Shown one piece after another: positions 1-64,000 of a stretch of 64,000 nucleotides of DNA. The DNA is from Methanobacteriota archaeon (lineage in GTDB: Archaea; Thermoplasmatota; Thermoplasmata; UBA10834): contig CP070732.1 of the NCBI GenBank assembly GCA_020347565.1, positions 595,972-659,971 on the forward strand, in the 5' to 3' direction. Both the position numbers and the translations under genes were made by a program. A model generated the notes under the pieces. That model was not told the origin of the DNA, did not search any database, and worked only from the letters and a program-made list of their open reading frames with translations. Within the stretch, counting starts at the first letter, position 1. Each line of letters opens with the position of its first letter.

Positions 1-302
1 CAGTGCTCCCTGATGTTGACGAACTCAAATAGGTACTTGTTGATGCCCGCCTGCTCGCAGGCCCGTCGGAAGAGCGGCTCGTGAGTCCTGGGAGTGCAGG
101 CGGCGACGACGACCCTGTTGAGGTCGTTCTTCTCAATGCTCTCCTTGATCGCGCTCAGCCCCTCCTGCGAGCACGAGTACAGGTTGCGCCCAGCATACAC
201 GACCTCAGGCAGAGTCCTAGCGTACTCGACGACCTTCTCAACATCCACGGCAGATGCTATGTTGTGGCCACAGTGACAGATGAACACGCCGATTCTGGCC
301 AT
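1..302 (-). CDS. hdrA: HdrA N-terminal domain, partial at window edge
   Basis: Partial gene running off the left edge; only the first 100 codons are visible. The translation (MARIGVFICHCGHNIASAVD, then VVVAACTPRTHEPLFRRA and YLFEFVNIREH) is the characteristic N-terminal domain of HdrA, the flavin- and Fe-S-containing subunit of soluble heterodisulfide reductase. The start ATG overlaps the stop codon of the upstream hdrA-like gene by one base (TGATG), so the two are translationally coupled. The upstream gene lacks exactly this domain. This could be a second, full-length HdrA or a separately encoded N-terminal domain; the window edge hides which. The family call is secure and the full architecture is unknown. 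Confidence 0.85.
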   Translation of the reverse strand, partial: MARIGVFICHCGHNIASAVDVEKVVEYARTLPEVVYAGRNLYSCSQEGLSAIKESIEKNDLNRVVVAACTPRTHEPLFRRACEQAGINKYLFEFVNIREH

Positions 303-1606
303 CACTCATCACACTCCGTCAGCAGTTCCGCGACCCTCGACGCCACGGCTGACGCCTGCGATACGGAGTCGGGGATGTCGATCGGCCCGCTTGCGAACCC
401 GCAGACAAGCACGCCCTTCGAGGTCGTGTCAACTGGACGCGAGAGATCCGGTGTCACGAAGAACCCGTCATCATCAAGGGCCGCATGGACAATCTGTGCC
501 AGCTGCCGGTTGCCCCCCGAAGGTACGAGGGCGGGGCATAGTACGAGTAGGTCGAATTCCTCGGTGCGCGATTCGCCCGCCAGCCCTCTCGTCTCGTAGG
601 CCACCAGCACGCCGCTCTCGCCGTTCGCCGGCTGCGCATTGGCAGGTCTGGAGCGCACATACCTGACGCCGTACGAGTCCTTTGCTCTTGAGACGAACTC
701 CTGGAATCCCTTGCCGGTCGCTCTCATGTCCATGAAGAATATCGTGATGTCGACCTTGGGCGCGTGCTCCCGTGCCAGTATAGATTCCTTGGTCGCATAC
801 ATGCAACAGACGCTGCTGCAGTAGCTGTGCGTGTGCGCGTCCCGCGAACCGACGCACTGGACGAAGCCGAGGTTCCTTGGCTCCCTGCCGTCGGACTGCC
901 GCTGGAGGTGGCCGTTCGTCGGTCCCGAGGCGGAGAGGATCCTCTCGAGTTGAAGTGAGGTGATGACATCCTTGCAGATGCCAAGCCCGTATTCGGGGAT
1001 GGAAGACGCGTCCATCATGTCGAACCCGTTCGCGACGACGATCGCAGCCGCGTCGATCTCGACGACCCTGTCCTCCTGCTCGTAGTCGATCGCGCCGGCT
1101 TGACATACCTTCTTGCATACGCCGCATTTCCCGTCCGTCATCATACGGCAATGGACCTTGTCTATCGTGACCTTCCGGGGCACGGCCTGTGGGAAGGGGA
1201 GGTACATGGCCTTGCGCTTCGAGAGGCCCTCCTCGAACTCGCTCGGGACCTTGACCGGGCATTTGGCTATGCAGTCTCCACAGCCCGTGCACCTGTCCAT
1301 GTCGATGAATCTGGCCTTCTCCCTTATCTTGACCCTGAAGTCCGGGAACGACCCCTCGACGCTCTCGAGCTCCGAATAGGTATGGAGCACCACGTTCTCG
1401 TGATCCGCACAGGAGATCATCTTCGGCGACAGGATGCACATGGAACAGTCGTTCGTGGGGAAAGTCTTGTCCAGCTGCGCCATGTGCCCGCCGATCGAAG
1501 GCGTCTTCTCGACGACGTGGACCTCGAGCCCTCTATCCGCCAGATCCAAGGACGCCTGTATCCCCGCGATGCCTCCTCCGACGACGACGACTCGTTTCTT
1601 CTCCAA
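302..1606 (-). CDS. hdrA: HdrA-like FAD/Fe-S protein lacking terminal domains
   Basis: A 434-residue HdrA-type electron-bifurcating or transfer flavoprotein. Near the N-terminus is the FAD-binding VVVVGGGIAGIQASLDLADR, followed by TNDCSMCILSPKM, which is typical of HdrA. An inserted ferredoxin domain (CTGCGDCIAKCPVKVP, then KCGVCKKVC) precedes a second nucleotide-binding region. It ends at GPIDIPDSVSQASAVASRVA, so it lacks both the usual N-terminal HdrA domain and the C-terminal ferredoxin domain; full-length HdrA is about 650 residues. The TTG start at 1606 is preferred because AGGGGGGAT lies just upstream and the Rossmann strand begins there. An ATG at 1759 would add 51 residues with no family resemblance. 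HdrB and HdrC are not in the window. Confidence 0.85.
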   Translation of the reverse strand: MEKKRVVVVGGGIAGIQASLDLADRGLEVHVVEKTPSIGGHMAQLDKTFPTNDCSMCILSPKMISCADHENVVLHTYSELESVEGSFPDFRVKIREKARFIDMDRCTGCGDCIAKCPVKVPSEFEEGLSKRKAMYLPFPQAVPRKVTIDKVHCRMMTDGKCGVCKKVCQAGAIDYEQEDRVVEIDAAAIVVANGFDMMDASSIPEYGLGICKDVITSLQLERILSASGPTNGHLQRQSDGREPRNLGFVQCVGSRDAHTHSYCSSVCCMYATKESILAREHAPKVDITIFFMDMRATGKGFQEFVSRAKDSYGVRYVRSRPANAQPANGESGVLVAYETRGLAGESRTEEFDLLVLCPALVPSGGNRQLAQIVHAALDDDGFFVTPDLSRPVDTTSKGVLVCGFASGPIDIPDSVSQASAVASRVAELLTECDE

Positions 1607-1832
1607 TGAATCCCCCCTTCGCACCGAAGGCGCCCAGGAGACGCCCGATCGCTGCGGTAGCGTCGCCTCGAGCTGGGCTGGGTCACTTACGCAATACAGC
1701 TGGAGTCCACGCAGTGTATGCGTGAACGGAAGGTGTTGCGGACGATATTGCGACTTCATAGTTAAGCCTTATGTGGACCTTCCTCCAGTCGTTCAGGCCC
1801 ATATGCGCGGATCGGCCGCCTCCTCAGCCCAA

Positions 1833-1842
1833 AAGATATATC
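1833..1842 (+). promoter_or_regulatory. TATA-box promoter of kptA
   Basis: AAAAGATATATC is an A-rich BRE-like run followed by a TATA element. It is about 40 nt upstream of the kptA TTG, predicting transcription from about 1865 and a short leader that carries the GGAGG ribosome-binding site. The region 1607-1878 between the divergent hdrA-like and kptA genes holds nothing else I can identify. Confidence 0.5.
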
Positions 1843-1878
1843 GTGGTTCTCAATACTCTGGGCAGACGGAGGCATCGA

Positions 1879-2595
1879 TTGCTCAGGGAATGCAGAGAGC
1901 ACGGCTACTTCAGGGCGGAGTACTGTCCCGTGTGCGGCGAAGAGGGCAGGTTCCTCATGAACTCGGAGGAGCTCGACAGGCTGAGTAGGACGCTTGCAGG
2001 CATCCTCAGACACTTCCCGGAGCGGTTCGACCTGGAGGTCGACAGTTACGGCTTCGTGGACCGGAGACGCTTCGTCAACGCCGTCCAGGCGAAGCAGAGG
2101 AGATATCACTGGCTCAGACCACACCACATCCTGGCCATCATAGAGACGGACAACAAGGGCCGATACGAGTTCAAGGACGGCAAGATACGGGCGACGTATG
2201 CGCACTCCTTCGAGGTGGAGCTCGACCCCAGCAACGTCGGAATCCCGGAATCGCTCTATTACCCCGCCACCGAGGAGGAGGTCGACATCATCCTCGAGAC
2301 GGGGATCAAGCCGTCGGACAGGAAGAGAGTGCATCTGAGCAAGACGATTGGCGACGCGGTCAACGCGGGGCGTGTGCGAACGGAGTCCCCTGTGATTCTC
2401 GAGGTGGACGTCAGGTCGGCCTCCGACGACGGCGTGGTCATACAGAAGGCTGGGAAGACGGTCTACCTCGCTGAGGAGATTGACCGGAAGTATCTGAAGA
2501 GGATTGACGTGGACCTGTCGGAATACCCGCCGGAGCCCAAGCCCCAGAACGCCGACTCCGAGGGCGCTGGGGAGTCGGACGACAGCCCGTCCTGA
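1879..2595 (+). CDS. kptA: RNA 2'-phosphotransferase (KptA/Tpt1)
   Basis: A 238-residue NAD-dependent enzyme that removes a 2'-phosphate from RNA, releasing ADP-ribose cyclic phosphate and nicotinamide. The archaeal form has an N-terminal zinc finger, seen here as Cys5, His8, Cys16 and Cys19 (CREHGYFRAEYCPVCG). The Tpt1 core follows: LAGILRHFPE, the WLRPHHI region, IRATYAHS, YYPATEEEVDIILETGI and VHLSKTI. The TTG start at 1879 is supported by GGAGG six bases upstream and by the zinc finger starting right after it; the 36 in-frame residues upstream look non-coding. The acidic C-terminal tail (residues about 215-238) is poorly conserved. It is a single-gene unit, divergent from hdrA. Confidence 0.9.
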   Translation: MLRECREHGYFRAEYCPVCGEEGRFLMNSEELDRLSRTLAGILRHFPERFDLEVDSYGFVDRRRFVNAVQAKQRRYHWLRPHHILAIIETDNKGRYEFKDGKIRATYAHSFEVELDPSNVGIPESLYYPATEEEVDIILETGIKPSDRKRVHLSKTIGDAVNAGRVRTESPVILEVDVRSASDDGVVIQKAGKTVYLAEEIDRKYLKRIDVDLSEYPPEPKPQNADSEGAGESDDSPS

Positions 2596-2647
2596 GATGC
2601 GAGACGGCCTCGGCGGAGCTACCACTTTCGGGCGGCAGCGGTAAACG

Positions 2648-2656
2648 ATTAATACC
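2648..2656 (+). promoter_or_regulatory. TATA box of the DUF2797 gene
   Basis: ATTAATACC is centred 28 nt upstream of the ATG at 2680, the distance expected for an archaeal promoter giving a leaderless transcript. Confidence 0.5.
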
Positions 2657-2679
2657 GCCACGACGAGGTACCTGAATGG

Positions 2680-3531
2680 ATGTTCGAACGCGCTGACCTT
2701 GTCTGGCTGTCCCAAATCGAGGATTCGCTGCCCTATCACGCGCTCGACTTCGGGTGGCGAGGCTTCGAGCCTAACCTGACGTGCGTGGACCGGGACGGCG
2801 CCGTGACTGAAATGGACCTCGGCGAAGTGGACTTCGTGATTAGCAGAAGGAGGGAGTGCGTCGGCCGCTTCGATGGCGACAGGTACATTAGCTGCCCCAG
2901 AAGGGCCCCCGTCACGCGCTTCGCGCAGTGCGCCGAATGCGCGGAGGAGACGTTCATACCTCATCAGGAGTGCATATTCGAGCCGAAGTGCGATGGGGAG
3001 CTGTGCGATGTGGAGTTCTGCAGGCGCGAGCACGTACTCTACCTGGCGTTCTACGACACGAAGGTGAAGGTGGGGATGAGCTCCTCGCGGCGGCTGAGCA
3101 AACGCCTAATTGAGCAGGGGGCGGATGCGTTCTCCGTCATCGGTTCTTACCCCACAAGGCGGTCTGCGCGCACGGCCGAGAAGGAGATATCGTCATCGAT
3201 GAGAGTGCCTCAGGCATTTCGTCAAGAGGCGTTGCTCAAGAGCCTTGCGCGCGAGGTGGACGTCACCGGGATCGAGCGCAGGCACTCGTCGCTCAGCGAG
3301 TCGCTGGAATCCAGGTTCGGCCTCAAGGCTGAGCCCATCCAGTGGCTGGACAGGTACCCTGTCGAGCTGCCTCTGAACAGCGTGCCGCACCTGGAGGAAA
3401 CGCCCGGAAGGCACAGGGGCGAGGCCGTCGGCGTGAAGGGCAGATGGCTCATATACAGATCGTCGAGGCTGAACGCGCTCGACCTGTCGGATGTCCCGTC
3501 GCGATTCGTCGGCGTCGCCGTGAAGGGTTGA
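2680..3531 (+). CDS. DUF2797 family protein
   Basis: A 283-residue protein of the DUF2797 type; no biochemical function is known to me. It has a cysteine-rich central part (YISCP, FAQCAECAEETFIPHQEC, CDGELCDVEFCRREH) that probably binds zinc. Next comes a segment (YLAFYDTKVKVGMSSSRR, then LIEQGADAFSVIGSYPT) resembling the GIY-YIG fold in layout, with the EQGA motif typical of this family. The C-terminal GVKGRWLIYRSSRLNALDLSD matches the usual family ending. A TATA element 28 nt upstream of the ATG predicts a leaderless mRNA. The family call is fairly secure; a nuclease-like role is only a guess from fold resemblance. Confidence 0.75.
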   Translation: MFERADLVWLSQIEDSLPYHALDFGWRGFEPNLTCVDRDGAVTEMDLGEVDFVISRRRECVGRFDGDRYISCPRRAPVTRFAQCAECAEETFIPHQECIFEPKCDGELCDVEFCRREHVLYLAFYDTKVKVGMSSSRRLSKRLIEQGADAFSVIGSYPTRRSARTAEKEISSSMRVPQAFRQEALLKSLAREVDVTGIERRHSSLSESLESRFGLKAEPIQWLDRYPVELPLNSVPHLEETPGRHRGEAVGVKGRWLIYRSSRLNALDLSDVPSRFVGVAVKG

Positions 3532-3601
3532 CGCCCAAGTGGCTGCGGCGCATCGCAAATCATGAAATATCAAGGGCGTATTCTTCTACCTGGATGGTAG
3601 C

Positions 3602-4285
3602 ATGAAGATCACATGGTTGGGCCATGCAGCCTTCCTTATCGAAGGCCGGGACAAAGTCCTGATAGACCCGTTTCTGACCGGGAACCCGAAGGCGCCGATC
3701 GGCCACGACAAGGTCGACTGCGACGTCATCTGCGTGACTCACGGACACGCAGATCACCTTGGCGATGCCGTTGAGATCGCCCGACGTACGGGAGCGACTG
3801 TAGCGAGCATAGTCGAGATGTCCATGTACATCGAGAGGTGCGACGTCAAGAGCGTTGGATTCAACCTCGGCGGGACGGCGAAGGTGGAGAACACGGAGAT
3901 GACGATGGTCCCGGCGTTCCACTCGTCGAGCATCGGAGCCCCCGGCCTCGAGTTCTCGGCGGCGATGGCAGTGGGCCTCGTGGTGGACACCGAAAAGCCG
4001 GTGTACCACGCGGGGGACACATGCGTGTTCGGCGACATGAAGCTGATAGGCGAGCTGTATAGGCCGGACGTCGCTCTGCTGCCTATTGGCGGGTTCTTCA
4101 CGATGGACCCGAGGCAGGCTGCGCTCGCGACCTCTCTCATCGAGCCCAAGATGGTCGTGCCGATGCACTACGGCACCTGGGATCCTATCGACCAGGACCC
4201 GAAGGAGTTCGAGAGGCTGGTCAGGGAGTCCTCGTCAAAGGCCGAGGTCGCCATACTTGAGCCAGGCGAACCACTGGAAGTATGA
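3602..4285 (+). CDS. Metallo-beta-lactamase fold hydrolase (UPF0173 type)
   Basis: A 227-residue MBL-fold protein of the short UPF0173/UlaG-like group, starting MKITWLGHAAFLIEG. The metal-binding HxHxDH motif is present as THGHADHLGD near residue 42. Later ligands include HAGDT (about residue 138) and the C-terminal PMHYGTWDP. These proteins are soluble hydrolases of mostly unknown substrate. It is followed after six bases by the Mmp11-like gene on the same strand, so they are probably cotranscribed. The family is clear; the substrate cannot be read from the sequence. Confidence 0.85.
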   Translation: MKITWLGHAAFLIEGRDKVLIDPFLTGNPKAPIGHDKVDCDVICVTHGHADHLGDAVEIARRTGATVASIVEMSMYIERCDVKSVGFNLGGTAKVENTEMTMVPAFHSSSIGAPGLEFSAAMAVGLVVDTEKPVYHAGDTCVFGDMKLIGELYRPDVALLPIGGFFTMDPRQAALATSLIEPKMVVPMHYGTWDPIDQDPKEFERLVRESSSKAEVAILEPGEPLEV

Positions 4286-4291
4286 TCTGAT

Positions 4292-5248
4292 ATGGCGACG
4301 ACACGGACACCGGACGAGATAAGGCAGCGCCACGGCAGCATGTTCGCGAGGAGGCTGATCACCCTCGTGGACGAGCGGACCAAGAGGGCTCGTATTGTCG
4401 AGGAGTGCTGTGCTCAGGGTCCGGTCGAGTGGGACGCCGTGAACAGGCTAAGGGCGAAGGGCGTCCTCGAGCACGTCGAGGTCCAGGGCACCACTCTGAT
4501 CATGGACACGAGGCTCGGCGAGGGCGAGGTCAGGTTCGGCCCGTCGTCGGGAGAGACCGGGGGGCAGGCGCTTAAGTCCGTGCTCGTCAGAGACGGGAAG
4601 GTAGAGACCACCTGGCTCGGGCTGGCAGGCGCGAGCGTCGGGGTGGGGGCTTGCCTCCCTCAGGCCGAGGGCGTCGAGAAGGTCGAGTTCTTGAGCGACG
4701 AGGAGGTCGGAGGCAGCAGGGCGGTGAAGCTTAGGATAACAACGCCCGAACATCGCAGGGTCGTCATCGGGATCGACGACACGGACACGAAGGATGAGGG
4801 CGCGACCTGGGTGCTGGGACTGAAGCTCGCCAGGGAGATGCCACACGGCGTGTTCCTGTCGCACAAGATCGTACAGCTCAACCCGCACGCTCCCCAGAAG
4901 ACCACGAACTGCTCGTCGACGGCCGTCTCGTTCGCGGTCTTCAAGCAGGATATCGGCAAGGTCATCGCGTGTGCTCGCGACTTCGTGGCGAAGCACACTC
5001 TGTCCGACGAGACTTGCCTGGCAGTCTATCAGGGCTTGGAGATACCTCGAAGGCTCGTCAGGTTCGGCGCGGACGCCAAGGAGACCATACTGTCCATCCA
5101 CGATGCTGAGCACGCCGCCTCGGAGAACGGCGTCTCGCTGGAGCGCATCACGGGTTCGCGGGGCTCGATCGGGGCGGTGGCGGCCATAGGCTGCGTGGAC
5201 CTGGGGCTATATAGCGCTGGCCTGCCCGAAGACTTCAGACGCGCATAG
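4292..5248 (+). CDS. Methanogenesis marker protein 11-like (TiaS-related)
   Basis: A 318-residue protein. Its middle (VVIGIDDTDTKDEGATWVLGLKLA) and following part (HKIVQLNPHAPQKTTNCSSTAVSFAV) match methanogenesis marker protein 11, a relative of the tRNA-Ile agmatidine synthetase TiaS. The IDDTDT motif is the phosphate-handling signature of that superfamily. The C-terminal zinc-ribbon and OB parts of genuine TiaS (usually over 400 residues) are missing, so tRNA modification is not assumed. Its presence hints at ancestry near methanogens but does not prove methanogenesis. The gene follows the MBL hydrolase by six bases. A short TiaS-like protein is the main alternative. Confidence 0.7.
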   Translation: MATTRTPDEIRQRHGSMFARRLITLVDERTKRARIVEECCAQGPVEWDAVNRLRAKGVLEHVEVQGTTLIMDTRLGEGEVRFGPSSGETGGQALKSVLVRDGKVETTWLGLAGASVGVGACLPQAEGVEKVEFLSDEEVGGSRAVKLRITTPEHRRVVIGIDDTDTKDEGATWVLGLKLAREMPHGVFLSHKIVQLNPHAPQKTTNCSSTAVSFAVFKQDIGKVIACARDFVAKHTLSDETCLAVYQGLEIPRRLVRFGADAKETILSIHDAEHAASENGVSLERITGSRGSIGAVAAIGCVDLGLYSAGLPEDFRRA

Positions 5249-5289
5249 TTTAAGTCCGCAACGGCAATCATCACTAGGAAGCTGCACGC

Positions 5290-6072
5290 ATGACCGGAGA
5301 GATATCGAGGGCGATCGCCTCCACCGCGTACCAGACATACGAGAAGCGTCTACTGAAGGAGGTCCAGTCGAAGCCCGTGCCCAAGCACGTGGCCGTAATA
5401 ATGGACGGCAACAGGAGATACGCCCGCGAATTCGGACTCCTCGTGGCCGAAGGGCACGAGAAGGGCAAGGAGAAGCTCGAGGAGATGATCGAGTGGTGCC
5501 TCGAACTCGATATAAGAGTGCTCACGGTCTACGCCTTCTCGACGGAGAACGTGGCGCGCGAGAGGGACGAGGTCAACACTCTGATGAGGATGTTCGCGGA
5601 GAACTTCAGGAAGCTCGCGGACGACAGCAGGGTGCACGAGAATCGCATACGCGTCAGGGTGCTGGGACAGAAGGAAATTCTCCCGCCCGACGTTCAGGAG
5701 TCGATCAGATATTCCGAGGAAAGGACGAAGGGCTACGACAGTTACTTCTTCAACTTGGCGGTCGGCTACTGCGGGCGCGAGGAGCTCATACAGGCGGTTA
5801 GGAGGATCGCGGCCGAGGTCCGCGAAGGGAGGATGCGCATCGAGGACATCGATGAGAAGGCGTTCGACAGGTTCCTGTACACGTCGGACCTCCCGGATCC
5901 CGACCTGATACTGAGGACGTCTGGCGAGGAGCGGATATCGAACTTCCTGCTCTGGCAGCTCGCCTACTCGGAGCTCTACTTCTCCGACGTCTACTGGCCA
6001 GGCTTCCGAAAGGTCGATTTCCTGAGGGCCGTCAGGTCGTACCAGCTCAGGAAGCGCAGGTTCGGGGAATGA
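5290..6072 (+). CDS. uppS: cis-prenyltransferase (polyprenyl diphosphate synthase)
   Basis: A 260-residue member of the Z-isoprenyl diphosphate synthase family, which in archaea makes the long dolichyl-type carrier lipid for glycosylation. The diphosphate-binding motif HVAVIMDGNRRYAREFG lies near residue 36. TVYAFSTENVAR follows, then the C-terminal region PDPDLILRTSGEERISNFLLWQLAYSE, which carries conserved catalytic arginines and serines. Length and order of motifs are normal. It could supply the lipid carrier for the glycan genes at 45.6-53.3 kb, which is an inference from pathway logic. Confidence 0.92.
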   Translation: MTGEISRAIASTAYQTYEKRLLKEVQSKPVPKHVAVIMDGNRRYAREFGLLVAEGHEKGKEKLEEMIEWCLELDIRVLTVYAFSTENVARERDEVNTLMRMFAENFRKLADDSRVHENRIRVRVLGQKEILPPDVQESIRYSEERTKGYDSYFFNLAVGYCGREELIQAVRRIAAEVREGRMRIEDIDEKAFDRFLYTSDLPDPDLILRTSGEERISNFLLWQLAYSELYFSDVYWPGFRKVDFLRAVRSYQLRKRRFGE

Positions 6073-6179
6073 CCGTTTTCCGCCGTTTATCGTTGCTTTG
6101 CCTGCGTAATCGCCTCTGACGAGTTCGAAAGATGCGACTGTGAGACAGGAACTTGTATGAATTCCGTTAAGTTGAAGTA

Positions 6180-6731
6180 ATGGATACCTTCTACCCGGAC
6201 GGGGAGAAGAACATGATGTCGACGTCGACTACGGATTATCCATGCGAGATAGTCGAGAGGTGGAAGGGCCTTGACCTCAAGCTCCTGCCCATCGACAAGA
6301 CGGACATAAGCATACTGTGCGAACTGAGGGAGAACTCGCGTATGAGCAACTCGGAGATCGCCAAGAAGCTGGGCGTCACCGAGGCGACGGTGAGGCGGAG
6401 GATCAAGAATCTCATCGACAAGGGCATCATAATGCGTTTCTCCATCCACATCGACTACAAGCTGATAGAGAACACCGTCAAGGCGTACGTACACGTGAAG
6501 TCCCTGAGCGAGAAGCTGGACGAGGTCGTCAAGCACATCACGGATCACAACCGCGTCGTGGCGGTGTACCGCGTGACCGGTGGGTACGACCTGCTCGTGG
6601 TCGCACTCTTCCTGGGCATGAGCGAGCTGCAGGAGTTCATCGACTCTTTCCTCAAGATGGACGGCATAAAGGAAACCGACACGCAGATAGTCATGAGCGC
6701 GTACAAGGGCGTACCATGGACAGGCATCTGA
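6180..6731 (+). CDS. Lrp/AsnC family transcriptional regulator
   Basis: A 183-residue regulator. An N-terminal helix-turn-helix (IDKTDISILCELRENSRMSNSEIAKKLGVTEATVRRRIKNL, about residues 38-80) is followed by an Lrp-type ligand-binding RAM domain (VTGGYDLLVVALFLGMSELQEFI). It has about 37 extra residues before the HTH compared with typical Lrp proteins (about 150 residues), and an internal ATG (MMSTSTT) could be the true start. The stop codon is two bases before the AlkD-like gene. The target genes are unknown. Confidence 0.88.
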   Translation: MDTFYPDGEKNMMSTSTTDYPCEIVERWKGLDLKLLPIDKTDISILCELRENSRMSNSEIAKKLGVTEATVRRRIKNLIDKGIIMRFSIHIDYKLIENTVKAYVHVKSLSEKLDEVVKHITDHNRVVAVYRVTGGYDLLVVALFLGMSELQEFIDSFLKMDGIKETDTQIVMSAYKGVPWTGI

Positions 6732-6733
6732 GG

Positions 6734-7450
6734 ATGGGCACGGCCGAGGTCGTCAGTCGGCTGAGGTCGATGGCCGACCCGCGCAGCGTCGAGGGCATGG
6801 CAAGATACGGCATCAGCACAGGGAACGCCCTCGGGATATCCGTCACTAACCTCAGAAAGGTCGCGAAGGAGATCGGCAGGGACCATCGGATGGCGCTCGA
6901 GCTGTGGGCGACCGGCATACACGAGGCCAGGATCCTCGCGGCGATCATCGACGAGCCCGGCAAGGTGTCGCGCAGGCAGATGGACCGGTGGGCGAAGGAC
7001 TTCGACTCATGGGACGTCTGCGACCAGGCCTGCACTTGCCTGTTCGACAGGACACCGCACGCTATCGACAAGGCCGTCGAGTGGAGCCGGAGAGAGGAGG
7101 AGTTCGTCAAGCGTGCCGGGTTCGCACTCATAGCCGGGCTGGCCGCGCACGACAAGGCCGCCCCGGACGAGGTGTTCGCCGGCTTCCTGGAGCACGTGAA
7201 GCGCGAGTCGGACGATGACAGGAAGTACGTGAGGAAGGCGGTCAACTGGGCGCTCAGGCAGATAGGCAAGAGGAACGTGCGTCTGAACGGCCTCGCCATA
7301 AGTTGCGCGGAAGACATCGCGACCGTCGATTCGAGGGCGGCCAGGTGGATCGCGTCGGACGCGCTCAGGGAGCTCAGGAGCGAAGCGGTCCAGAGACGTC
7401 TCGCCGCTAAACGGCCTGGAGCGCGACCTGCACGATATCGGAAGTCTTGA
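6734..7450 (+). CDS. DNA alkylation repair protein (AlkD-like)
   Basis: A 238-residue protein made of HEAT-like helical repeats, of the DNA alkylation repair enzyme family (AlkD-type glycosylases). Diagnostic parts are GISTGNALGISVTNLRKVAKEIG, ELWATGIHEARILAAIIDEP, DFDSWDVCDQAC and RKYVRKAVNWALRQIGKRN. The aspartate and tryptophan of FDSWDVCD occupy the expected active-site region. The start is the ATG two bases after the Lrp stop; an upstream in-frame ATG at 6716 would add six residues. Its last 44 bases overlap tail-to-tail with the convergent HdrD-like gene, an unusually long antisense overlap for this window. Confidence 0.85.
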   Translation: MGTAEVVSRLRSMADPRSVEGMARYGISTGNALGISVTNLRKVAKEIGRDHRMALELWATGIHEARILAAIIDEPGKVSRRQMDRWAKDFDSWDVCDQACTCLFDRTPHAIDKAVEWSRREEEFVKRAGFALIAGLAAHDKAAPDEVFAGFLEHVKRESDDDRKYVRKAVNWALRQIGKRNVRLNGLAISCAEDIATVDSRAARWIASDALRELRSEAVQRRLAAKRPGARPARYRKS

Positions 7451-8564
7451 GGTTCAGCCCGGCCTTTCTCGCACCCGCGTTCAGGTTCACTTGGCAGAAC
7501 GGACACGAGGTCACGATCAGTTCCGCACCCGCCTCAGCGGCTTCCCTGACGCGGTCCGCGGCCATGTCCTCCGCCATGTCGTTGAAGGCGGACTTGAATC
7601 CGCCGCCCGCGCCGCAGCATCGGGAGTCATCCCGTTCGTGCTTCATCTCCACGAGTTCCAGCCCGGGTATGGCCCTGAGCACATTCCGTGGCGCGTCGTA
7701 GACCCTCGCGTGCCTGCCCAGGTGGCACGGGTCGTGGTACGCCACCTTCTTGTTGAACTCCTTCGAGAACTTCAGCCTGCCGTCCTTAATCAGCATGTCG
7801 AGGTACTCAGTTATGTGATAGAGTTCGAAGGCCGGCTCGCCCACCAGCTTCGGATAGTCGTTCTTGATGGTGTTGTAGCAGCCCGCGCACGCGCTGATCA
7901 TGACCTTCCTGCCGTGCTTTTCCATCTCCCTCACGTTGTGCGGCGCCAGCTCGCGCGCCACGAGGGCTTTCTGTCCCGTCCTCAGCAGGGGCGACCCGCA
8001 GCACCACTCGTCCTCCCCCATGATAGTGAACCTGACACCTGCCTTGTCCAGGATCTCAGCCGTGGCGGCCGCCAGTGGCTGCATCCTGTACGCCTCCGTG
8101 CAGCCTGTGAAGAAGACGACCTCGGGGTCGTCGGAGAGCTCGATCCCCTTTGGCAGCCACGCAGGCCGCTTCTCGGGGGGCTCGTCGTACGGGTTCCGCT
8201 TGTCGAGCACCCTTTCGGCTATCCTCTTATGGGCTTCCATCGGGCCGTAGCCCTGTGATATGAGCCACTCCTTCACCTCCTCCCAGAGGTGCGGGAAGTC
8301 GATCTCGACATGACACACGTGTTCGCAGGCACCGCATGATGTACACTGGAAAATGCGCTCCGTGAGCTTATCGTCGACCTTCGGACGACGCCTGAGTACC
8401 CTGTCAACGGGTGACCGATGGGCGATCTGCTTGAGATAGTAGACTTTGCCTCTTGGAGTCGCTGACTCCCATCCTATGCTCCTGAACACGGGGCAGGGGT
8501 CCCTGCAGTACCCGCACTGCAAGCAGGCGTTGAGGTCCTTCTCGATCTCTGAAATCCTTCTCAT
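7407..8564 (-). CDS. HdrD/GlpC-type Fe-S oxidoreductase with two CCG domains
   Basis: A 385-residue (Fe-S)-binding protein with the HdrC-HdrB fused architecture found in HdrD, GlpC and LutA-like proteins. The N-terminal ferredoxin part has CLQCGYCRDPCP and CTSCGACEHVCH. Two cysteine-rich CCG domains follow: the first contains EDEWCCGSPLLRTGQ and SACAGCYNTIK, the second HDPCHLGR, DSRCCGAGGG and TSCPFCQVN. This is the module that holds the catalytic non-cubane cluster in heterodisulfide reductase, but many relatives act on other substrates. It starts at ATG 8564; a GTG three codons upstream is possible. It is not next to the hdrA genes, so a membrane partner is an open question. The last 44 bases overlap the convergent AlkD-like gene. 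Confidence 0.85.
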   Translation of the reverse strand: MRRISEIEKDLNACLQCGYCRDPCPVFRSIGWESATPRGKVYYLKQIAHRSPVDRVLRRRPKVDDKLTERIFQCTSCGACEHVCHVEIDFPHLWEEVKEWLISQGYGPMEAHKRIAERVLDKRNPYDEPPEKRPAWLPKGIELSDDPEVVFFTGCTEAYRMQPLAAATAEILDKAGVRFTIMGEDEWCCGSPLLRTGQKALVARELAPHNVREMEKHGRKVMISACAGCYNTIKNDYPKLVGEPAFELYHITEYLDMLIKDGRLKFSKEFNKKVAYHDPCHLGRHARVYDAPRNVLRAIPGLELVEMKHERDDSRCCGAGGGFKSAFNDMAEDMAADRVREAAEAGAELIVTSCPFCQVNLNAGARKAGLNLKTSDIVQVALQAV

Positions 8565-8701
8565 GAAAATCACCGGTGAAGCGCGTCTGTCGTACCTGCC
8601 ACTGGCTCTCAGGATATCTTCGGTGTTGATAAATCTAGCGCATGACGTGCGGCACGTGTGGAGCAGCGGCCTACCGCGGCCGTTCGACGCGTGCGCCCTG
8701 C

Positions 8702-9397
8702 CTAATCGTCCGAGGACCTGAGCCTGATCTCTACGTCGGGTTCCCCTGAGTATCCCTTCAGGCTCGAAAGGAATCCCCTGATGGTCTTATCGGGTATCTC
8801 CGCGACGAACCCGCCCACGGGCAGCCTCTCACCCCCGGCGATTATCTCCACCTTGCGCGCAGGTCTCTCTGGGCAGTCATCCAGGCTCATCTTCCCTTCC
8901 GCAATCTCCCGTGCGAGGTCCCCGCAGCTGAGGCCGCACTTGCCGCAGTCCAACTTCGGCAGCTTGTCGTATGCTCTCTCGTACTCGACCTCCTTCCGTA
9001 TGTACCCGATCACCTCTTCGAGCGCAGGGTTCACGAGGACGGTGCCGTCCGCAGGTTCTATGTCTCCCAGCGCGACCTTCGGGAAGTCGCCGTCCTTGTA
9101 TCCCTCCACGAGGAGCACATCAGGGTGGAACTCCCGGCGAACAACCTCCAGCACCTCGCCAATCGCGAGCGCAGGCCGTTTTATCAGCGTCGTGCCTTCC
9201 GATGTCTGCAGCACCACAGGGTCGCCGCCGGCTTTCGAGTGCCGCCAGGAGTCCTTGCCTTCGACGTCCTGGTCCTTCTCGTGCGGGGCGTGCTTGACGG
9301 ACGAGACCGAGTAGCCCTCGGCGGAGAGGTCCTCTGTCAGTCTCTCCACGAGAGTCGTCTTGCCGGAGTCCTGCCATCCGTATATGCCCAGTATCAT
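8702..9397 (-). CDS. mobB: MobB-like molybdopterin-guanine dinucleotide protein with Fe-S tail
   Basis: A 231-residue P-loop GTPase of the MobB family (GIYGWQDSGKTTLVERL at the N-terminus, KHAPHEKDQDVEGKDSWRHSKAG next, then the DVLLVEGYKDG motif). MobB assists insertion of guanine dinucleotide into the molybdenum or tungsten cofactor. Residues about 147-172 add a CdhD/RnfB-type four-cysteine cluster motif (DCGKCGLSC and, later, DDCP), so this is a fusion with a small 4Fe-4S domain. It implies a molybdo- or tungstoenzyme, such as a formate or formylmethanofuran dehydrogenase, elsewhere in the genome. The gene is upstream of the HdrD-like gene on the same strand, separated by 137 bp. Confidence 0.88.
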   Translation of the reverse strand: MILGIYGWQDSGKTTLVERLTEDLSAEGYSVSSVKHAPHEKDQDVEGKDSWRHSKAGGDPVVLQTSEGTTLIKRPALAIGEVLEVVRREFHPDVLLVEGYKDGDFPKVALGDIEPADGTVLVNPALEEVIGYIRKEVEYERAYDKLPKLDCGKCGLSCGDLAREIAEGKMSLDDCPERPARKVEIIAGGERLPVGGFVAEIPDKTIRGFLSSLKGYSGEPDVEIRLRSSDD

Positions 9398-9448
9398 GCG
9401 AAGCCCCGACCGTAATCCGCAGCCTAAGGCATAAACGGTTCGGGCGGA

Positions 9449-11155
9449 TCATCTTCCCCTAAGCAGGGCCCTGACCATGCGGGGAATGCTCGCATATATC
9501 GAGCTGGAGGACCAGTCCAGCTCCTCCTTCTCGCATACGGTGCACTCGCTCAGCCCGGAGGCCTCCTCCCTCAGGCTATCGAGATCCGCGTCGGTCGCCT
9601 TGCCTCGCGCGATGATGGTGTCTATCTTGGACATCAGGGACCGCGCACGGCGGATGCGCTCCTCGGTCCTGTTGGCCACCTCGCGGGATATGAGCCCGAG
9701 GTCTCTCTTGATGGAGTTGAGGCCGAGCCCCGCGGCGTATGTCGACTCGGTGATGGCATCCCTCGTCATCCACTTCGTCTCGTAGTTGAGCACGTATTTC
9801 CAGCTCGGCATGACAGCGAGTTTCGCGTGGTCCTCCACGGACGACGCGAAGAGCCTGTAGCCGTGCGCCTCGGGTTCCTCGAAGGCGTTCCCCCCGGGAT
9901 CGATGAAGGGTGCCAGGGGGCTGACGAACGGGAACAGACGCGCCCCCCGATGCCTCTCGTGCAGCCTGCGAGTGTACTCGACCGTGCCCGCGACGGACTC
10001 CTTCGTCTGCCCGGGGAGGCCGATCATGTAGAACAGGTCGAACCTGCCGCAGCCCGCCTGCAGGAACGAGTCCACCGAGCGCTCGACCCCGTCGGTCGTG
10101 TAGTGTTTTCCTTGCGCCCTCCTCACGTCGTCATCGTGGGTCTCGGGCGACATCTGCACGCTGAACCTCCCCACACTGGACGCCACCTCCTTTGCGAAGG
10201 CCTTGGCCGCCGGCGTGAACAGCTCGAATATGACCTCGTTGTCCACATCCCTGTCCTTAAGCTCCTTCAGGAACTCGTCGGAATACGCCCTCCCAGCCTG
10301 CCTTATGTCCCCGACTATGAACGTCGCGCCCTTGATGAACTCCTCGGCCCTCTGGACGTCCTCCGCCAGCAGGCTCGGCGATCTGTATGCCGGTCGGGAT
10401 CGGTTCAGGTACCTCGCGAACGCGTCGCACGAGCCGGCACAGTTCAGGCAATTGTGCGTGCAGCCCCGCACCGCCACAGCTATCGACATCGGGTTGGCCT
10501 TCCAGTCGGCGTACGGCAGATGCCCGGTCAAGTCGCGGTACCTCAGCACCCGTCTCACGAGCTGACCATAGTCAATCACCATGTCGTCGAGGTCCTCAGG
10601 CACGTGCGTGAGAGGGTTCGCCACGACCCGGCCGTCGTCCCTCCAGGTTAGGTTGGGCACGTCATCCGGCGGGGAGCCCTTCTCGACGGCAGCCATCAGC
10701 CGCTCGAACGGCACCTCGGTCGAGTCTCCTCTCAGGATGTAGTCGATTTGGGGGAACCCACGTATGAGCTCGTCGTGGTAGTATGATGAGCTGAACCCCC
10801 CGAGGACGACCGGCCTGTCGGGGTGATGGCTCTTGACCATCCGTGCGAGCTCGAGCGCACCCTGGACGTGCGGCATCCAGTGAAGGTCTATGCCGAACAC
10901 CGTCGCGTCGAGGGAGCGTACGTACCTGTCAGGGTCGAACCGTCCGGACGCGAGCATCCTCGAGGCCACGTTCGCTATCCGCACTTCGTACCCCTTCGAA
11001 TCCAGGTGCGACGCTATCGTGGTGAATCCGACCGGATACATTTCGAATACGGGCGTCGACGGGATGAGGTCGCTCACAGGGCCGGGCAGGAGAGTCCTCT
11101 TCCTGAAATCCATAACGCTCGGAGGATGCATCAGGATGAGGTCGGGCGTTGACAT
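9449..11155 (-). CDS. B12-binding radical SAM protein (Ta0216 family)
   Basis: A 568-residue protein. The N-terminal part (PDLILMHPPSVMDFRKRTLLPGPV, then GFTTIASHLDSKGYEV and FGIDLHWMPHVQG) is a cobalamin-binding Rossmann domain. A radical SAM domain follows with the CX3CX2C motif CTHNCLNC around residue 245, and TTDGVERSVDSFLQAGCGRFDLFYMIGLPGQT further on. The architecture is that of the family named after Thermoplasma Ta0216, whose reaction is unknown to me. The ATG at 11155 is taken as the start because conserved sequence begins there; 30 more in-frame residues upstream look non-coding. It is divergent from the fpo operon, with 183 bp between start codons. Confidence 0.85.
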   Translation of the reverse strand: MSTPDLILMHPPSVMDFRKRTLLPGPVSDLIPSTPVFEMYPVGFTTIASHLDSKGYEVRIANVASRMLASGRFDPDRYVRSLDATVFGIDLHWMPHVQGALELARMVKSHHPDRPVVLGGFSSSYYHDELIRGFPQIDYILRGDSTEVPFERLMAAVEKGSPPDDVPNLTWRDDGRVVANPLTHVPEDLDDMVIDYGQLVRRVLRYRDLTGHLPYADWKANPMSIAVAVRGCTHNCLNCAGSCDAFARYLNRSRPAYRSPSLLAEDVQRAEEFIKGATFIVGDIRQAGRAYSDEFLKELKDRDVDNEVIFELFTPAAKAFAKEVASSVGRFSVQMSPETHDDDVRRAQGKHYTTDGVERSVDSFLQAGCGRFDLFYMIGLPGQTKESVAGTVEYTRRLHERHRGARLFPFVSPLAPFIDPGGNAFEEPEAHGYRLFASSVEDHAKLAVMPSWKYVLNYETKWMTRDAITESTYAAGLGLNSIKRDLGLISREVANRTEERIRRARSLMSKIDTIIARGKATDADLDSLREEASGLSECTVCEKEELDWSSSSIYASIPRMVRALLRGR

Positions 11156-11301
11156 CTGGATTGACAAGTTGACACTGGTAGTAAAAGCCTTCTTTGCCAC
11201 GCTGCTTCGGTGTCCGACTGCAGCGCCGGGAGCCGCGTCGGGCACGGAACGGAGGGTCGTCCGCGCCCGCTACTGACGGGGTTGTGCGAAGGGCGTCTTC
11301 C

Positions 11302-11319
11302 GGAAAAGCCCTTATATGT
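11302..11319 (+). promoter_or_regulatory. Promoter of the fpo operon (BRE plus TATA)
   Basis: GGAAAAGCC followed by CTTATATGT forms a BRE/TATA pair centred about 25 nt before the fpoA ATG at 11339. Transcription would start at or within a base or two of the start codon, giving a leaderless mRNA. No other convincing promoter was seen inside the twelve-gene array, whose genes overlap or are separated by only a few bases. Confidence 0.65.
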
Positions 11320-11338
11320 TGTCGTGAATCCACGGACA

Positions 11339-11694
11339 ATGCTGCAAGACGACTATATGGGCGTCGCCGTCTTCGCGATTGTGGCCATCCTTTTTCCAAC
11401 CCTTGCATTCTTCGTCTCGCGTTACTTCCGGACGGACAGGAACGACCCTAGGTCGATGACGACCTACGAGTGCGGCGAGGTGCCCATAGGCGACGCGCAG
11501 ATACAGTTCCACTTCCAGTACTATATGTACGCCATCATCTTCGTCGCCTTCGACCTCGTGACGGTGTTCGTGCTCATATGGGCGCTGGTCTTCTCGGGGC
11601 TGAGCGACATCGCGAAAGTCTACATGCTCATGTTTCTGGGAGTTCTTCTCGTGGGCGTCACCTACGCCCTGAAGAAGGAGGAGATAGTCTGGAT

Positions 11695-11698
<4 letters not shown>
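11339..11698 (+). CDS. fpoA: Fpo/NADH dehydrogenase-like subunit A
   Basis: A 119-residue membrane protein with three predicted helices, corresponding to NuoA/FpoA at the base of the complex I peripheral arm. The signature [37 protein letters not shown], with its conserved Cys, Glu and Asp, is intact. The start is the ATG at 11339, placed about 25 nt after the TATA box; an upstream-extended reading frame is not supported. It is the first gene of the operon and overlaps fpoB by ATGA. Confidence 0.93.
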
Positions 11699-12267
<569 letters not shown>

Positions 12268-12279
12268 GGGTGTTGAGGG

Positions 12280-12789
12280 ATGTCCGAAGGGGGGAACGCT
12301 GGCAGAGTCACTGGCGCGAGCATCGAGAGGGCGCCGAGCAAGGTGGGTGACGATTCGGAGTTCCGCGTGCTCAGGACGCTCGCGGAGCGGTTCCCCAGGA
12401 CGGTCTCCGAGGGCACGCAGGTGAGGCCGGGTTTGCTGAGAGCGACGGTCGAGCGCTCAGACCTGTTCGGCGTGTGCAGGGTGCTGAGAGACGAGCTGGG
12501 CTTCGAGCACCTGAGCATGATATCCGCCGTCGACTACGAGGACAGGTTCGAGGTGGTATACCACATCACGTCGTACCAGCACAGGCTATTCCTCGAACTC
12601 ATAACCGCGACGCCGAAGGACGATCCCTCAGTCGATTCCATATCTTCCGTCTGGGGAGGCGCGAACTGGCAGGAGAGAGAGGCTTACGACCTCATGGGCG
12701 TCGTCTTCCGGAGCGATCCCAAGCTGGAGCGCATACTGTTGCCCAAGGACGTGCTCTACCATCCTCTGCGGAAGGATTTCCGGGGGTGA
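12280..12789 (+). CDS. fpoC: Fpo/NADH dehydrogenase-like subunit C
   Basis: A 169-residue NuoC/FpoC (30 kDa subunit) homologue of the peripheral arm. The conserved segments are FEHLSMISAVDYEDRFEVVYHI and SSVWGGANWQEREAYDLMGVVF, followed by RILLPKD and the HPLRKDF ending. It is encoded separately from subunit D, unlike the NuoCD fusion of enterobacteria. The first 35 residues are variable and Ser/Arg-rich. Confidence 0.93.
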   Translation: MSEGGNAGRVTGASIERAPSKVGDDSEFRVLRTLAERFPRTVSEGTQVRPGLLRATVERSDLFGVCRVLRDELGFEHLSMISAVDYEDRFEVVYHITSYQHRLFLELITATPKDDPSVDSISSVWGGANWQEREAYDLMGVVFRSDPKLERILLPKDVLYHPLRKDFRG

Positions 12790-12795
12790 CCATGC

Positions 12796-13878
12796 ATGGC
12801 TGAGATGTGGATAAACATGGGACCCCAGCATCCGATGACGCACGGGCTCTGGAACCTTCGCGTCAAGGTCGACGGCGAGACGATAGTAGACGCCGAGCCG
12901 GAGGTGGGGTACCTTCACCGGGGGATAGAGAAGCTCTGCGAGGGCAGGACATACCCGCAGATTATCCCCATCGCCGACAGACTCTGCTACGGCTCGTCGA
13001 TGACCTGGTCCCACGCATACTGCTTGACCGTGGAGGACCTGATGGGCGTCGAGGTGCCTGAGCGGGCCGAGTACATACGCGTCATGACGATTGAGATGCA
13101 GAGGATCGCCTCGCACCTCATGTGGCTCGCGGCCTACGCGGGCGACCTCGGGCTTTCGGTCGGATTCACCTACACAATGAGGGACAGGGAGGTCTTCGTG
13201 GACCTCCTCCAGGGCCTCACCGGCTCGAGGCTCACGTACAACTATCCGAGGATAGGAGGGGTGGCGCACGACCTTCCTCCCGACTTCGGAAGGGACGCGA
13301 TCCGGGCCACCCGCTACATGGAGAAGCGGCTCAAGGAGTACGAGGACCTGTTTGAGGGCTCGAAGATCTTCATGATGCGCAATGTCGACGTCGGCGTCCT
13401 GAGCAAGGAGGACGCGATCAACCTCGGCGTGACCGGTCCATCTCTGAGGGCGAGCGGCGTGGACTACGATCTCAGGAAGGACATGCCGTACTCCGTCTAT
13501 CCCGAGATGGACTTCCGGGTCGCGACGCACAGCGACTGCGACTGCTACGCCCGGTACCGGGTCAGGATGGACGAGATGTGGGAGAGCTGCCGGATCATCC
13601 GCCAGGCAATCGAGAAGATGCCCAAGGGAAGGTGGAGGGTCGTCGCCCCCAGGAATGCTCCCGTCGGCACAGGCGTCGGGAGGGTAGAGGACCCGAGGGG
13701 GGAGGCCGTCATGTATGTAGTCGGGGACGGCACGGATAGGCCGTACCGACTGAAGATCCGAAGCCCGATATTCGTCACCGTGTCGGCCGCGCCGAAGATA
13801 CTCGTCGGGTACAAGCTGGCGGACGTCGTCGCCATCATGGGCGGATTGGACATGTGCATCGGGGAGAACGATAGGTGA
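12796..13878 (+). CDS. fpoD: Fpo/NADH dehydrogenase-like subunit D
   Basis: A 360-residue NuoD/FpoD (49 kDa) homologue, related to the large subunit of NiFe hydrogenases but without its nickel-binding cysteines. MWINMGPQHPMTHGLWNL near the N-terminus forms part of the quinone pocket. EVGYLHRGIEKLCEG, ASHLMWLAAYAGDLG and the C-terminal VVAIMGGLDMCIGENDR are all family-typical. With FpoB it forms the quinone-reducing site. It starts six bases after fpoC, and fpoH begins four bases after its stop. Confidence 0.94.
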   Translation: MAEMWINMGPQHPMTHGLWNLRVKVDGETIVDAEPEVGYLHRGIEKLCEGRTYPQIIPIADRLCYGSSMTWSHAYCLTVEDLMGVEVPERAEYIRVMTIEMQRIASHLMWLAAYAGDLGLSVGFTYTMRDREVFVDLLQGLTGSRLTYNYPRIGGVAHDLPPDFGRDAIRATRYMEKRLKEYEDLFEGSKIFMMRNVDVGVLSKEDAINLGVTGPSLRASGVDYDLRKDMPYSVYPEMDFRVATHSDCDCYARYRVRMDEMWESCRIIRQAIEKMPKGRWRVVAPRNAPVGTGVGRVEDPRGEAVMYVVGDGTDRPYRLKIRSPIFVTVSAAPKILVGYKLADVVAIMGGLDMCIGENDR

Positions 13879-13882
13879 GGAA

Positions 13883-15010
13883 ATGAACCTGTTCGAGTTC
13901 TGTCACGGCATCATCCACTGGCTCGTGGACCTGGTCAACAACGTCTGGTATTGGCTGGGCGATTTCCTGCCGTGGTACTTCTGGGAATTCTTCACCGCAG
14001 TCGGAGACTTCGCGGCGTCGGAAAGCCACCTGACGCTCATGACGATTCTCCTCGAGACGCTTATCATCATCATCGTGGCGCTCATCAACGTGCTCAACTT
14101 CCTGTGGATATTCAGGAAGCTCAGCGGCAGGATACTCGACTTCTACGGACCGTACTACGTCGGGTACAGGATAGGCGGCTGGCTCCAGAACCTCGCCGAC
14201 GGCGTGAAACTCTTCGTCAAGGAGATAATCGTTCCGGCCAAGGCAGACAGGCTCGGTTACCTCCTTGCGCCCATCATCTTCGTGGGCTCATCGCTGTTGA
14301 TTCTCGCCGTCATACCGCTGAGCGTCGACTTCGGAGTCGCGACGAACGCATCGGGCGAGTACGTGCCCGCGGGTGCGGTGTTCGCCCTCGCGGCCTTCTC
14401 GATCGCGCCGTTCGCGATACTGCTCGCTGGATGGTCATCGAACAACAAGTACACGCTGATAGGCGGCATGAGGTCCGCGGCCCAGATGATGAGCTACGAG
14501 ATACCGCTCATACTCAGCGCTGCAAGCGTGTTCCTGCTGGCCAGCAGCTTCAACTTCGTCGACATCGTCGACGCTCAGCACGATGTCTGGTTTTGCATAC
14601 CGCTGTTCATCGGATTCGTCGTGTTCCTCGTTTGTCTGATAGCAGAGGTGGAGATCATACCGTTCGACCTTCCAGAGGCGGAGGCGGAACTCGTGGAGGG
14701 ATGGACGACCGAGTACGGCGGCATGAAGTTCGGCTTGTTCTACATGACTACAGCTGTGAGGTCCTACGCCGGAGGTGCCCTGGCGACGGCGCTGTTCCTG
14801 GGGGGCTGGCAGGGCCCCTGGTTCATCCCGGACGAGATATGGTTCCTGATCAAGGCGTACATCGTCTACACGGTCTTCATGTGGCTCACTTGGTCCGTTC
14901 CCAGGATAAGGATAGACCAGATGCTCGTGTTCGGCTGGAGGAGGCTCCTGCCCCTCGCCGTGCTGAACCTGGTCATTGCCGTTGCCGTGAAGTCGTGGGG
15001 GTGGGTTTGA
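13883..15010 (+). CDS. fpoH: Fpo/NADH dehydrogenase-like subunit H
   Basis: A 375-residue integral membrane subunit (NuoH/FpoH) with about eight helices, which seals the quinone cavity and couples redox chemistry to the proton pumps. The loop motif EIIPFDLPEAEAELVEGWTTEY, followed by GGMKFG, is fully conserved. The N-terminal 60 residues are rich in Trp and Phe and longer than in most NuoH proteins. The stop overlaps the ATG of fpoI by one base. Confidence 0.93.
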   Translation: MNLFEFCHGIIHWLVDLVNNVWYWLGDFLPWYFWEFFTAVGDFAASESHLTLMTILLETLIIIIVALINVLNFLWIFRKLSGRILDFYGPYYVGYRIGGWLQNLADGVKLFVKEIIVPAKADRLGYLLAPIIFVGSSLLILAVIPLSVDFGVATNASGEYVPAGAVFALAAFSIAPFAILLAGWSSNNKYTLIGGMRSAAQMMSYEIPLILSAASVFLLASSFNFVDIVDAQHDVWFCIPLFIGFVVFLVCLIAEVEIIPFDLPEAEAELVEGWTTEYGGMKFGLFYMTTAVRSYAGGALATALFLGGWQGPWFIPDEIWFLIKAYIVYTVFMWLTWSVPRIRIDQMLVFGWRRLLPLAVLNLVIAVAVKSWGWV

Positions 15011-15918
15011 TGACCGAGCGCAGGAAGCGCAGGGCCGCGGGCGTCGTGCTTCAGCCGATGAAGCGTACCGGAAGACAGCTGGTGAGGACGCTGATAACCG
15101 GTAAGCCCAACACGGTCCTCTATCCCTATCAGAAGCTCGACCTGCCGCAGGTCTATCGCGGGAAGCATGTGCTCGACTTCAACAAGTGCATCGGATGCGG
15201 CAACTGCGTGACGATATGCCCCAACGACTGCATGTGGCTCGAGAAGGTCGAGGACCCTGAGCTGGGCAAGGTGGAGCGCCCCGGGGTGGACATCGGAAGA
15301 TGCCTGTTCTGCGGTTTCTGTGCGGAGGTGTGCCCCACCGTGGCGCTGCACATGACGACCGACTACGAGCTCGCAGACAACGACAGGCAGAGGCTGAGGC
15401 TCGGATCGGCCGACATCAGGGACGACTCGTTCGGCGCCACCTTCATGGAGGAGCGCCAGAAGCGGCTCCTCCCCGTCCTGGACCTGTCCAAGTGCACGGG
15501 CTGCGAGAAATGCGCCGGTGAGTGTCCCGAGATGTGCATCGCGATGATGCCCATAGACCGGACTGGTAGGAAGAAGCCCGAGATCAACCTCGCCAAGTGC
15601 ACCTCGCACGGCAAGTGCGCGGAGGCGTGCCCGGAGGACGCGTTGACCATGGTCGAGGTGTACGAGTCGTACTTCGACATGCCCGAGCCGAGGCTGGTGC
15701 TGGAGAAATGCACCGGCTGTGGGGCGTGCGCTAGGAAGTGCCCGTCGGAGGCCATATACATGCTCGAGATGCCCGGGACGGAGAAGACGCTCAAGAGCGG
15801 CAAGAAGGGCAAGCCCAAGAAGCGCGCCGTATTCGTCTTCGAGAAATGCGTCGGATGCGGAAGGTGCTACCAGGCCTGCAAGTTCGACGCGATCGAAATG
15901 CCGGGGGTGAAGAAGTGA
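15010..15918 (+). CDS. fpoI: FpoI fused to a polyferredoxin (six 4Fe-4S motifs)
   Basis: A 302-residue subunit, twice the usual NuoI/FpoI length. The first third is an ordinary NuoI with cysteine motifs at 60/63/66/70 and 98/101/104/108, preceded by the RGKHVLDFNKCIGC context. Two more ferredoxin modules follow: 162/165/168/172 with 197/203/207, and 234/237/240/244 with 280/283/286/290. The fourth motif has His200 where the second cysteine would be (CTSHGKCAEAC), so it may bind a His-ligated cluster. NuoI normally relays electrons from the input module to N2. Here the extra clusters could be the ferredoxin docking and entry site, since no FpoF or NuoEFG is present; that role is inference. It overlaps fpoH and fpoJ by one and three to four bases. 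Confidence 0.92.
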   Translation: MTERRKRRAAGVVLQPMKRTGRQLVRTLITGKPNTVLYPYQKLDLPQVYRGKHVLDFNKCIGCGNCVTICPNDCMWLEKVEDPELGKVERPGVDIGRCLFCGFCAEVCPTVALHMTTDYELADNDRQRLRLGSADIRDDSFGATFMEERQKRLLPVLDLSKCTGCEKCAGECPEMCIAMMPIDRTGRKKPEINLAKCTSHGKCAEACPEDALTMVEVYESYFDMPEPRLVLEKCTGCGACARKCPSEAIYMLEMPGTEKTLKSGKKGKPKKRAVFVFEKCVGCGRCYQACKFDAIEMPGVKK

Positions 15919-16178
15919 CCTGGGAGCTGCTCGTCTTCCTGTTCCTCGCGGGCTCGGCCCTAGTATCCGCCATGTGGGTGATATCCGCGAAGGAGATCGT
16001 GCACAGCGTTATCGCCCTTGCGACCTGCTTCATATCGATCGGCTGCCTGTTCGTGATGCTCAATGCCGAGTTCGTCGCGATAGTCCAGTTCCTTGTCTAC
16101 GTCGGAGCGGTCACTATCGTGATCCTGTTCGGTATCATGCTCACAAAGCGGGAGATAATGGGGGGTGAGCGGAGATGA
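15915..16178 (+). CDS. fpoJ: FpoJ N-terminal half
   Basis: An 87-residue membrane protein matching the first three helices of NuoJ, including the conserved LVYVGAVTIVILFGIMLT segment with the pi-bulge helix. It starts at GTG overlapping the fpoI stop (GTGA). The rest of NuoJ is encoded by the next small gene, a split also known from methanosarcinal Fpo operons. The split is therefore ancestral rather than a fresh frameshift: the junction has its own overlapping ATG. Confidence 0.85.
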   Translation: MTWELLVFLFLAGSALVSAMWVISAKEIVHSVIALATCFISIGCLFVMLNAEFVAIVQFLVYVGAVTIVILFGIMLTKREIMGGERR

Positions 16179-16435
16179 GGCGTGCTGTCACCAGGGCGCT
16201 CGCTGTGTGCCTCCTGGCCCTACTGTTCGTACTGGCCGTCACGGAGGCCTCGTGGCCTGAGGGGGAGATGGACCGGATCACCAACGAGCAGCTCGGCGAG
16301 GAGCTGTTCGGCACGTCGGGAGACGACGGCGACGATGTCGAGGGCTACGGCCTCGTGTTCTTCCTGGTCGGCCTCCTCCTGCTCGTCGCGATGCTCGGCG
16401 GAGTTTTCCTCGCCAAGGAGGAGGAAGGAGAATGA
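16175..16435 (+). CDS. fpoJ: FpoJ C-terminal half
   Basis: An 86-residue protein with two hydrophobic helices (LAVCLLALLFVLAVTEA and YGLVFFLVGLLLLVAMLGGVF) joined by an acidic loop. By position and topology it is the C-terminal part of NuoJ. The ATG overlaps the preceding stop (GATGAG) and the end overlaps the fpoK start. Sequence similarity alone would be weak; the operon position makes the assignment. Confidence 0.8.
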   Translation: MRRAVTRALAVCLLALLFVLAVTEASWPEGEMDRITNEQLGEELFGTSGDDGDDVEGYGLVFFLVGLLLLVAMLGGVFLAKEEEGE

Positions 16436-16752
16436 TACCGATAGAGTATTGGCTGGTCTTCAGCTCCCTCCTGTTCTCGATAGGCGCCTACGGCGTCCTG
16501 ACGCGCAGGAACGCCATCGTCGTCCTCATGTGCATAGAGATCATGCTGAACTCCGCGAACATCAACCTCGTGATGTTCAGCTCGTATCACTCGGTCCTTC
16601 ACGTCGGGGTGGACCCTTCGGGCCAGGTGTTCACCTTGTTCTCGATCGCCATAGCCGCCGCCGAGGTCGCTGTCGGGCTGGCGATCCTGCTCTCCGTCTA
16701 CAGGCGGTATCAGACGATCGAAGTCGACAAGATAAACATCCTGAGGTGGTAG
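16432..16752 (+). CDS. fpoK: Fpo/NADH dehydrogenase-like subunit K
   Basis: A 106-residue three-helix NuoK/FpoK homologue. The two membrane glutamates used in proton translocation are in IVVLMCIEIMLNSANINLV and in AIAAAEVAVGLAILLSVYR. The length is normal. It overlaps the upstream gene by ATGA and ends one base before fpoL. Confidence 0.95.
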   Translation: MIPIEYWLVFSSLLFSIGAYGVLTRRNAIVVLMCIEIMLNSANINLVMFSSYHSVLHVGVDPSGQVFTLFSIAIAAAEVAVGLAILLSVYRRYQTIEVDKINILRW

Positions 16753-16753
16753 A

Positions 16754-18715
16754 ATGCTCGAGTACGCGTGGCTCATACCGGTCTTTCCCTTCGCGGCATT
16801 CATACTCATCTCGATACTGCCGAAACGCACGCTGTCCTGGGAGGACGGCGCGGGATACGCGATAGGCGGCGCCTTGGGCGCGTTCGCCCTGTCGATGCTC
16901 GTCATCTGGGACGTCATCGCGGGGAATACGATGGTCGGCGACGGTCCGAAGTTCGAATGGCTGGTGATAGGCGACATATCCGTAGTGTTCGGTATATGGA
17001 TTGACGAGCTGACAGCCATCATGCTCGTTGTGGTGTCCGTTGTCGGCACCCTCGTCGTTTTCTATTCCGGCGGATACATGCACGGGGAGGGCGAGAGGCG
17101 CAGGCGGTACTACGCCGAGATAACGCTCTTCATATCGGTCATGTACGGCCTGGTCATATCCGACAGCTACCTACAGATGTTCATCTTCTGGGAGCTCGTG
17201 GGCCTTTGCTCCTACCTACTCATAGGCTTCTGGTACGAGAAGCCGTCGGCTGCGAGCGCGGCGAAGAGGGCCTTCATAGTTACGCGCGTCGGCGACATCA
17301 TGTTCATGGCCGGCATAATCATACTGTTCAAGTACGTCGGCTCGCTCGACTTCGCTACGCTGTTCGACGGCGGCGCCGGCGCGGCCGTCCCCACCGACAT
17401 GATGGTCCTCGCCACGGCTCTGATATTCGGCGGAGCGATAGGCAAGAGTGCCCAGTTCCCGCTTCACGAATGGCTTCCGGACGCCATGGAGGGCCCCACG
17501 ACCGTGTCCGCGCTTATACATGCGGCCACCATGGTCAAGGCGGGCGTCTACCTCACCGCGCGCTCGTATCCACTGCTCGTCCAGGCGCCGGAGAGCCTCA
17601 TGCTCGTGGCCGTCATAGGAGGCGTGACCGCGCTAATCGCGGCCACCGTCGCCCTGGTCGCCACGGACATCAAACGCGTGCTGGCGTACAGCACGATCAG
17701 CCAACTTGGATACATGACGCTCGCGCTGGGCGCCGGCGGTTACCTCGTCGTCTACGCTGGAAGCGGAGCCGGATACTCCGCGGCACTGCTGCACCTCATG
17801 AACCACGCGTTCTTCAAGGCGCTTCTGTTCCTCTGCGCCGGCAGCGTGATTCATGCCGTCGGCACGAACGACATGAGGTTCATGGGCGGCCTCGGGAAGA
17901 AGATGCGCATCACGTCGCTGACGATGTTGTTCGGCGCCATCGCGATATCCGGCATACCGCCCTTCTCAGGCTTCTGGAGCAAGGACGAGGTTCTCGCCGC
18001 CGTGTACAGCGCAGGCGAGTTCGACAGCCTGTTCTTCCTGCTGTGGGCGATGGGCATCGCCACTGCCTTCATGACGGCCTTCTACATGTTCCGCATGTGG
18101 TTCATGACTTTCGCCGGCGACCCGAGATCGGACTACCAGGCGCATGAGTCGCCTAGGCTGATGACGGTCCCGCTCATCATCCTCGCCGCCCTGGCGTTCT
18201 CGTCGGGCTTCGCCCTGTTCATCGGGGACGGCTTCGGCATGTTCGCCGAACACTCGATAGGCTCGCTGTTCCACGGAGCACACCACGGCTCCGCGATGGA
18301 CCTCCTCGCCGGGATATTCGGCGATCCGCTGACCTACGTCTCCCTGGTGCTTGCTGCCGCGGGCATACTGGTGGCCTACGCCGTCTACGGCAAGCCAGGC
18401 TTCGACAGGTCCGTTTTCGCCAAGGGCGTAGGGGGCGCACTGCAGAGGGCGCTTGAGAACAGGTGGTACATTAGCAAATTCTACGACGACTTCGCGGTGA
18501 AGGTCGTGTACGGCCTGTCGCTTGTCGCCGACGCGTTCGACAGGTATGTGATCGACGGCATGGTCAACGGGTTCGCTTTCCTCGGGACGAAGTCAGGCGA
18601 GATTCTTCGAAGGGCGCAGAGCGGGAACGTGCAGCGCTACGCGAGCCTGATAGTCGTCGGTCTGTGCCTGTTGCTCATATTCATGCTCTACATAGTCCCG
18701 TGGGGAGGGTGGTGA
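16754..18715 (+). CDS. fpoL: Fpo/NADH dehydrogenase-like subunit L (antiporter-like)
   Basis: A 653-residue polytopic antiporter-like proton channel (NuoL/FpoL). Conserved segments include FIFWELVGLCSYLLIGFWYEKPSA, KSAQFPLHEWLPDAMEGPTTVSALIHAATMV, LVATDIKRVLAYSTISQLGYM and SGIPPFSGFWSKDE. The lysines and glutamate of the central hydrophilic axis are present. The C-terminal amphipathic helix and last transmembrane segment (LIVVGLCLLLIFMLYIVPW) are retained. It is followed by fpoM after four bases. Confidence 0.95.
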   Translation: MLEYAWLIPVFPFAAFILISILPKRTLSWEDGAGYAIGGALGAFALSMLVIWDVIAGNTMVGDGPKFEWLVIGDISVVFGIWIDELTAIMLVVVSVVGTLVVFYSGGYMHGEGERRRRYYAEITLFISVMYGLVISDSYLQMFIFWELVGLCSYLLIGFWYEKPSAASAAKRAFIVTRVGDIMFMAGIIILFKYVGSLDFATLFDGGAGAAVPTDMMVLATALIFGGAIGKSAQFPLHEWLPDAMEGPTTVSALIHAATMVKAGVYLTARSYPLLVQAPESLMLVAVIGGVTALIAATVALVATDIKRVLAYSTISQLGYMTLALGAGGYLVVYAGSGAGYSAALLHLMNHAFFKALLFLCAGSVIHAVGTNDMRFMGGLGKKMRITSLTMLFGAIAISGIPPFSGFWSKDEVLAAVYSAGEFDSLFFLLWAMGIATAFMTAFYMFRMWFMTFAGDPRSDYQAHESPRLMTVPLIILAALAFSSGFALFIGDGFGMFAEHSIGSLFHGAHHGSAMDLLAGIFGDPLTYVSLVLAAAGILVAYAVYGKPGFDRSVFAKGVGGALQRALENRWYISKFYDDFAVKVVYGLSLVADAFDRYVIDGMVNGFAFLGTKSGEILRRAQSGNVQRYASLIVVGLCLLLIFMLYIVPWGGW

Positions 18716-18719
18716 CGAC

Positions 18720-20237
18720 ATGCTGGAAAACGTGCCTGTCCTGTCGCTGACGATCCTCCTGCCGTTGGTGGGAGCGCTGGTCACCTTCACCCTGGGCAAG
18801 CGCGAGAGTATGGCGAAGTGGGTGGCGTTGGCCTTCTCGGCGGCTGCATTCCTTCTGTCCCTCGCAGTCGCGTTCGAATTCGTAGTCGACCCGTACTCCG
18901 CGGCCCCCGGCGAGTTGGACGGCTACAGCAACGGCTACCAGTTCTACGAATCCCATGTGTGGATTGAGTCGCTTGGCATCAACTACATCGTGGGAGTGGA
19001 CGGCATCAGCCTGCCCCTGTTCGTCCTCACCACGCTCCTCTGCATGCTGTCCATAATATTCTCGTGGGATACGGACCACAGGCCCAAGGAGTACTTCGGC
19101 CTCATGCTGATACTGGAGGTCGGCGTCCTCGGGGTGTTCGTCGCCCTGGACTACTTCATGTTCTACGTCTTCTGGGAGATAGTCCTGATCCCGATGTATC
19201 TGATGATCGGCATCTGGGGCGGCCCTAACAAGGACTACGCGGCCATCAAGTTCTTCATCTACACCCACATAGCTAGCCTGGCGATGCTCATCGCCATAAT
19301 GGCGATGTACTTCGAGGCGGGCCTGAGAACCTTCAGCATCGAGGCTATCGCCGAGGTGAGCGTGGACTTCAGTAGCGGCCTCCAGCTGGCGATCTTCGCG
19401 GCCATGTTCTTCGGCTTCGGTGTCAAGCTTCCGATGGTGCCGTTCCATACCTGGCTGCCTGACGCGCACGTCGAGGCACCCACGGCTGGGAGTGTGCTCC
19501 TTGCGGGCCTGCTGCTCAAGATGGGTGGCTACGGCCTGATTCGCGTCGCCATCCCGTCGCTGCCGTCGGGCGCGGAGGACATGGTCTTCGTGATGGCCGC
19601 GATCGCTGTGGCCAGCATCCTGTACGGCGCCATCCTGTGCCTCGCGCAGGCCGATCTCAAGAAGATGGTCGCCTACTCGTCAATCAGCCACATGGGCTTC
19701 GTCCTGCTCGGATATGCCACGCTGGGCGAACTCGGCGTGGTCGCAGGCGTGTTCCAGATGTTCGCGCACGGCCTCGTCACCGCAGTCCTGTTCATGATGT
19801 GCGGAGTCGTCCAGCACAAGTGCGGTACGAGGATGATACCCCTCCTCGGAGGCCTTGCGAGTAGGATGCCGGTGGCCGCGACGCTGATGACGGTAGGCTT
19901 CCTCGCGTCGCTCGGCCTGCCCGGCCTGGTCAGCTTCGCTGCGGAGTTTATGGTCTTCGCCGCAATGTTCTTCAAGTGGGGCATGTGGATATTCCTGCCT
20001 ATCACGGCCGTCGCCGTGACGGCGGCGTACTACCTGTGGGCCCTGCAGCGGTCGATGTTCGGTCCCATGACCAATAGGATCGAAACCTCCCATGTGAGAG
20101 ATGTCGATTGGTACGAGGGCGTCCCCGTGGCGGTGCTTATAGTCCTCATAGCCGTGTTCGGCGTGTTCCCTGCGCTCGTCTTCTCGCGGATAGGCCCGGC
20201 CGTCGAGATAGCCCTGAGGGCTTTCGGAGGTGGCTGA
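18720..20237 (+). CDS. fpoM: Fpo/NADH dehydrogenase-like subunit M (antiporter-like)
   Basis: A 505-residue NuoM/FpoM homologue with about 14 helices. Marker segments are FYVFWEIVLIPMYLMIGIWGG, KLPMVPFHTWLPDAHVEAPTAGSVLLAG, LAQADLKKMVAYSSISHMGFV and FLASLGLPGLVSFAAEF. It is one of the three proton-pumping channel subunits of the membrane arm. It overlaps or abuts fpoN, depending on the start used there. Confidence 0.95.
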   Translation: MLENVPVLSLTILLPLVGALVTFTLGKRESMAKWVALAFSAAAFLLSLAVAFEFVVDPYSAAPGELDGYSNGYQFYESHVWIESLGINYIVGVDGISLPLFVLTTLLCMLSIIFSWDTDHRPKEYFGLMLILEVGVLGVFVALDYFMFYVFWEIVLIPMYLMIGIWGGPNKDYAAIKFFIYTHIASLAMLIAIMAMYFEAGLRTFSIEAIAEVSVDFSSGLQLAIFAAMFFGFGVKLPMVPFHTWLPDAHVEAPTAGSVLLAGLLLKMGGYGLIRVAIPSLPSGAEDMVFVMAAIAVASILYGAILCLAQADLKKMVAYSSISHMGFVLLGYATLGELGVVAGVFQMFAHGLVTAVLFMMCGVVQHKCGTRMIPLLGGLASRMPVAATLMTVGFLASLGLPGLVSFAAEFMVFAAMFFKWGMWIFLPITAVAVTAAYYLWALQRSMFGPMTNRIETSHVRDVDWYEGVPVAVLIVLIAVFGVFPALVFSRIGPAVEIALRAFGGG

Positions 20238-20238
20238 G

Positions 20239-21720
20239 TTGGAAGTCTTGGATGTTCTGGGTGCCTTCATGCCGCAGCTGCTGCTTGTGCTGTTTGCCCT
20301 GGCGCTGCCCGCCCTGGACTACCTGTTCAAGGACAAGCGCGTCTTGGCCTTCGCGACCCTGGCGCCCCTGGTCGGATACGCCCTCGCCCTGGTCTCGTGG
20401 ACGGTGGGAGGCTACTGGGAGCCCCCGACGGACGGCGTGTCGCCGCATCTCATAGAGATCGACATGTTCTCTGGGCTGTTCGCCCTGGCGTTCGTATCCG
20501 TGGGCATCATCGTGGTGCTCAGCTCCCCGGAGTTCATACGCGGTGAGAGGAACCAGGGCGAGTACTACGCGCTCATACTCCTCGCCGTGACTGGGATGAC
20601 CGTCGTGGCCATGTCGACCGATCTGATCATACTGTTCGTCGGCCTGGAGATAGCGGGAATTGCGTCGTTCGCACTCTCGGGCTTCAGCAAGGGCGAGAAG
20701 CGCTCAGCGGAGGCTGCTACCAAGTACTTCATCGTCGGAGGGTTCTCCTCCGCCCTCACTCTGTTCGCGATATCGTTGTTCTACGGTGTTGCAGGAACGA
20801 CGGAGATAGCGGCGCTCGGGCCCGAGATGAGCGCGATGCTCTCTGCCGTCGATGGAACGCGGTCCGTCGCCGTCATGGCGACGGTCATGCTGATAGCCGG
20901 GCTGGGCTTCAAGATCGCTGCCGTGCCGTTCCACATGTGGGCCCCGGATGTATACGAGGGCGCCCCCACGCCGATATCGGGGCTGCTCGCCGCCGCCTCG
21001 AAGAAGATGGGGGTTGCGGCGCTGTTCAAGATATTCCTGATAGGCATCATCGCAACCAAGTCCGACTGGGACGTGGCCCTCGGCGCGATGGCGATTCTGA
21101 CGATGACCGTCGGGAACGTGATTGCCGTCGTGCAGACGAACATCAAGCGCATGCTCGCCTACTCGTCCATCGCGCAGGCGGGATACATACTCATAGTCCT
21201 GCCGATCGGCACCGACTACGCGGTGGCGGGCGGCCTGTTCCACGTCGTCACGCACGCGTTCATGAAGTCGGGGGCGTTCATGGTCGTCGCTGCGCTGGTA
21301 GTCCGGGGCGTGGGTGAATCGATAGACGACTATCGGGGGCTGGCGAAGCGGTCGCCGCTGCTCGCTCTGGCGATGACACTGTTCCTGCTCTCGTTGGCGG
21401 GCATACCACCTCTCGCCGGCTTCGCGAGCAAGTTCGTCCTCTTCTCCTCCGCGGTCGACGCGGCGCTCGTCCCAGGCCAGTCGTGGCTCATATGGCTCGC
21501 GGTCGCTGGCGTGCTAAACAGCGCCCTCTCGCTTTACTACTACGCGCGCGTGATCAAGCGGATGTACATGGAGAAGGGGTCGGATGATAAGGTGAGCGTT
21601 CCTCGCATGGCTGGCACGGCAATCCTGTTCGCGTCCGTCATGACCGTGCTCCTCGGCGTCTACTTCGACGCGGTGTTCGACCTCTGTCAGCAGGCCGCGG
21701 CGGCGCTGTTCGGGACATGA
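20239..21720 (+). CDS. fpoN: Fpo/NADH dehydrogenase-like subunit N (antiporter-like)
   Basis: A 493-residue NuoN/FpoN homologue that closes the operon. Conserved parts are ILFVGLEIAGIASFALSGF, KIAAVPFHMWAPDVYEGAPTPISG, QTNIKRMLAYSSIAQAGYIL and SLAGIPPLAGFASKFVLF. The TTG at 20239 has GGAGGT seven bases upstream and is preferred; a GTG at 20230 would overlap that ribosome-binding site and add three residues. No fpoO or fpoF follows: the next gene is convergent. Confidence 0.94.
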   Translation: MEVLDVLGAFMPQLLLVLFALALPALDYLFKDKRVLAFATLAPLVGYALALVSWTVGGYWEPPTDGVSPHLIEIDMFSGLFALAFVSVGIIVVLSSPEFIRGERNQGEYYALILLAVTGMTVVAMSTDLIILFVGLEIAGIASFALSGFSKGEKRSAEAATKYFIVGGFSSALTLFAISLFYGVAGTTEIAALGPEMSAMLSAVDGTRSVAVMATVMLIAGLGFKIAAVPFHMWAPDVYEGAPTPISGLLAAASKKMGVAALFKIFLIGIIATKSDWDVALGAMAILTMTVGNVIAVVQTNIKRMLAYSSIAQAGYILIVLPIGTDYAVAGGLFHVVTHAFMKSGAFMVVAALVVRGVGESIDDYRGLAKRSPLLALAMTLFLLSLAGIPPLAGFASKFVLFSSAVDAALVPGQSWLIWLAVAGVLNSALSLYYYARVIKRMYMEKGSDDKVSVPRMAGTAILFASVMTVLLGVYFDAVFDLCQQAAAALFGT

Positions 21721-21730
21721 CCGTCCAGGT

Positions 21731-22669
21731 TCAGGACAGCCCAGAGGCCATGAGCCCGAGGGCCAGCAGCAGGCCCACCATGGCGTGCGTTTGCACAGTC
21801 ATCGCCTGGGCGGGCAGCAGCCGGCCGAAGTGCGAGTGTTCTCTCAGGGCGAGTCTGACGGCCCTCACCGCGACCACCGCGGGAGCGAGGGCCAACAGGG
21901 TCCATACGGGCAGCACCTCCGCCGCGACGAGTACCACTATGAGCACGAACGCGGACGCCATCAGGCCAGCATACCACATCGCCGCCCTGTGGAGGCCCAT
22001 CCTCACAACCCAGTGCGTCTTGCCGACCCTGCCGTCGGCCTCCGCGTCGGGGAATTGATTGATGAAGAGCACCAGCCCGATGAGCACACCGATCGGCAGG
22101 CCCGCCACGAACGGCGTCCACGTTATCTCTCCGGCCTGAACGAGATAGGCTCCGGCAACGACGAGCGGGCCAAAGCCCGATCCTACTGCCACCTCGCCCA
22201 CGCCTCTCGCGGCCAAGTGGGCCCTCGGGGATGTGTAGAAGTACCCGAGGCCTATGCCCAACACGCCCAACGGGATGATCAGCAGAGACACTGAGAGGGC
22301 CAGGACGACGCCGATGGTGGCGCCGATGGCGAAGAGCATCAAGGCCGCTCTGTATATCTGCTCCGGCGTTAGGACCCCTTCCACGACGAACGGACTGCCT
22401 CCGTTGAACGGGCTCCTGTTTTCGTTGATCCTGTCCGTGCCGCTCCTGTAGTCGAAGTAGTCGTTGACGACGTTGGTGCCCGCGTGGATGAACAGAACCC
22501 CGAGGAGCGTCAGGGCGAAGAGGAAAGAGTCGAATGAGTAGCCTTCGTGCCACGCGAACAGGGCGCCGAATACGGTCGGGACGATGGTCGCAGTGAAGAA
22601 CGGCGCTCGTATCTCTAGGAACCATACCTTCAGCCCGGGACGAGGGCCTCTGTCCTTCTTTTCGTCCAT
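21731..22669 (-). CDS. menA: UbiA/MenA-family prenyltransferase
   Basis: A 312-residue membrane prenyltransferase with about eight helices. The first aspartate-rich motif is NVVNDYFDYRSGTDRINENRSPFNGG, which is MenA-like (naphthoate prenyl transfer) rather than the DGGGP synthase version. The second is INQFPDAEADGRVGKTHWVVRMG, again MenA-like. It would attach a polyprenyl chain to an aromatic head group to make menaquinone, or in methanogens a methanophenazine-like molecule. It sits between the fpo operon and a trans-prenyl synthase, UbiE-like and reductase set, which supports an electron-carrier role. Head-group synthesis genes are not in the window. Confidence 0.87.
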   Translation of the reverse strand: MDEKKDRGPRPGLKVWFLEIRAPFFTATIVPTVFGALFAWHEGYSFDSFLFALTLLGVLFIHAGTNVVNDYFDYRSGTDRINENRSPFNGGSPFVVEGVLTPEQIYRAALMLFAIGATIGVVLALSVSLLIIPLGVLGIGLGYFYTSPRAHLAARGVGEVAVGSGFGPLVVAGAYLVQAGEITWTPFVAGLPIGVLIGLVLFINQFPDAEADGRVGKTHWVVRMGLHRAAMWYAGLMASAFVLIVVLVAAEVLPVWTLLALAPAVVAVRAVRLALREHSHFGRLLPAQAMTVQTHAMVGLLLALGLMASGLS

Positions 22670-22691
22670 GGGTCACCTGACAGCGTAACGT

Positions 22692-22702
22692 GTGATATAT
22701 AT
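22692..22702 (-). promoter_or_regulatory. TATA box of the menA-like gene
   Basis: On the minus strand, CATATATATC is centred about 28 nt upstream of the ATG at 22669, predicting a leaderless transcript. The 143-bp divergent gap also holds a weaker TTAAGTAG element (22792-22799) that could drive the prenyl synthase gene on the plus strand. Confidence 0.6.
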
Positions 22703-22812
22703 GATGCGGAGGGCATGCGCCGACGGGGTGTGCGGCACTCGGCGTGCACTCCTTGGTGGCCCGCTGGCACTGTAGCCAGTAAACCACTAGTGTTAAGTAG
22801 ATATTGGCTCAT

Positions 22813-23796
22813 ATGCGGATTTCGATGAGTTCTACCCCCTGGGATTTCGGCGTAGGCAAGGAGCTAAAGATGGTCGAGGACCGGCTCCAGGAAATGACTG
22901 AGTCGGGGGAGGGGCTTCTCACAGAGGCCTCGAGACATGTCGTCAGCGCGGGTGGCAAGCGCCTCAGGCCAACGATAGCGATTCTTGCATACAAGAGCCT
23001 CGGGGGTGAGGACACGGGCAAGATAGTGGACATAGCCGCTGGTTTCGAGCTGATCCACTCCGCGACACTAGTCCACGACGACATAAACGACGGCGGCAAG
23101 ACGCGTCGCGGTAGGGTGACGGTCTACCGCAAGTACGGTCTGCACAATGCGGTGGTGGTCGGTGACTTCCTCTTCGTCAAGGCGTTCGCGCTGGGGGGGA
23201 TGTACGACAGGGAGATCGTCAGGACAACGGCGGACGCCTGTGCGAAGCTCGCCGAGGGAGAGATAGTCCAGAGTCGATTCAGACACACCCACGACCTGGA
23301 CATGGACGGATACTTACAGATAATGGAGAGGAAGACGGCTGAGCCCATGAAGGCAGGGGCCGTGGTCGGAGCCTATCTGGCCGGCGGCACCGCCGAGGAG
23401 GTGCGGTGTCTCGGCGCCTATGGACTGAACCTGGGAGTGGCGTTCCAGATAATCGACGACGTACTGGACTTCGTCGGCGACGAGGCGTTGACAGGTAAGC
23501 CTGTCGGGACGGACCTCAAGGAGGGCTACCTGACTCTGCCCTCGTTGATAGCTATGAAGGACTCCGAGGAGGTCAGGACAGCTGTCGCGAAGGCGATCGA
23601 CAGGGAGGACGCCACCCCCGAGGAGATCGGCCGCTGCGTCAAGTTAGTCGTCGACTCAGGCGCGATCGACAAGGCGCGCGCGATGGCTGAGTATTACGCT
23701 ATGGAGGCGCTCCAGCATCTGGGATGCCTTCCCAACACGCCCTATAGCGAGGCCCTGAGAGACTTGGTGTCCAGGGTGTTGGAGAGAGACTCGTAG
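22813..23796 (+). CDS. trans-polyprenyl diphosphate synthase (GGPP/longer-chain)
   Basis: A 327-residue IspA/GGPPS-family enzyme that elongates allylic diphosphates with IPP. GGKRLRPTIAILA precedes the first aspartate motif, LVHDDINDGGKTRRG (a DDxxD variant with spacing DDIND). The second motif is FQIIDDVLDFVGD. Chain length cannot be read safely from the sequence; its place among menA-, ubiE- and reductase-type genes suggests it makes the quinone side chain, the other possibility being the C20 lipid precursor. ATG at 22813 or 22825 is possible as the start; a TTG at 22804 is less likely. The methyltransferase gene follows by 26 bases. Confidence 0.88.
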   Translation: MRISMSSTPWDFGVGKELKMVEDRLQEMTESGEGLLTEASRHVVSAGGKRLRPTIAILAYKSLGGEDTGKIVDIAAGFELIHSATLVHDDINDGGKTRRGRVTVYRKYGLHNAVVVGDFLFVKAFALGGMYDREIVRTTADACAKLAEGEIVQSRFRHTHDLDMDGYLQIMERKTAEPMKAGAVVGAYLAGGTAEEVRCLGAYGLNLGVAFQIIDDVLDFVGDEALTGKPVGTDLKEGYLTLPSLIAMKDSEEVRTAVAKAIDREDATPEEIGRCVKLVVDSGAIDKARAMAEYYAMEALQHLGCLPNTPYSEALRDLVSRVLERDS

Positions 23797-23822
23797 TAGA
23801 GTTGCAGCGCAGGTGCTCGCAG

Positions 23823-24548
23823 ATGAACCATAGCGGGATGACATCGTCGGAATGGCTCGAAGTCATAGAAGCGATGGAGGAGGTCGCGCCGTACTACGAC
23901 AGGGTCAACCAGCTGATAACCCTCGGCATGGCCGAGAGATGGCGCGCCGAGGTGGCCACCCAGGCCGATGAGGAGGACGTCGTGCTCGAGGTCGGCTCGG
24001 GCCCTGGGACGTTCGCCAGGCATCTGCGCGCGAGGAGGGTCTACTGTCTCGAGCCTTCCGGGAGCCTGATACGTATGTCGCGCGATGGCCTCCCGGACGA
24101 GCCATACGAGCTTATAAGGGGGGTGGGCGAGCGCGTACCCCTCGCCAGCGGGTCCGTCGACAAGGTGTTCTGCTCATTCTCCTTCAGGGATTTCAGGGAC
24201 AGGGACGCGGGAGCGTCCGAGATGCTGCGGGTGCTTAGGGAGGGCGGCGAGCTCTTCATTGCGGATGTCGCCAAGCCTCCACCGAGTCCGATGGCGAAGC
24301 TGCTCGAGATGCATGTGCGTCACATCGTCCCTGTGATGGCGCGCGTGGCTGTACACCAGAGCGCGAGGAAACGCCTGAGCAAGGACCCATACCGCAAGTT
24401 CGCAGAGACCTACGACGCCTTCGGCTTCACCTCGTTCTACGAGCGGCTGCTGCGGTCGAAAGGCTTCGACGATGTCTCCACCAAGCCCCTCAGGCTGGGC
24501 GGCGCCACGCTTACAAGGGGGAAGAAACCCTGGAAGTCGACGTCCTAA
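23823..24548 (+). CDS. UbiE/MenG-like methyltransferase
   Basis: A 241-residue class I SAM-dependent methyltransferase. Motif I is VVLEVGSGPGTFARHL, after the family-typical VAPYYDRVNQLITLGMAERWR. It continues with SVDKVFCSFSFRDFRDRDAGASEMLRVLREGG, which matches UbiE/MenG, the C-methyltransferase of ubiquinone and menaquinone synthesis. The start at ATG 23823 is chosen over an upstream TTG. The end overlaps the reductase gene if that gene uses its CTG start. Substrate assignment rests on the neighbourhood. Confidence 0.82.
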   Translation: MNHSGMTSSEWLEVIEAMEEVAPYYDRVNQLITLGMAERWRAEVATQADEEDVVLEVGSGPGTFARHLRARRVYCLEPSGSLIRMSRDGLPDEPYELIRGVGERVPLASGSVDKVFCSFSFRDFRDRDAGASEMLRVLREGGELFIADVAKPPPSPMAKLLEMHVRHIVPVMARVAVHQSARKRLSKDPYRKFAETYDAFGFTSFYERLLRSKGFDDVSTKPLRLGGATLTRGKKPWKSTS

Positions 24549-25609
24549 TAGTGGGCGCCGGTCCCGCTGGCAGCACGACGGCGAAGTACTGCGCTCATCG
24601 AGGCGCGGATGTCCTCGTGATCGACAGGAGGAAGGAGATAGGCCATCCAGTCCAGTGCGGCGAACTGCTCCCCCACGCGAAGGAGATGTACTCGATGTTT
24701 CCGAGGGGCATCGAGCTCGAGGAGCTGTTCGACATCGACCATTCGACGGTGGACGGCGAGAGCGATACGATTGAGATGATCTCCCCCCGGGGCAGAGCCT
24801 ACAGGATTCCGTTCTCGTCGCACGTATTGAACAGACGGTCCTTCGACAAGCGCCTCGCCAAAGGCGCCGAGGAGGCCGGCGCCAGAGTTATGACCGGCAC
24901 GTCGCTCCTGTCAGTCGACGAGAGCGGCGTCGCGGAGACGACGGCAGGGCAGATCAAGGCCAAGGTCGTAGTCGGGGCTGATGGGCCGAATTCGAGGACG
25001 GCGAGGGAGGCGGGCCTGGAGAGGCCTAGGCCATCTTATCCTGCCATAGCCTGCAGGACCGATTCGACCTTCGGCAGCGAGGTCAGGATGTTCTTCGGCG
25101 CTGCGGCTCCCGGAGGATATGCTTGGGTGATACCGAAGGACCGAGGGGCCAACATAGGGGTGGGCTACAGCCAGGCGATGTGCTCCGCCAAGCCGACCGA
25201 GCTGCTGAAGGCTTTCGCCTCCTGGCTGGGCGTTTCCGTCCGCGAGGAGGCTCTGGGCTTCGTGCCTCTGGCTGGGCCTTCCCGGCGCACGACGTCTGGG
25301 AGATTCGTGCTCGTGGGCGACGCCGCGGGACATACGATGGCGTCGAACGGAGGCGGCATCCCTACGGCGATGATCGCGGGAAGGGAGGCGGGGCGTGTCA
25401 TCAGGAGGCATCTCGAAGAGGGCGCGCCCCTCAGCGATTACGAACTCGCTTGGCGGGCGTTCATGGAGGGACCACTCATCAGATCGCACAAGACGCTCAG
25501 ACTCGCGGGCTATGCCTTCAGGAACGATGCGCTCACCGGATTGGCGATGGCGATGTTGGGACGCCGCGGTCTGGATCGCGCAATCAGGTGCAGGCGACTA
25601 TTTCTGTGA
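24530..25609 (+). CDS. Geranylgeranyl reductase family flavoprotein, probable CTG start
   Basis: A 359-residue FAD-dependent reductase. It has the N-terminal Rossmann motif DVLIVGAGPAGSTTA, the VVGADGPNSRTAREAG region and the second FAD motif VGDAAGHTMASNGGGIPTAMIAGREAG. Relatives saturate geranylgeranyl chains of archaeal lipids or of menaquinone. The first standard start codon (GTG, 24551) would remove the first beta strand of the Rossmann fold, and no ATG, GTG or TTG exists further upstream in frame. A CTG at 24530 lies seven bases after AAGGGGGA and restores the fold, so a CTG start is proposed. The gene overlaps the ubiE-like gene by 19 bases. Confidence 0.83.
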   Translation: MEVDVLIVGAGPAGSTTAKYCAHRGADVLVIDRRKEIGHPVQCGELLPHAKEMYSMFPRGIELEELFDIDHSTVDGESDTIEMISPRGRAYRIPFSSHVLNRRSFDKRLAKGAEEAGARVMTGTSLLSVDESGVAETTAGQIKAKVVVGADGPNSRTAREAGLERPRPSYPAIACRTDSTFGSEVRMFFGAAAPGGYAWVIPKDRGANIGVGYSQAMCSAKPTELLKAFASWLGVSVREEALGFVPLAGPSRRTTSGRFVLVGDAAGHTMASNGGGIPTAMIAGREAGRVIRRHLEEGAPLSDYELAWRAFMEGPLIRSHKTLRLAGYAFRNDALTGLAMAMLGRRGLDRAIRCRRLFL

Positions 25610-25644
25610 CAACGTCGTTGGACGATGGGGAGCGATGGCCTGCG

Positions 25645-26121
25645 CTAACGCTTCCCACCTTTCATGCTCGTAGGGCTTCCGCAGACGTCACACTCCTGGA
25701 CATCCGCGTCGAACACCTTTCCGCACCCTCTGCACTTGGCCTTCCAGGTTACCACGCTCCTGATCTCCTTCTGCTCGAGCCCTCTGAAGGCGATGCCGAG
25801 TGCAGAAGCCAGGTTCTGGACGGAGTAGTCATCTGTCACTATCTCATAGCCCAGGTCCAGGGCCAGGGCCAGCACTTCCTTGTCTGTGGAGGACAGCCTT
25901 CTGGAATCGCCCGTCCTCTCGCCTTCCGATATCACCCTGACGAGCGAGTGCTTGCTGGGAGACAGGACCCTGACCCGCGTCTCGAGCAGCAAGTCGAGCC
26001 TATCCTCCATATCATGGCGGCGAAGCTCTGTCGCGACGCCCGGGGTTATCACGAGCTCGAAGTCTGACGGCAGATCCTTGCCGTAGAAGAGCGCTGATGA
26101 GTCGAGTACCAGGCCTTTCAT
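25645..26121 (-). CDS. nob1: rRNA maturation endonuclease Nob1 (PIN plus zinc ribbon)
   Basis: A 158-residue archaeal Nob1, the PIN-domain nuclease that trims the 3' end of 16S rRNA. The PIN domain starts LVLDSSALFYGKDLP, has RRLSSTDKEVLALALDLG and TDDYSVQNLA, and so retains the acidic metal-binding residues. A C-terminal zinc ribbon has CRGCG and CDVCG. Length is normal. It is the last gene of a minus-strand unit after the ThiI-like gene (10-base gap). Confidence 0.9.
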   Translation of the reverse strand: MKGLVLDSSALFYGKDLPSDFELVITPGVATELRRHDMEDRLDLLLETRVRVLSPSKHSLVRVISEGERTGDSRRLSSTDKEVLALALDLGYEIVTDDYSVQNLASALGIAFRGLEQKEIRSVVTWKAKCRGCGKVFDADVQECDVCGSPTSMKGGKR

Positions 26122-26131
26122 TCGGATACCT

Positions 26132-26758
26132 CTATTCCAGCTTCCTGATGCCCTCCAGGGCGGCAGAGGCTAGCGCTGCGGCGTCGACGCTCTCTTCCTC
26201 CGCCAGGACCTCGTCGAGCGCGCTGTTCGTGGCCGGCCTCTCCGGAGCGAAATCGCATGCGGCTCCAGAGGATATGGAGTACTCGTAGGTCCCTATGCTC
26301 TTGGCGATGTTCACAATCTCGACCTTGTCCATTCCTATCAACGGCCTCAGGACGGGGACCGTGGCAGCCTGCTCCTCGACGAGCAGGTTCGTCAGCGTCT
26401 GCGAGGCCACTTGTCCAAGGGACTCGCCGGTGATGAGGAAGGCAGCTTCCGTCTGCTCGGACATCAACGCGCCAGCCCTGAGCATCGCACGCCTGCACAG
26501 CACGCAGGTGAGGCTCGGCTTGCACTCGCTCGCGAGCCTTTTCAGCGTCTCCCTGTGCGGCACGGAGTACGCGTCCACCTTCGCATCCACTGCCGCCTCG
26601 AGCCTATCCCTGATGGCCGAGATCTTCTCCAACCGTCCAGTGTCCCCATTCGCCGACGTGTCGAAGTGCAGGACGACAAGGCCCACACCCTGCCTCCCCA
26701 ATACATATCCTGCGACTGGGGAGTCGATCCCGTCTGACATGAGGAGGACGCCCTTCAT
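26132..26758 (-). CDS. Minimal ThiI-like sulfurtransferase (no THUMP domain)
   Basis: A 208-residue PP-loop ATPase corresponding only to the catalytic domain of ThiI, the enzyme that makes 4-thiouridine in tRNA. The PP-loop is MSDGIDSPVAGY, with Asp in place of the first Gly of SGGxDS. The hallmark ITGESLGQVASQTLTNL follows the CXXC of SLTCVLCRRAM; that CXXC is important in methanogen ThiI, where it is linked to an Fe-S cluster. The N-terminal ferredoxin-like and THUMP tRNA-binding domains are absent; full ThiI is about 380 or more residues. The E1-like gene lies four bases upstream. It may act on a different acceptor from tRNA. Confidence 0.8.
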   Translation of the reverse strand: MKGVLLMSDGIDSPVAGYVLGRQGVGLVVLHFDTSANGDTGRLEKISAIRDRLEAAVDAKVDAYSVPHRETLKRLASECKPSLTCVLCRRAMLRAGALMSEQTEAAFLITGESLGQVASQTLTNLLVEEQAATVPVLRPLIGMDKVEIVNIAKSIGTYEYSISSGAACDFAPERPATNSALDEVLAEEESVDAAALASAALEGIRKLE

Positions 26759-26762
26759 TTCC

Positions 26763-27512
26763 TCACCCGTCGAACCTGTAGAACTCGTGACGGGCGCATG
26801 TCACGCAGCTCTTGTTCTTCGCCACTCGTATCTTGTCCAGGTCGCCAGACCACACGTCGACGATCATGAGTTCTGGGGTCGTCCTCTCCCCCAGCAACAC
26901 CTTCAGGGCTTCGGTCACCTCAATGGACGCCACCACGCTCGGGAGCGTGTTGACTATCCCGACCTCGTCGCAGGTCGGCGTCGCCTCGCGCGGCGGCAGC
27001 GTGGGGAAGACGCATCGAAGGCATGGTCCTTCTGGATGCACTGCTAGCACCATCCCCGACGTCCCGACGGCCCCTCCATACACCCAGGGAACGCCGAGCT
27101 TCACGCATGCGTCGTTGATTACGAACCTCGCCTTCATGTTGTCAGTGGCGTCGACGACCACATCCGCCCCCGAGAGGAGACCCTCGACATTCTCCGGTGT
27201 GACGTCGACGACGACGCCCCGTATCGCTATCTCCGAGTTGACCTGCCTCAGCTGCCTCTCGGCCACCTCGGCCTTCGGTTGCCCGACCGCGTCCTCTCCG
27301 AAGAGCGTCTGCCTCTGGAGGTTCGTGATGTCCACGACGTCCCTGTCCAGGATCGTGACTTCGCCCACACCCGCTCTCGCGAGCAGCGACGAGGAGTGCG
27401 TTCCCAGGGCGCCGCAGCCCATCACGACCGCGCTGGCCTCTGAGAGCTTCCTCTGTCCGTCTATCCCGATCTCCTTGAGGAGCACCTGCCTCGAGTACCT
27501 GTCCTGGTTCAA
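26763..27512 (-). CDS. E1-like adenylating enzyme (MoeB/ThiF/UbaA type)
   Basis: A 249-residue ThiF-family protein that adenylates the C-terminus of a ubiquitin-like sulfur carrier (SAMP, MoaD or ThiS type). It starts DRYSRQVLLKEIGIDGQRKL. The ATP-binding VVMGCGALGTHSSSLLARAGVG, then DVVDITNLQRQ, follow. Zinc cysteines are in CLRC and CVTC, and TPTCDEVG contains the likely catalytic Cys. It starts at TTG 27512, with a TATA element centred 27 nt upstream. It is cotranscribed with the ThiI-like and nob1 genes. The sulfur carrier itself is not in the window. Confidence 0.88.
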   Translation of the reverse strand: MNQDRYSRQVLLKEIGIDGQRKLSEASAVVMGCGALGTHSSSLLARAGVGEVTILDRDVVDITNLQRQTLFGEDAVGQPKAEVAERQLRQVNSEIAIRGVVVDVTPENVEGLLSGADVVVDATDNMKARFVINDACVKLGVPWVYGGAVGTSGMVLAVHPEGPCLRCVFPTLPPREATPTCDEVGIVNTLPSVVASIEVTEALKVLLGERTTPELMIVDVWSGDLDKIRVAKNKSCVTCARHEFYRFDG

Positions 27513-27534
27513 CGACAGTCGATATGCCTGTGCA

Positions 27535-27542
27535 TCTAATAA
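27535..27542 (-). promoter_or_regulatory. TATA box of the E1-like/ThiI-like/nob1 operon
   Basis: Minus-strand TTATTAGA within GATTATTAGATG is centred about 27 nt before the TTG at 27512. A leaderless mRNA beginning with a UUG codon is predicted, which is unusual. Confidence 0.5.
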
Positions 27543-27565
27543 TCATTGGCACCGTGCGCTGCGCG

Positions 27566-28780
27566 TCACGGGAGTATGTAGTCCATATCGAAGCGCTCTC
27601 GGAAGCTCTTGACCCGCTTGCTGACGTTCCGGCCCTCGGAGGCGGCCATGAACAGGTCCGCAAGCTCGGGCAGGTCCTTCTCCTTGACGCCCATCCTGGT
27701 GATCTCTGCGGTCCCGAGCCTCGCGACTGAGTCGACCATCAGGTTGGACCGTTCCAGCAGTACAGAGAAGTCGTTCACGGACATGCCGTACTTCTCGCGT
27801 ATTCCCTTGGGGTCGATGAGCAGCTGGTGCGACTCAGAGAAGCCCAACTCCTCGAACATGACCGGGAACCCCCTCTCCTTCAGCTCCTTTCCGAGCCTCT
27901 TGGAGTTCCTCACGACCTGCTTCGCGTACCGGCTTCCGAACTTGTGCATCTCCAGGAGCGTCTGGCCGAGGGCGGCCACGCGGTTCCAGTGAGCGTTATC
28001 TACCAGTCGCCACACGAGGTTCTTCCTGACGGCCTCATTCGCATCCTTCTCGTCCGTGACTATGAGGCCCCCTTGCGGTCCGAAGAAGGACTTGTGGGTG
28101 GAGCCGTACAGGATCGCCGCGCCCTCCTTGAGCGGCCTCTGGAACTCCCCTCCAGCTATGAGTCCGAGGACGTGCGAGCCGTCGTAAACGATGGTCGAAC
28201 CGGCATCGTCGCACGCTTCCCGCAAGGGCTTCATGTCGTACGGAAACGGTATGAAAGACGCTCCGAGGATGACGAGTTCGGGCTTCCTCCTCCTTATCTC
28301 CATCGACGCGGCGCGCGAGTCGACGGTATATCGCTCGGCGTCGAACGGGAGATGGCGTGCTCTCAGACCCAGTAAGTCCGGTATGTAGTCCTGACCATAG
28401 CCGTCGTATCCGCCGTCGGAAGCGTGGATCGAGTAGACCGCGTCGCCTCGACGTGTGGTGGACGCTATCGTGATCATGGCCGCTATGTGTCCTGACAGCG
28501 GCTGCACGCACCCGTGCCGAGCCCCGAAGACCTCGCAAGCCGCCTTCTCCGCCTCGCGCTCGACGTCCGTCGTGATGCGCGTGCCTCTGTAGCCATTCTC
28601 GAGATACTCCCCGGCGTACTCCGCGTCGATGGGCAACGTGTATCTGTGTCCGAAGTCGGACGACAACAGTGCCCTCACCTGAGGGCTGGTGACGTTCTCG
28701 GAGGGCAGAAGGTTGACGGAGTCCTCGAGCCTCCACCTCTGCTGAGCTCTCATCTGCTTGACGAAGTAGTCGTTCCTCAT
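27566..28780 (-). CDS. glyA: Serine hydroxymethyltransferase (archaeal type)
   Basis: A 404-residue PLP enzyme that interconverts serine and glycine with a pterin C1 carrier. The N-terminal SVNLLPSENVTSPQVRALLSSDFGHRY is the SHMT signature, followed by GARHGCVQPLSGHIAA. The PLP lysine is in YGSTHKSFFGPQGG, and VYDGSHVLGLIAGG includes the conserved Asp and His. It is somewhat divergent: the usual TTHKTLRGPRGG is altered, so an SHMT-like paralogue with a different substrate cannot be excluded. On the minus strand, it ends 53 bases before the start of the E1-like gene, which has its own promoter. Confidence 0.85.
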   Translation of the reverse strand: MRNDYFVKQMRAQQRWRLEDSVNLLPSENVTSPQVRALLSSDFGHRYTLPIDAEYAGEYLENGYRGTRITTDVEREAEKAACEVFGARHGCVQPLSGHIAAMITIASTTRRGDAVYSIHASDGGYDGYGQDYIPDLLGLRARHLPFDAERYTVDSRAASMEIRRRKPELVILGASFIPFPYDMKPLREACDDAGSTIVYDGSHVLGLIAGGEFQRPLKEGAAILYGSTHKSFFGPQGGLIVTDEKDANEAVRKNLVWRLVDNAHWNRVAALGQTLLEMHKFGSRYAKQVVRNSKRLGKELKERGFPVMFEELGFSESHQLLIDPKGIREKYGMSVNDFSVLLERSNLMVDSVARLGTAEITRMGVKEKDLPELADLFMAASEGRNVSKRVKSFRERFDMDYILP

Positions 28781-28824
28781 GTGTATGCGCTCCTGGGCCG
28801 GCCTTCAGAGGGCTCGAGCCGCTC

Positions 28825-29004
28825 TCAGTTGTAGAGGTTGAATCGTCCGTCCTTGCCCACGAAGGTCGAGAACTCCTCGTCCTCCTCTTCCAGGTCTTCT
28901 TCGATAACGACGTTCACCAAGATGTTCACGACTTCTCTCAGCTGTCGCACGTCCTCCCGGAGCCGGTCGATCTCATCCAGAATTTCCTGGTTCTTCTGTT
29001 TCAT
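28825..29004 (-). CDS. Small acidic coiled-coil protein, unknown function
   Basis: A 59-residue protein. A heptad-rich helix (EILDEIDRLREDVRQLREVV, extending into a hydrophobic VNILVNVVIEE) occupies residues about 6-38, then a run of acidic residues and a short C-terminus (VGKDGRFNLYN). The ATG at 29004 is preceded by AAGGGGGG, an excellent ribosome-binding site; an in-frame extension to 29058 is not supported. It lies between csl4 and glyA on the same strand, 40 bases after csl4. I do not recognise a family. Oligomerisation through the coiled coil is likely. Confidence 0.7.
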   Translation of the reverse strand: MKQKNQEILDEIDRLREDVRQLREVVNILVNVVIEEDLEEEDEEFSTFVGKDGRFNLYN

Positions 29005-29044
29005 GGAACCCCCCTTCCCTTTCATTCCGTCGCCTAATGTGGTT

Positions 29045-29635
29045 CTAGGGCTCTTCATTCCCTACCTCGAAGTCCCGGTAGTCATCGGCCATCTTGCGCA
29101 CCTCGGTTCGCTCGCAGCGCTCGCAGTACAGCTTGTCACCCTTCCGCTCCAGAACGCTGCGACATGACATGCACAGCGACCTCAGCGCCCCGAAGTGCGG
29201 GCCGGAGGTGGTCAGCTGGACGGATGGGAGTGCCTGGATGACCTTGCCCCTTATGATGTCCCCGGGCCTGAGCAGGTCCCCAGCGTCCTCCACGTAGGAG
29301 CTGGCTATCTTGGAAACATGAACCGCCGCGAGCGTCTCGCTGGAGACCTCACGCCTCCTGCCCTCCTGCGAGACTATCATGCATATCGCCATCACGGGCT
29401 TGACATCCGTAACGTCGGCAATGACTGTGTCCCCTTCCACGAGGACGATTGGCGGGTTCTCCGCGACTATCCTGACGACCTTTTCCGAGTCGTCTATGTC
29501 AAGCTCGCCAACGACGCTGGCGCATATCTTGCCATCCTTGCTTTCGAAGGTACCCTCGCCGGCCACGTACTCCTCGGCTTCGGCCACCTCATCTCCTGGC
29601 AGGACTCTCACACCGGTCTTAGCCAGCGGAATCAC
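29045..29635 (-). CDS. csl4: Exosome RNA-binding subunit Csl4
   Basis: A 196-residue archaeal exosome cap protein. The N-terminal domain (VLPGDEVAEAEEYVAGEGTF), an S1 domain in the middle (GDTVIADVTDVKPVMAICMI, then HVSKIASSYV and LRPGDIIRGKVI) and a C-terminal zinc ribbon (CMSCRSVLERKGDKLYCERC) follow the known order. It recruits substrates and DnaG to the RNA-degrading exosome. It starts with GTG directly after the stop of the methyltransferase gene, indicating translational coupling. The other exosome genes (rrp4, rrp41, rrp42) are not in the window. Confidence 0.92.
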   Translation of the reverse strand: MIPLAKTGVRVLPGDEVAEAEEYVAGEGTFESKDGKICASVVGELDIDDSEKVVRIVAENPPIVLVEGDTVIADVTDVKPVMAICMIVSQEGRRREVSSETLAAVHVSKIASSYVEDAGDLLRPGDIIRGKVIQALPSVQLTTSGPHFGALRSLCMSCRSVLERKGDKLYCERCERTEVRKMADDYRDFEVGNEEP

Positions 29636-30232
29636 CTATCTCTGGAATCTGAGCAGAACGACAGAGACGACATCTCTGGTCTTTCTGTGGAATTCGAACG
29701 CATATGGTATCTCGAATTTATACCTTTTGACGGTCTCTGACGTGGCTCCGAACGAGGCGGCGAGCCGGCACACGAACTCAGACGTGGCGTCGTTGTGGAG
29801 GGAATAGACCGTGGGGGAAGTCCGAATAGCCTTCTCGACGAATACTCTGTCAGCATGTCTGGTCTGGGCGCCGAAGGGGGGGTTCTGTATCGCGAGGTCG
29901 AACACCCCGTCGAACGAGGCGATGTCCGACTGCACGAACTCCGTCTCGAGCCGTAGGGCACGGGAGTTCTCGGAGGAGGTCCTGATCGACTCGGGGTCGA
30001 CATCCACACCGACCGCGCGCCTCGCGCCAAGCAGCTTTGCACCTATGCAGAACACGCCGTTCCCGCACCCGAGGTCGACAACGTCTCTGCCCTCGACCTC
30101 TCCCGACGCGTGAGCAAGCCAGAGCACATCCGCAGCGATCCTGGCCGGGGTCTGGTACTGCTCCAGCCGCGGCTCGCGGTGCTTCACCTGTGCGAGCCGT
30201 TCGAGCATAATCTCCAGCTGGCGTTTCTTCAC
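29636..30232 (-). CDS. METTL5-like RNA methyltransferase
   Basis: A 198-residue class I methyltransferase. It begins MKKRQLEIMLERLAQVKHREPRLEQYQTPARIAADVL, typical of archaeal and eukaryotic METTL5 homologues. Motif I is VVDLGCGNGVFCIGAKLLGA and the catalytic motif is IQNPPFGAQ (N6-adenine type NPPF). Eukaryotic METTL5 makes m6A in 18S rRNA; a 16S rRNA target here would be inference. It is coupled to csl4, with the stop codon touching its start, consistent with an RNA-processing unit. Confidence 0.85.
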   Translation of the reverse strand: MKKRQLEIMLERLAQVKHREPRLEQYQTPARIAADVLWLAHASGEVEGRDVVDLGCGNGVFCIGAKLLGARRAVGVDVDPESIRTSSENSRALRLETEFVQSDIASFDGVFDLAIQNPPFGAQTRHADRVFVEKAIRTSPTVYSLHNDATSEFVCRLAASFGATSETVKRYKFEIPYAFEFHRKTRDVVSVVLLRFQR

Positions 30233-30263
30233 TGCGACACTCTCCGAGCAGCGAGGACCGTGT

Positions 30264-31085
30264 CTATCTAGCCTCGTCGATCATCTTCCAGCGTCTTAGT
30301 TTGTTGACCTCGGAAATGTCCCTTCCGTGGAGGTCCCTTTCGACGTCCGACAGGTACTCAATCGCCGTCAGCAACGAATCCTTGGTGGGGTTGTGGATGT
30401 TCACCTTCGCCCTCGTGAATTCCTTCTCAACAACGTCCATAGCCTTGGCCGTCTCGCCGTATTGCTCGCAGAAGTCGTTCACTATCTCGTCGACGGCCTG
30501 CGCCAGAGAGCCGCACTCTCCCTCGGGTTGGGCCTGCCTCTTCGCGAAGTCTCCTGATATCATCATCTCGCCGATCTTCCTGAAGGCGTCCTCGACGTTC
30601 TCGCCGGTCTTGGCGCTGCAGACGAAGGCCGGCATCCCCACGCTCTCGGCTGTTCGCTTCAGCTTCTCCGCCGCCTCTGAACCGTCGTCGGCCAGGTCTG
30701 CTTTATTGCCTATGAACACGACGGGCACGTGCCCCAGGGTGTCCCGTGCCTCCTTGAACCAGAAGTCCTTGGCGGACTCCACTGTCTCGTCTCGAGTGAG
30801 GTCTGACACCACCATCATCCCGTGAGAGCTCTTCATGCTCTGCGTCCTGATCTTGGTATAGTCCTTCTGCCCAAGGATGTCCCAGAGCATGAGTGTGAGA
30901 TACATGGTCTTGTCCGTGAGGTCATACTCCAGGTCTCGCTTGCTGACCTTCGTGCCTATCGTCGCTATGTACGCGTCATCGAAGACATCCACGACAAACC
31001 GCCGGATCAATGAGGTCTTTCCTACGGCGGAGTCGCCGATCAGTCCGACCTTCTTGATGTAGCGCTTCGATTTTATGATGCTCAT
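30264..31085 (-). CDS. Ras-superfamily small GTPase with C-terminal helical extension
   Basis: A 273-residue protein. Residues 1-165 are a complete Ras/Rab-like G domain: G1 GDSAVGKT (17-24), a switch I threonine near 42, G3 WDILGQ (68-73, with the catalytic Gln), G4 NKAD (127-130) and G5 CSAKTG (157-162). Residues about 185-273 form a predicted helical extension absent from ordinary small GTPases. The C-terminus lacks a prenylation cysteine. The start at 31085 is chosen because the preceding 30 in-frame residues are not conserved-looking. It is divergent from the coiled-coil gene at 31253, suggesting shared regulation and possibly a GTPase-effector pair. No GAP or GEF is recognisable nearby. 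Confidence 0.85.
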   Translation of the reverse strand: MSIIKSKRYIKKVGLIGDSAVGKTSLIRRFVVDVFDDAYIATIGTKVSKRDLEYDLTDKTMYLTLMLWDILGQKDYTKIRTQSMKSSHGMMVVSDLTRDETVESAKDFWFKEARDTLGHVPVVFIGNKADLADDGSEAAEKLKRTAESVGMPAFVCSAKTGENVEDAFRKIGEMMISGDFAKRQAQPEGECGSLAQAVDEIVNDFCEQYGETAKAMDVVEKEFTRAKVNIHNPTKDSLLTAIEYLSDVERDLHGRDISEVNKLRRWKMIDEAR

Positions 31086-31252
31086 ACAAACCACCACGTC
31101 AAGGGATGAATGACATTTCTGCGGACGTAGGCTGATGGGACATCCCAGGCCCCGCAGCGTGTGTCCCATTGTCAAGAGTCTACATAATTGTTTCCGCCAG
31201 GGCGTCGCGCAGGGAAAAGCTCAATATCCTGGACCTCGAATATCGGGAGGAG

Positions 31253-32317
31253 ATGCACGAGCCACGAGGGGAGCACACGCTGCTGACGAAGAAGGCCCTT
31301 GAGAACTACGCGAGCGCATACATGGGAGCCTACCTTAACGCCGTCGAGAGGGAGAAGCCAGAGCACTTGCCGTCGCTGGCGAGGAATCGCCCCTATGCGA
31401 TAGAAGTATGCCTGATGCCCAACCAGTGTTTTACCATGCTCTTCGAAAGGGCCGACAGGCAGAGCATATCTGTCAGAGAGTGCGAGTGGGCTTACGTCGA
31501 GAAGAGGGCGCTGGAAGGAATCCACCACATGGTTATCGTCTACGCCCATGAGAACCCGACTGTGGCCGACGCCATCGCCAAGGGGAAGAAAGACGCCGTC
31601 AGGAACATAAGGTCGCTTGAGGACTCCAACCTGTCCAGGGCTGTCAGCCAACTCGACAACATATTGACTGACCTGACGAGTGTGGAGAAGGGCAACCAGA
31701 GCCTCCTGAAGCTGGCCGAGCTCGAACTGACAAAGCTGCAGCCGATAAAGGACGTCGTGGCGAACTCTGGCCCAGACGTAGACATGCTCGCGATGATAGA
31801 CACCCTGCGCAACTATCCAACCAAGCCGGTGGAGATATCCATCGACATCAAGGAGCGAGAGCTGCTTGAGAGCATCAGCAGGGATCTGGGCGACCTCACA
31901 GACGTGGTCCGCCGGGTTGAGTCGCAGGACGAAACGTTGGAGCGCATCGAGTCCTCGATGAATAAGGCACTGGGCGAGTTCAACTACATGATCGACGAGA
32001 GGATCAATCAGGGATTGGCGGTACTCGTGTCCGATTCGGACGGCAAGGCCAGCAAGCACATTTCCGCGGTGGAGACCCCGGCGATCCAGGTGGACATCGA
32101 CCCGGAGGTGGCTACACTGAAGGACAGGATGCAGATCCTGGAGAACAGCCTGCACACGGCCCAGTCCCGAAGAGCGGACGTGTCCAAGGAGCTTGTCAAG
32201 GCCGTGGCCGACATCAAGGACGACATGGAGCAGCTGAGCACGAGGATATCGAGGCTCGAGCAGAAGGCCGGGATACCGGTCCCAGGATATTCTTGGAAGC
32301 CATCTCAGAGAGAATAG
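31253..32317 (+). CDS. Coiled-coil protein, unknown function
   Basis: A 354-residue soluble protein. The first 110 residues look globular (YAIEVCLMPNQCFTMLFERA, then CEWAYVEKRALEGIHHMVIVYAHE). The remaining part is mostly long amphipathic helix with coiled-coil character (residues about 125-190, 215-270 and 300-345, the last LKDRMQILENSLHTAQSR). There is no signal peptide or membrane segment. I do not recognise the family. The start is uncertain: ATG 31253 was chosen, but an in-frame TTG at 31169 would add 28 residues. It is divergent from the Ras-like GTPase, with 167 bp between starts, so an effector or scaffold role is possible but unproven. Confidence 0.7.
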   Translation: MHEPRGEHTLLTKKALENYASAYMGAYLNAVEREKPEHLPSLARNRPYAIEVCLMPNQCFTMLFERADRQSISVRECEWAYVEKRALEGIHHMVIVYAHENPTVADAIAKGKKDAVRNIRSLEDSNLSRAVSQLDNILTDLTSVEKGNQSLLKLAELELTKLQPIKDVVANSGPDVDMLAMIDTLRNYPTKPVEISIDIKERELLESISRDLGDLTDVVRRVESQDETLERIESSMNKALGEFNYMIDERINQGLAVLVSDSDGKASKHISAVETPAIQVDIDPEVATLKDRMQILENSLHTAQSRRADVSKELVKAVADIKDDMEQLSTRISRLEQKAGIPVPGYSWKPSQRE

Positions 32318-32338
32318 GGCCTTCACCTTGGAGGATCA

Positions 32339-32414
32339 TGGTGGGCCCAACCGGATTCGAACCGGTGATTTGCGCTGTGTGAGAGCGCCGTCATAACCGC
32401 TAGACCATGGGCCC
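32339..32414 (-). tRNA. tRNA-Val (anticodon CAC)
   Basis: On the minus strand GGGCCCA pairs with TGGGCCC as the acceptor stem. The D arm is GTCTAGCGGTTATGAC, the anticodon stem GCGCT/AGCGC encloses loop CTCACAC (anticodon CAC, reading GTG valine), and the T arm is ACCGG TTCGAAT CCGGT. A73 is followed by an encoded CCA (32339-32341). There is no intron. A TATA element lies about 32 nt upstream. Confidence 0.95.
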
Positions 32415-32442
32415 TTCGAAGCCGAAGAATGCGCCATCCGCT

Positions 32443-32457
32443 AGATATTACTTTTGC
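32443..32457 (-). promoter_or_regulatory. Promoter of tRNA-Val
   Basis: Minus-strand GCAAAAG followed by TAATATCT is a BRE/TATA pair centred about 32 nt before the mature tRNA 5' end, so the primary transcript would carry only a few extra bases. Confidence 0.55.
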
Positions 32458-32519
32458 AGAGGCGCCGTGATTCGACCCCATGCTTTTTGTGCTGGGTATC
32501 CAATCTCCGGTGGAACAGG

Positions 32520-33518
32520 ATGCTTGTCAAGACAGAGCGGGGGACGAAGGATCTCAGGGCTGTATGGTGGGAGGACGGAGCCGTCAGAGTGATAGACCAG
32601 CGTCTCCTGCCAGATCAACTGCAGATCGCGCGAATCGCGAGCTATGAGGAGATGGCCGATGCCATTTCCGACATGACTGTGAGAGGAGCTCCGACCATTG
32701 GCGCGTCCGGCGCCTTTGGCATCGCATTGGCGTGGGCCGCGAAGTCAGACCTGCGGAAGGCGGCGGAGAGGCTGAGAGCCACCAGGCCGACGGCCCATGA
32801 CTTGTTCCATTCGATCGACCTGATGCTGAAGCACGGAGACAACGTCGTCGGTGCTGCGCTGAGCTTCGCCGACTCCATCGTATCGAAGTGCAGACGGATA
32901 GGCGAGGCTGGATCGGAGCTGATTCGGGATGGCGCGCGAATCCTTACGCACTGCAATGCTGGTGCCTTGGCGGCGGTGGACTACGGCACGGCCCTCGCGC
33001 CGATGCGCGTGGCGAAGAGATCCGGCAGGGACTTGTTCGTCTTCGTCGACGAGACGCGCCCGAGGCTCCAGGGAGCGAAGCTCACCGCGTGGGAGCTGTC
33101 GAATGAGGGCATCCGCCACGCAATCATCGCAGACAACGCAGCGGGTCACTACATGAAATCAGAAGTCGATCTCGTGATGGTGGGAGCCGACAGGATTGCG
33201 GCGAATGGCGATTTCGCCAACAAGATAGGGACCTATGAGAAGGCCGTCCTCGCGAAGGAGAACGGAGTGCCATTCTACGTGGCAGCGCCGGTGAGCACGT
33301 TCGACCCTTCACTTGAGACGGGCGACGGGATCGTGATAGAGGAGCGCTCGGCCGATGAGGTGCTCTCCATCGGCGGCGTGAGGGTCGCCCCCGACGGGTC
33401 TGAGGCCCTCAACCCTGCTTTCGACGTCACGCCCGGGGCGCTTGTCTCTGGTTTTATCACGGAGCGTGGGATACTCGGGCCAGGAGAATTCGGCAGGCTA
33501 CACGACCCTGAACTGTAG
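32520..33518 (+). CDS. mtnA: Methylthioribose-1-phosphate isomerase
   Basis: A 332-residue member of the eIF2B-like sugar phosphate isomerase family. It has VRGAPTIGASGAFGIALA, THCNAGALAAVDYGTAL (catalytic Cys), VDETRPRLQGAKLTAWEL and GADRIAANGDFANKIGTY (catalytic Asp). These match MtnA of the methionine salvage pathway closely. Archaeal ribose-1,5-bisphosphate isomerase is related, but the motif set and length favour MtnA. The ATG at 32520 starts just before the conserved region; the ORF extends upstream without support. No other salvage gene is adjacent. Confidence 0.9.
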   Translation: MLVKTERGTKDLRAVWWEDGAVRVIDQRLLPDQLQIARIASYEEMADAISDMTVRGAPTIGASGAFGIALAWAAKSDLRKAAERLRATRPTAHDLFHSIDLMLKHGDNVVGAALSFADSIVSKCRRIGEAGSELIRDGARILTHCNAGALAAVDYGTALAPMRVAKRSGRDLFVFVDETRPRLQGAKLTAWELSNEGIRHAIIADNAAGHYMKSEVDLVMVGADRIAANGDFANKIGTYEKAVLAKENGVPFYVAAPVSTFDPSLETGDGIVIEERSADEVLSIGGVRVAPDGSEALNPAFDVTPGALVSGFITERGILGPGEFGRLHDPEL

Positions 33519-33561
33519 CCTTCCGGCAGGCTTTTAGGCCGATGGCCGGATATGGGCCGGG

Positions 33562-34608
33562 ATGATACTGGTCACCAAGTGGTTCGGCTGCTTTCTTTGC
33601 GTCGAGGGCAGGGCAGCCAAATCGATACTGTTCCCGATGGACGCCTCCGGCATCTCTGATAGGCTCGAACGCATCAGGAACGGCGAGGTGCTGGACGAGG
33701 AGAGACGGCTGGCTGAAGGCGCGACACGGGTCGTCGACAGGCGACTGTCCGAGTTCGGAATGGTGACCAGGTTCGATTCGTCGTTCCTCAGGCCTGAGGA
33801 CTACGGTTTCACCCTGGACCTGTACAGAGAGGCGACGATCGAGCTCGCGAAGCGCGTCGTTAAGAGCAGCATCGGAGCCGATGTCTACCTAGGTCACGCC
33901 GTTCGCGCATACGACGATTTGGTGTCAACGAGCAACATGCTCTCCGAACGCCTCTACGAATGGTATTCGCTGCACTTCCCAGAGCTTCAGGAGGTACTCT
34001 CACCCGAGAAATACGTCGACGCCATCGCGGACAATGGCGCCAGAGACGTCATTCTGTCGTCGATGGGAACGAGGATGGACTCGATAGGTGCCGACATCGA
34101 CGAGGAGGACCTCAAGTCCATCAGGGACCTCGCGGAGGCCCTCAGGTCCGGGACTAGCGCCCGCAAGGGTATCGAGGGTTATATCGACTCCAGGATGAGG
34201 GTCGTCGCGCCGAACGTGGCTTCCGTCGCCGGTCCGCTGATAGGCGCGAGGCTGATGATGCACGCAGGCAGCCTGAAGCGGTTGGCCTCCATGCCTTCTG
34301 GCACCGTCCAACTCTTGGGTGCCGAGAAGGCCATGTTCCGGCACCTGAAGAAGAAGACGCGTCCTCCGAAGCACGGGATCCTGTTCCAGCACTCGCTTGT
34401 GCATACGGCCCCAGCATGGCAGCGGGGGCCGATCGCCATGGCGCTGGCGTCGAAGGTGTCGATGGCGGCAAGGGCTGACGCATACACTCAGAACGACATT
34501 TCTACCTCGCTCCACGAACAGCTGGATGCCCGAATCGAGGAGATAAGGAAGCAGAGACGATCGCCGCCCAAGAAGGCTGCTGGCAAGCGACGCAAGGGGA
34601 GAAGGTAG
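33562..34608 (+). CDS. nop5: Nop5, C/D-box sRNP core protein
   Basis: A 348-residue Nop56/58-like protein, the scaffold of archaeal box C/D ribonucleoproteins that guide 2'-O-methylation. A divergent N-terminal fibrillarin-binding domain (residues 1-90) is followed by the coiled-coil helices and the Nop domain: APNVASVAGPLIGARLMMHAGSLKRLASMPSGTVQLLGAEKAMFRHLK. The lysine/arginine-rich tail (KQRRSPPKKAAGKRRKGRR) is typical. The fibrillarin gene, which usually follows nop5 in archaea, is not here; aIF5A comes next instead. Confidence 0.93.
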   Translation: MILVTKWFGCFLCVEGRAAKSILFPMDASGISDRLERIRNGEVLDEERRLAEGATRVVDRRLSEFGMVTRFDSSFLRPEDYGFTLDLYREATIELAKRVVKSSIGADVYLGHAVRAYDDLVSTSNMLSERLYEWYSLHFPELQEVLSPEKYVDAIADNGARDVILSSMGTRMDSIGADIDEEDLKSIRDLAEALRSGTSARKGIEGYIDSRMRVVAPNVASVAGPLIGARLMMHAGSLKRLASMPSGTVQLLGAEKAMFRHLKKKTRPPKHGILFQHSLVHTAPAWQRGPIAMALASKVSMAARADAYTQNDISTSLHEQLDARIEEIRKQRRSPPKKAAGKRRKGRR

Positions 34609-34657
34609 ACGGTAACTATTTTAATCCCCTGGACTTACCGTCACGCTGAGTGAGCGC

Positions 34658-35044
34658 ATGTCATGGGAGCAGGCTGAGGTCAGGACGCTGAAGGAAGGGC
34701 GGTACATCAACATCGACGACGAGCCGTGCAAGATCACCAGCATATCGACCTCCAAGCCAGGGAAGCACGGGGAGGCGAAGGCCAGGATCGAGGCGGTCGG
34801 CATATTCGACGGCGGCAAGAGGTCTGTCGTGTACCCCGTCAAGCACAAGGTGCAGGTGCCAATGATCGATAAGAGGCAGGCACAGGTCGTCACCATAATG
34901 GGCGACGAGGTCCAGCTCATGGACCTTGATGACTACGAGATCTTCCAGCTGCGCATACCAGATGACTTCAGGGATTCTCTCACGCCTGGGGAGAACATCC
35001 AGTACCTAATTGCCATGGGCAGGAAGAAGATAACCCGGGTGTGA
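34658..35044 (+). CDS. eif5A: Translation factor aIF5A
   Basis: A 128-residue aIF5A, the ribosome-binding factor that helps synthesis at difficult sequences such as polyproline. The hypusine site is the lysine in SKPGKHGEAKARIEAVGIFDG (about residue 35). The N-terminal SH3-like and C-terminal OB domains are complete. A TATA-like ATTTTAATC element lies about 35 nt upstream. The agmatinase gene begins seven bases after the stop, linking the factor to polyamine supply for hypusine modification. Confidence 0.95.
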   Translation: MSWEQAEVRTLKEGRYINIDDEPCKITSISTSKPGKHGEAKARIEAVGIFDGGKRSVVYPVKHKVQVPMIDKRQAQVVTIMGDEVQLMDLDDYEIFQLRIPDDFRDSLTPGENIQYLIAMGRKKITRV

Positions 35045-35051
35045 GCCCTCC

Positions 35052-35912
35052 ATGCCAAGCCGTGGTGCCCTCGTCTTCGCGGACGCTGGATACTCGATGG
35101 ATGACGCATACTTCGTCCTCTTCGGCGTGCCGTTCGACAGAACGACGACCTTTCGGAGCGGGACGCGTTTCGCACCGACGACCATCAGGGAAGCATCGCG
35201 CAATTTCGAAGCGGACATGCCCGAGCACGGGGTCGACATCCGCGATGTGCCTTTCCACGACATGGGTGACCTGGACGAAGAGGGGAGTGCAGATGAGATG
35301 GTGGCCGCCATCGAGGTGGAGGCCCGTGATCTGGTGTCGAACGGCAAGTTCCCGATAGCGATAGGTGGGGAGCACTCGATTACGCCTCCGATAGTCAAGG
35401 CGTTCGGTAGCGAGGTATCCGTAGTGATAATAGACGCGCATCTGGACTACAACGACGAGTATCAGGGATTGAAGCACAGCCATGCATGTGCGCACAAGCG
35501 TGTTGAGGATATTGTGGGGAAAGGTAACGTCTTCGCTTTTGGCATCCGATCATGGTCGAAGGACGAGCGACCTGAGGAGGCCCTCTTCGCGGATGCGTTC
35601 ACCATTCACGAACGTGGCTGCGAAGAGGTCTTTGAGGACATGCTGTCAAGACTCGATAGAAAGCCGGTCTATCTGTCGCTGGACATAGACGGCATCGATC
35701 CTGCTTATGCGCCTGGCACCGGAACGCCCGAGCCGTTCGGCCTGACATCCTTCGATGTGAGGTACATCGTGAACAGGCTCGCGGACCGTCTCGTCGGCTT
35801 CGACGTGGTCGAGGTGTGTCCCCCGTATGATAACGGAAACACCTCAATGCTCGCTGCGAGATACGTACGGGAAGTCGTAGCCGTGAAGTGGAAAGCCTCG
35901 AGGAAAGGATAG
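35052..35912 (+). CDS. speB: Agmatinase (ureohydrolase family)
   Basis: A 286-residue manganese ureohydrolase that would convert agmatine to putrescine and urea. Metal ligands are in IGGEHSITPP, DAHLDYNDEYQG and SLDIDGIDPAYAPGTGTPEPFG. The usual DAHxDxRD is DAHLDYND here, a moderate variation. The start is seven bases after aIF5A, so the two are almost certainly cotranscribed; putrescine or spermidine is the source of the hypusine side chain. Other ureohydrolases of the same fold (guanidinobutyrase, formiminoglutamase) are alternatives. It converges on glmM with 24 bases between stops. Confidence 0.9.
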   Translation: MPSRGALVFADAGYSMDDAYFVLFGVPFDRTTTFRSGTRFAPTTIREASRNFEADMPEHGVDIRDVPFHDMGDLDEEGSADEMVAAIEVEARDLVSNGKFPIAIGGEHSITPPIVKAFGSEVSVVIIDAHLDYNDEYQGLKHSHACAHKRVEDIVGKGNVFAFGIRSWSKDERPEEALFADAFTIHERGCEEVFEDMLSRLDRKPVYLSLDIDGIDPAYAPGTGTPEPFGLTSFDVRYIVNRLADRLVGFDVVEVCPPYDNGNTSMLAARYVREVVAVKWKASRKG

Positions 35913-35936
35913 CGGATAGCACATGGGCGTCTTCAC

Positions 35937-37304
35937 TCACCCGATTATGCCAACGACCTTCTTCCTGTAGTGCTCGGCTATCTCCTTCGCCCTCTCCTCC
36001 GACGCCGCCTCGGAGAATATTCTGAAGATCGGCTCCGTGCCGGAGGGCCTTGCGAGCACCCAACCGTCTTCGAAGAACACCTTGACACCGTCCGTCGTGT
36101 CGACTCTATCGTCTGCGGCGTCCTCCTGGAGCCTGGAGAGCACGATCTTCTTCTTGTCGTCCGGGCAGGCGGTCTTGGTCTTGTGCTGGTAGTAGAACGG
36201 TGTCCTCGCGTTGATCTCTGAGAGGCTCCCGTTCGCGGCGACTATCTCAATCATCCTCGCTGCCGCCATCGCGCCGTCCCGGCAGTACTGCATCTCAGGG
36301 AATATGAGTCCCCCGTTCTCCTCTCCGCCGAAGACAGCGTTGTTTTCCATCATGGCGCGCGCCACGATGGGCGAGCCAACGCGAGTGTACATGACTTCGC
36401 CCCCGGCAGAACTCACGGCGTCCTCCACGCACCTCGAGGACCCCACGGTGGTGACAACAAGCCCTCCGCCGTTCTTCAGGCAGGCGAAGTGCGCGGCGAT
36501 TGCCAGGCTCCTATCACCGTACAGATACGACCCCTTCTCGTCCACGAAGATGGTCCTGTCCGCATCGCCGTCGTGCAAGATGCCGATGTCGAAGCCTCCC
36601 TGGCTCATGAACTCTATGAGGTCCTTCGCGTTCTCCGGCGTGGGCTCGCTGTTGTGACCGGGGAACGCCCCGTTGGGATCGGCGTTCAAGGTCGAGTAGG
36701 GTATCCCGAGCTTCTCGAGCAGCAACGGAGTTACGCGCCCGCCAGCTCCGTTGCCACAGTCGAGGGCGACCCGCAGGGGTGAAGCCGATATCCTCTCGAC
36801 ATCGGTGACGCTCAGTATGCCATCGATGTAGCGGGGTATGGCCGTGTCGGAACAGCGCCTGTGCCCGACATCCCTCCACCCGGTCCTCGCGAAGTCACGC
36901 GAATGGAACAGCCTCTCGATGCGCTCCTCGCCTTCACGCGACATCTCCGTGCCATCTGCGTCTATGCACTTGATGCCGTTGAATTCCGGTGGATTGTGTG
37001 ACGCCGTTATGACGACTCCTCCTCCGAAGTTTCCCCCCTTCACGGAGTACTGAAGAGCGGGGGTCGGGACGACCCCGAGATCCACCAAGTCTCTGCCGGC
37101 GGCCATCATCCCTGCGGAGCATGCGGATTTGATCATCTCGTTTGAGGTCCTGGCGTCTGTGCCCATGAGCACTGCCCCTTTCATGAATGTCCCTATAGCC
37201 ATGCCCAGCCTGAGGGCGAGCATGCAGTCCATCTCTTCTGAGTTGACCACTCCTCTGACGCCATTGGTGCCGAAGAGTCTCGGGACGCCGTCCTCTGAGG
37301 TCAT
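35937..37304 (-). CDS. glmM: Phosphoglucosamine mutase/phosphomannomutase family
   Basis: A 455-residue alpha-phosphohexomutase. The start is RLFGTNGVRGVVN, the catalytic serine is in VITASHNPPEFNGIK, magnesium ligands are in LHDGDADRT, the sugar-binding loop is GGEENGGLIFPE and the phosphate loop is RPSGTEPIFRIFSEA. This pattern matches archaeal GlmM or phosphomannomutase; substrate choice between glucosamine-, mannose- and glucose-phosphates cannot be made. The ATG at 37304 is used; an in-frame start 11 codons upstream lies beyond the likely promoter (TTTTATTG about 33 nt upstream). It is divergent from the phosphate-uptake genes. Confidence 0.88.
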   Translation of the reverse strand: MTSEDGVPRLFGTNGVRGVVNSEEMDCMLALRLGMAIGTFMKGAVLMGTDARTSNEMIKSACSAGMMAAGRDLVDLGVVPTPALQYSVKGGNFGGGVVITASHNPPEFNGIKCIDADGTEMSREGEERIERLFHSRDFARTGWRDVGHRRCSDTAIPRYIDGILSVTDVERISASPLRVALDCGNGAGGRVTPLLLEKLGIPYSTLNADPNGAFPGHNSEPTPENAKDLIEFMSQGGFDIGILHDGDADRTIFVDEKGSYLYGDRSLAIAAHFACLKNGGGLVVTTVGSSRCVEDAVSSAGGEVMYTRVGSPIVARAMMENNAVFGGEENGGLIFPEMQYCRDGAMAAARMIEIVAANGSLSEINARTPFYYQHKTKTACPDDKKKIVLSRLQEDAADDRVDTTDGVKVFFEDGWVLARPSGTEPIFRIFSEAASEERAKEIAEHYRKKVVGIIG

Positions 37305-37431
37305 TGAATCTATCCCTCGTGATTGTCGGGCCATCAATAAAAGCTTGCGGGAAGATGCCGAACGGCCACGTCCGCAAGAGTTAATACCCGGCTAGCCGTT
37401 GGTCGATGACAGGAAGGGGAGGGGGCACCGA

Positions 37432-38061
37432 ATGGGGTTCAAGGAATGGATAATCCCGCAGGAGAAGTACTTCTTCAGCATGCTTGACAAGCAGGCGGAC
37501 ACCGTTCTGGAGGGCGCGGAGACACTCCTTGACCTGATGAAGAACTTCGACGACGTCGCCGACAAGCGCGACAGGATGAAGTCGATTGAACGCAGGGGCG
37601 ATGACATCGTCCACGAGATATCAGAGGCTCTGAACAAGACTTTCGTCACGCCGATTGACCACGATGACATGTCCAAGCTCACATCGAGGCTGGACGACAT
37701 ACTCGACTACATGGAATCCGCTTCGCACCGCTTGTGGTCATACGAGATCAAGCGTGTACCGAACGACATGATGAAGCTGGTAGAGGTGCTCCTGAGCTCG
37801 ACGAAGGAGGTCAACCACGCCGTTAAGGACCTCAAGAACTTCAAGAAGAAGAACGAGATCGCGAAGCACTGCATAGAGATCAACCGTCTCGAGAACATCG
37901 GCGACGAGATCACCCATCAGGCGGTGGCGAGCTTATTCAAGACGGCGGATGTCATAGAGATAATCAAGTTGAAGGAGATATACGAACATCTGGAACTCGC
38001 GACCGACAAGTGTGAGGATGCAGCTGACGTGATCAAGGACATATTCATCAAGAACTCATAG
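37432..38061 (+). CDS. DUF47/PhoU-like phosphate transport accessory protein
   Basis: A 209-residue all-helical protein of the DUF47 family, related to PhoU and nearly always paired with PiT transporters. The metal-binding helical repeats show EXXXD patterns (KSIERRGDDIVHEI, INRLENIGDEITHQA). The ATG at 37432 is preceded by AGGGGAGGGGG at good spacing. The PiT gene begins ten bases later. It probably modulates transport activity or binds metal-phosphate. Confidence 0.9.
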   Translation: MGFKEWIIPQEKYFFSMLDKQADTVLEGAETLLDLMKNFDDVADKRDRMKSIERRGDDIVHEISEALNKTFVTPIDHDDMSKLTSRLDDILDYMESASHRLWSYEIKRVPNDMMKLVEVLLSSTKEVNHAVKDLKNFKKKNEIAKHCIEINRLENIGDEITHQAVASLFKTADVIEIIKLKEIYEHLELATDKCEDAADVIKDIFIKNS

Positions 38062-38071
38062 GGGATCGACG

Positions 38072-39091
38072 ATGGATCTTTTCGGGCTCTCTGTCCTGGG
38101 TGTGACGACTATCGCCCTCACCCTGGCCTTTGAGTTCGTGAATGGGTTCCATGATTCTGCGAATTCAATCGCGACTGTCGTCGCTACGAAGGTCCTATCG
38201 CCCGTTTGGGCTGTTGGCCTCGCGGCCATATTCAACTTCCTCGGCATATTCGTGTTGGGCATGGCGGTTGCGAAGACGGTGGGGAAGGGCATCATCGATG
38301 ACGTCCTGATTGACGAATACGGAGTATGCCTGATATTCTGCGCGGTGGTGGGCGCGATCGTGTGGGACGTCATCACCTGGTGGCTGGGAATCCCCACGTC
38401 GAGCAGTCACGCCCTGATCGGCGGCCTCATCGGCGCGGGCGGCGCTGTGATGTTGGTCGACGCAATAGTCTGGAGCGGGACGTTGAAGACGGTCGCGTTC
38501 ATCGTCATCTCGCCTATCGCCGGCTTGGCGATCGGATTCCTGATGGCAAGCGGTGTGATGCGGATAGGCAAGAGCATGACACGTACGACAGTGAACCACT
38601 GGTTCAGGAAGCTGCAGATATGTTCCATGGCGTTTCTGTCGTTGATGCACGGCTCGAACGACGCCCAGAAAGGCATGGGCATAATCAAGAGCGTCCTTCT
38701 CCTCGAGGCGGGCGTCTTCGTCACAGGAGAGTTCGAGCCTGATCTCTGGGTGATAATGTCCTGTGGGTTCATGATCGCCCTCGGGACCTTCTTCGGCGGG
38801 TGGCGCATAGTCAAGACGATGGCGGCGAGGGTCACCCACCTGGAGCCATACCAGGGCTTCTGTGCAGAGACTGGAGCCGCATCGATGATAGCTGTCGCGA
38901 CAAGCTTCGGAATACCTGTGAGCACCACACACACAGTCTCCGGGTCGATCATGGGGGTCGGAGCGACGAAGCGGTTGTCGGCCGTCAGATGGGGCGTCGG
39001 GCGGAAGATCGTGATTGCCTGGATCTTGACCATACCCGCTGCCGCAACGATCTCCGGCGTGCTCTTCCTGTTACTCAACCCGTTCTGCTGA
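38072..39091 (+). CDS. pit: PiT-family inorganic phosphate transporter
   Basis: A 339-residue membrane permease with about ten helices. The two signature repeats are ALAFEFVNGFHDSANSIATVVAT-like (TLAFEFVNGFHDSANSIATV) near the N-terminus and SLMHGSNDAQKGMGIIKSV in the second half. GIPTSSSHALIGGLIGAGGA and IPVSTTHTVSGSIMGVG complete the family pattern. It imports phosphate with protons or sodium and forms a two-gene unit with the DUF47 protein. Confidence 0.93.
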   Translation: MDLFGLSVLGVTTIALTLAFEFVNGFHDSANSIATVVATKVLSPVWAVGLAAIFNFLGIFVLGMAVAKTVGKGIIDDVLIDEYGVCLIFCAVVGAIVWDVITWWLGIPTSSSHALIGGLIGAGGAVMLVDAIVWSGTLKTVAFIVISPIAGLAIGFLMASGVMRIGKSMTRTTVNHWFRKLQICSMAFLSLMHGSNDAQKGMGIIKSVLLLEAGVFVTGEFEPDLWVIMSCGFMIALGTFFGGWRIVKTMAARVTHLEPYQGFCAETGAASMIAVATSFGIPVSTTHTVSGSIMGVGATKRLSAVRWGVGRKIVIAWILTIPAAATISGVLFLLLNPFC

Positions 39092-39112
39092 GGGCGTCGC
39101 CCGACGATATGC

Positions 39113-40096
39113 TCACTCATCGCGCGGGCATCCATCGCGTACAACGATTTCGTCCTCGAGGACAGCGTTGTCGGGCACCGTCACGCCTTCGTCGATGATC
39201 GCGTTGGCGATCCTGCAAGAACGCCCTATGCGAGCGTCATCGAATACCACAGAGTTCTCGATCTTAGAGCCTTCTCCGACATGCACTCGGCTCGCCAGGT
39301 ACACACGAGGGCCGAGTTCCGCACCGGCGGCCGTGGAACCTTCCCCGACGAAGACCTGGTCGCGCGCGCCAACCTCTTCCACAGGCGAGCCAGGAGCCGC
39401 TGCACCCCCTTCGGCCATCAGAGTCCAGAACGCGTCGAGCAGACTCTCGCGTGTGCCACAATCGACCCAATACCCGTCAAAGGTCAGTCCGTACATCCCC
39501 TTGTCAAGTATCTTCGGGAAGACCTCGCGTTCCATCGATACGAAGCCTTCTCCGATGTGATCCAGTGCCTCGTACTCGAGCGCGTACACGCCCGCATTGA
39601 CGAGCTTAGAAAACGCCTCCTCTCTGGTAGGTTTCTCCTGGAACCTTCGAATCCTCTGGTCTTCATCGAGGTCGACTATGCCGAACGGTGTCGGGTCGTC
39701 AACCTCCCATAGCGATATCGAGGCGAACGCCTTCTTCTCCCTGTGGAAGGCAACGAACCGGCGCATGTTCAGCGATGAGATGCTGTCCCCGTTGACCACG
39801 AGAAACGGTCCATCGATGTACTCCTCCACGTTCTTCACCGCTCCGCCCGTTCCCATGGGTTCCCTCTCCTCCACGATGGTAATCCGGCGCTTCGGCGGGT
39901 TCCTGGCGAGGTAGTCCTCCATCACATCCCTCTTGTAACCGACAGGCACGACCACCTCGTCGACCTCGTCGGGGAGTGAGTCTATGACGTGCAGCATCAG
40001 AGGTTTATCCACTACCGGTATAAGCGGCTTCGGGACTCTGCAGGTCAGCGGCCTCAGCCTGGTGCCCTTGCCGCCGACGAGGAGCACAGCTTTCAT
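39113..40096 (-). CDS. Sugar-1-phosphate nucleotidyltransferase with LbH tail
   Basis: A 327-residue NTP transferase. The signature MKAVLLVGGKGTRLRPLTCRVPKPLIPVVDKP is followed by EPMGTGGAVKNVEEYI, FLVVNGDSIS and FQEKPTREEA. Residues about 245-320 form left-handed beta-helix-like hexapeptide repeats (GEGSTAAGAELGPRVYLASR, IGRSCRIANAIIDEGV). The family covers mannose-1-phosphate guanylyltransferase and glucose-1-phosphate thymidylyl- or uridylyltransferases; I cannot decide which. It may supply activated sugar to the glycan genes downstream in the window. The gene stands alone. Confidence 0.88.
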   Translation of the reverse strand: MKAVLLVGGKGTRLRPLTCRVPKPLIPVVDKPLMLHVIDSLPDEVDEVVVPVGYKRDVMEDYLARNPPKRRITIVEEREPMGTGGAVKNVEEYIDGPFLVVNGDSISSLNMRRFVAFHREKKAFASISLWEVDDPTPFGIVDLDEDQRIRRFQEKPTREEAFSKLVNAGVYALEYEALDHIGEGFVSMEREVFPKILDKGMYGLTFDGYWVDCGTRESLLDAFWTLMAEGGAAAPGSPVEEVGARDQVFVGEGSTAAGAELGPRVYLASRVHVGEGSKIENSVVFDDARIGRSCRIANAIIDEGVTVPDNAVLEDEIVVRDGCPRDE

Positions 40097-40161
40097 CGGA
40101 GGCCGGATGCTGGTATCTGTTTAAAAACCATCTGCATGCGGAAGGGCGCGGCGGCATTAGA

Positions 40162-40377
40162 CTACATCGGCGATATGCTCACGACGTTGTTGCCGCGGAG
40201 GATGACGGTCCCCAGCCTCTTCACCTGGTCGCCGTTCGTCTCCTCCGTGTCCTCTAGCACCATGTTCAGGTAGTCATCGAAACCAGTCAGGGTCCCCTCT
40301 AATGTTCTGCTGTCCTTGAGAAGCAGCGAGACCTTCTTGTTCATCGATTTCTCCAGTAAACTGAGAGGCATGACCAT
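40162..40377 (-). CDS. Sm-like archaeal protein (SmAP)
   Basis: A 71-residue LSm protein. Sm1 is SLLLKDSRTLEGTLTGFDDYLNMVLEDTEE and Sm2 is LGTVILRGNNVVSISP, both canonical. Such proteins form heptameric rings that bind U-rich RNA. A TTTAAGTC element about 35 nt upstream is the probable TATA box. The start could be the first or third codon (MVMPLS or MPLS). It is monocistronic in appearance. Confidence 0.93.
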   Translation of the reverse strand: MVMPLSLLEKSMNKKVSLLLKDSRTLEGTLTGFDDYLNMVLEDTEETNGDQVKRLGTVILRGNNVVSISPM

Positions 40378-40454
40378 CGTATCAACGACTCGTCAATGCC
40401 GAGTGTTGACTTAAAGCTTTTCTTTCTCGGAGCCGAGGGCTCGTAGACGCTGCG

Positions 40455-40973
40455 TCACGACTTGCTCCTGCCGTTCTTCCTGGAGAGCTCGCCCTCGATC
40501 CACGCCTTGACCTCGCTCCTCGAACGCGCGTCGATGCCGAAGGTCTCTATGAACTTCTTCGTGGTCGTGAGTTGGACGCTGTTCTTTTTGGGCCTGCACC
40601 TGATGAGGCCCAGCTCGTCCAGGGTGCGCACGTGCCCGTACACCTTGCTGCCTAGTAGCTCGGAGAGCTTGCTCTGCAGGATGGGCTGGTAGTACGCGAT
40701 CAACGAGGCCGTCTTGAGGACGTCCTTTGGCACGCTCAGCTCCGCGAGCCTCGATGCAGGCGTCGAGTACTCCTTCTTCACCTGCATGGCGTACCTCGGC
40801 CCCATCTTCGCTATCTCGATTGCCCTGTCCGAGCCGTTGTACTCCTCCGTGAGGTTCTTCAGGGCGGAGCGTATCGTCCTCACATCCAGCCCGGACGCCT
40901 CCCTGAGTTCCGTCACCGTCACCGGCCCGGCCGCGGAGAACAACGCGGCCTCGACCAACCTTTCGCTCTTCAC
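40455..40973 (-). CDS. scpB: Segregation and condensation protein ScpB
   Basis: A 172-residue winged-helix kleisin-interacting protein. LVEAALFSAAGPVTVTELREASGLDVRTIRSALKNL is the first winged helix and LKTASLIAYYQPILQSKLSELLGSKVYGHVRTL the second. It binds ScpA as a dimer in the Smc complex. Its start overlaps the scpA stop, and it is the third gene of smc-scpA-scpB. Confidence 0.9.
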   Translation of the reverse strand: MKSERLVEAALFSAAGPVTVTELREASGLDVRTIRSALKNLTEEYNGSDRAIEIAKMGPRYAMQVKKEYSTPASRLAELSVPKDVLKTASLIAYYQPILQSKLSELLGSKVYGHVRTLDELGLIRCRPKKNSVQLTTTKKFIETFGIDARSRSEVKAWIEGELSRKNGRSKS

Positions 40974-41896
40974 TTGACCACCGCTACCTTCTCTGCCTGC
41001 GTCTCCTCAACCGCCGCCGCATCCTCGAGATGCGCGATGTCCCATGGGACCTTGACCTCGAGGAAGATCTCCCCGAACGGAGGCCTCTCCTGCCAGATGT
41101 GGACTTTGCCCATCTTGGCGAGGAAGAGCATGGCGACGAGGACGGTGACGCTGTCCTCCCTTCCCGCAAGGTATAGGTCGGACGCCGGTATGGGGCCGCT
41201 GCCGAAGCGCTGGATCCTCTCCCAGACGTCGGCGATGTCGTCCTCGAGGCTCTCCTTGTGCGACTTGTCGTCGAAGTCGGGCCGTCGGTACTTCTTCATG
41301 AACCTGGCGAGTTCCTTCTTGATGTCTGATTCCTTCTTCGCCTCTTCGAACGCGTCGAGGAGGTCTATCAGGGTGACGGGCCGCTCGGACCTTCTGCGCA
41401 CGCGCTCGCCAATCGGCATCTCCTCGCTGTACAGCAGCGCCTCACCGCCCGAGAGGTCGAAGGGCTCTGAGAAGAGGTCGAAACCGGCGGGATCCATTCC
41501 CTCGAACACCAGCTCGCACGTCTCCGGCCTGTCTGCCCTGTTGACGGCGAAATCGCTCTGCAGCCTGAGGATCTCCCAGGCCATGTAGACGATCTTCCCG
41601 GCGATGATGAGGTTGACGTCGGAGGACTTCCTGACCTTTGCCATGTATCTCTTCGAGAACTCGATGAGGTTGATGTCCCACGGGTTGAACTGCTGCTGCA
41701 CGACGAGCTCGAACACCTGCGCGACGCATCTCTCGAACGGGTCGTCTGACGGTACCAGCGTACCCCTCTGCATCTCCTCCGCGATGCGGACGTACCTGCT
41801 GATCTTCGTCTGGAGGTCCTCATCGTCGTCTATGATCGACTTCTGGAACATGAGGTGGTTCACGACGTTCTCGAAGTCCGTCTGGGATGCCATCAT
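40970..41896 (-). CDS. scpA: Kleisin ScpA
   Basis: A 308-residue ScpA-type kleisin that bridges the Smc heads. The central VAQVFELVVQQQFNPWDINLIEFSKRYMAKVRKSSDVNLIIAGKIVYMAWEIL matches the family's core. The C-terminal winged helix has VTVLVAMLFLAKMGKVHIWQERPFGEI-like sequence (ending LAKMGKVHIWQERPPFGEIF). The N-terminal 45 residues are longer than in bacterial ScpA. Its ATG overlaps the smc stop by four bases, so the complex is translated in coupled fashion. Confidence 0.9.
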   Translation of the reverse strand: MMASQTDFENVVNHLMFQKSIIDDDEDLQTKISRYVRIAEEMQRGTLVPSDDPFERCVAQVFELVVQQQFNPWDINLIEFSKRYMAKVRKSSDVNLIIAGKIVYMAWEILRLQSDFAVNRADRPETCELVFEGMDPAGFDLFSEPFDLSGGEALLYSEEMPIGERVRRRSERPVTLIDLLDAFEEAKKESDIKKELARFMKKYRRPDFDDKSHKESLEDDIADVWERIQRFGSGPIPASDLYLAGREDSVTVLVAMLFLAKMGKVHIWQERPPFGEIFLEVKVPWDIAHLEDAAAVEETQAEKVAVVK

Positions 41897-44800
41897 GTTC
41901 CAGCAGCCTCCTGTCTTCCCTCCGTGAGACCGCCTGTGTCGGGCGGGGCGTCGGCGATGTCGCTCAGGTTCGGTCTCATGATCAGGTCCGAGACGCCCTC
42001 CCTCTGCATCGTCACGCCGATTATGTGGTCGGCCTCCTTGAGCGTCACCTTGCGCAGCGATATCTGTATGAACTGCGCGTTCCTGGAGCTCCTGCGCACA
42101 GCTCTCGAGACGTTCTCCGCGTTCACTCCGTCGAGGAACATGTCAACCTCGTCCAGCAGGTAGAACGGCGACGGCTCGTATGCCTGTATGGCGAATATGA
42201 ACGACAGAGCGGTGAGGCTCTTCTCCCCGCCGGACAGCGCTTCCATCCTGACGAACTTCTTGTCCTTCGGCCTGGCCTTGATTATCAACCCGCCGGAGAG
42301 CGGGTCCTCCTCGTTCTCCAGCAACAGCTCCGCCTCGCCGCCCCCGGAGAGTTCAGAGAAGATCTTGCTGAAGTTCTCGTCGATGGCGACGAATATCTTC
42401 CGGAACCCTTGCTTCTTCTTGGAGTTGAGCTCATCGACGAGCTTGATGAGATTCGACCTCTGCTTGCTGAGCTGTCCGGTCTCGGCCTTGATCTCGTCGA
42501 ACCGGGACTTCCTCTCGTCGTACTCGTCGATCGCCCTGAGGTTCACCGCTCCGAGCGATTCCATGTGCCTCTCGCACTCCGCAACCGTTTTGCGCAGCTC
42601 CCCGATGGGAGGAAGCGGCTCCGGCAGATCGACGGAGGCGTACTGAGACGCCGCGGCCTCGGCTTCCTTCAGCCTCTCCTCCGTCTCCGAGAGCTTCGAC
42701 TGGATGCTGAGCACGAAGTCGCCGTTCGTCTGTATCTTCGTGTCGGCCTTCTCCATCGCCGCTTCCGTGTCCGTCTTCTTCTTGTACAGCGAGTCTCTCT
42801 TGTTTCGGAGCGTGTTCAGCTTGTCGCCCATCGAGCGTTCCATGCTCTGCAACGCCTTCAGCTCGGTCTCGAGCCCGCCCTGCCTCTCGACGCCTTCCTT
42901 CCGCCTGTTCTTCTGCTCCTTCACGCTGCCATCGACGGTCGCGATGGCCTCCTCGATCTCCAGCTTCCTCGCGCTCACGAGCTCCGCCTGCTTGGCGAGC
43001 GTCTGGATCTCGGAGTTGAGCGTCGCGACCTCGTTTGATGACTCCAGTATGTCCTTCTCCAGCTCCTTCAGCTTCTGCGACAGCTCGTCAGGCGTAGCCT
43101 CCACCAGCTTCCTGTCGATCTCCGCCTTCGACTGCTTCGCGGCCTCGATCTGTGTCCGGAGCAGGTCGATGTCCTGCTTCGCCTTCTCCACCAGGTCGAG
43201 GCATTCGGATAGGTCGCCGTTCTTGGCCTCCATCTCCGCATCGACCGAGGCGAGCCTCTGCTGGAACTCCTTCTTTTTCGCCCCCAGCGAGCTCTTGCGT
43301 ACACTGTCGCCTCCGGCCTTCGCGTTGGACTCCCTGATGGCCTCTTCGAGCTCCGCCATCTTGAGCCTTAGCTCCGTGAGCTCGGCATTGGTCTTCTCCG
43401 TCTGCTCCGTCCCTGTCCGGAGCTCAGCCGCCTTCTTGTCAATCTTGCTCTTGGACGGCGCGCCGAATTTGACCAGGTTGCGATCGAGCGTGCCGCCTAC
43501 CATGGCGCCGCTCGCCTCAACCAGCTCCCCGCCGAGTGTGACGAGCCTTACGCCACCCATTAGCTTCCTGGCCTCCGTCAGGTTCTTTACGACCACCGTG
43601 TCGCCGAAGACGAACCAGAACGCTGCCCTGTACTTCTCGTCGAACTCGGTCAGGTCGATCGCGAGGCCGAGTGAGTTCTTCGCGGCCATGATCGCCTTTC
43701 CTCGCGGCCTGCCGTCGAGCATCTTGTTCAGCGGAAGGAATGTCGCACTGCCGAGCTTGTTCTTCTTGAGGAACTCTATGCAGCTCGCGGCGACCTGGTC
43801 AGTGTCGACCACTATGGACTGCATCCTGTTGCCCGCGGCGACGTTCAGCGCCGTCTCGTACTCGCCGTCCACGTGCGCGAGTTCCGCCACGGTGCCGTGT
43901 ATGCCCTTGATCAATCCCTTGTCCCGTGCCTCGAGCAACGACATCGTCGCGGAGCTGAAGCCCTTCTTGACCATGTCCGCCGCTTCGGCCTCCGCCTTCA
44001 TGCGGTTGTACTCGCGCGTGAGCGACTTCACGGCATCCTCGAGCACCTGAGCCTCGCTGATCAGCTTCCTCTCCCTCTCCCTGGCGGCTTCGTACTCCTT
44101 CTGGGATTTTCTGAGGCCAGACGACGATTCCTTCGCCTCGCTCCCGAGCTCCTTGATCGACCACTCCGCGTCCTTGAGTTCGAACTCGAAGGTCTTCCTC
44201 GTCTCCTCGAGGTTCGCGATGTCTATCTTGAGCCTGGACAGGCGCTCGGCCAGCCTGTCCTGTTCGAGCGTGAGGGCGTGGGCCTTCTCCTCCTTGGCGC
44301 CGACCTCCATGCCCATCTTCAGCGACTCCTTCTGTAGCGCGCTGAATTCCGAGTCGGACTTGGAGATAACGTCCCGGTGGCCGTCAAGCTCCTTCCTGCG
44401 GCTCTCGAGCGCCTTCACCTTCCCGTCGTGGTCTTTCCTCAGAGGCTCCAGCTTCAATTCGATGGCTTCGAGGTCCTCCTGAACGGCCCTGAGGTCCTCC
44501 GCATGGGCCTTGCGCGTCTCCTTGAGCGACAGGACCATCTCGTCGGCATTCGAGGAGGCGTCCTTTGCGCGGGCGATCTCTATCCTCAGGTTGTCGATCT
44601 TCTCCTTGACCTCCCTAGCCTCCTCCCCGCCCCTCTCGGAAATCTCGTCCTCAACGGACGTGAGCTCCTGCGAGACACTCTCAAGCGCGGACGTCAGCTC
44701 CGCCCTCTTCTCCTCCATCTTCGACGTCTCGGCGGCGTAGGAGGTCACCTGCTCCTTGTACGAGTGTATCTCCCTCTCCACCGACTCCTTCGCCTTCACC

Positions 44801-45504
44801 GCGAGGCCCGCCTTGGACGTGCTGAGGCGGTCGTGGAGGTCCTTGTACTTCAACGCCCCCTCGCGGTCCCTCTCCAGCTGCTTCATCTGCTTCTTGATCT
44901 CGGCGACGATGATCGAAAGCCTCTCCATGTTCTGCTCGGCGGTCGCCCTCTCCTTCTCCGCCGCCTGGATGTCCTCGTCGAACTTCGTGATGCCAGCTAT
45001 GTCGTCGAGGATCCTCCGCCTCTCCAGATTTGTCATCTCGACGATCCTGGTTATATCCCCCTGCTGGACGAAGTTGTACCCGTCGGCGCTTATCCTCGCA
45101 TTCGCTAACAGCCCATCGAACTCTCCGAGAGAGGACTTCTTGTCGTTGACATAGTAGTACGAGTAGTAGTCGTCGGCGTTCTCCGAGCGCCTGACCAGGC
45201 GTGTGAGCTTCACCACGCCGGTGTCTATCGGTATGAGCCTGTCGGAGTTATCGAAATACAGGCTGACCTTGCATTCCTTCGCCGCCCTCTTGTCCTTCCC
45301 GCCGTTGAATATAAGGTCCGTGAGCTTCCCAGCCCTTATGACCCGGGAACTCTTCGGCCCCAGGACGAACAGGATGGCGTCCGATATGTTCGACTTGCCA
45401 GCTCCGTTCGGGCCGGTGACGGCCGTGTACCCTTCCAGCAGAGGCAGTCTCGTCTTCCGTGCGAATGACTTGAAATTATCAAGCTCGATCTCCTTCAGGT
45501 GCAT
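41893..45504 (-). CDS. smc: Chromosome segregation ATPase Smc
   Basis: A 1203-residue Smc of normal length. The N-terminal Walker A is VTGPNGAGKSNISDAILFVLG. Two long coiled coils (residues about 170-500 and 660-1020) flank a hinge (IHGTVAELAHVDGEYETALNVAAGNR, then SATFLPLNKMLDGRPRGKAI). The C-terminal head has the signature LSGGEKSLTALSFIFAIQ and Walker B PFYLLDEVDMFLDGVN. It forms the ring-shaped chromosome-organising complex with ScpA and ScpB encoded downstream. A 104-bp leader separates a strong TATA box and a palindrome from its ATG. Confidence 0.97.
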   Translation of the reverse strand: MHLKEIELDNFKSFARKTRLPLLEGYTAVTGPNGAGKSNISDAILFVLGPKSSRVIRAGKLTDLIFNGGKDKRAAKECKVSLYFDNSDRLIPIDTGVVKLTRLVRRSENADDYYSYYYVNDKKSSLGEFDGLLANARISADGYNFVQQGDITRIVEMTNLERRRILDDIAGITKFDEDIQAAEKERATAEQNMERLSIIVAEIKKQMKQLERDREGALKYKDLHDRLSTSKAGLAVKAKESVEREIHSYKEQVTSYAAETSKMEEKRAELTSALESVSQELTSVEDEISERGGEEAREVKEKIDNLRIEIARAKDASSNADEMVLSLKETRKAHAEDLRAVQEDLEAIELKLEPLRKDHDGKVKALESRRKELDGHRDVISKSDSEFSALQKESLKMGMEVGAKEEKAHALTLEQDRLAERLSRLKIDIANLEETRKTFEFELKDAEWSIKELGSEAKESSSGLRKSQKEYEAARERERKLISEAQVLEDAVKSLTREYNRMKAEAEAADMVKKGFSSATMSLLEARDKGLIKGIHGTVAELAHVDGEYETALNVAAGNRMQSIVVDTDQVAASCIEFLKKNKLGSATFLPLNKMLDGRPRGKAIMAAKNSLGLAIDLTEFDEKYRAAFWFVFGDTVVVKNLTEARKLMGGVRLVTLGGELVEASGAMVGGTLDRNLVKFGAPSKSKIDKKAAELRTGTEQTEKTNAELTELRLKMAELEEAIRESNAKAGGDSVRKSSLGAKKKEFQQRLASVDAEMEAKNGDLSECLDLVEKAKQDIDLLRTQIEAAKQSKAEIDRKLVEATPDELSQKLKELEKDILESSNEVATLNSEIQTLAKQAELVSARKLEIEEAIATVDGSVKEQKNRRKEGVERQGGLETELKALQSMERSMGDKLNTLRNKRDSLYKKKTDTEAAMEKADTKIQTNGDFVLSIQSKLSETEERLKEAEAAASQYASVDLPEPLPPIGELRKTVAECERHMESLGAVNLRAIDEYDERKSRFDEIKAETGQLSKQRSNLIKLVDELNSKKKQGFRKIFVAIDENFSKIFSELSGGGEAELLLENEEDPLSGGLIIKARPKDKKFVRMEALSGGEKSLTALSFIFAIQAYEPSPFYLLDEVDMFLDGVNAENVSRAVRRSSRNAQFIQISLRKVTLKEADHIIGVTMQREGVSDLIMRPNLSDIADAPPDTGGLTEGRQEAAGT

Positions 45505-45588
45505 CGTTACCGACCCCGACCGGGATGAGAGGACATGCCGTGGTTCGTGCTAACGATATCAGCAGTTCGCTGCATCCCATCCCAATGA

Positions 45589-45606
45589 GTCCGACAGATG
45601 TCGGAC
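45589..45606. promoter_or_regulatory. Perfect palindrome at the predicted smc transcription start
   Basis: GTCCGACA-GA-TGTCGGAC is a perfect 8-bp inverted repeat with a two-base spacer. The smc TATA box (45631-45640, read on the minus strand) places the transcription start near 45608, immediately beside the repeat. It could be an operator for a dimeric repressor or a hairpin at the extreme 5' end of the mRNA. Confidence 0.6.
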
Positions 45607-45630
45607 GCCTACATAAAAATGGCACCGCGA

Positions 45631-45640
45631 GTATATATAG
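45631..45640 (-). promoter_or_regulatory. TATA box of the smc-scpA-scpB operon
   Basis: CTATATATAC on the minus strand is one of the strongest TATA elements in the window. It would start transcription near 45608 and give a leader of about 104 nt, unlike the leaderless genes elsewhere here. The intergenic region 45505-45656 otherwise holds only the palindrome. Confidence 0.6.
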
Positions 45641-45656
45641 TTCTCGCAGGCGGCTG

Positions 45657-46790
45657 TCAGGCAGGGCCCGTCAGGGCCCTGTACGCGTCCAGCAGCTCCG
45701 CCCGGGACAGGTCCCACGACAGGTGGTGCCTGTAGTAGTCGGCTCCCAGGCGCCCCATCTCCGCGAGCTTCGCTGGGGATCTCGACGCCGACATGATTGT
45801 CTCCCGCAGCTGCCGGGGCCCGTACTCGATGACGAAGCCACACCCCGCACCCTCGACGACGGCTGATATGTCTATGCCCCTGGATGTGATGACGGCCCTG
45901 CCGCAGGCCATCGCCTCGAGGACCTTTATGGGTGTTCCCATGACGTAGTTGGGGTTGGTCGGGTCGTGTACGGCTGGTACAAGGTCGCTGGCGCAGGTGA
46001 TCCTGAGCGCCTCGTCCGTCCCGACCTGGCCTATGAAGTGCACGCACGGGTTCTCCGCCGCCTTCTCCTCCACGAACGGCCGCAGCGTGCCAGCTCCCCC
46101 AATCACCACTGTCACGCCATCTTCTGGCGAGAAGATCGTTGCCAGCTCCTCAACCGAGCGGCCTGGCTCGAGCGACCCCAGGTACGAGACCACGAACCCC
46201 TCGAGGCCGTAATTCCTCCTCGTCTCTCCGTCGTCCACACCGGCGATGGCCGAGAGGTCAGGGCTGTTGCGCACGAGCCTGGCAGGCGCCTTCCGCCTCC
46301 TGGAGAGTATGTCAGCCATCCCCTCGTTGACCGTCACGATTTCGTCGGCGGTCGATGACAGGCTCTTCTCGATGGGCCAGAGCGCCATGGCCGCGCGCGC
46401 GGCGTCCTTCTTGACCATGTTCGAGTAGACCTCATGGGCGTCATATAGCACCGGCCTGCGCCTCAGGCAGGCGATCGCCTTCCCCAGCGGCAGGGTGTCG
46501 AAGTCGTGGCAGTGCACGACGTCGAAATCTAGCCCCATCGACTTGCGGAACGCCTTGGCCCAGAACATGACGAGGCCTGCGAACACCTTGCCGGGGGACC
46601 TGTACGGAGAACCCGGTCCCAGACGGATGATTCTGACGCCTTCCTCCTCGGTCTCCGAGTCTCCGCCTGAATCCCTGTCCCAGGCGACGACGGTGACGCG
46701 GTAGCCCGCGGCGACGAGGGCTCGCGACTCCCTGAGGACCCTGGGGTCCGTCCGGTGCGGGTTCGAGAGCAGCATCAGCGTCGAGGGCAT
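45657..46790 (-). CDS. Glycosyltransferase family 4-like
   Basis: A 377-residue GT-B glycosyltransferase. The N-terminal half (LLSNPHRTDPRVLRESRALVAAGYRVTVVAWDRD, VHCHDFDTLPLGKAIA) and the donor-site region (GTPIKVLEAMACGRAVITSRG, containing the EX7E-type glutamate) are typical. It has no membrane segment and is a likely cytosolic sugar transferase acting on a lipid-linked or nucleotide sugar. It is the last gene of a minus-strand surface-glycan run, 45 bases from the oxidoreductase gene. Confidence 0.87.
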   Translation of the reverse strand: MPSTLMLLSNPHRTDPRVLRESRALVAAGYRVTVVAWDRDSGGDSETEEEGVRIIRLGPGSPYRSPGKVFAGLVMFWAKAFRKSMGLDFDVVHCHDFDTLPLGKAIACLRRRPVLYDAHEVYSNMVKKDAARAAMALWPIEKSLSSTADEIVTVNEGMADILSRRRKAPARLVRNSPDLSAIAGVDDGETRRNYGLEGFVVSYLGSLEPGRSVEELATIFSPEDGVTVVIGGAGTLRPFVEEKAAENPCVHFIGQVGTDEALRITCASDLVPAVHDPTNPNYVMGTPIKVLEAMACGRAVITSRGIDISAVVEGAGCGFVIEYGPRQLRETIMSASRSPAKLAEMGRLGADYYRHHLSWDLSRAELLDAYRALTGPA

Positions 46791-46835
46791 CGTCGGTGAA
46801 TTCGTTGTGTGGCTATTAAGGTGGCGCTCGCGCCG

Positions 46836-47783
46836 TCACGGTATCACGGTCTTCTTCTCGGCCATCGAGCGCTTGGCGGCCTCGATGAGCTCGACGGTCT
46901 TCACGCCAATCGACCCGCTGCTGCGCGTCTCCACCTCGGGATCCGACACGGCCTTCACGAAATGCACGAGCTCGTCCCGTATTGTGTTGTTGCGTTCCAG
47001 ACCGAGCCTATAGGTGTATCCGCTCTCGTACACGGTGACCTCCTGGGCCACCGCGTCTATGAGCGCGGACCTCGACTCGCCTGCCAGCATTATCTGCCTG
47101 GTCTTCCTAGGTATCAGCCAGCTGATGTTCGCGATGGCCATCGGGCCGCCCTCGTACTTCGAGACCACATACGCCGTCTCCTCGCCCGCCTCGCGCCTGA
47201 ACGCCCCTCCGTTGCACGATATCTCCACCGGCCACCGCGAAAGGAGGAAGTTCTGGATGTCGAACATGTGCGGCGCGAGGTCCATCAGGACGTCCCGGTC
47301 TGGCCAGGGTTTCTCGAGGTTCGCCCAGGTCATCTCGACCAGGTAGAGTCGGCCGAAGAACTTCTCATCTATCAGCCTGCGGATCTCCGAAAGGGCGTTG
47401 TTGAACCTGAATATGTGTCCCACCGACAGCGTCAGCCCCTTCTCCTCCGCCAACTTCACGAGATCCCAGCCCTCGGCGGACGTCAGCGTTATGGGCTTCT
47501 CGACGAGCACGTGCCTGCCCATCTCGAGCGCGGATCTGCATATCTCGTAGTGTGATGAGTTGGGCGTGCAGACGTTCACGGCCTCAAGGTCCTCCCTTCC
47601 GAGTAGTTCCCTGTAATCCTTGTAGCCGTCCTTCACGCCGTACCTCTCAGCGCAGAAATCGAGACTCTTCTGGTCGAGGTCCGCCACGCCGGCGATGCTG
47701 ACCTCCTCTATCTTCGAGTACTCATCCACTATCTTCCTGCCCCAGTAGCCTGCTCCGATAACGCCCACGCTCAGCTTCGTCAT
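46836..47783 (-). CDS. Gfo/Idh/MocA oxidoreductase (WlbA-like)
   Basis: A 315-residue NAD(P)-dependent sugar oxidoreductase. The Rossmann start is VGVIGAGYWGRKIVDEY, the substrate loop has the family motif VEKPITLT and the catalytic region is DLAPHMFDIQNFLL with its histidine. It is followed two bases apart by a DegT aminotransferase and an acyltransferase, the order seen for 3-amino-uronic-acid synthesis (WlbA, WlbC, WlbB types), where the oxidoreductase makes a 3-keto UDP-sugar. The role is inferred from that arrangement. Confidence 0.85.
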   Translation of the reverse strand: MTKLSVGVIGAGYWGRKIVDEYSKIEEVSIAGVADLDQKSLDFCAERYGVKDGYKDYRELLGREDLEAVNVCTPNSSHYEICRSALEMGRHVLVEKPITLTSAEGWDLVKLAEEKGLTLSVGHIFRFNNALSEIRRLIDEKFFGRLYLVEMTWANLEKPWPDRDVLMDLAPHMFDIQNFLLSRWPVEISCNGGAFRREAGEETAYVVSKYEGGPMAIANISWLIPRKTRQIMLAGESRSALIDAVAQEVTVYESGYTYRLGLERNNTIRDELVHFVKAVSDPEVETRSSGSIGVKTVELIEAAKRSMAEKKTVIP

Positions 47784-47784
47784 G

Positions 47785-48882
47785 TCACTCGGCCCCCGCG
47801 AAGAATCCGGCTATGCTCTCGCCCACGTACGCGATCTGCTCGTCGGTCATGTCAGGGAACATCGGCAGCGTCACGACCTCCTTGCAGAGCCGCTCCGTTA
47901 TCGGGAGCATGCCCTCGCTGTATCCGTACATGGTTCTGTAGATTGGCTGCAGGTGGATTGGTATCTCGTAGTGCACGCCCGTCTGCACGCCAGCGGCGTC
48001 CAGGTGCGCCCGCAGCGCTTCCCTCCTGGCGGTTCTCACGGTGTACAGGTGGTATACGGGCAGGAAGTCGGCGTCGGGGCGGGGCGGGAGCGCCAGGTCG
48101 CCCACTCCGTCGAGAACGGTGTCGTATCGCTTTGCGACGGCTCTTCGTTTATCGTTCCAGCCGTCCAGCATCCTGAGCTGGATGCGTCCAACGGCCGCGT
48201 TCGCGGTGTTCAGCCTCGCCGTGTATCCAATCGCGTCGTGCTCGTACTGACTCTTTCGTCCGCAGTGCCTCAGCTTCCTCACCAGCTCCGCGACCTCTTC
48301 GTCGTCCGTTGTGACCATGCCTCCGTCCCCGCCTACGTGCATGTTCTTGGTGGGATAGAACGAGAAGCATCCGACGTCGCCCAGCGCGCCGGCCCTCCTG
48401 CCCTTGTACTTCGCGCCGTGCGCCTGACAGGCGTCCTCGATCACGAGCAGGTCCGATTCCTTCGCCACCGCCTTGATATCGTCCATCCTCGCGGGGTGTC
48501 CGTAGAGGTGGACCGGCATGATCGCTTTCAGGTCCTGCGTGACGGCGATCTCCGCTGGGTCGATGGTGCACTCCGCCTCGATCACGTCGGCGAACGCTGG
48601 TCTGCCGCCGAACGCCACGTACGCGTTCGTCGTGGCGACGAACGACATCGACGATGTCATGACCGCGTCCCCGCGTCCGATGCCCGCCGCGAGCAGCGAT
48701 AGCTGTATGGCACCTGTCCCGGAGCTCACCGAGACGGCGTGCTTCACGCCGCACATGGCCGCGAACTCCTCCTCGAACTTGAACATGCTCTCCCCCATCG
48801 TCAGTCGTTCGTTCCTAAGGGCGTCCGCCGCCGCCTCTATCATCTCCTCCGTCATGATTGGCCGTGCCAATGGAACCTTCAT
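47785..48882 (-). CDS. DegT/DnrJ/EryC1-type sugar aminotransferase
   Basis: A 365-residue PLP aminotransferase. It begins VPLARPIMTEEMIEAA, has VSVSSGTGAIQLSLLAAGIGRGD, EDACQAHGAKYKGRRAG and the PLP-lysine motif SFYPTKNMHVGGDGGMV. It would transfer an amino group to the keto sugar made by the neighbouring oxidoreductase, giving a 3-amino sugar nucleotide. The gene start lies 27 bases before the acyltransferase stop on the same strand; adjacent genes are nearly touching. Confidence 0.9.
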   Translation of the reverse strand: MKVPLARPIMTEEMIEAAADALRNERLTMGESMFKFEEEFAAMCGVKHAVSVSSGTGAIQLSLLAAGIGRGDAVMTSSMSFVATTNAYVAFGGRPAFADVIEAECTIDPAEIAVTQDLKAIMPVHLYGHPARMDDIKAVAKESDLLVIEDACQAHGAKYKGRRAGALGDVGCFSFYPTKNMHVGGDGGMVTTDDEEVAELVRKLRHCGRKSQYEHDAIGYTARLNTANAAVGRIQLRMLDGWNDKRRAVAKRYDTVLDGVGDLALPPRPDADFLPVYHLYTVRTARREALRAHLDAAGVQTGVHYEIPIHLQPIYRTMYGYSEGMLPITERLCKEVVTLPMFPDMTDEQIAYVGESIAGFFAGAE

Positions 48883-48909
48883 AACATCTCCTCCTTTCGC
48901 AGGCGGGCC

Positions 48910-49404
48910 TCAGCCCTCCCTGGAGCCTCCAATCGGTCTCGCTGGGCTGCCCGCGACGGACGCGTCCGCAGGTACATCTCTGGTCACGACTGCCCCGGCT
49001 CCCACAAGGGCGTTCTCGCCTATCGTGACGCCGCAGACTATCGTCGCATTGGCCCCGATCGAAGCGCCCTTCCTGACCAAGGTCTTCGTCACTCCCCACT
49101 CGCCCACGGCCCTCGGCCGACGGTCGTTCGTGAAGCAGGCATGAGGCCCTACGAAGACCTCGTCCTCTATCGTCACCCCGCTCGGGATGAACGCGAAGGC
49201 TTCGATCTTGCACCTGTCGCCGATCTCGACGCCTCGCTGTACCTCGACGTACGCCGCGATCTTGCAGGCCTTTCCGATCCTGCAACCATATAGGTTCACG
49301 AAGTCGCGGACTACGGTGTCCTCGCCTATCTCGCAGTCTTCGATGCAGTAGTGCTTCGCGAGGAGCTTCAAACCGCTCACCAGCGTTCCACAGAACCCTT
49401 CCAT
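48910..49404 (-). CDS. Left-handed beta-helix acyltransferase (WlbB-like)
   Basis: A 164-residue hexapeptide-repeat acetyltransferase. Repeats run through IEDCEIGEDTVVRDFVNLYG, IGDRCKIEAFAFIPSGVTI, VFVGPHACFTNDRRPRA and IGANATIVCGVTIGENALVGAGAVVTRDVP. The end GSPARPIG is typical of the class, and the FVGPHACFTND-like stretch matches sugar 3-N-acetyltransferases. The start is uncertain: 49404 is chosen, while 49452 would overlap the galU stop (TGATG) but adds residues encoded by AT-rich, non-conserved sequence. Confidence 0.82.
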   Translation of the reverse strand: MEGFCGTLVSGLKLLAKHYCIEDCEIGEDTVVRDFVNLYGCRIGKACKIAAYVEVQRGVEIGDRCKIEAFAFIPSGVTIEDEVFVGPHACFTNDRRPRAVGEWGVTKTLVRKGASIGANATIVCGVTIGENALVGAGAVVTRDVPADASVAGSPARPIGGSREG

Positions 49405-49451
49405 ACCTATAATATGTTGCGTAGGCCCAGCCGGATGGCGGGGGACGGCCA

Positions 49452-50321
49452 TCACCCTTCGCCGTCTCGTTCCAGCAGCTGTCCGAGCGACCGCCGGAGC
49501 TCCGAGGCGAGGTCCCCCCTCTCGAGGGCGAGCTCGATGGTGGCCCTGATCCAATCGCCCTTTCCGCCGATGTCGAACCTTCTGCCAGTGAACTTGAGGC
49601 CGTACAAGTCCCTGTCCGTGCAGAGCGCCCTCATCGCGTCGGTGAGCTGATACTCCCCGTTCATCCCTGGGCCCGTCTTCTCCAGGCAGTCGAGTATCTG
49701 GGGCTCGAACACGTACCTTCCTATTATCGCAAGATCTGAGGGCGCGGTCTCGGGGGTCGGCTTCTCGACGAGGTCGGTGACTCTGTAGAGGTCCTCACCC
49801 TGCTTCTCGCCCGCTATCACGCCGTACCTGGACACCATCGACTTCGGGACGCTCTCCACGCCGACGACCGACGAGCCAGTCCTTTCGTGTACCTTCAACA
49901 GCTGGCTAAGGCACGGTCTGTCGTTCACGACGATGTCGTCGCCGAGCATGACCGCGAAGGGTTCGTCTCCGAGGTGCTTCTTCGCGCATAGGACCGCGTG
50001 GCCGAGCCCGAGCTGCTCCTTCTGTCGTATGTAGAATATGTCCGCCATGGACGCGATCCGTTGTATCTCCCTCAGCTCCTGGTCGTCCCCTGACTTCTCG
50101 AGCCTCTGCTCCAGCTCGAGGGATCTGTCGAAGTGGTCTTCTATGGCTCGCTTGCCCCTTCCCGTTATGATTATTATATCCGTCACGCCGGAATCGACGG
50201 CCTCCTCGACGACGTACTGGATGGTCGGTTTGTCGACGACCGGGAGCATCTCCTTCGGCTGGGCCTTCGTTGCGGGCAGCAGCCTGGTGCCCATGCCCGC
50301 CGCGGGGATTACGGCCTTCAT
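49452..50321 (-). CDS. galU: UTP-glucose-1-phosphate uridylyltransferase
   Basis: A 289-residue GalU. The nucleotide motif is MKAVIPAAGMGTRLLPATKAQPKEMLPVVDKP, with QYVVEEAVDSGV next. GLGHAVLCAKKHLGDEPFAVMLGDDI and VEKPTPETAPSDLAIIGRYV follow, and GRRFDIGGKGDWIRA ends the catalytic part. It makes UDP-glucose for the neighbouring UDP-sugar dehydrogenase. The ATG at 50321 is 27 nt from a TATA element, so the mRNA is likely leaderless. Confidence 0.93.
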   Translation of the reverse strand: MKAVIPAAGMGTRLLPATKAQPKEMLPVVDKPTIQYVVEEAVDSGVTDIIIITGRGKRAIEDHFDRSLELEQRLEKSGDDQELREIQRIASMADIFYIRQKEQLGLGHAVLCAKKHLGDEPFAVMLGDDIVVNDRPCLSQLLKVHERTGSSVVGVESVPKSMVSRYGVIAGEKQGEDLYRVTDLVEKPTPETAPSDLAIIGRYVFEPQILDCLEKTGPGMNGEYQLTDAMRALCTDRDLYGLKFTGRRFDIGGKGDWIRATIELALERGDLASELRRSLGQLLERDGEG

Positions 50322-50344
50322 CGCCCGAATGAACATGCAGTGGC

Positions 50345-50352
50345 AATATAAT
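50345..50352 (-). promoter_or_regulatory. TATA box of galU
   Basis: Minus-strand ATTATATT is centred 27 nt upstream of the galU ATG at 50321. It shares a 92-bp divergent region with the UDP-sugar dehydrogenase promoter, so the two genes are likely coregulated. Confidence 0.6.
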
Positions 50353-50383
50353 GGTTTGCCGAGGGACTGCGGCATGAAAAGTG

Positions 50384-50390
50384 TTATAAC
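50384..50390 (+). promoter_or_regulatory. TATA box of the UDP-sugar dehydrogenase gene
   Basis: TTATAAC, preceded by the A-rich GAAAAG, is centred 28 nt upstream of the ATG at 50414. A leaderless transcript is predicted even though GGAGGAGGGG lies within the promoter spacer. Confidence 0.55.
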
Positions 50391-50413
50391 CGGAGGAGGG
50401 GGTTAGAGCGAAC

Positions 50414-51733
50414 ATGCGCATATGCGTCATCGGCGCTGGCTACGTCGGGCTCGCCACCGCTGTCATGTTCGCCAAGCTAGGTCATAAGGTGGTTTGCGCG
50501 GACGTGGACGAGAGGCGCGTTCGAGACATTCAGGCGGGCCGCTCGCCATTCTACGAACCACCGTTGGAGAAGGAGCTCGGCAAGTTCGTCAGGAGCGGCG
50601 CGCTTACCGCGTCGACGGACTCCCGCGCGCCAGCACGCGACTCGAAGTTCATCTTCATCTGCGTCCAGACGCCGTCGCTCTCGTCAGGTAGGATAGATCT
50701 CCGTCCGTTGAAGGCCGCTAGCCGCGTGGTCGCGAAGACCTTGGCGTCGTCGAAGGAATACAAGGTCGTCGTAGTGAAGAGCACGGTCGTGCCATCCACC
50801 ACGGTCTCGGTGGTTAGGCAGATACTCGAGGGCGGCTCTGGAAAGACGGCGGGGGAGGATTTCGGACTCTGCATGAACCCGGAGTTCCTTCAGGAAGGCA
50901 GCGCGTTGAGGGATAGCATGAAGCCGTCCCGGGTGGTAGTAGGTGCCATCGACAGGCGTTCCGGAGATGCTCTCATGAGGTTGTACGCGCCAATCAAGGC
51001 GGACAAGGTGAGGACGGACCTCAGCAGCGCAGAGATGATCAAGTACGCCTCCAACGCGTTCCTCGCGATGAAGATCAGCTACGCCAACGAGATGGCGAAC
51101 ATGTGCGCGCGCCTCGGGATAGATTCGGGGCCGGTGCTCGAGGCCGTGGGCAAGGACCCGCGCATAGGCTCAATGTTCCTAACGCCGGGGCTGGGCTTCG
51201 GCGGCAGCTGCCTGCCGAAGGACGTCAAAGCCCTCCGGCACAAAACGAAGGCGCTTGGACTCCCGGCCAAGCTCATGTCCGGCGTTCTGGCTGTGAACGA
51301 CGACCAACCGTTCGAAGCCATCGAACTGCTCAACACTGCTCTCGGCTCCCTCAGGGGCAGAAGGGTCGCCGTTCTGGGGCTGTCGTTCAAGGGCGGCGTG
51401 AGCGACGTGCGGGACAGCAGAGCGATACCCTTGATAGCGGGCCTTCTCGCCGGGGGCGCCGAGGTCGTTGCTTTCGACCCGATGTCCATGTCGCAGTTCA
51501 TCGAGTTGATGCCGGCGATACAGTATGCCTCGTCGGCCAAGGACGCCCTGAACGGCGCAGACGCGTGCGTCGTACAGTCCGATTGGCCGGAGTTCAGCAG
51601 GCTGGGGAAGAAGGAGTTCTCGCGGATGCGCAACGCGATAGTCGTCGACGGCAGACGGTGTCTTGACCCTGCGAAGGTCGAGAGGGCCGGTGCGAGGTAC
51701 CTCGGCGTCGGCTACGGTGTCGCCAGCAAGTGA
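50414..51733 (+). CDS. UDP-glucose/UDP-sugar 6-dehydrogenase
   Basis: A 439-residue NAD-dependent dehydrogenase. The Rossmann start is MRICVIGAGYVGLATAVMFAKLGHKV, the catalytic cysteine is in PGLGFGGSCLPKDVKAL, and the C-terminal domain has LGLSFKGGVSDVRDSRAIP. It oxidises a UDP-hexose to its uronic acid. With GalU opposite, UDP-glucose is the simplest substrate; with the Wlb-like trio nearby, UDP-GlcNAc is also plausible. Its cofactor and catalytic residues are intact. Confidence 0.9.
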   Translation: MRICVIGAGYVGLATAVMFAKLGHKVVCADVDERRVRDIQAGRSPFYEPPLEKELGKFVRSGALTASTDSRAPARDSKFIFICVQTPSLSSGRIDLRPLKAASRVVAKTLASSKEYKVVVVKSTVVPSTTVSVVRQILEGGSGKTAGEDFGLCMNPEFLQEGSALRDSMKPSRVVVGAIDRRSGDALMRLYAPIKADKVRTDLSSAEMIKYASNAFLAMKISYANEMANMCARLGIDSGPVLEAVGKDPRIGSMFLTPGLGFGGSCLPKDVKALRHKTKALGLPAKLMSGVLAVNDDQPFEAIELLNTALGSLRGRRVAVLGLSFKGGVSDVRDSRAIPLIAGLLAGGAEVVAFDPMSMSQFIELMPAIQYASSAKDALNGADACVVQSDWPEFSRLGKKEFSRMRNAIVVDGRRCLDPAKVERAGARYLGVGYGVASK

Positions 51734-51799
51734 TCGCCGGCGTGAGCGCGCTGCAAATCATAATAAGGAGCGAACCGTTTCAGATGCCTTCGAGGCATC

Positions 51800-52651
51800 A
51801 TGAAGATAAGCGTTGTGCTCAATCTTCTCAACGAGAAGAGGCACATACGGGACCTTCTCGACAGCCTTGTTGTGCAGGAGGGTCCGCTGGAGATAATCGT
51901 CGTGGACGCAGGGAGCTACGATGGCACCGTAGCCATCGTCAAGGGCTACATGGCCAGACACGACACGATCAGCCTACATCACTGCCCCGGCACCAGAGGC
52001 GAGAGCACCAACTTCGGCATATCCAAGGCCACGGGCGACGCCGTCGCGACGATAGGCGGCGACTGCATCGCGAACCCCTTCTGGATCCGCGAGCTCAGGA
52101 AGTCCCTTGCGAACTGCGACATCGCGGCCGGCAGGACGATCAACATCGGCTATCACGCGTTCGAGGACCTGGACCGTGTCGAGCTCTACCATCGAGGCGT
52201 CGACATATCACATCCCAGTGCGAGCATGGCCTGGAAACATGAAGTGCTGGAGGACATCGGTGGCTTCGACCCGTGGTTCGTCACAGCGGAGGACATCGAC
52301 GTGAACCTTAGGGCGATCGAGAAGGGTTACAGGCTCGAAGTGAACGAGGATGCGATAGTCTATCACCGCACGAAGGGGAGCTTCAAGGGGTTCTTCAAGC
52401 AGGCTTTCTGGAACGGCTGGGGCAGGAAGCAGCTGACGATGAAGCACGGCCGATTATGGTCGTCATATAAACCCACTAGGCTGATCGAGACCTCGAAGTC
52501 CCTGTGGGCCGTGGCGAGGCTCGCGGCCGCACTCCTCGGATATCTGATGTGCAAGGTCTTCGAACGCCCGCCAGAAGGGGTTGACAGGTCGCGAGAGAGG
52601 GGGCGGAAACCACGAAGGAGGAGATGGACTCTGCTCTTCCCTGGGAGGTAG
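51800..52651 (+). CDS. Family 2 glycosyltransferase
   Basis: A 283-residue GT-A glycosyltransferase. It begins MKISVVLNLLNEKRHIRDLLDSL, has IIVVDAGSYDGTVAIVKGY, and the nucleotide-metal motif is IGGDCIANPFWIREL (GGD in place of the common DxD). The acceptor part is DPWFVTAEDIDVNLRAIEKGYRL. A basic C-terminus follows a hydrophobic helix (LWAVARLAAALLGYLMCKV), probably peripheral membrane attachment. It is followed by another family 2 enzyme after six bases. Confidence 0.87.
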   Translation: MKISVVLNLLNEKRHIRDLLDSLVVQEGPLEIIVVDAGSYDGTVAIVKGYMARHDTISLHHCPGTRGESTNFGISKATGDAVATIGGDCIANPFWIRELRKSLANCDIAAGRTINIGYHAFEDLDRVELYHRGVDISHPSASMAWKHEVLEDIGGFDPWFVTAEDIDVNLRAIEKGYRLEVNEDAIVYHRTKGSFKGFFKQAFWNGWGRKQLTMKHGRLWSSYKPTRLIETSKSLWAVARLAAALLGYLMCKVFERPPEGVDRSRERGRKPRRRRWTLLFPGR

Positions 52652-52657
52652 CATACG

Positions 52658-53329
52658 GTGTCTCGGCCCTTAGTGTCTGTCGTGATTCCGACGATGAATG
52701 AGGAGGAGAGCGTCGGTCTGGTGATCGAGGAGATTATGGCCGCATTCGGGGATTCTCCGCTCGAAATACTGGTCGTCGACACCGATTCGGTGGACAGGAC
52801 AAGGGAGATAGCCTCCTCGCTCGGAGCCGTCGTCGTCGAGGAACCGAGACGCGGCTACGGGAGGGCGTACAAGACCGGCTTCGAGAGGGCCCGGGGCGAG
52901 ATCATTTCGACCCTGGACGCCGACATGACCTATCCCGCGGCGACGATACCCGGACTCGTCGACCGACTCCTCGTCGAGGAGTTCGACTTCATAACGACGA
53001 ACCGGTTCGCGCGCATGGAGAGGGGGGCTATGAGCGCCAAGCACAGGCTGGGCAACTGGGTCCTGTCCTTGGCGACCAGACTCCTCTTCAGGGTCCGCGT
53101 CAAGGATTCCCAGAGCGGGATGTGGGTCTTCAGGCGGAGCGCCCTCGCCGGGTTCGAGCTGACGAGCGACGGCATGGCGCTTTCCGAGGAGATCAAGATC
53201 GAGGCGTTCAGAAAGGCAAGGGCGACCGAGGTCCCGATCGAGTACCGGGTGAGGGTCGGCGAGGTGAAGCTGAGCAGCTGGAAGGACGGCCTCGGAAATC
53301 TGCGGTTTCTCTTCAGCAAGAGGTTCTGA
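52658..53329 (+). CDS. Dolichyl-phosphate sugar synthase-like GT2
   Basis: A 223-residue GT2 resembling dolichyl-phosphate mannose/glucose synthases. VSVVIPTMNEEESVGLVIEEI, ILVVDTDSVDRTREIA, EPRRGYGRAYKTGFERARGEIISTLDADMTYPA (DAD motif) and VKDSQSGMWVFRRSAL are all typical. It would load a sugar on the polyprenyl phosphate that the cis-prenyltransferase pathway provides. It starts at GTG, with GGGAGG nine bases upstream. There is no C-terminal membrane segment. Confidence 0.88.
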   Translation: MSRPLVSVVIPTMNEEESVGLVIEEIMAAFGDSPLEILVVDTDSVDRTREIASSLGAVVVEEPRRGYGRAYKTGFERARGEIISTLDADMTYPAATIPGLVDRLLVEEFDFITTNRFARMERGAMSAKHRLGNWVLSLATRLLFRVRVKDSQSGMWVFRRSALAGFELTSDGMALSEEIKIEAFRKARATEVPIEYRVRVGEVKLSSWKDGLGNLRFLFSKRF

Positions 53330-53331
53330 CC

Positions 53332-55224
53332 CTATTCGCTGCGGCGCTTCCGGAAGGCGAAGCCGGCGGACACGGCGACCGCGACGACCAGGACGGCGAG
53401 TACGGACCAGAGGACGAGCGCCGCAGTCGGCAATGGCTTTGCGTCCGCCGGCGAGGCGTACAGCGTCATCGTCACGTCGACATCGTCCCCGGAGACCAGG
53501 ACAGTCTTCTCCGATAGCACATGCGAGTCGTCGGTGGCGAGCACCTGGATCTTCAGCGTTTCCCCCACGTCGGCCCAGTCCGGAACCGCCACCGCGATCT
53601 CGCACGAAGCATCTGTGCACTCCTCTACCAACGGTGCGTCGTTCTGCAGCACGAGGGCAACCCGGACGTCCTCGCCGTCCAGCCGTTCGAGGTTCTGAAG
53701 CGTGACGCTGATGATCACTGTCGACGACAGCGTCACGTCGACCGAGTGATAGGCGAGCACCTCGCCGTCGCGGCCAGCGCTTGTCGACAACGTCAGCCTG
53801 CCGACTATATCGGTGACGCTGAGTTCGCTGCTCGTGGAATGGATCGCCCCGCAGTCGACTAAGCCGCCGGCCTCCGTTCTGAACACGTGCACGGTGAACG
53901 AGGTGTAGTTCCATTCGTCCGTCACGTCCCAGGCCACGGTCGCACTGTCGGCGAGGTCGTCCTCGTCGTCGGAGTCGTAAATCGTCACCTCCGGCCCCGG
54001 CCCCGGCTCGACGGACGCCCTATCGGTCCTCAGCATGCTCGCGAGACCCGGCCAGGAGGTCCTGTCGGATATGCGGAGTTCGACGTACCCGTCGTCCTCG
54101 TGCGAGTCCGAGGGCACGTACAGCGACATGCCAGTCGTGCCGCCGTCGGAGCCGTCAGGCGAGTGCTCGGCATGGTGTATCACCGCGTCCGAGCAGGCCA
54201 TCCCGGATGAGGCGGCCGCCATAGCGAGTTCGAGCGGGAGCCCCTGCAAGGCCAGACTCCGGCTGAAGGCGCCTAAATCGACCAGCCAATCTCCGTCGGC
54301 GTACTCGGATAGGTTCACGGCCGCAACCAGCGGTTCGTGGAAGAGCCCGTCGAAGCCGATGCCGATGTCGGACATCGCGTCCACTGCGGCGCCGATTCCG
54401 CCCACGGCACCCAGGTCAAGCAGCGACGCGCCGACGGGGTACGAAGAGCCGTGCGCGGCCCATTCGATGTATTCGTCGACTATGGCCGCTCCGAACTCGG
54501 GCAGCGATTGCCCAGGTGAGGACGCGAGGCCGTTGAAGATGTCCGCATAGGGCAGCCCCTCGGCAGGGACGCCCAGCTGGCTGCCTACCATGAACTCTGC
54601 GTATTCCTCGATCTCGATTGCCATCTCCGCCGTGGATCCGGTACATATGTCGAGGACCACCATGTCGAGCCCGCTCGACAACGAGTCCTGGGCCATGGCC
54701 AGAGCGGACCTCAGCTCCGGTAGCGTCAGCAGGTCGTAGCCATCTGGGCAGAGCCCCCTCCATCCAGCGCCATGGCCCCACAGCACTAGGATGAGGTTGT
54801 CGGCGGGATAGCTCGCCGCGGAGAACTCGATGAAGTCTCTCAGCGTCTCGGGCGAGCCCGTGTTCACCTCGCCGCTCAAGGGCAACACTTCTCCTCCGTC
54901 ATCGATGTCGACGGAGACTATGTCCGGGTCGAAGAAGGCCTCGTCATGCACGATCTCGAGCAGCCTCGTATCTCCGTCATCAGGGGGATCGAGAAGGACT
55001 ATGATGTTTGTACCGTCGGCCTGGTAGGCGGCCTCCATCTCGTTGACGTCTTGAAGCCATGGCAGCTCGTCGCCGACGTCCGCCGCCATGTACATCATGA
55101 ATGTCCACGTCCGCGGGTCTTCAGCCGATGCTCCCTGAGTATCCGTTATGCCGGCGACCGAGCCTCCGCCCGTCAGGAGAGCGGTTCCGACGAGGGCGGC
55201 GACGAAAACTCCAGCATGCTTCAT
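53332..55224 (-). CDS. Secreted clostripain-like (C11) cysteine protease
   Basis: A 630-residue surface protein. A signal peptide (MKHAGVFVAALVGTALLTGG) leads to a C11 peptidase domain beginning TWTFMMYMAADVGDELP. The catalytic dyad is His151 in LWGHGAGW and Cys194 in LDICTGSTAE. Beta-sandwich-like modules fill residues about 400-590 and a C-terminal hydrophobic helix (TAALVLWSVLAVLVVAVAVSAGFAF) with RKRR anchors it to the membrane. It starts at ATG 55224; an overlapping GTG at 55239 is possible. The overlap with UDG-pyrE suggests it is in their transcript, an odd pairing. Confidence 0.88.
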   Translation of the reverse strand: MKHAGVFVAALVGTALLTGGGSVAGITDTQGASAEDPRTWTFMMYMAADVGDELPWLQDVNEMEAAYQADGTNIIVLLDPPDDGDTRLLEIVHDEAFFDPDIVSVDIDDGGEVLPLSGEVNTGSPETLRDFIEFSAASYPADNLILVLWGHGAGWRGLCPDGYDLLTLPELRSALAMAQDSLSSGLDMVVLDICTGSTAEMAIEIEEYAEFMVGSQLGVPAEGLPYADIFNGLASSPGQSLPEFGAAIVDEYIEWAAHGSSYPVGASLLDLGAVGGIGAAVDAMSDIGIGFDGLFHEPLVAAVNLSEYADGDWLVDLGAFSRSLALQGLPLELAMAAASSGMACSDAVIHHAEHSPDGSDGGTTGMSLYVPSDSHEDDGYVELRISDRTSWPGLASMLRTDRASVEPGPGPEVTIYDSDDEDDLADSATVAWDVTDEWNYTSFTVHVFRTEAGGLVDCGAIHSTSSELSVTDIVGRLTLSTSAGRDGEVLAYHSVDVTLSSTVIISVTLQNLERLDGEDVRVALVLQNDAPLVEECTDASCEIAVAVPDWADVGETLKIQVLATDDSHVLSEKTVLVSGDDVDVTMTLYASPADAKPLPTAALVLWSVLAVLVVAVAVSAGFAFRKRRSE

Positions 55225-55235
55225 GGTCAACACTC

Positions 55236-55790
55236 TCACAGCATCCCCGCGGCCTCAAGGCCGCACCTCACCGAATTCCTGAATGATGGAAGCTTATCCC
55301 TTCGGTAAAGACACGCGGCTGGATGATACGCCACGACGGCCGTGTAGTCTTTCCCGAACAGGTGGATTGGGAAGGCCCTCCCTACGAGGTCAGACATGCG
55401 TTCGTCCACCCCTATGAGTTCGCGGGCGACCGTTTCGCCGAGGGCGCATATCACTTCGACGCCCGTCTCCTCGATCTCCTTCACCAGGAAGCCGCGACAT
55501 GCCCCCTTTTCGTCCTTTCGCGGCCTCCTGTTCCCCGGAGGCCTGCACCTGACGAGGTTCGTGATGAAGACTTCGTCCCTTGACACGCCCGCCTCTGCGA
55601 GCGCGTCGTCTAGCAATCTCCCCGACCTCCCGACGAACGGCTCACCGCGCTCGTCCTCGTCCCTGCCCGGGGCTTCGCCTATGAACGCGATTCGGCACTT
55701 CCGGGGGCCGACGCCGGAGACGATGTTGTTCCTAGAACGGTCAAGACGACATCGCGAGCAGTCTTGGGGGATGGCTCCGCGCGGCTTCAT
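55236..55790 (-). CDS. udg: Family 4 uracil-DNA glycosylase (Fe-S)
   Basis: A 184-residue uracil-DNA glycosylase of the thermophile/archaeal type. Active-site motif A is GEAPGRDEDERGEPFVGRSG and motif B AYHPAACLYR. The four iron-sulfur cysteines fit CSRC near the N-terminus, then ACRGF and, 16 residues on, ICALG. It starts CAT-side ATG overlapping the pyrE stop (ATGA). It removes uracil produced by cytosine deamination. Confidence 0.93.
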   Translation of the reverse strand: MKPRGAIPQDCSRCRLDRSRNNIVSGVGPRKCRIAFIGEAPGRDEDERGEPFVGRSGRLLDDALAEAGVSRDEVFITNLVRCRPPGNRRPRKDEKGACRGFLVKEIEETGVEVICALGETVARELIGVDERMSDLVGRAFPIHLFGKDYTAVVAYHPAACLYRRDKLPSFRNSVRCGLEAAGML

Positions 55791-56314
55791 GTCAGATCCT
55801 TGGCCGTGAATACCGAAACGAGTTCTATGCCGTTCTCTGAGAGCAGGTCGGCCGCGCCTTCCTCGCGGTCGACGACCACTACGGCCGTCCTGACCGTTGC
55901 GCCCTTCCTCCTCAGAGCGTCCACGACCCTGAGCGTCGAACCGCCGGTCGTGGCAACGTCCTCGACGACCACGAACTCGTCTCCCGACTCAACATCACCC
56001 TCTATCTGGTCTTTGACGCCATGGTCCTTCGCCGACTTCCTCACCATGACGTACGGCATGCCAGTCTCAAGGGCTACGGCTACGGCCAGCGGTACCGCCC
56101 CTAGCACCATGCCCGCTATCTTCCTGTCATCGACGTGGGGCGCGACGGCTTTGGCCATCTCCCGCAGAACGCGCGGGTCCGTACTGGCCCTCTTGATGTT
56201 CACGAAGTAGTTGCTCCTCCTGCCCGAAGCAAGGACGAAGTCACCCGTTTCCACGACCTTAAGGTCCCTGAGCATCTCCTTGAGCACACGACCCCTCCGT
56301 TCACCAGGGAACAT
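55787..56314 (-). CDS. pyrE: Orotate phosphoribosyltransferase
   Basis: A 175-residue PyrE. FVLASGRRSNYFVNIKRASTDPRVL is the substrate part and VVVEDVATTGGSTLRVVDALRRKGA the PRPP loop. It makes OMP from orotate in pyrimidine synthesis. It starts at ATG 56314 and overlaps the carS end by 14 bases; an internal ATG 13 codons on is possible. Overlap with the UDG gene gives a carS-pyrE-udg-protease run. Confidence 0.93.
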   Translation of the reverse strand: MFPGERRGRVLKEMLRDLKVVETGDFVLASGRRSNYFVNIKRASTDPRVLREMAKAVAPHVDDRKIAGMVLGAVPLAVAVALETGMPYVMVRKSAKDHGVKDQIEGDVESGDEFVVVEDVATTGGSTLRVVDALRRKGATVRTAVVVVDREEGAADLLSENGIELVSVFTAKDLT

Positions 56315-56864
56315 TCTTCTTGCCCAACTTATAACCTATTATATTGATGCCTCTGTGCAGCAGCGGGACGACTATCAGGAGCGCTACGAGCCCCCAGGCG
56401 GCGTTCCCTTCGATGTAGTGCTCCTCGAACCACGTGAACCTGAACAGGATGACTATCGCCAACGCGCCGATTATGAAGTTGTACTGGTCCAGCCCAGGCG
56501 CCTTCGTGCCCCTGTCGAGACCGATCCTCCTCTTCACGAACGATCCCATGCTGTCGCCGAGCATGGACCCGAGGCCGAGGCATACGACCACGGCCAACGC
56601 CGAGGGCCAAGGACCGAAGCTCCATGCGTCGCCAAGCTCAGACGACTCGACGGCCCCCACCTGAAGGAGGCCGACGAACATGCCACACGTGGCGCCGCCG
56701 ACGAATCCGCGCCAGGTCTTGCCGTCTCCCAGGAGCCGCGTGCCCCGCCAGCTCTTGCCCAGGTCTATGGGCCTTCCACCTCCCAGTAGGACGGCCGCTG
56801 GGTTCGGCACGAGGGCGGGAAGCATCAGCCAAAGACCAGCGAAAGCCGATTCCACGGGAGACAT
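56301..56864 (-). CDS. carS: CDP-archaeol synthase
   Basis: A 187-residue membrane enzyme with about five helices, which activates unsaturated archaetidic acid with CTP. The conserved PNPAAVLLGGGRPIDLGKSWRGTRLLGDGKTWRGFVGG is diagnostic for CarS, and GSMLGDSMGSFVKRRIGLDRGTKAPGLDQYNFI is the second half's signature. The ATG at 56864 is about 30 nt from a TATA element, which would overlap the alternative start at 56891. Confidence 0.93.
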   Translation of the reverse strand: MSPVESAFAGLWLMLPALVPNPAAVLLGGGRPIDLGKSWRGTRLLGDGKTWRGFVGGATCGMFVGLLQVGAVESSELGDAWSFGPWPSALAVVVCLGLGSMLGDSMGSFVKRRIGLDRGTKAPGLDQYNFIIGALAIVILFRFTWFEEHYIEGNAAWGLVALLIVVPLLHRGINIIGYKLGKKNVPW

Positions 56865-56890
56865 CGTCAGGGGCGTATGGAAGACATGCA

Positions 56891-56898
56891 TAATAATT
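56891..56898 (-). promoter_or_regulatory. TATA box of carS
   Basis: Minus-strand AATTATTA, centred about 30 nt upstream of the ATG at 56864, is the probable start signal of the carS-pyrE-udg-protease unit, giving a leaderless mRNA. Confidence 0.5.
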
Positions 56899-56931
56899 GA
56901 ACCGTACGGTGCAGCCGCTCCACAGGATGCG

Positions 56932-58839
56932 TCAGCCCGAGAAGAAAGACGCGGCGTCCTGCTCCGGCACGACAGACCTTCGCGCCGGGAGCGAATCGGA
57001 GAAGTGCACCGCCCGTCTGTCGAGGATCACCGCTATCCCCCTGTCGGTCTCGGAACGTATCAGCCTCCCGACAGCCTGGAGCAGCTTCCTGTTCGTCGGC
57101 GCCTTGACGGCGTGGCTCCATCCGTCGCCGAACCTTATGTCGCAGAAGTACTGCAGCGCCCTGTGCCTGGCTGTAGGCTTCGGATATGGTATCCCCGCGA
57201 TGACCGCGACCTCCATCTCGCCAGCGGGGAAATCGATCCCTTCGCTGACGCGCCCGCCCATCACGGCGTGAAGCACGGCGCCTCCACGGGCCGACTTGAA
57301 CCGCTTGACGGCGTCCATCACCTCGGCCTGTGCCATGCCCCGCTCCTCGTGGAACAGCCGCTCGCGGGGGACCCCCCCGTCCACCACCGCGCCCACCCTC
57401 TCCGCCATCGCATAGGATGGGTGGAACACGATTGCGTTCCTGTTGGAGCAGGCGTTGACGATGCGCACTATGTGACCCGCAATCCTGTCGACCATCTCTG
57501 GGCTCCTCTCGATGTCCTCGAACCTGGTCGTGACGTCGTCCACGTACAGCACGCACAGGTTCTCTCCGGGGAACGGGGATGGTATCGCGGCCTGGAGTGC
57601 GTCCTGCGGAAGCCCCGTCGTCTGAATGTAATCCTCGATCGGTCTCAGAGTGCCGGACATGTGGACGCTGCTGAGGCATTCCAGCAGCGGAGCGCACGCG
57701 AGCGACGCGTCGAGACAGTAGGCCTCGAACGCCGGAGCGTCTCCCTTCACGATGAGCTTCACGTACTCCCCCTCCTCGAGGCCCTGCCAGAACGCCAGGA
57801 ACCCCGCGGTGCGATGCACGAAGGACCTCGGGAGCCTCCCAGCGACCTTGCGCGCGTCGCGCACCAGCTCCCCGTAATGCATCGCCTCCGTTAGCATCCC
57901 CTTCACCTTGTGGCTCGTGAGGCCCAGGCGGAACATCAGTTCCTCCTCGAGGAACGACTGCGGGATCACCCCGTCCTCGTCGATCAGGTACTCCTCCAGG
58001 GCTCGTTCGAGGGCCCCTTCGAGGAGCGAGAGCAGGTCGCAGAGGCTTACACCATCCGACACCTCCTGGTCGCCGAACTCGTCCACCTCCGTCCTGGCGA
58101 GCCTGAGCGTCACGTCCGACAGCCGAGAGGACCGCAACTCCCGGGCGTAAGAGGGCAGGTTGTGCGCCTCGTCGACGATCGCGACGACGTCGCCGGGCGA
58201 GCACCCCATCCATTCGAGCAGATTGTGTCTTATGAAGCCGTCGAAGAACATTATGTAGGGCGCGGCGACGACGTCCGCAGCGGGGACGTGCATCTTGGTC
58301 ACCTCGTAAGGGCAGAGTTCGAGGTCCGTGCAGTGCGCCGCCAACTCTTCGGCCGTAGGCAGCTCGCGCCGCATGTACCGCGATACCGCCTGTAGGTCCT
58401 CGGACATGGTGCTCGCGAAGTACCTGCAGGCGTCCTCCTCACCCCGCATGACGCGCGCCTTGCGCTCGCTGCAGACTTTCGAGAGTTCCTCGGGATTGCC
58501 CCCGGAGAGCTCCTCATCCGTCATCGCGAGCGGACACATGTTGCGCCTTCCCTGGAGCGCAACGCCGAATAGGCGCGGGTCGCCGCCGATGCGCCGGAGC
58601 TCGTACATCACCTGCCGCTGCTGCGAGTTCGTTCTCGTCAGGTAGAGCAGCTTCCTGCCGCGGCTCCTGCACCCATCGAGCGCTCCGCAGAGGGCGCAAA
58701 CGGTCTTCCCTGTGCCGGTCCCGCTCTCGACCACCACATGCCTTCTGGAGTCGAACGCCTCGCGTATCAGGTCCATGAGTTGTTGCTGGCCTGGCCTCGG
58801 GGTGTACGGAAAGGCCTGCGTGGGCATGCGAGCCAGCAT
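56932..58839 (-). CDS. xpd: XPD/Rad3-type DNA helicase
   Basis: A 635-residue superfamily 2 helicase. Walker A is ESGTGTGKTVCAL, the Fe-S domain has cysteines in RNMCPLA, KVCSERK, DACRYF and LELCPYE, and the DEAH box is VDEAHNLPSYA. The C-terminal motifs include VHMSGTLRPIEDY, GGRVSEGIDFPAGE and LQAVGRLIRSETDRG. It unwinds DNA 5' to 3' in repair. Start choice (58839, 58845 or 58827) is open. It is divergent from nothing and precedes the small protein gene. Confidence 0.94.
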   Translation of the reverse strand: MLARMPTQAFPYTPRPGQQQLMDLIREAFDSRRHVVVESGTGTGKTVCALCGALDGCRSRGRKLLYLTRTNSQQRQVMYELRRIGGDPRLFGVALQGRRNMCPLAMTDEELSGGNPEELSKVCSERKARVMRGEEDACRYFASTMSEDLQAVSRYMRRELPTAEELAAHCTDLELCPYEVTKMHVPAADVVAAPYIMFFDGFIRHNLLEWMGCSPGDVVAIVDEAHNLPSYARELRSSRLSDVTLRLARTEVDEFGDQEVSDGVSLCDLLSLLEGALERALEEYLIDEDGVIPQSFLEEELMFRLGLTSHKVKGMLTEAMHYGELVRDARKVAGRLPRSFVHRTAGFLAFWQGLEEGEYVKLIVKGDAPAFEAYCLDASLACAPLLECLSSVHMSGTLRPIEDYIQTTGLPQDALQAAIPSPFPGENLCVLYVDDVTTRFEDIERSPEMVDRIAGHIVRIVNACSNRNAIVFHPSYAMAERVGAVVDGGVPRERLFHEERGMAQAEVMDAVKRFKSARGGAVLHAVMGGRVSEGIDFPAGEMEVAVIAGIPYPKPTARHRALQYFCDIRFGDGWSHAVKAPTNRKLLQAVGRLIRSETDRGIAVILDRRAVHFSDSLPARRSVVPEQDAASFFSG

Positions 58840-58902
58840 GGGCACACGCTGGTTAAGCGTCTATCACCTGGTCAGCCGAAAGTAGAAGGCCCCGTCTGAC
58901 AC

Positions 58903-59337
58903 TCATTCCCTGGACCAGATGTCCTCGGGTATGTCGTCGTAGACGGACGCATCCTCCTCGGACTGTCCCTCTGACCTGCCCCTGCCGTATATGAGTTCGG
59001 AGATGCGCTCCTTCCTGAACATCCAGTAGTGTATGCGCCACTCTCTGCCGTCATAGAGCGTCGTCTCCTCGCGCTCGGTCATCAGTATGCCAGCGTCTTC
59101 GAGCATGTAGAAGGCGTCCCTGTCCTCCGGCTCGAGCACGTTGTCGATGATCCTCTCGCTGTAGCCGAAGAAGTTCATCACGTGCTGGGCCATCGCCCTC
59201 GCCTCCTCCTCGGGCATGCCCTGCTTGTCTATGCTGTTCTTGATCGCCTTCGTCAGATGCTCCACCGTCAGAGTGCTGTCGGGCGCGGCCGAATCGGTCT
59301 TCCGGAGCTTGGTGATTATGTTCAAGGACTCACTCAA
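58903..59337 (-). CDS. Small archaeal protein, unknown function
   Basis: A 144-residue protein I cannot assign. The first half is helical (LTVEHLTKAIKNSIDKQGM, EEEARAMAQHVMNFFGYSERI) and the second resembles a winged helix: FYMLEDAGILMTEREETTLYDGREWRIHYWMF. The tail is acidic. No signal or membrane segment. TTG at 59337 is chosen as the start with AGGGGA upstream; an ORF extending to 59376 has no support. It is upstream of the XPD gene on the same strand and divergent from the thiamine-binding-like protein. Confidence 0.7.
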   Translation of the reverse strand: MSESLNIITKLRKTDSAAPDSTLTVEHLTKAIKNSIDKQGMPEEEARAMAQHVMNFFGYSERIIDNVLEPEDRDAFYMLEDAGILMTEREETTLYDGREWRIHYWMFRKERISELIYGRGRSEGQSEEDASVYDDIPEDIWSRE

Positions 59338-59429
59338 TGGTTCCCCTCGCCTCTTCGCCAAAAACGATGCCCCCAATCATCAAGAAACGCCACGGACTCG
59401 CAACGGAGAAATCATTTAGATAGCCGAAG

Positions 59430-59437
59430 TATAAATA
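59430..59437 (+). promoter_or_regulatory. TATA box of the MTH1187-like gene
   Basis: TATAAATA is a near-consensus TATA element. It predicts transcription from about 59460 and a leader of about 68 nt before the ATG at 59528. The leader contains a small hairpin (TAGCC/GGCTA, 59474-59488) and a GGAGG site. It is too short for a THI-box riboswitch, and I see no other known fold. Confidence 0.55.
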
Positions 59438-59527
59438 CCTTGGCTTTCGACGAGCGCACAGCGCAAGGAACGATAGCCGTCGGGGCTACGAACGTCAAGA
59501 TCAGCAAGCGTACGGAGGGATATCAAC

Positions 59528-59824
59528 ATGTTGGCGGAGTTCAGCGTCGTGCCAATCGGCGCAGGAGAGAGCCTGAGCAGATACGTCGCCGAGTGTGTCA
59601 GTATCGTGGAGGGGTCCGGATTGGATTACAGGCTGCATCCGATGGGGACTGTCGTCGAGGGTGGGTTCGACGAGGTCATGGCGGTGGTCGGTGCGTGCCA
59701 TAAACGGATTGCGAGCATGTGCCCCCGCGTGATCACAAGCATCAAGATAGACGACCGGCGCGGGGTGACCAATGCCCTGGAGTCGAAGATCGTATCTGTA
59801 CGGTCGAAGCTGGAAAAAGGCTAA
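59528..59824 (+). CDS. MTH1187/YkoF-type thiamine-binding protein
   Basis: A 98-residue UPF0045/MTH1187 protein (MLAEFSVVPIGAGESLSRYVA, then YRLHPMGTVVEGGFDEVMAVV). Family members form tetramers of a ferredoxin-like fold and bind thiamine or related pyrimidines. It is monocistronic, with its own TATA box and a leader of about 68 nt. It faces the membrane protein gene at 59848 with a 23-base gap. Confidence 0.9.
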   Translation: MLAEFSVVPIGAGESLSRYVAECVSIVEGSGLDYRLHPMGTVVEGGFDEVMAVVGACHKRIASMCPRVITSIKIDDRRGVTNALESKIVSVRSKLEKG

Positions 59825-59838
59825 AGAAAAAGGGTTTC
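59815..59838 (-). terminator. T-rich terminator-like tract of the 60258-59848 gene
   Basis: Read on the minus strand the gap between the convergent genes contains CCCTTTTTCTTTAGCC followed by TTTTTCC. Two T runs just after a stop codon are the usual archaeal transcription termination signal. No hairpin is evident. Confidence 0.4.
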
Positions 59839-59847
59839 TGTCAGGAT

Positions 59848-60258
59848 CTACGGAAATCCCTGGTTGCTGAACATTCCGGAGACATCCGGCCAGAACGAGC
59901 CCCAGAAACCGACCAGTATGATCAGCAACGTTGCGCTCAACAGCAGGGCGACTCTGACCCACTTGTTCATGTCCGTCCTGAGCACTGCACCGAGCAGCAT
60001 GGCCGCCGTCACTATGAACAGTCCAAGGGCCTTCAGGACCATTCCCGCGTCCCAGCCCGCTTCGCTGTCAGACATGCCACCGATTATCGACCCGAGCATC
60101 AGCAGGAACAGGCCGACGACGATTCCCATCGCCAGGATCACATCGGATGCGAAGGGCTTTATGTACTCGATCGGCTGCTTGTGCACGGGCTGATATACCG
60201 GCGCATATGCGGGATATTGCGGCTGCTGGGCAGGTTCTGCTTTGCCTTGAGAAGACAT
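59848..60258 (-). CDS. Small membrane protein with Pro/Tyr-rich N-terminus
   Basis: A 136-residue protein of unknown function. The first 30 residues are rich in Gln, Pro and Tyr (GKAEPAQQPQYPAYAPVYQP). Three membrane helices follow: DVILAMGIVVGLFLLMLGSII, VLKALGLFIVTAAMLLGAVL and VALLLSATLLIILVGFWGSF. The ATG has GGAAGGG at seven-base spacing. A TATA element at 60315-60320 may drive it. I recognise no family; the low-complexity cytoplasmic head may mediate interactions. Confidence 0.75.
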   Translation of the reverse strand: MSSQGKAEPAQQPQYPAYAPVYQPVHKQPIEYIKPFASDVILAMGIVVGLFLLMLGSIIGGMSDSEAGWDAGMVLKALGLFIVTAAMLLGAVLRTDMNKWVRVALLLSATLLIILVGFWGSFWPDVSGMFSNQGFP

Positions 60259-60314
60259 TTTTATCCCTTCCGGCCCGATATTGATTTATCGGGTGTAAAT
60301 CCTTTTCGGAAAAG

Positions 60315-60320
60315 TATATA
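60315..60320. promoter_or_regulatory. Bidirectional TATA element in a 390-bp gene-poor gap
   Basis: GGAAAAGTATATAAG carries a good BRE/TATA on the plus strand and reads TATATAC on the minus. The minus reading fits the small membrane protein gene (start about 59 nt away, with a leader). On the plus strand transcription from about 60345 would meet only an 18-codon ORF (ATG 60350 to TAG), so nothing beyond the TATA can be supported there. The gap 60259-60648 otherwise holds the small ORF at 60403-60522. Confidence 0.4.
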
Positions 60321-60402
60321 AGAAGCAATCGCCGGTCGAACGGCTGCGGATGAAGCGTCTCGGTCTCGGACCATACGCCCGTGATGTCGACACGCATGCC
60401 CG

Positions 60403-60522
60403 CTAGAGCTCGCCGGATCCGCCTTCCTTTTCCCGGTCCTCTTTGGGAAGCCTGTGCTTGACCACCACGACCCTGCATCTCCGCACGCGTGCGGCCACCT
60501 TCTTGCCGAAAGCTATCTCCAA
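60403..60522 (-). CDS. Possible small basic protein
   Basis: A 39-residue ORF starting at TTG, predicted to read MEIAFGKKVAARVRRCRVVV and continuing with KHRLPKEDREKEGG. Third codon positions are about three-quarters G or C, like real genes here, and a near-consensus TATA box (60592-60599) lies upstream on the same strand. The ribosome-binding site is weak and the start is unsure. I do not recognise it; it may instead be part of a non-coding RNA. Confidence 0.33.
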   Translation of the reverse strand: MEIAFGKKVAARVRRCRVVVVKHRLPKEDREKEGGSGEL

Positions 60523-60591
60523 AACGTCACTTCTCCGAAGACTCTCAGGCCTCCTCCACTGGAGGTCGTCCTGAATCGATGCACTTGCTCG

Positions 60592-60599
60592 TATATAAA
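60592..60599 (-). promoter_or_regulatory. Near-consensus TATA box facing the small ORF
   Basis: Minus-strand TTTATATA matches the archaeal TATA consensus exactly. It predicts transcription from about 60568 toward lower coordinates, where no sizeable gene begins before the membrane protein at 60258. Confidence 0.5.
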
Positions 60600-60648
60600 C
60601 ACGGTCATGAACGATTGCGCCCGCAGCTGCCGTCGGGGCGGCGACAGT

Positions 60649-61164
60649 TCAGACTCTGCTCTGGCCGTACTCCTCTGCCTTGGCCCTCACAGCGGCGAGG
60701 TCGTCCGCGATGGATATCCCCTCGGCCTCCGTGACCTTCCTCCTGACACTGGCCGGCACTCCTGCCGCCAGCGTGCCCTTCTCAATCGTGGCACCGGGCG
60801 GAACGACGGCCCCGGCAGCGACGATCGCCCCCTCGCCGACGGTCGCTCGGTCGAGCACGACCGCTCCGATGCCGACGAGGGCTCCGCGCTCGACGCGGCA
60901 GCCGTGAAGCCTCGCCCCATGAGAGATGATGCATCCGCGGTCGACGACGACGTCCCTCCCTCGAGGAGCCTCCGCAAAAGCCACATCCATCACGGCCGAG
61001 CCATCGCCTATCTCCACGCGGCCGTCATCTCCCCTCAGGATCGCGCCAGGCCATACGGATGCTCCGGCCTTCAGCACCACATCGCCGATGAGCAGAGCGT
61101 CGTCGTCCACATAGGCCGTCGTGTCGACGGTGGGCTTGGAGCTTCCGAATCCTCGCAGTGTCAT
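60649..61164 (-). CDS. Gamma-carbonic anhydrase homologue with incomplete metal site
   Basis: A 171-residue left-handed beta-helix protein. VWPGAILRGDDGRVEIGDGSAVMD and ISHGARLHGCRVERGALVGIGAVVLDRATV match the gamma-carbonic anhydrase/YrdA family. Two metal histidines (ISHGARLHGC) are present, but the first, normally in NIQDxxxxH, is replaced in SAVMDVAFAEA. Carbonic anhydrase activity is therefore doubtful; it may be a structural or acyltransferase-like relative. It is monocistronic. Confidence 0.83.
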   Translation of the reverse strand: MTLRGFGSSKPTVDTTAYVDDDALLIGDVVLKAGASVWPGAILRGDDGRVEIGDGSAVMDVAFAEAPRGRDVVVDRGCIISHGARLHGCRVERGALVGIGAVVLDRATVGEGAIVAAGAVVPPGATIEKGTLAAGVPASVRRKVTEAEGISIADDLAAVRAKAEEYGQSRV

Positions 61165-61315
61165 GCACAGCGAATCAGCGTACCATCGTTATATTTTGTT
61201 TCACCGTATCGGGCCCTGAACCTGCCAACACTATTAATTATCGAGTACGTGGATTCGAGGGCTGAGCCTGATCCCCCTTGGAGACGCAGCGGGCTGCAGC
61301 GAGACGGAGGCCTTC

Positions 61316-62977
61316 TTGTTGACCGAAGAAACCGTGTCTGAAGAAACAGCTTTCTTCAAGGCCGCCAACGATCTGACGTCGAAACTGTCGGCAGTGAAGG
61401 ACGCCCAGGAGGCCTACACGTTGATAACGGAGAGAATAAGGACGCTGTCCGACGCGGACTACTCCGGTCTCGTGGCGTACGAACCTGGCCGTAAGGACCT
61501 GAGGTTTGTCAGCGTCTCAGGGCTGAACATGTCCGCGATACCCAGCCTTCCACCGATCTTCACCGATGCCGACACGAGGAGACAATTCGAGGCGCAGATG
61601 CAGTCCACGTGGCTTGTGGTCACCCGCCCTGAAGACGTCCCCAAGGGCGGGGTCCAGCTCTTCTCGTCACTCAACCTCGGCTCCGTCATCGCATCTTCCA
61701 TCATGTTCGGGGGCGAACTGATTGGTTACCTGATCGTCGCACGCAAGGAGAAAGGCTCGCCACTAACGGAGCGCGAGGGGAGGCTGCTATCGACCGTGGC
61801 CAATTCCGTCGCTCCTGTCATCGACCACATACGGAAGACATACAGATTGGCTCGAACTCAGGAGGAGACGGAGAAGATCCTGTCCCTCGCCCCGATAGGC
61901 ATGATGACGGTGGACTCGAAGGGTATGATCACCTCGGCGAACAGGCACATGACTGGCATAATGGGCGTCAAGAAAGAGGATGAGCTGCTGATGACGAGCA
62001 TATTCGAACACTCCGCCATCGCCAAGGCGGGGCTGGACAGGATGCTCATGCGGGCTCTCGAAGGCATCCCTGGCGAAATGGACAACGTTCATTTCGTCCC
62101 AGATGTCGACAAAGCCTTCTACCTCCACGCGAAGGTCACGCCGCTGCCGTCCGAGACGGGTGAAATAGAGTCAGCGTTGCTCGTGGCTTTGGACATGACC
62201 TCCAACGTGCGCCTGCAGAGCCAGTTGGAGAGATCCTATGAGAAGCTGATACAGACCTATCAAGAGCTGGAGCGTGTCGCCAGGCTGAAGACGCAGTTCA
62301 TAGACATAGTGTCTCACGAGCTGAGGACGCCGCTGACCGTGCTCCGGGGATACCTCGACCTTGTGGAGTCCGAGTGCCCATCGATAGCCGATCCGAAGCT
62401 GTCGCAGAAGATGAAGACCATCCGCGCCAACGCAGACAAGTTGTACGCGCTTGTGGAGAGCATGCTGGACATCAGCCGCCTGGAGAAGGGGACGCTCCAG
62501 ATCAGCCCTGAACCGACAAAGATCGACGCGCTGCTTGAAGAGGTCGTCAGGACGCGTGCACACGACGCCGTCGAGAAGCAGCAGTCTCTCTCGCTGGATG
62601 TCGAGGGCCAGATACCGCTCATCATGGCCGACAGGAGGAGGATGCGGGATGTGCTCAACAACATAGTCGACAACGCGATGAAGTACACCCCAGAGAAGGG
62701 CACGATTCACTTGGGCGCGAGGGACGAGGGCAAGTCAGTCCACATCTGGGTGAAGGACAACGGCGTGGGCATACCCCTGGAGAACCTGGGACGGATATTC
62801 GACACCTTCCACATCGTCGCCAGCGACGACCTCTCGCACGAGGTGAACCGCATAGGGCTCAGCCTTGCGATATCGAAGGGCATCGTGGAGTCGCATGGAG
62901 GGCGGATCTGGGTTGAGAGTCAGGTGGGCAAGGGCAGCGTGTTCCACATCGGCCTCCCGAAGGGAGCGATGAAGTAG
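61316..62977 (+). CDS. Soluble GAF-PAS sensor histidine kinase
   Basis: A 553-residue kinase without membrane segments. Residues about 10-175 look like a GAF domain, 185-300 a PAS domain (LAPIGMMTVDSKGMITSANRHMTGIMG), 305-330 a coiled linker. The H-box is FIDIVSHELRTPLTVLRGYL with His334, followed by the N-box NIVDNAMKYTPEKG, G1 VKDNGVGIP and G2 IGLSLAISKGIVESHGG (Ser in place of the usual Gly of GLGLAI). It starts at TTG 61316 (or 61319) after GGAGG. No response regulator is adjacent, so it is an orphan. The signal is unknown. Confidence 0.9.
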   Translation: MLTEETVSEETAFFKAANDLTSKLSAVKDAQEAYTLITERIRTLSDADYSGLVAYEPGRKDLRFVSVSGLNMSAIPSLPPIFTDADTRRQFEAQMQSTWLVVTRPEDVPKGGVQLFSSLNLGSVIASSIMFGGELIGYLIVARKEKGSPLTEREGRLLSTVANSVAPVIDHIRKTYRLARTQEETEKILSLAPIGMMTVDSKGMITSANRHMTGIMGVKKEDELLMTSIFEHSAIAKAGLDRMLMRALEGIPGEMDNVHFVPDVDKAFYLHAKVTPLPSETGEIESALLVALDMTSNVRLQSQLERSYEKLIQTYQELERVARLKTQFIDIVSHELRTPLTVLRGYLDLVESECPSIADPKLSQKMKTIRANADKLYALVESMLDISRLEKGTLQISPEPTKIDALLEEVVRTRAHDAVEKQQSLSLDVEGQIPLIMADRRRMRDVLNNIVDNAMKYTPEKGTIHLGARDEGKSVHIWVKDNGVGIPLENLGRIFDTFHIVASDDLSHEVNRIGLSLAISKGIVESHGGRIWVESQVGKGSVFHIGLPKGAMK

Positions 62978-63018
62978 GTTTCTAATAGTCCTTCACGTTC
63001 TCAGCCACGATACAGGAC

Positions 63019-63921
63019 ATGGAACGCAAGAGAGCCGTCATGCTGACCGCCATCGCGAGCCTGATCTGGGGCACCTCGTTCCCAGGCGTCAAGTGGGGCC
63101 TCGGATACGCGGGCAACGACTTCCTGTTCCTGTGGCTGAGGTTCCTCGTGGCCTCGGCGGTCACGCTCTCGATAGTCGTGGCGATGAAGAAGTTCCAGCT
63201 CCGTCTGCTGAGGAGGCCGGAGCTATGGGCGGTTGGCGGCCTCAACACCGCCGGCTTCTCGGCGCAGTACGTCGGGCTAAACTACACCACGGCGTCTAAG
63301 ACGGCTTTGCTCATCGACATCAACGTCGTCGCCGTGGCGATAATCTCGTACTTCGTCTTCGCCGAGCGTCTGGGCCGGAGGCAATCCGTCGGTGTCGCCG
63401 CCGGGCTGATCGGCGTGGTGCTCTTGACGGGGGAGGGCGGGGTATCATGGAGCGAATCCGAGTTCGTCGGAGATATCACCGTCTTCCTTGCGGGGTGGCT
63501 CTGGGCGTTCTTCATCGTCATGAACAAGAAGCTGCTGACCAGGCACAACGCGATCGAATTGAGCACCGGGGCAATAGTCACCTCAATGGTCTGGCTGCTC
63601 TTGCCCTTGGGGCTCGTGGCAGCCACCGGAGCGGACCTCACGATTGAGCCGCGCGGGTGGGCCAGCATCGTCTACCTCGGGATATTCTGCACGTCGATAG
63701 CGACACTGCTGTGGGCGATGGGCCTCCAGGGCGTCTCTGCGACCTCATCCGCCACCATAATGCTGCTGGAGATAATCACCGCCATCGCCATATCGATCGC
63801 CCTGCTCGAGGAGAGCCTGAGGGCCGTCGCGCTGGTCGGCGCCTCGTTCGTCCTCGTGGCGATATACCTGGTCTCTTCGGGCGAACGGCGCACCGACCTC
63901 GCGAGCGTCACACACACGTAG
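63019..63921 (+). CDS. EamA/DMT-family transporter
   Basis: A 300-residue ten-helix permease of the drug/metabolite transporter superfamily. Two EamA repeats begin LTAIASLIWGTSFPGVKWGL and DITVFLAGWLWAFFIVMNKK. SATSSATIMLLEIITAIAISIALLEESL is the typical C-terminal half. Such proteins export amino acids, metabolites or nucleotide sugars; the substrate is unknown. It follows the histidine kinase by 41 bases. Confidence 0.9.
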   Translation: MERKRAVMLTAIASLIWGTSFPGVKWGLGYAGNDFLFLWLRFLVASAVTLSIVVAMKKFQLRLLRRPELWAVGGLNTAGFSAQYVGLNYTTASKTALLIDINVVAVAIISYFVFAERLGRRQSVGVAAGLIGVVLLTGEGGVSWSESEFVGDITVFLAGWLWAFFIVMNKKLLTRHNAIELSTGAIVTSMVWLLLPLGLVAATGADLTIEPRGWASIVYLGIFCTSIATLLWAMGLQGVSATSSATIMLLEIITAIAISIALLEESLRAVALVGASFVLVAIYLVSSGERRTDLASVTHT

Positions 63922-63946
63922 CAGCCCACCCTGCGAGTCCCGTCGG

Positions 63947-64000
63947 CTATGCCTTCGCCTTCTGCCTTCCGATCTCAAACGCGTGCGGCGGCTCCTCCAG
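63947..64000 (-). CDS. C-terminus of an unidentified gene, cut by window edge
   Basis: Minus-strand reading frame open to the right edge, ending LEEPPHAFEIGRQKAKA before a TAG at 63947-63949. The few visible codons use G/C third positions like neighbouring genes. Too little is visible to assign a product. Confidence 0.4.
   Translation of the reverse strand: MEEPPHAFEIGRQKAKA

Follow-up and report, generated by a model that had tools for sequence, protein, structure and literature searches.

The fpo operon in the window (the whole stretch of 64,000 nucleotides analysed here) encodes a complex I-like enzyme whose FpoI subunit carries six ferredoxin-type motifs. Judging from sequence, we consider it somewhat probable that this is an 11-subunit headless Fpo/Nuo complex in which FpoI, a tandem polyferredoxin, acts as a ferredoxin-docking relay to N6a-N6b-N2 and quinone. 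The operon is complete and tightly packed, with the order A-B-C-D-H-I-JN-JC-K-L-M-N. Profile matches recovered all of the subunits that had been named in the original prediction, the C-terminal part of FpoJ falling just under its cut-off. The genes of the operon and those that follow it are:

11339..11698, + strand: FpoA/NuoA (PF00507)
11695..12267, + strand: FpoB/NuoB with the N2 ligand pattern CC...C...C (PF01058, cysteines)
12280..12789, + strand: FpoC/NuoC (PF00329)
12796..13878, + strand: FpoD/NuoD without the CxxC NiFe ligand pairs (NF004739, 443.7 bits)
13883..15010, + strand: FpoH/NuoH (NF004741, above cut-off)
15010..15918, + strand: FpoI/NuoI with six ferredoxin-type motifs (TIGR01971, 167.5 bits; motifs; conserved within its taxonomic order)
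15915..16178, + strand: N-terminal part of FpoJ (PF00499)
16175..16435, + strand: C-terminal part of FpoJ (PF00499, 32.2 bits, just under the cut-off of 33.2)
16432..16752, + strand: FpoK/NuoK (PF00420)
16754..18715, + strand: FpoL/NuoL (NF005141, above cut-off)
18720..20237, + strand: FpoM/NuoM (TIGR01972, above cut-off)
20230..21720, + strand: FpoN/NuoN (TIGR01770, above cut-off)
21731..22669, - strand: UbiA-family prenyltransferase, likely for quinone synthesis (PF01040)
22804..23796, + strand: polyprenyl synthase (PF00348)
23802..24548, + strand: UbiE/MenG-type methyltransferase (PF01209)
24551..25609, + strand: geranylgeranyl-reductase-like flavoprotein (PF01494, PF22578)

Identity as a group 4 [NiFe] hydrogenase was rejected, as FpoD lacks any CxxC. 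Together with the N2 cysteines of FpoB, this marks the enzyme, by sequence, as a quinone reductase rather than a hydrogenase. The genes of UbiA, polyprenyl synthase and UbiE types after the operon are likely quinone-synthesis genes.

The operon contains no gene for FpoF, FpoO or NuoEFG, as had been noted at the outset. The presence of fpoF or nuoEFG elsewhere in the genome, with a normal docking surface, had been named as evidence that would count against the proposal. PF04432 (FpoF/FrhB type) and PF01512 (NuoF/RnfC type) had no match genome-wide, in a genome that is ~90% complete by the estimate given with it, and none in the 20 further genomes of the order. Without PF04432, the enzyme lacks the F420-binding FpoF of an F420H2 dehydrogenase sensu stricto, and FpoI scored 117.5 bits against NCBIfam NF040612 (FpoI of F420H2 dehydrogenase), below the cut-off of 180. 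Across the class, the complex-I operons seen had no input module, either with two-motif FpoI (families f13 and f18) or with FpoI of four to six motifs. PF01512 matches in two class members with extended FpoI (G021 and G057) were inspected, and both were rejected as complex-I inputs: the first appears to be the RnfC of an Rnf operon, and the second is NuoF-like and adjoins a formate-dehydrogenase-like gene. Since the two-motif complexes of the class are headless too, the extension elaborates a complex that is without a module throughout the sampled class, and has replaced no lost module. The expected co-occurrence of extended FpoI with loss of FpoF or NuoEFG was not seen, there being no loss to correlate.

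The fpoI ORF starts with ATG at 15010 and stops at 15918, and its 302-aa product has six motifs of the CxxCxxCxxxC type, with first residues Cys60, 98, 162, 197, 234 and 280. In the fourth motif (C-T-S-H-G-K-C), His200 stands in the second-Cys position. The ORF and the motif reading thus confirmed the length, the number of motifs and the histidine first reported for this gene. When the residues of FpoI were shuffled 20,000 times, no shuffle yielded more than two CxxCxxCxxxC motifs. The best match to NCBIfam NuoI (TIGR01971) spanned residues 30-133 (cut-off 113.05 bits), and FpoI outside these residues matched PorD/ferredoxin-type families. With six motifs, FpoI departs from the NuoI family, which has two clusters only, and its sequence has the several tandem 2[4Fe-4S] domains of a polyferredoxin. 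Its parts are:

15166..15414, + strand: NuoI core, residues 53-135, motifs 1-2 (N6a, N6b); aligns with PDB complex I NuoI chains
15481..15675, + strand: middle di-cluster domain, residues 158-222, motifs 3-4 (motif reading, alignment)
15607-15609, + strand: codon of His200, second-Cys position of motif 4
15694..15900, + strand: C-terminal di-cluster domain with motifs 5-6, residues 229-297 (its eight Cys are all invariant; net charge)
15793..15825, + strand: Lys/Arg-rich loop, residues 262-272, between motifs 5 and 6 (K-P-K-K-R, charge)

Ligand and charge statistics were taken from 19 six-motif FpoI sequences. Invariant Cys occupies 22 of the 24 ligand positions. The second position of motif 3 is Lys in the two f2 sequences, and that of motif 4 is His in six sequences, Cys in nine, Gln in two, Lys in one and Glu in one. 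This variability led us to reject His200 as a conserved special ligand, and it suggests that His is one of several substitutes. The motif-4 cluster may be a [3Fe-4S] cluster or have a non-Cys ligand, options that are familiar from ferredoxins in general. The middle pair (motifs 3-4) tolerates the loss of one Cys, and motifs 5-6 are at least as conserved as the NuoI core and far more so than the linker. The C-terminal domain has a net charge of +7 to +12 in all 19 sequences; the core and the middle domain are slightly acidic, at -6 and -3 respectively in the FpoI of the window. Clusters 5-6 are therefore the best-conserved and most basic domain of FpoI. The K-P-K-K-R of the loop is invariant across the alignment, and we propose this loop as a candidate ferredoxin contact. 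In the four-motif relatives examined, the charge of the terminal pair ranged from -6 to +4, without a strongly basic head. An AlphaFold2 model of FpoI, made with 24 sequences, had a mean pLDDT of 79.3 and a pTM of 0.67; within the ferredoxin domains, most blocks of ten residues had a pLDDT of 75-92. Foldseek matched the core of this model to complex I NuoI chains and the whole chain to the FwdF polyferredoxin, the latter with poor global superposition.

Intact six-motif FpoI was found in 19 of the 21 genomes of one Thermoplasmata order, the source genome included; in the other two, one copy was cut by a contig end and the MAG G009 had no match. The orthologues of relatives share 55-84% identity, and the gene order around the fpo operon is kept over ~20 kb in the order. 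Order members among the matches listed were RBG_13_57_23, SpSt-1159, Hel0.bin85, bin352 (CP070748), Zod_Metabat.1462 and Prado237. The dN/dS values per FpoI region lay mostly between 0.02 and 0.2 and were low for each of the three regions, although dS approached saturation in many pairs. Collectively, these sequence comparisons support a fusion that is real, conserved and under purifying selection. An assembly error that joined NuoI to a separate ferredoxin, a weakness raised with the original prediction, has practically no chance of being the explanation: no point was found in its support, and the 19 intact orthologues come from separately assembled genomes, some on single contigs, with conserved gene order.

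Motifs in Thermoplasmata were counted in operons with a full complex-I gene set. FpoI has two motifs in families f13 and f18, four in f6, f9, f10, f15, f19 and f20, and six in f1 and f2. The FpoI of f3 is extended and has one degenerate motif; in G021 it is a 331-aa protein (L128) with a long N-terminal extension and a degenerate motif without the first Cys, and the genome also has an Rnf operon. Four-motif FpoI was also seen outside Thermoplasmata (f29, f43) and is thus common across the phylum. The f6 and f20 genomes searched contain mcrA, and because of this we read these families as Methanomassiliicoccales; cultured Methanomassiliicoccales probably have a four-cluster FpoI. Families f9, f10 and f18 include COX1-bearing genomes, which are probably those of oxygen-respiring organisms. 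Four-motif FpoI was found in two of these families (L149, L150 and L152 in f9; L115-L118 in f10), suggesting that the extension is not limited to anaerobes.

In the NuoD tree, the four- and six-motif rows formed one group (96/92), with f3 just outside it, and the six-motif rows formed one clade (98/98). A full-length six-cluster match was obtained in only the two sampled members of the source order among 295 phylum genomes. In the contig scan, the matches listed were mostly two-cluster bacterial NuoI, and among them full-length matches occurred only in order members, at 58-83% identity. Six clusters are thus a trait of one order among four-cluster relatives. An expansion from two clusters to six had been predicted; the six are real, but the closest relatives have four, so that the step in question is four versus six, not two versus six. 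The second pair of f9 is the orthologue of motifs 5-6 (80-82 vs 29-39 bits), and the second pairs of the other four-motif proteins gave weak and ambiguous scores. A simple one-step fusion is therefore unsupported.

In the relay that we favour, reduced ferredoxin, the presumed donor, would dock on the basic di-cluster domain at the C-terminus (motifs 5-6). If all clusters are occupied, electrons would pass from there through the middle domain (motifs 3-4) to N6a-N6b and on to N2 in FpoB and a quinone, probably of the menaquinone type. Running in this direction, quinone reduction would power the movement of ions through H, L, M and N. Reduction of the ferredoxin itself would fall to 2-oxoacid oxidoreductases and to HdrA-type bifurcation that uses H2 or formate. 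We favour this relay because of the anatomy of the basic terminal domain and by analogy with two known enzymes: cyanobacterial NDH-1, in which a basic pocket of NdhI binds ferredoxin and electrons enter at N6a (PMC7021789), and the headless Fpo of Methanomassiliicoccales, which is reported to oxidise ferredoxin (PMC7374477). The docking wire suggested in the original prediction thus gains from the basic C-terminal pair and from its location in the subunit where ferredoxin docks on NDH-1, but it does not stand as a substitute for a lost module. Two observations speak against the relay, namely the Cys loss tolerated in the middle pair and the four-cluster relatives without a strongly basic head. 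In addition, two-cluster headless complexes exist in f13 and f18 and ferredoxin enters NDH-1 at N6a, which indicates that ferredoxin can be used without the extra clusters.

Cyanobacterial and chloroplast NDH-1 resembles the complex described here in having an 11-subunit core without the NADH module (PMC7021789). In contrast, NdhI has two clusters, and the small subunits NdhS, V and O aid docking instead of fused ferredoxin domains. The headless Fpo-like complex of Methanomassiliicoccales, FpoABCDHIJKLMN (PMC4153887, PMC7374477), has the same subunits, a split FpoJ and no FpoF or FpoO, and the mcrA-bearing relatives have a C-terminally extended FpoI. It differs in that this FpoI has four motifs and no strongly basic head, and in that its hosts are methanogens, whereas the source order has no mcrA.

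The genome offers several routes to reduced ferredoxin, through POR (four loci), through HdrA and hydrogenase and through formate dehydrogenase. HdrA and HdrB/C-like genes and a Vhu/Mvh-type hydrogenase lie in one large cluster at G000:C1:360000-381000 (L190, L191), which holds several HdrA-type genes of 703 to >1000 aa, HdrB/C-like and MvhD-like genes and the Vhu-type hydrogenase. The second hydrogenase of the genome is of the sulfhydrogenase type. The formate dehydrogenase adjoins an HdrA-like gene, and beside its locus are genes that read from sequence as C1-pathway-like. COX1 and mcrA were not found in the genome, and mcrA was found in none of the six-cluster order. RnfC (searched by PF01512) and group-4 hydrogenase were also not found in the genome, the PF00374 matches being the two hydrogenases and NuoD. 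Of these known kinds of pump that oxidise ferredoxin, Fpo is therefore the only one seen. A plasmid search found nothing. Within the window, tandem HdrA-like genes lie at 1-305 and 302-1759 (- strand), comprising an FAD/Fe-S part (485 aa) and then an ORF with an HdrA-like N-terminal start. At 8702-9397 (- strand), a MobB protein to which an Fe-S domain (PF04060) has been added adjoins a B12-binding radical SAM protein.

HdrA-type proteins might be more than a source of ferredoxin. The extra clusters of FpoI could dock an HdrA-containing bifurcating complex directly, giving an Fpo-Hdr supercomplex that works without free ferredoxin. The genomes of the six-cluster order have 8-12 HdrA-type matches each, and in the source genome HdrA-like genes lie at window 1-1759 and elsewhere. 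FpoI is also like FwdF/FmdF, part of an Hdr complex (7bkb), in fold and sequence, and polyferredoxin subunits dock in such a manner in Hdr-formylmethanofuran dehydrogenase complexes. However, the fpo operon contains no hdr gene, and four-cluster FpoI occurs in a genome with no HdrA (G049) and in two with weak partial matches only, which probably have none (G038, G056); we consider direct docking unlikely. That the C-terminal four-cluster arm is a permanent dock for HdrA-type bifurcating complexes throughout the order, in an Hdr-Fpo supercomplex, seems rather unlikely. If true, it would mean that bifurcated low-potential electrons enter a complex I-like pump directly.

It is quite improbable that Fpo runs mainly in reverse, with quinol and the membrane gradient being used to reduce ferredoxin for biosynthesis or for the fixation of CO2. 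The reaction of complex I can run both ways, and the C1-pathway-like genes beside the formate dehydrogenase locus are consistent with such a use. A similar role has been proposed for NUO-2 of Nitrospina (PMC3578206). Against this, the genome can already obtain reduced ferredoxin through POR, HdrA and hydrogenase, and no quinol-producing donor was identified in it. Another soluble partner could dock on the extension or accept electrons, for example the HdrD/TfrB-like CCG-domain protein encoded at window 7407-8573 (- strand). Throughout f1, its gene is found at a constant position upstream of the operon (74-86% identity), and HdrD has been proposed as an acceptor in Methanomassiliicoccales (PMC7374477). 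The gene is, however, divergent and separated from fpoA by 2.6 kb that hold other genes, its distance in f2 is greater by several kb, and likely quinone-synthesis genes adjoin the operon, all of which make such a partner very improbable. Lastly, the extension could be a structural cap that shields N6a and carries little electron traffic. The NuoG position is empty in headless complexes, which is compatible with a cap, but almost all ligand cysteines are invariant and a mere cap would not need them; this explanation is highly improbable.

Some elements of the ferredoxin relay are already known, namely headless ferredoxin-dependent Fpo/Nuo and the free-standing polyferredoxins of energy-converting enzymes. 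In EhaP, EhaQ, EhbK, MvhB and FwdF, too, 2[4Fe-4S] domains are arrayed in tandem beside a membrane complex or a bifurcating one (PMC3087415), and FwdF and MvhB were sequence or fold matches of FpoI. Those are separate proteins, whereas the array of the source genome is fused to NuoI. NUO-2 of Nitrospina and Kuenenia is likewise a complex I with extra Fe-S clusters proposed for ferredoxin, but these clusters are in NuoF/NuoG (PMC3578206) and not in the NuoI of a headless enzyme. Searches of open-access literature turned up no description of a NuoI to which two more ferredoxin domains are fused, a negative of limited reach.

Which donor passes electrons directly to complex I-like enzymes with 11 subunits has been described as an open question (PMC11238625). 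In Thermoplasmatota, headless complexes that are otherwise similar carry FpoI with two, four or six clusters, a natural series in which exchanging or shortening a single subunit could test the role of the input end. As cultured Methanomassiliicoccales probably have the four-cluster form, part of this test could be carried out in existing organisms. Fusing ferredoxin domains to NuoI is another way to elaborate the input of complex I than NuoEFG or FpoF. A different input-module addition to NuoI was seen in the same phylum (G067, f34), where a 623-aa ORF (L199) that adjoins the B, C and D genes fuses NuoI to a GltD-like flavoprotein and resembles NCBIfam PRK13984 (putative oxidoreductase).
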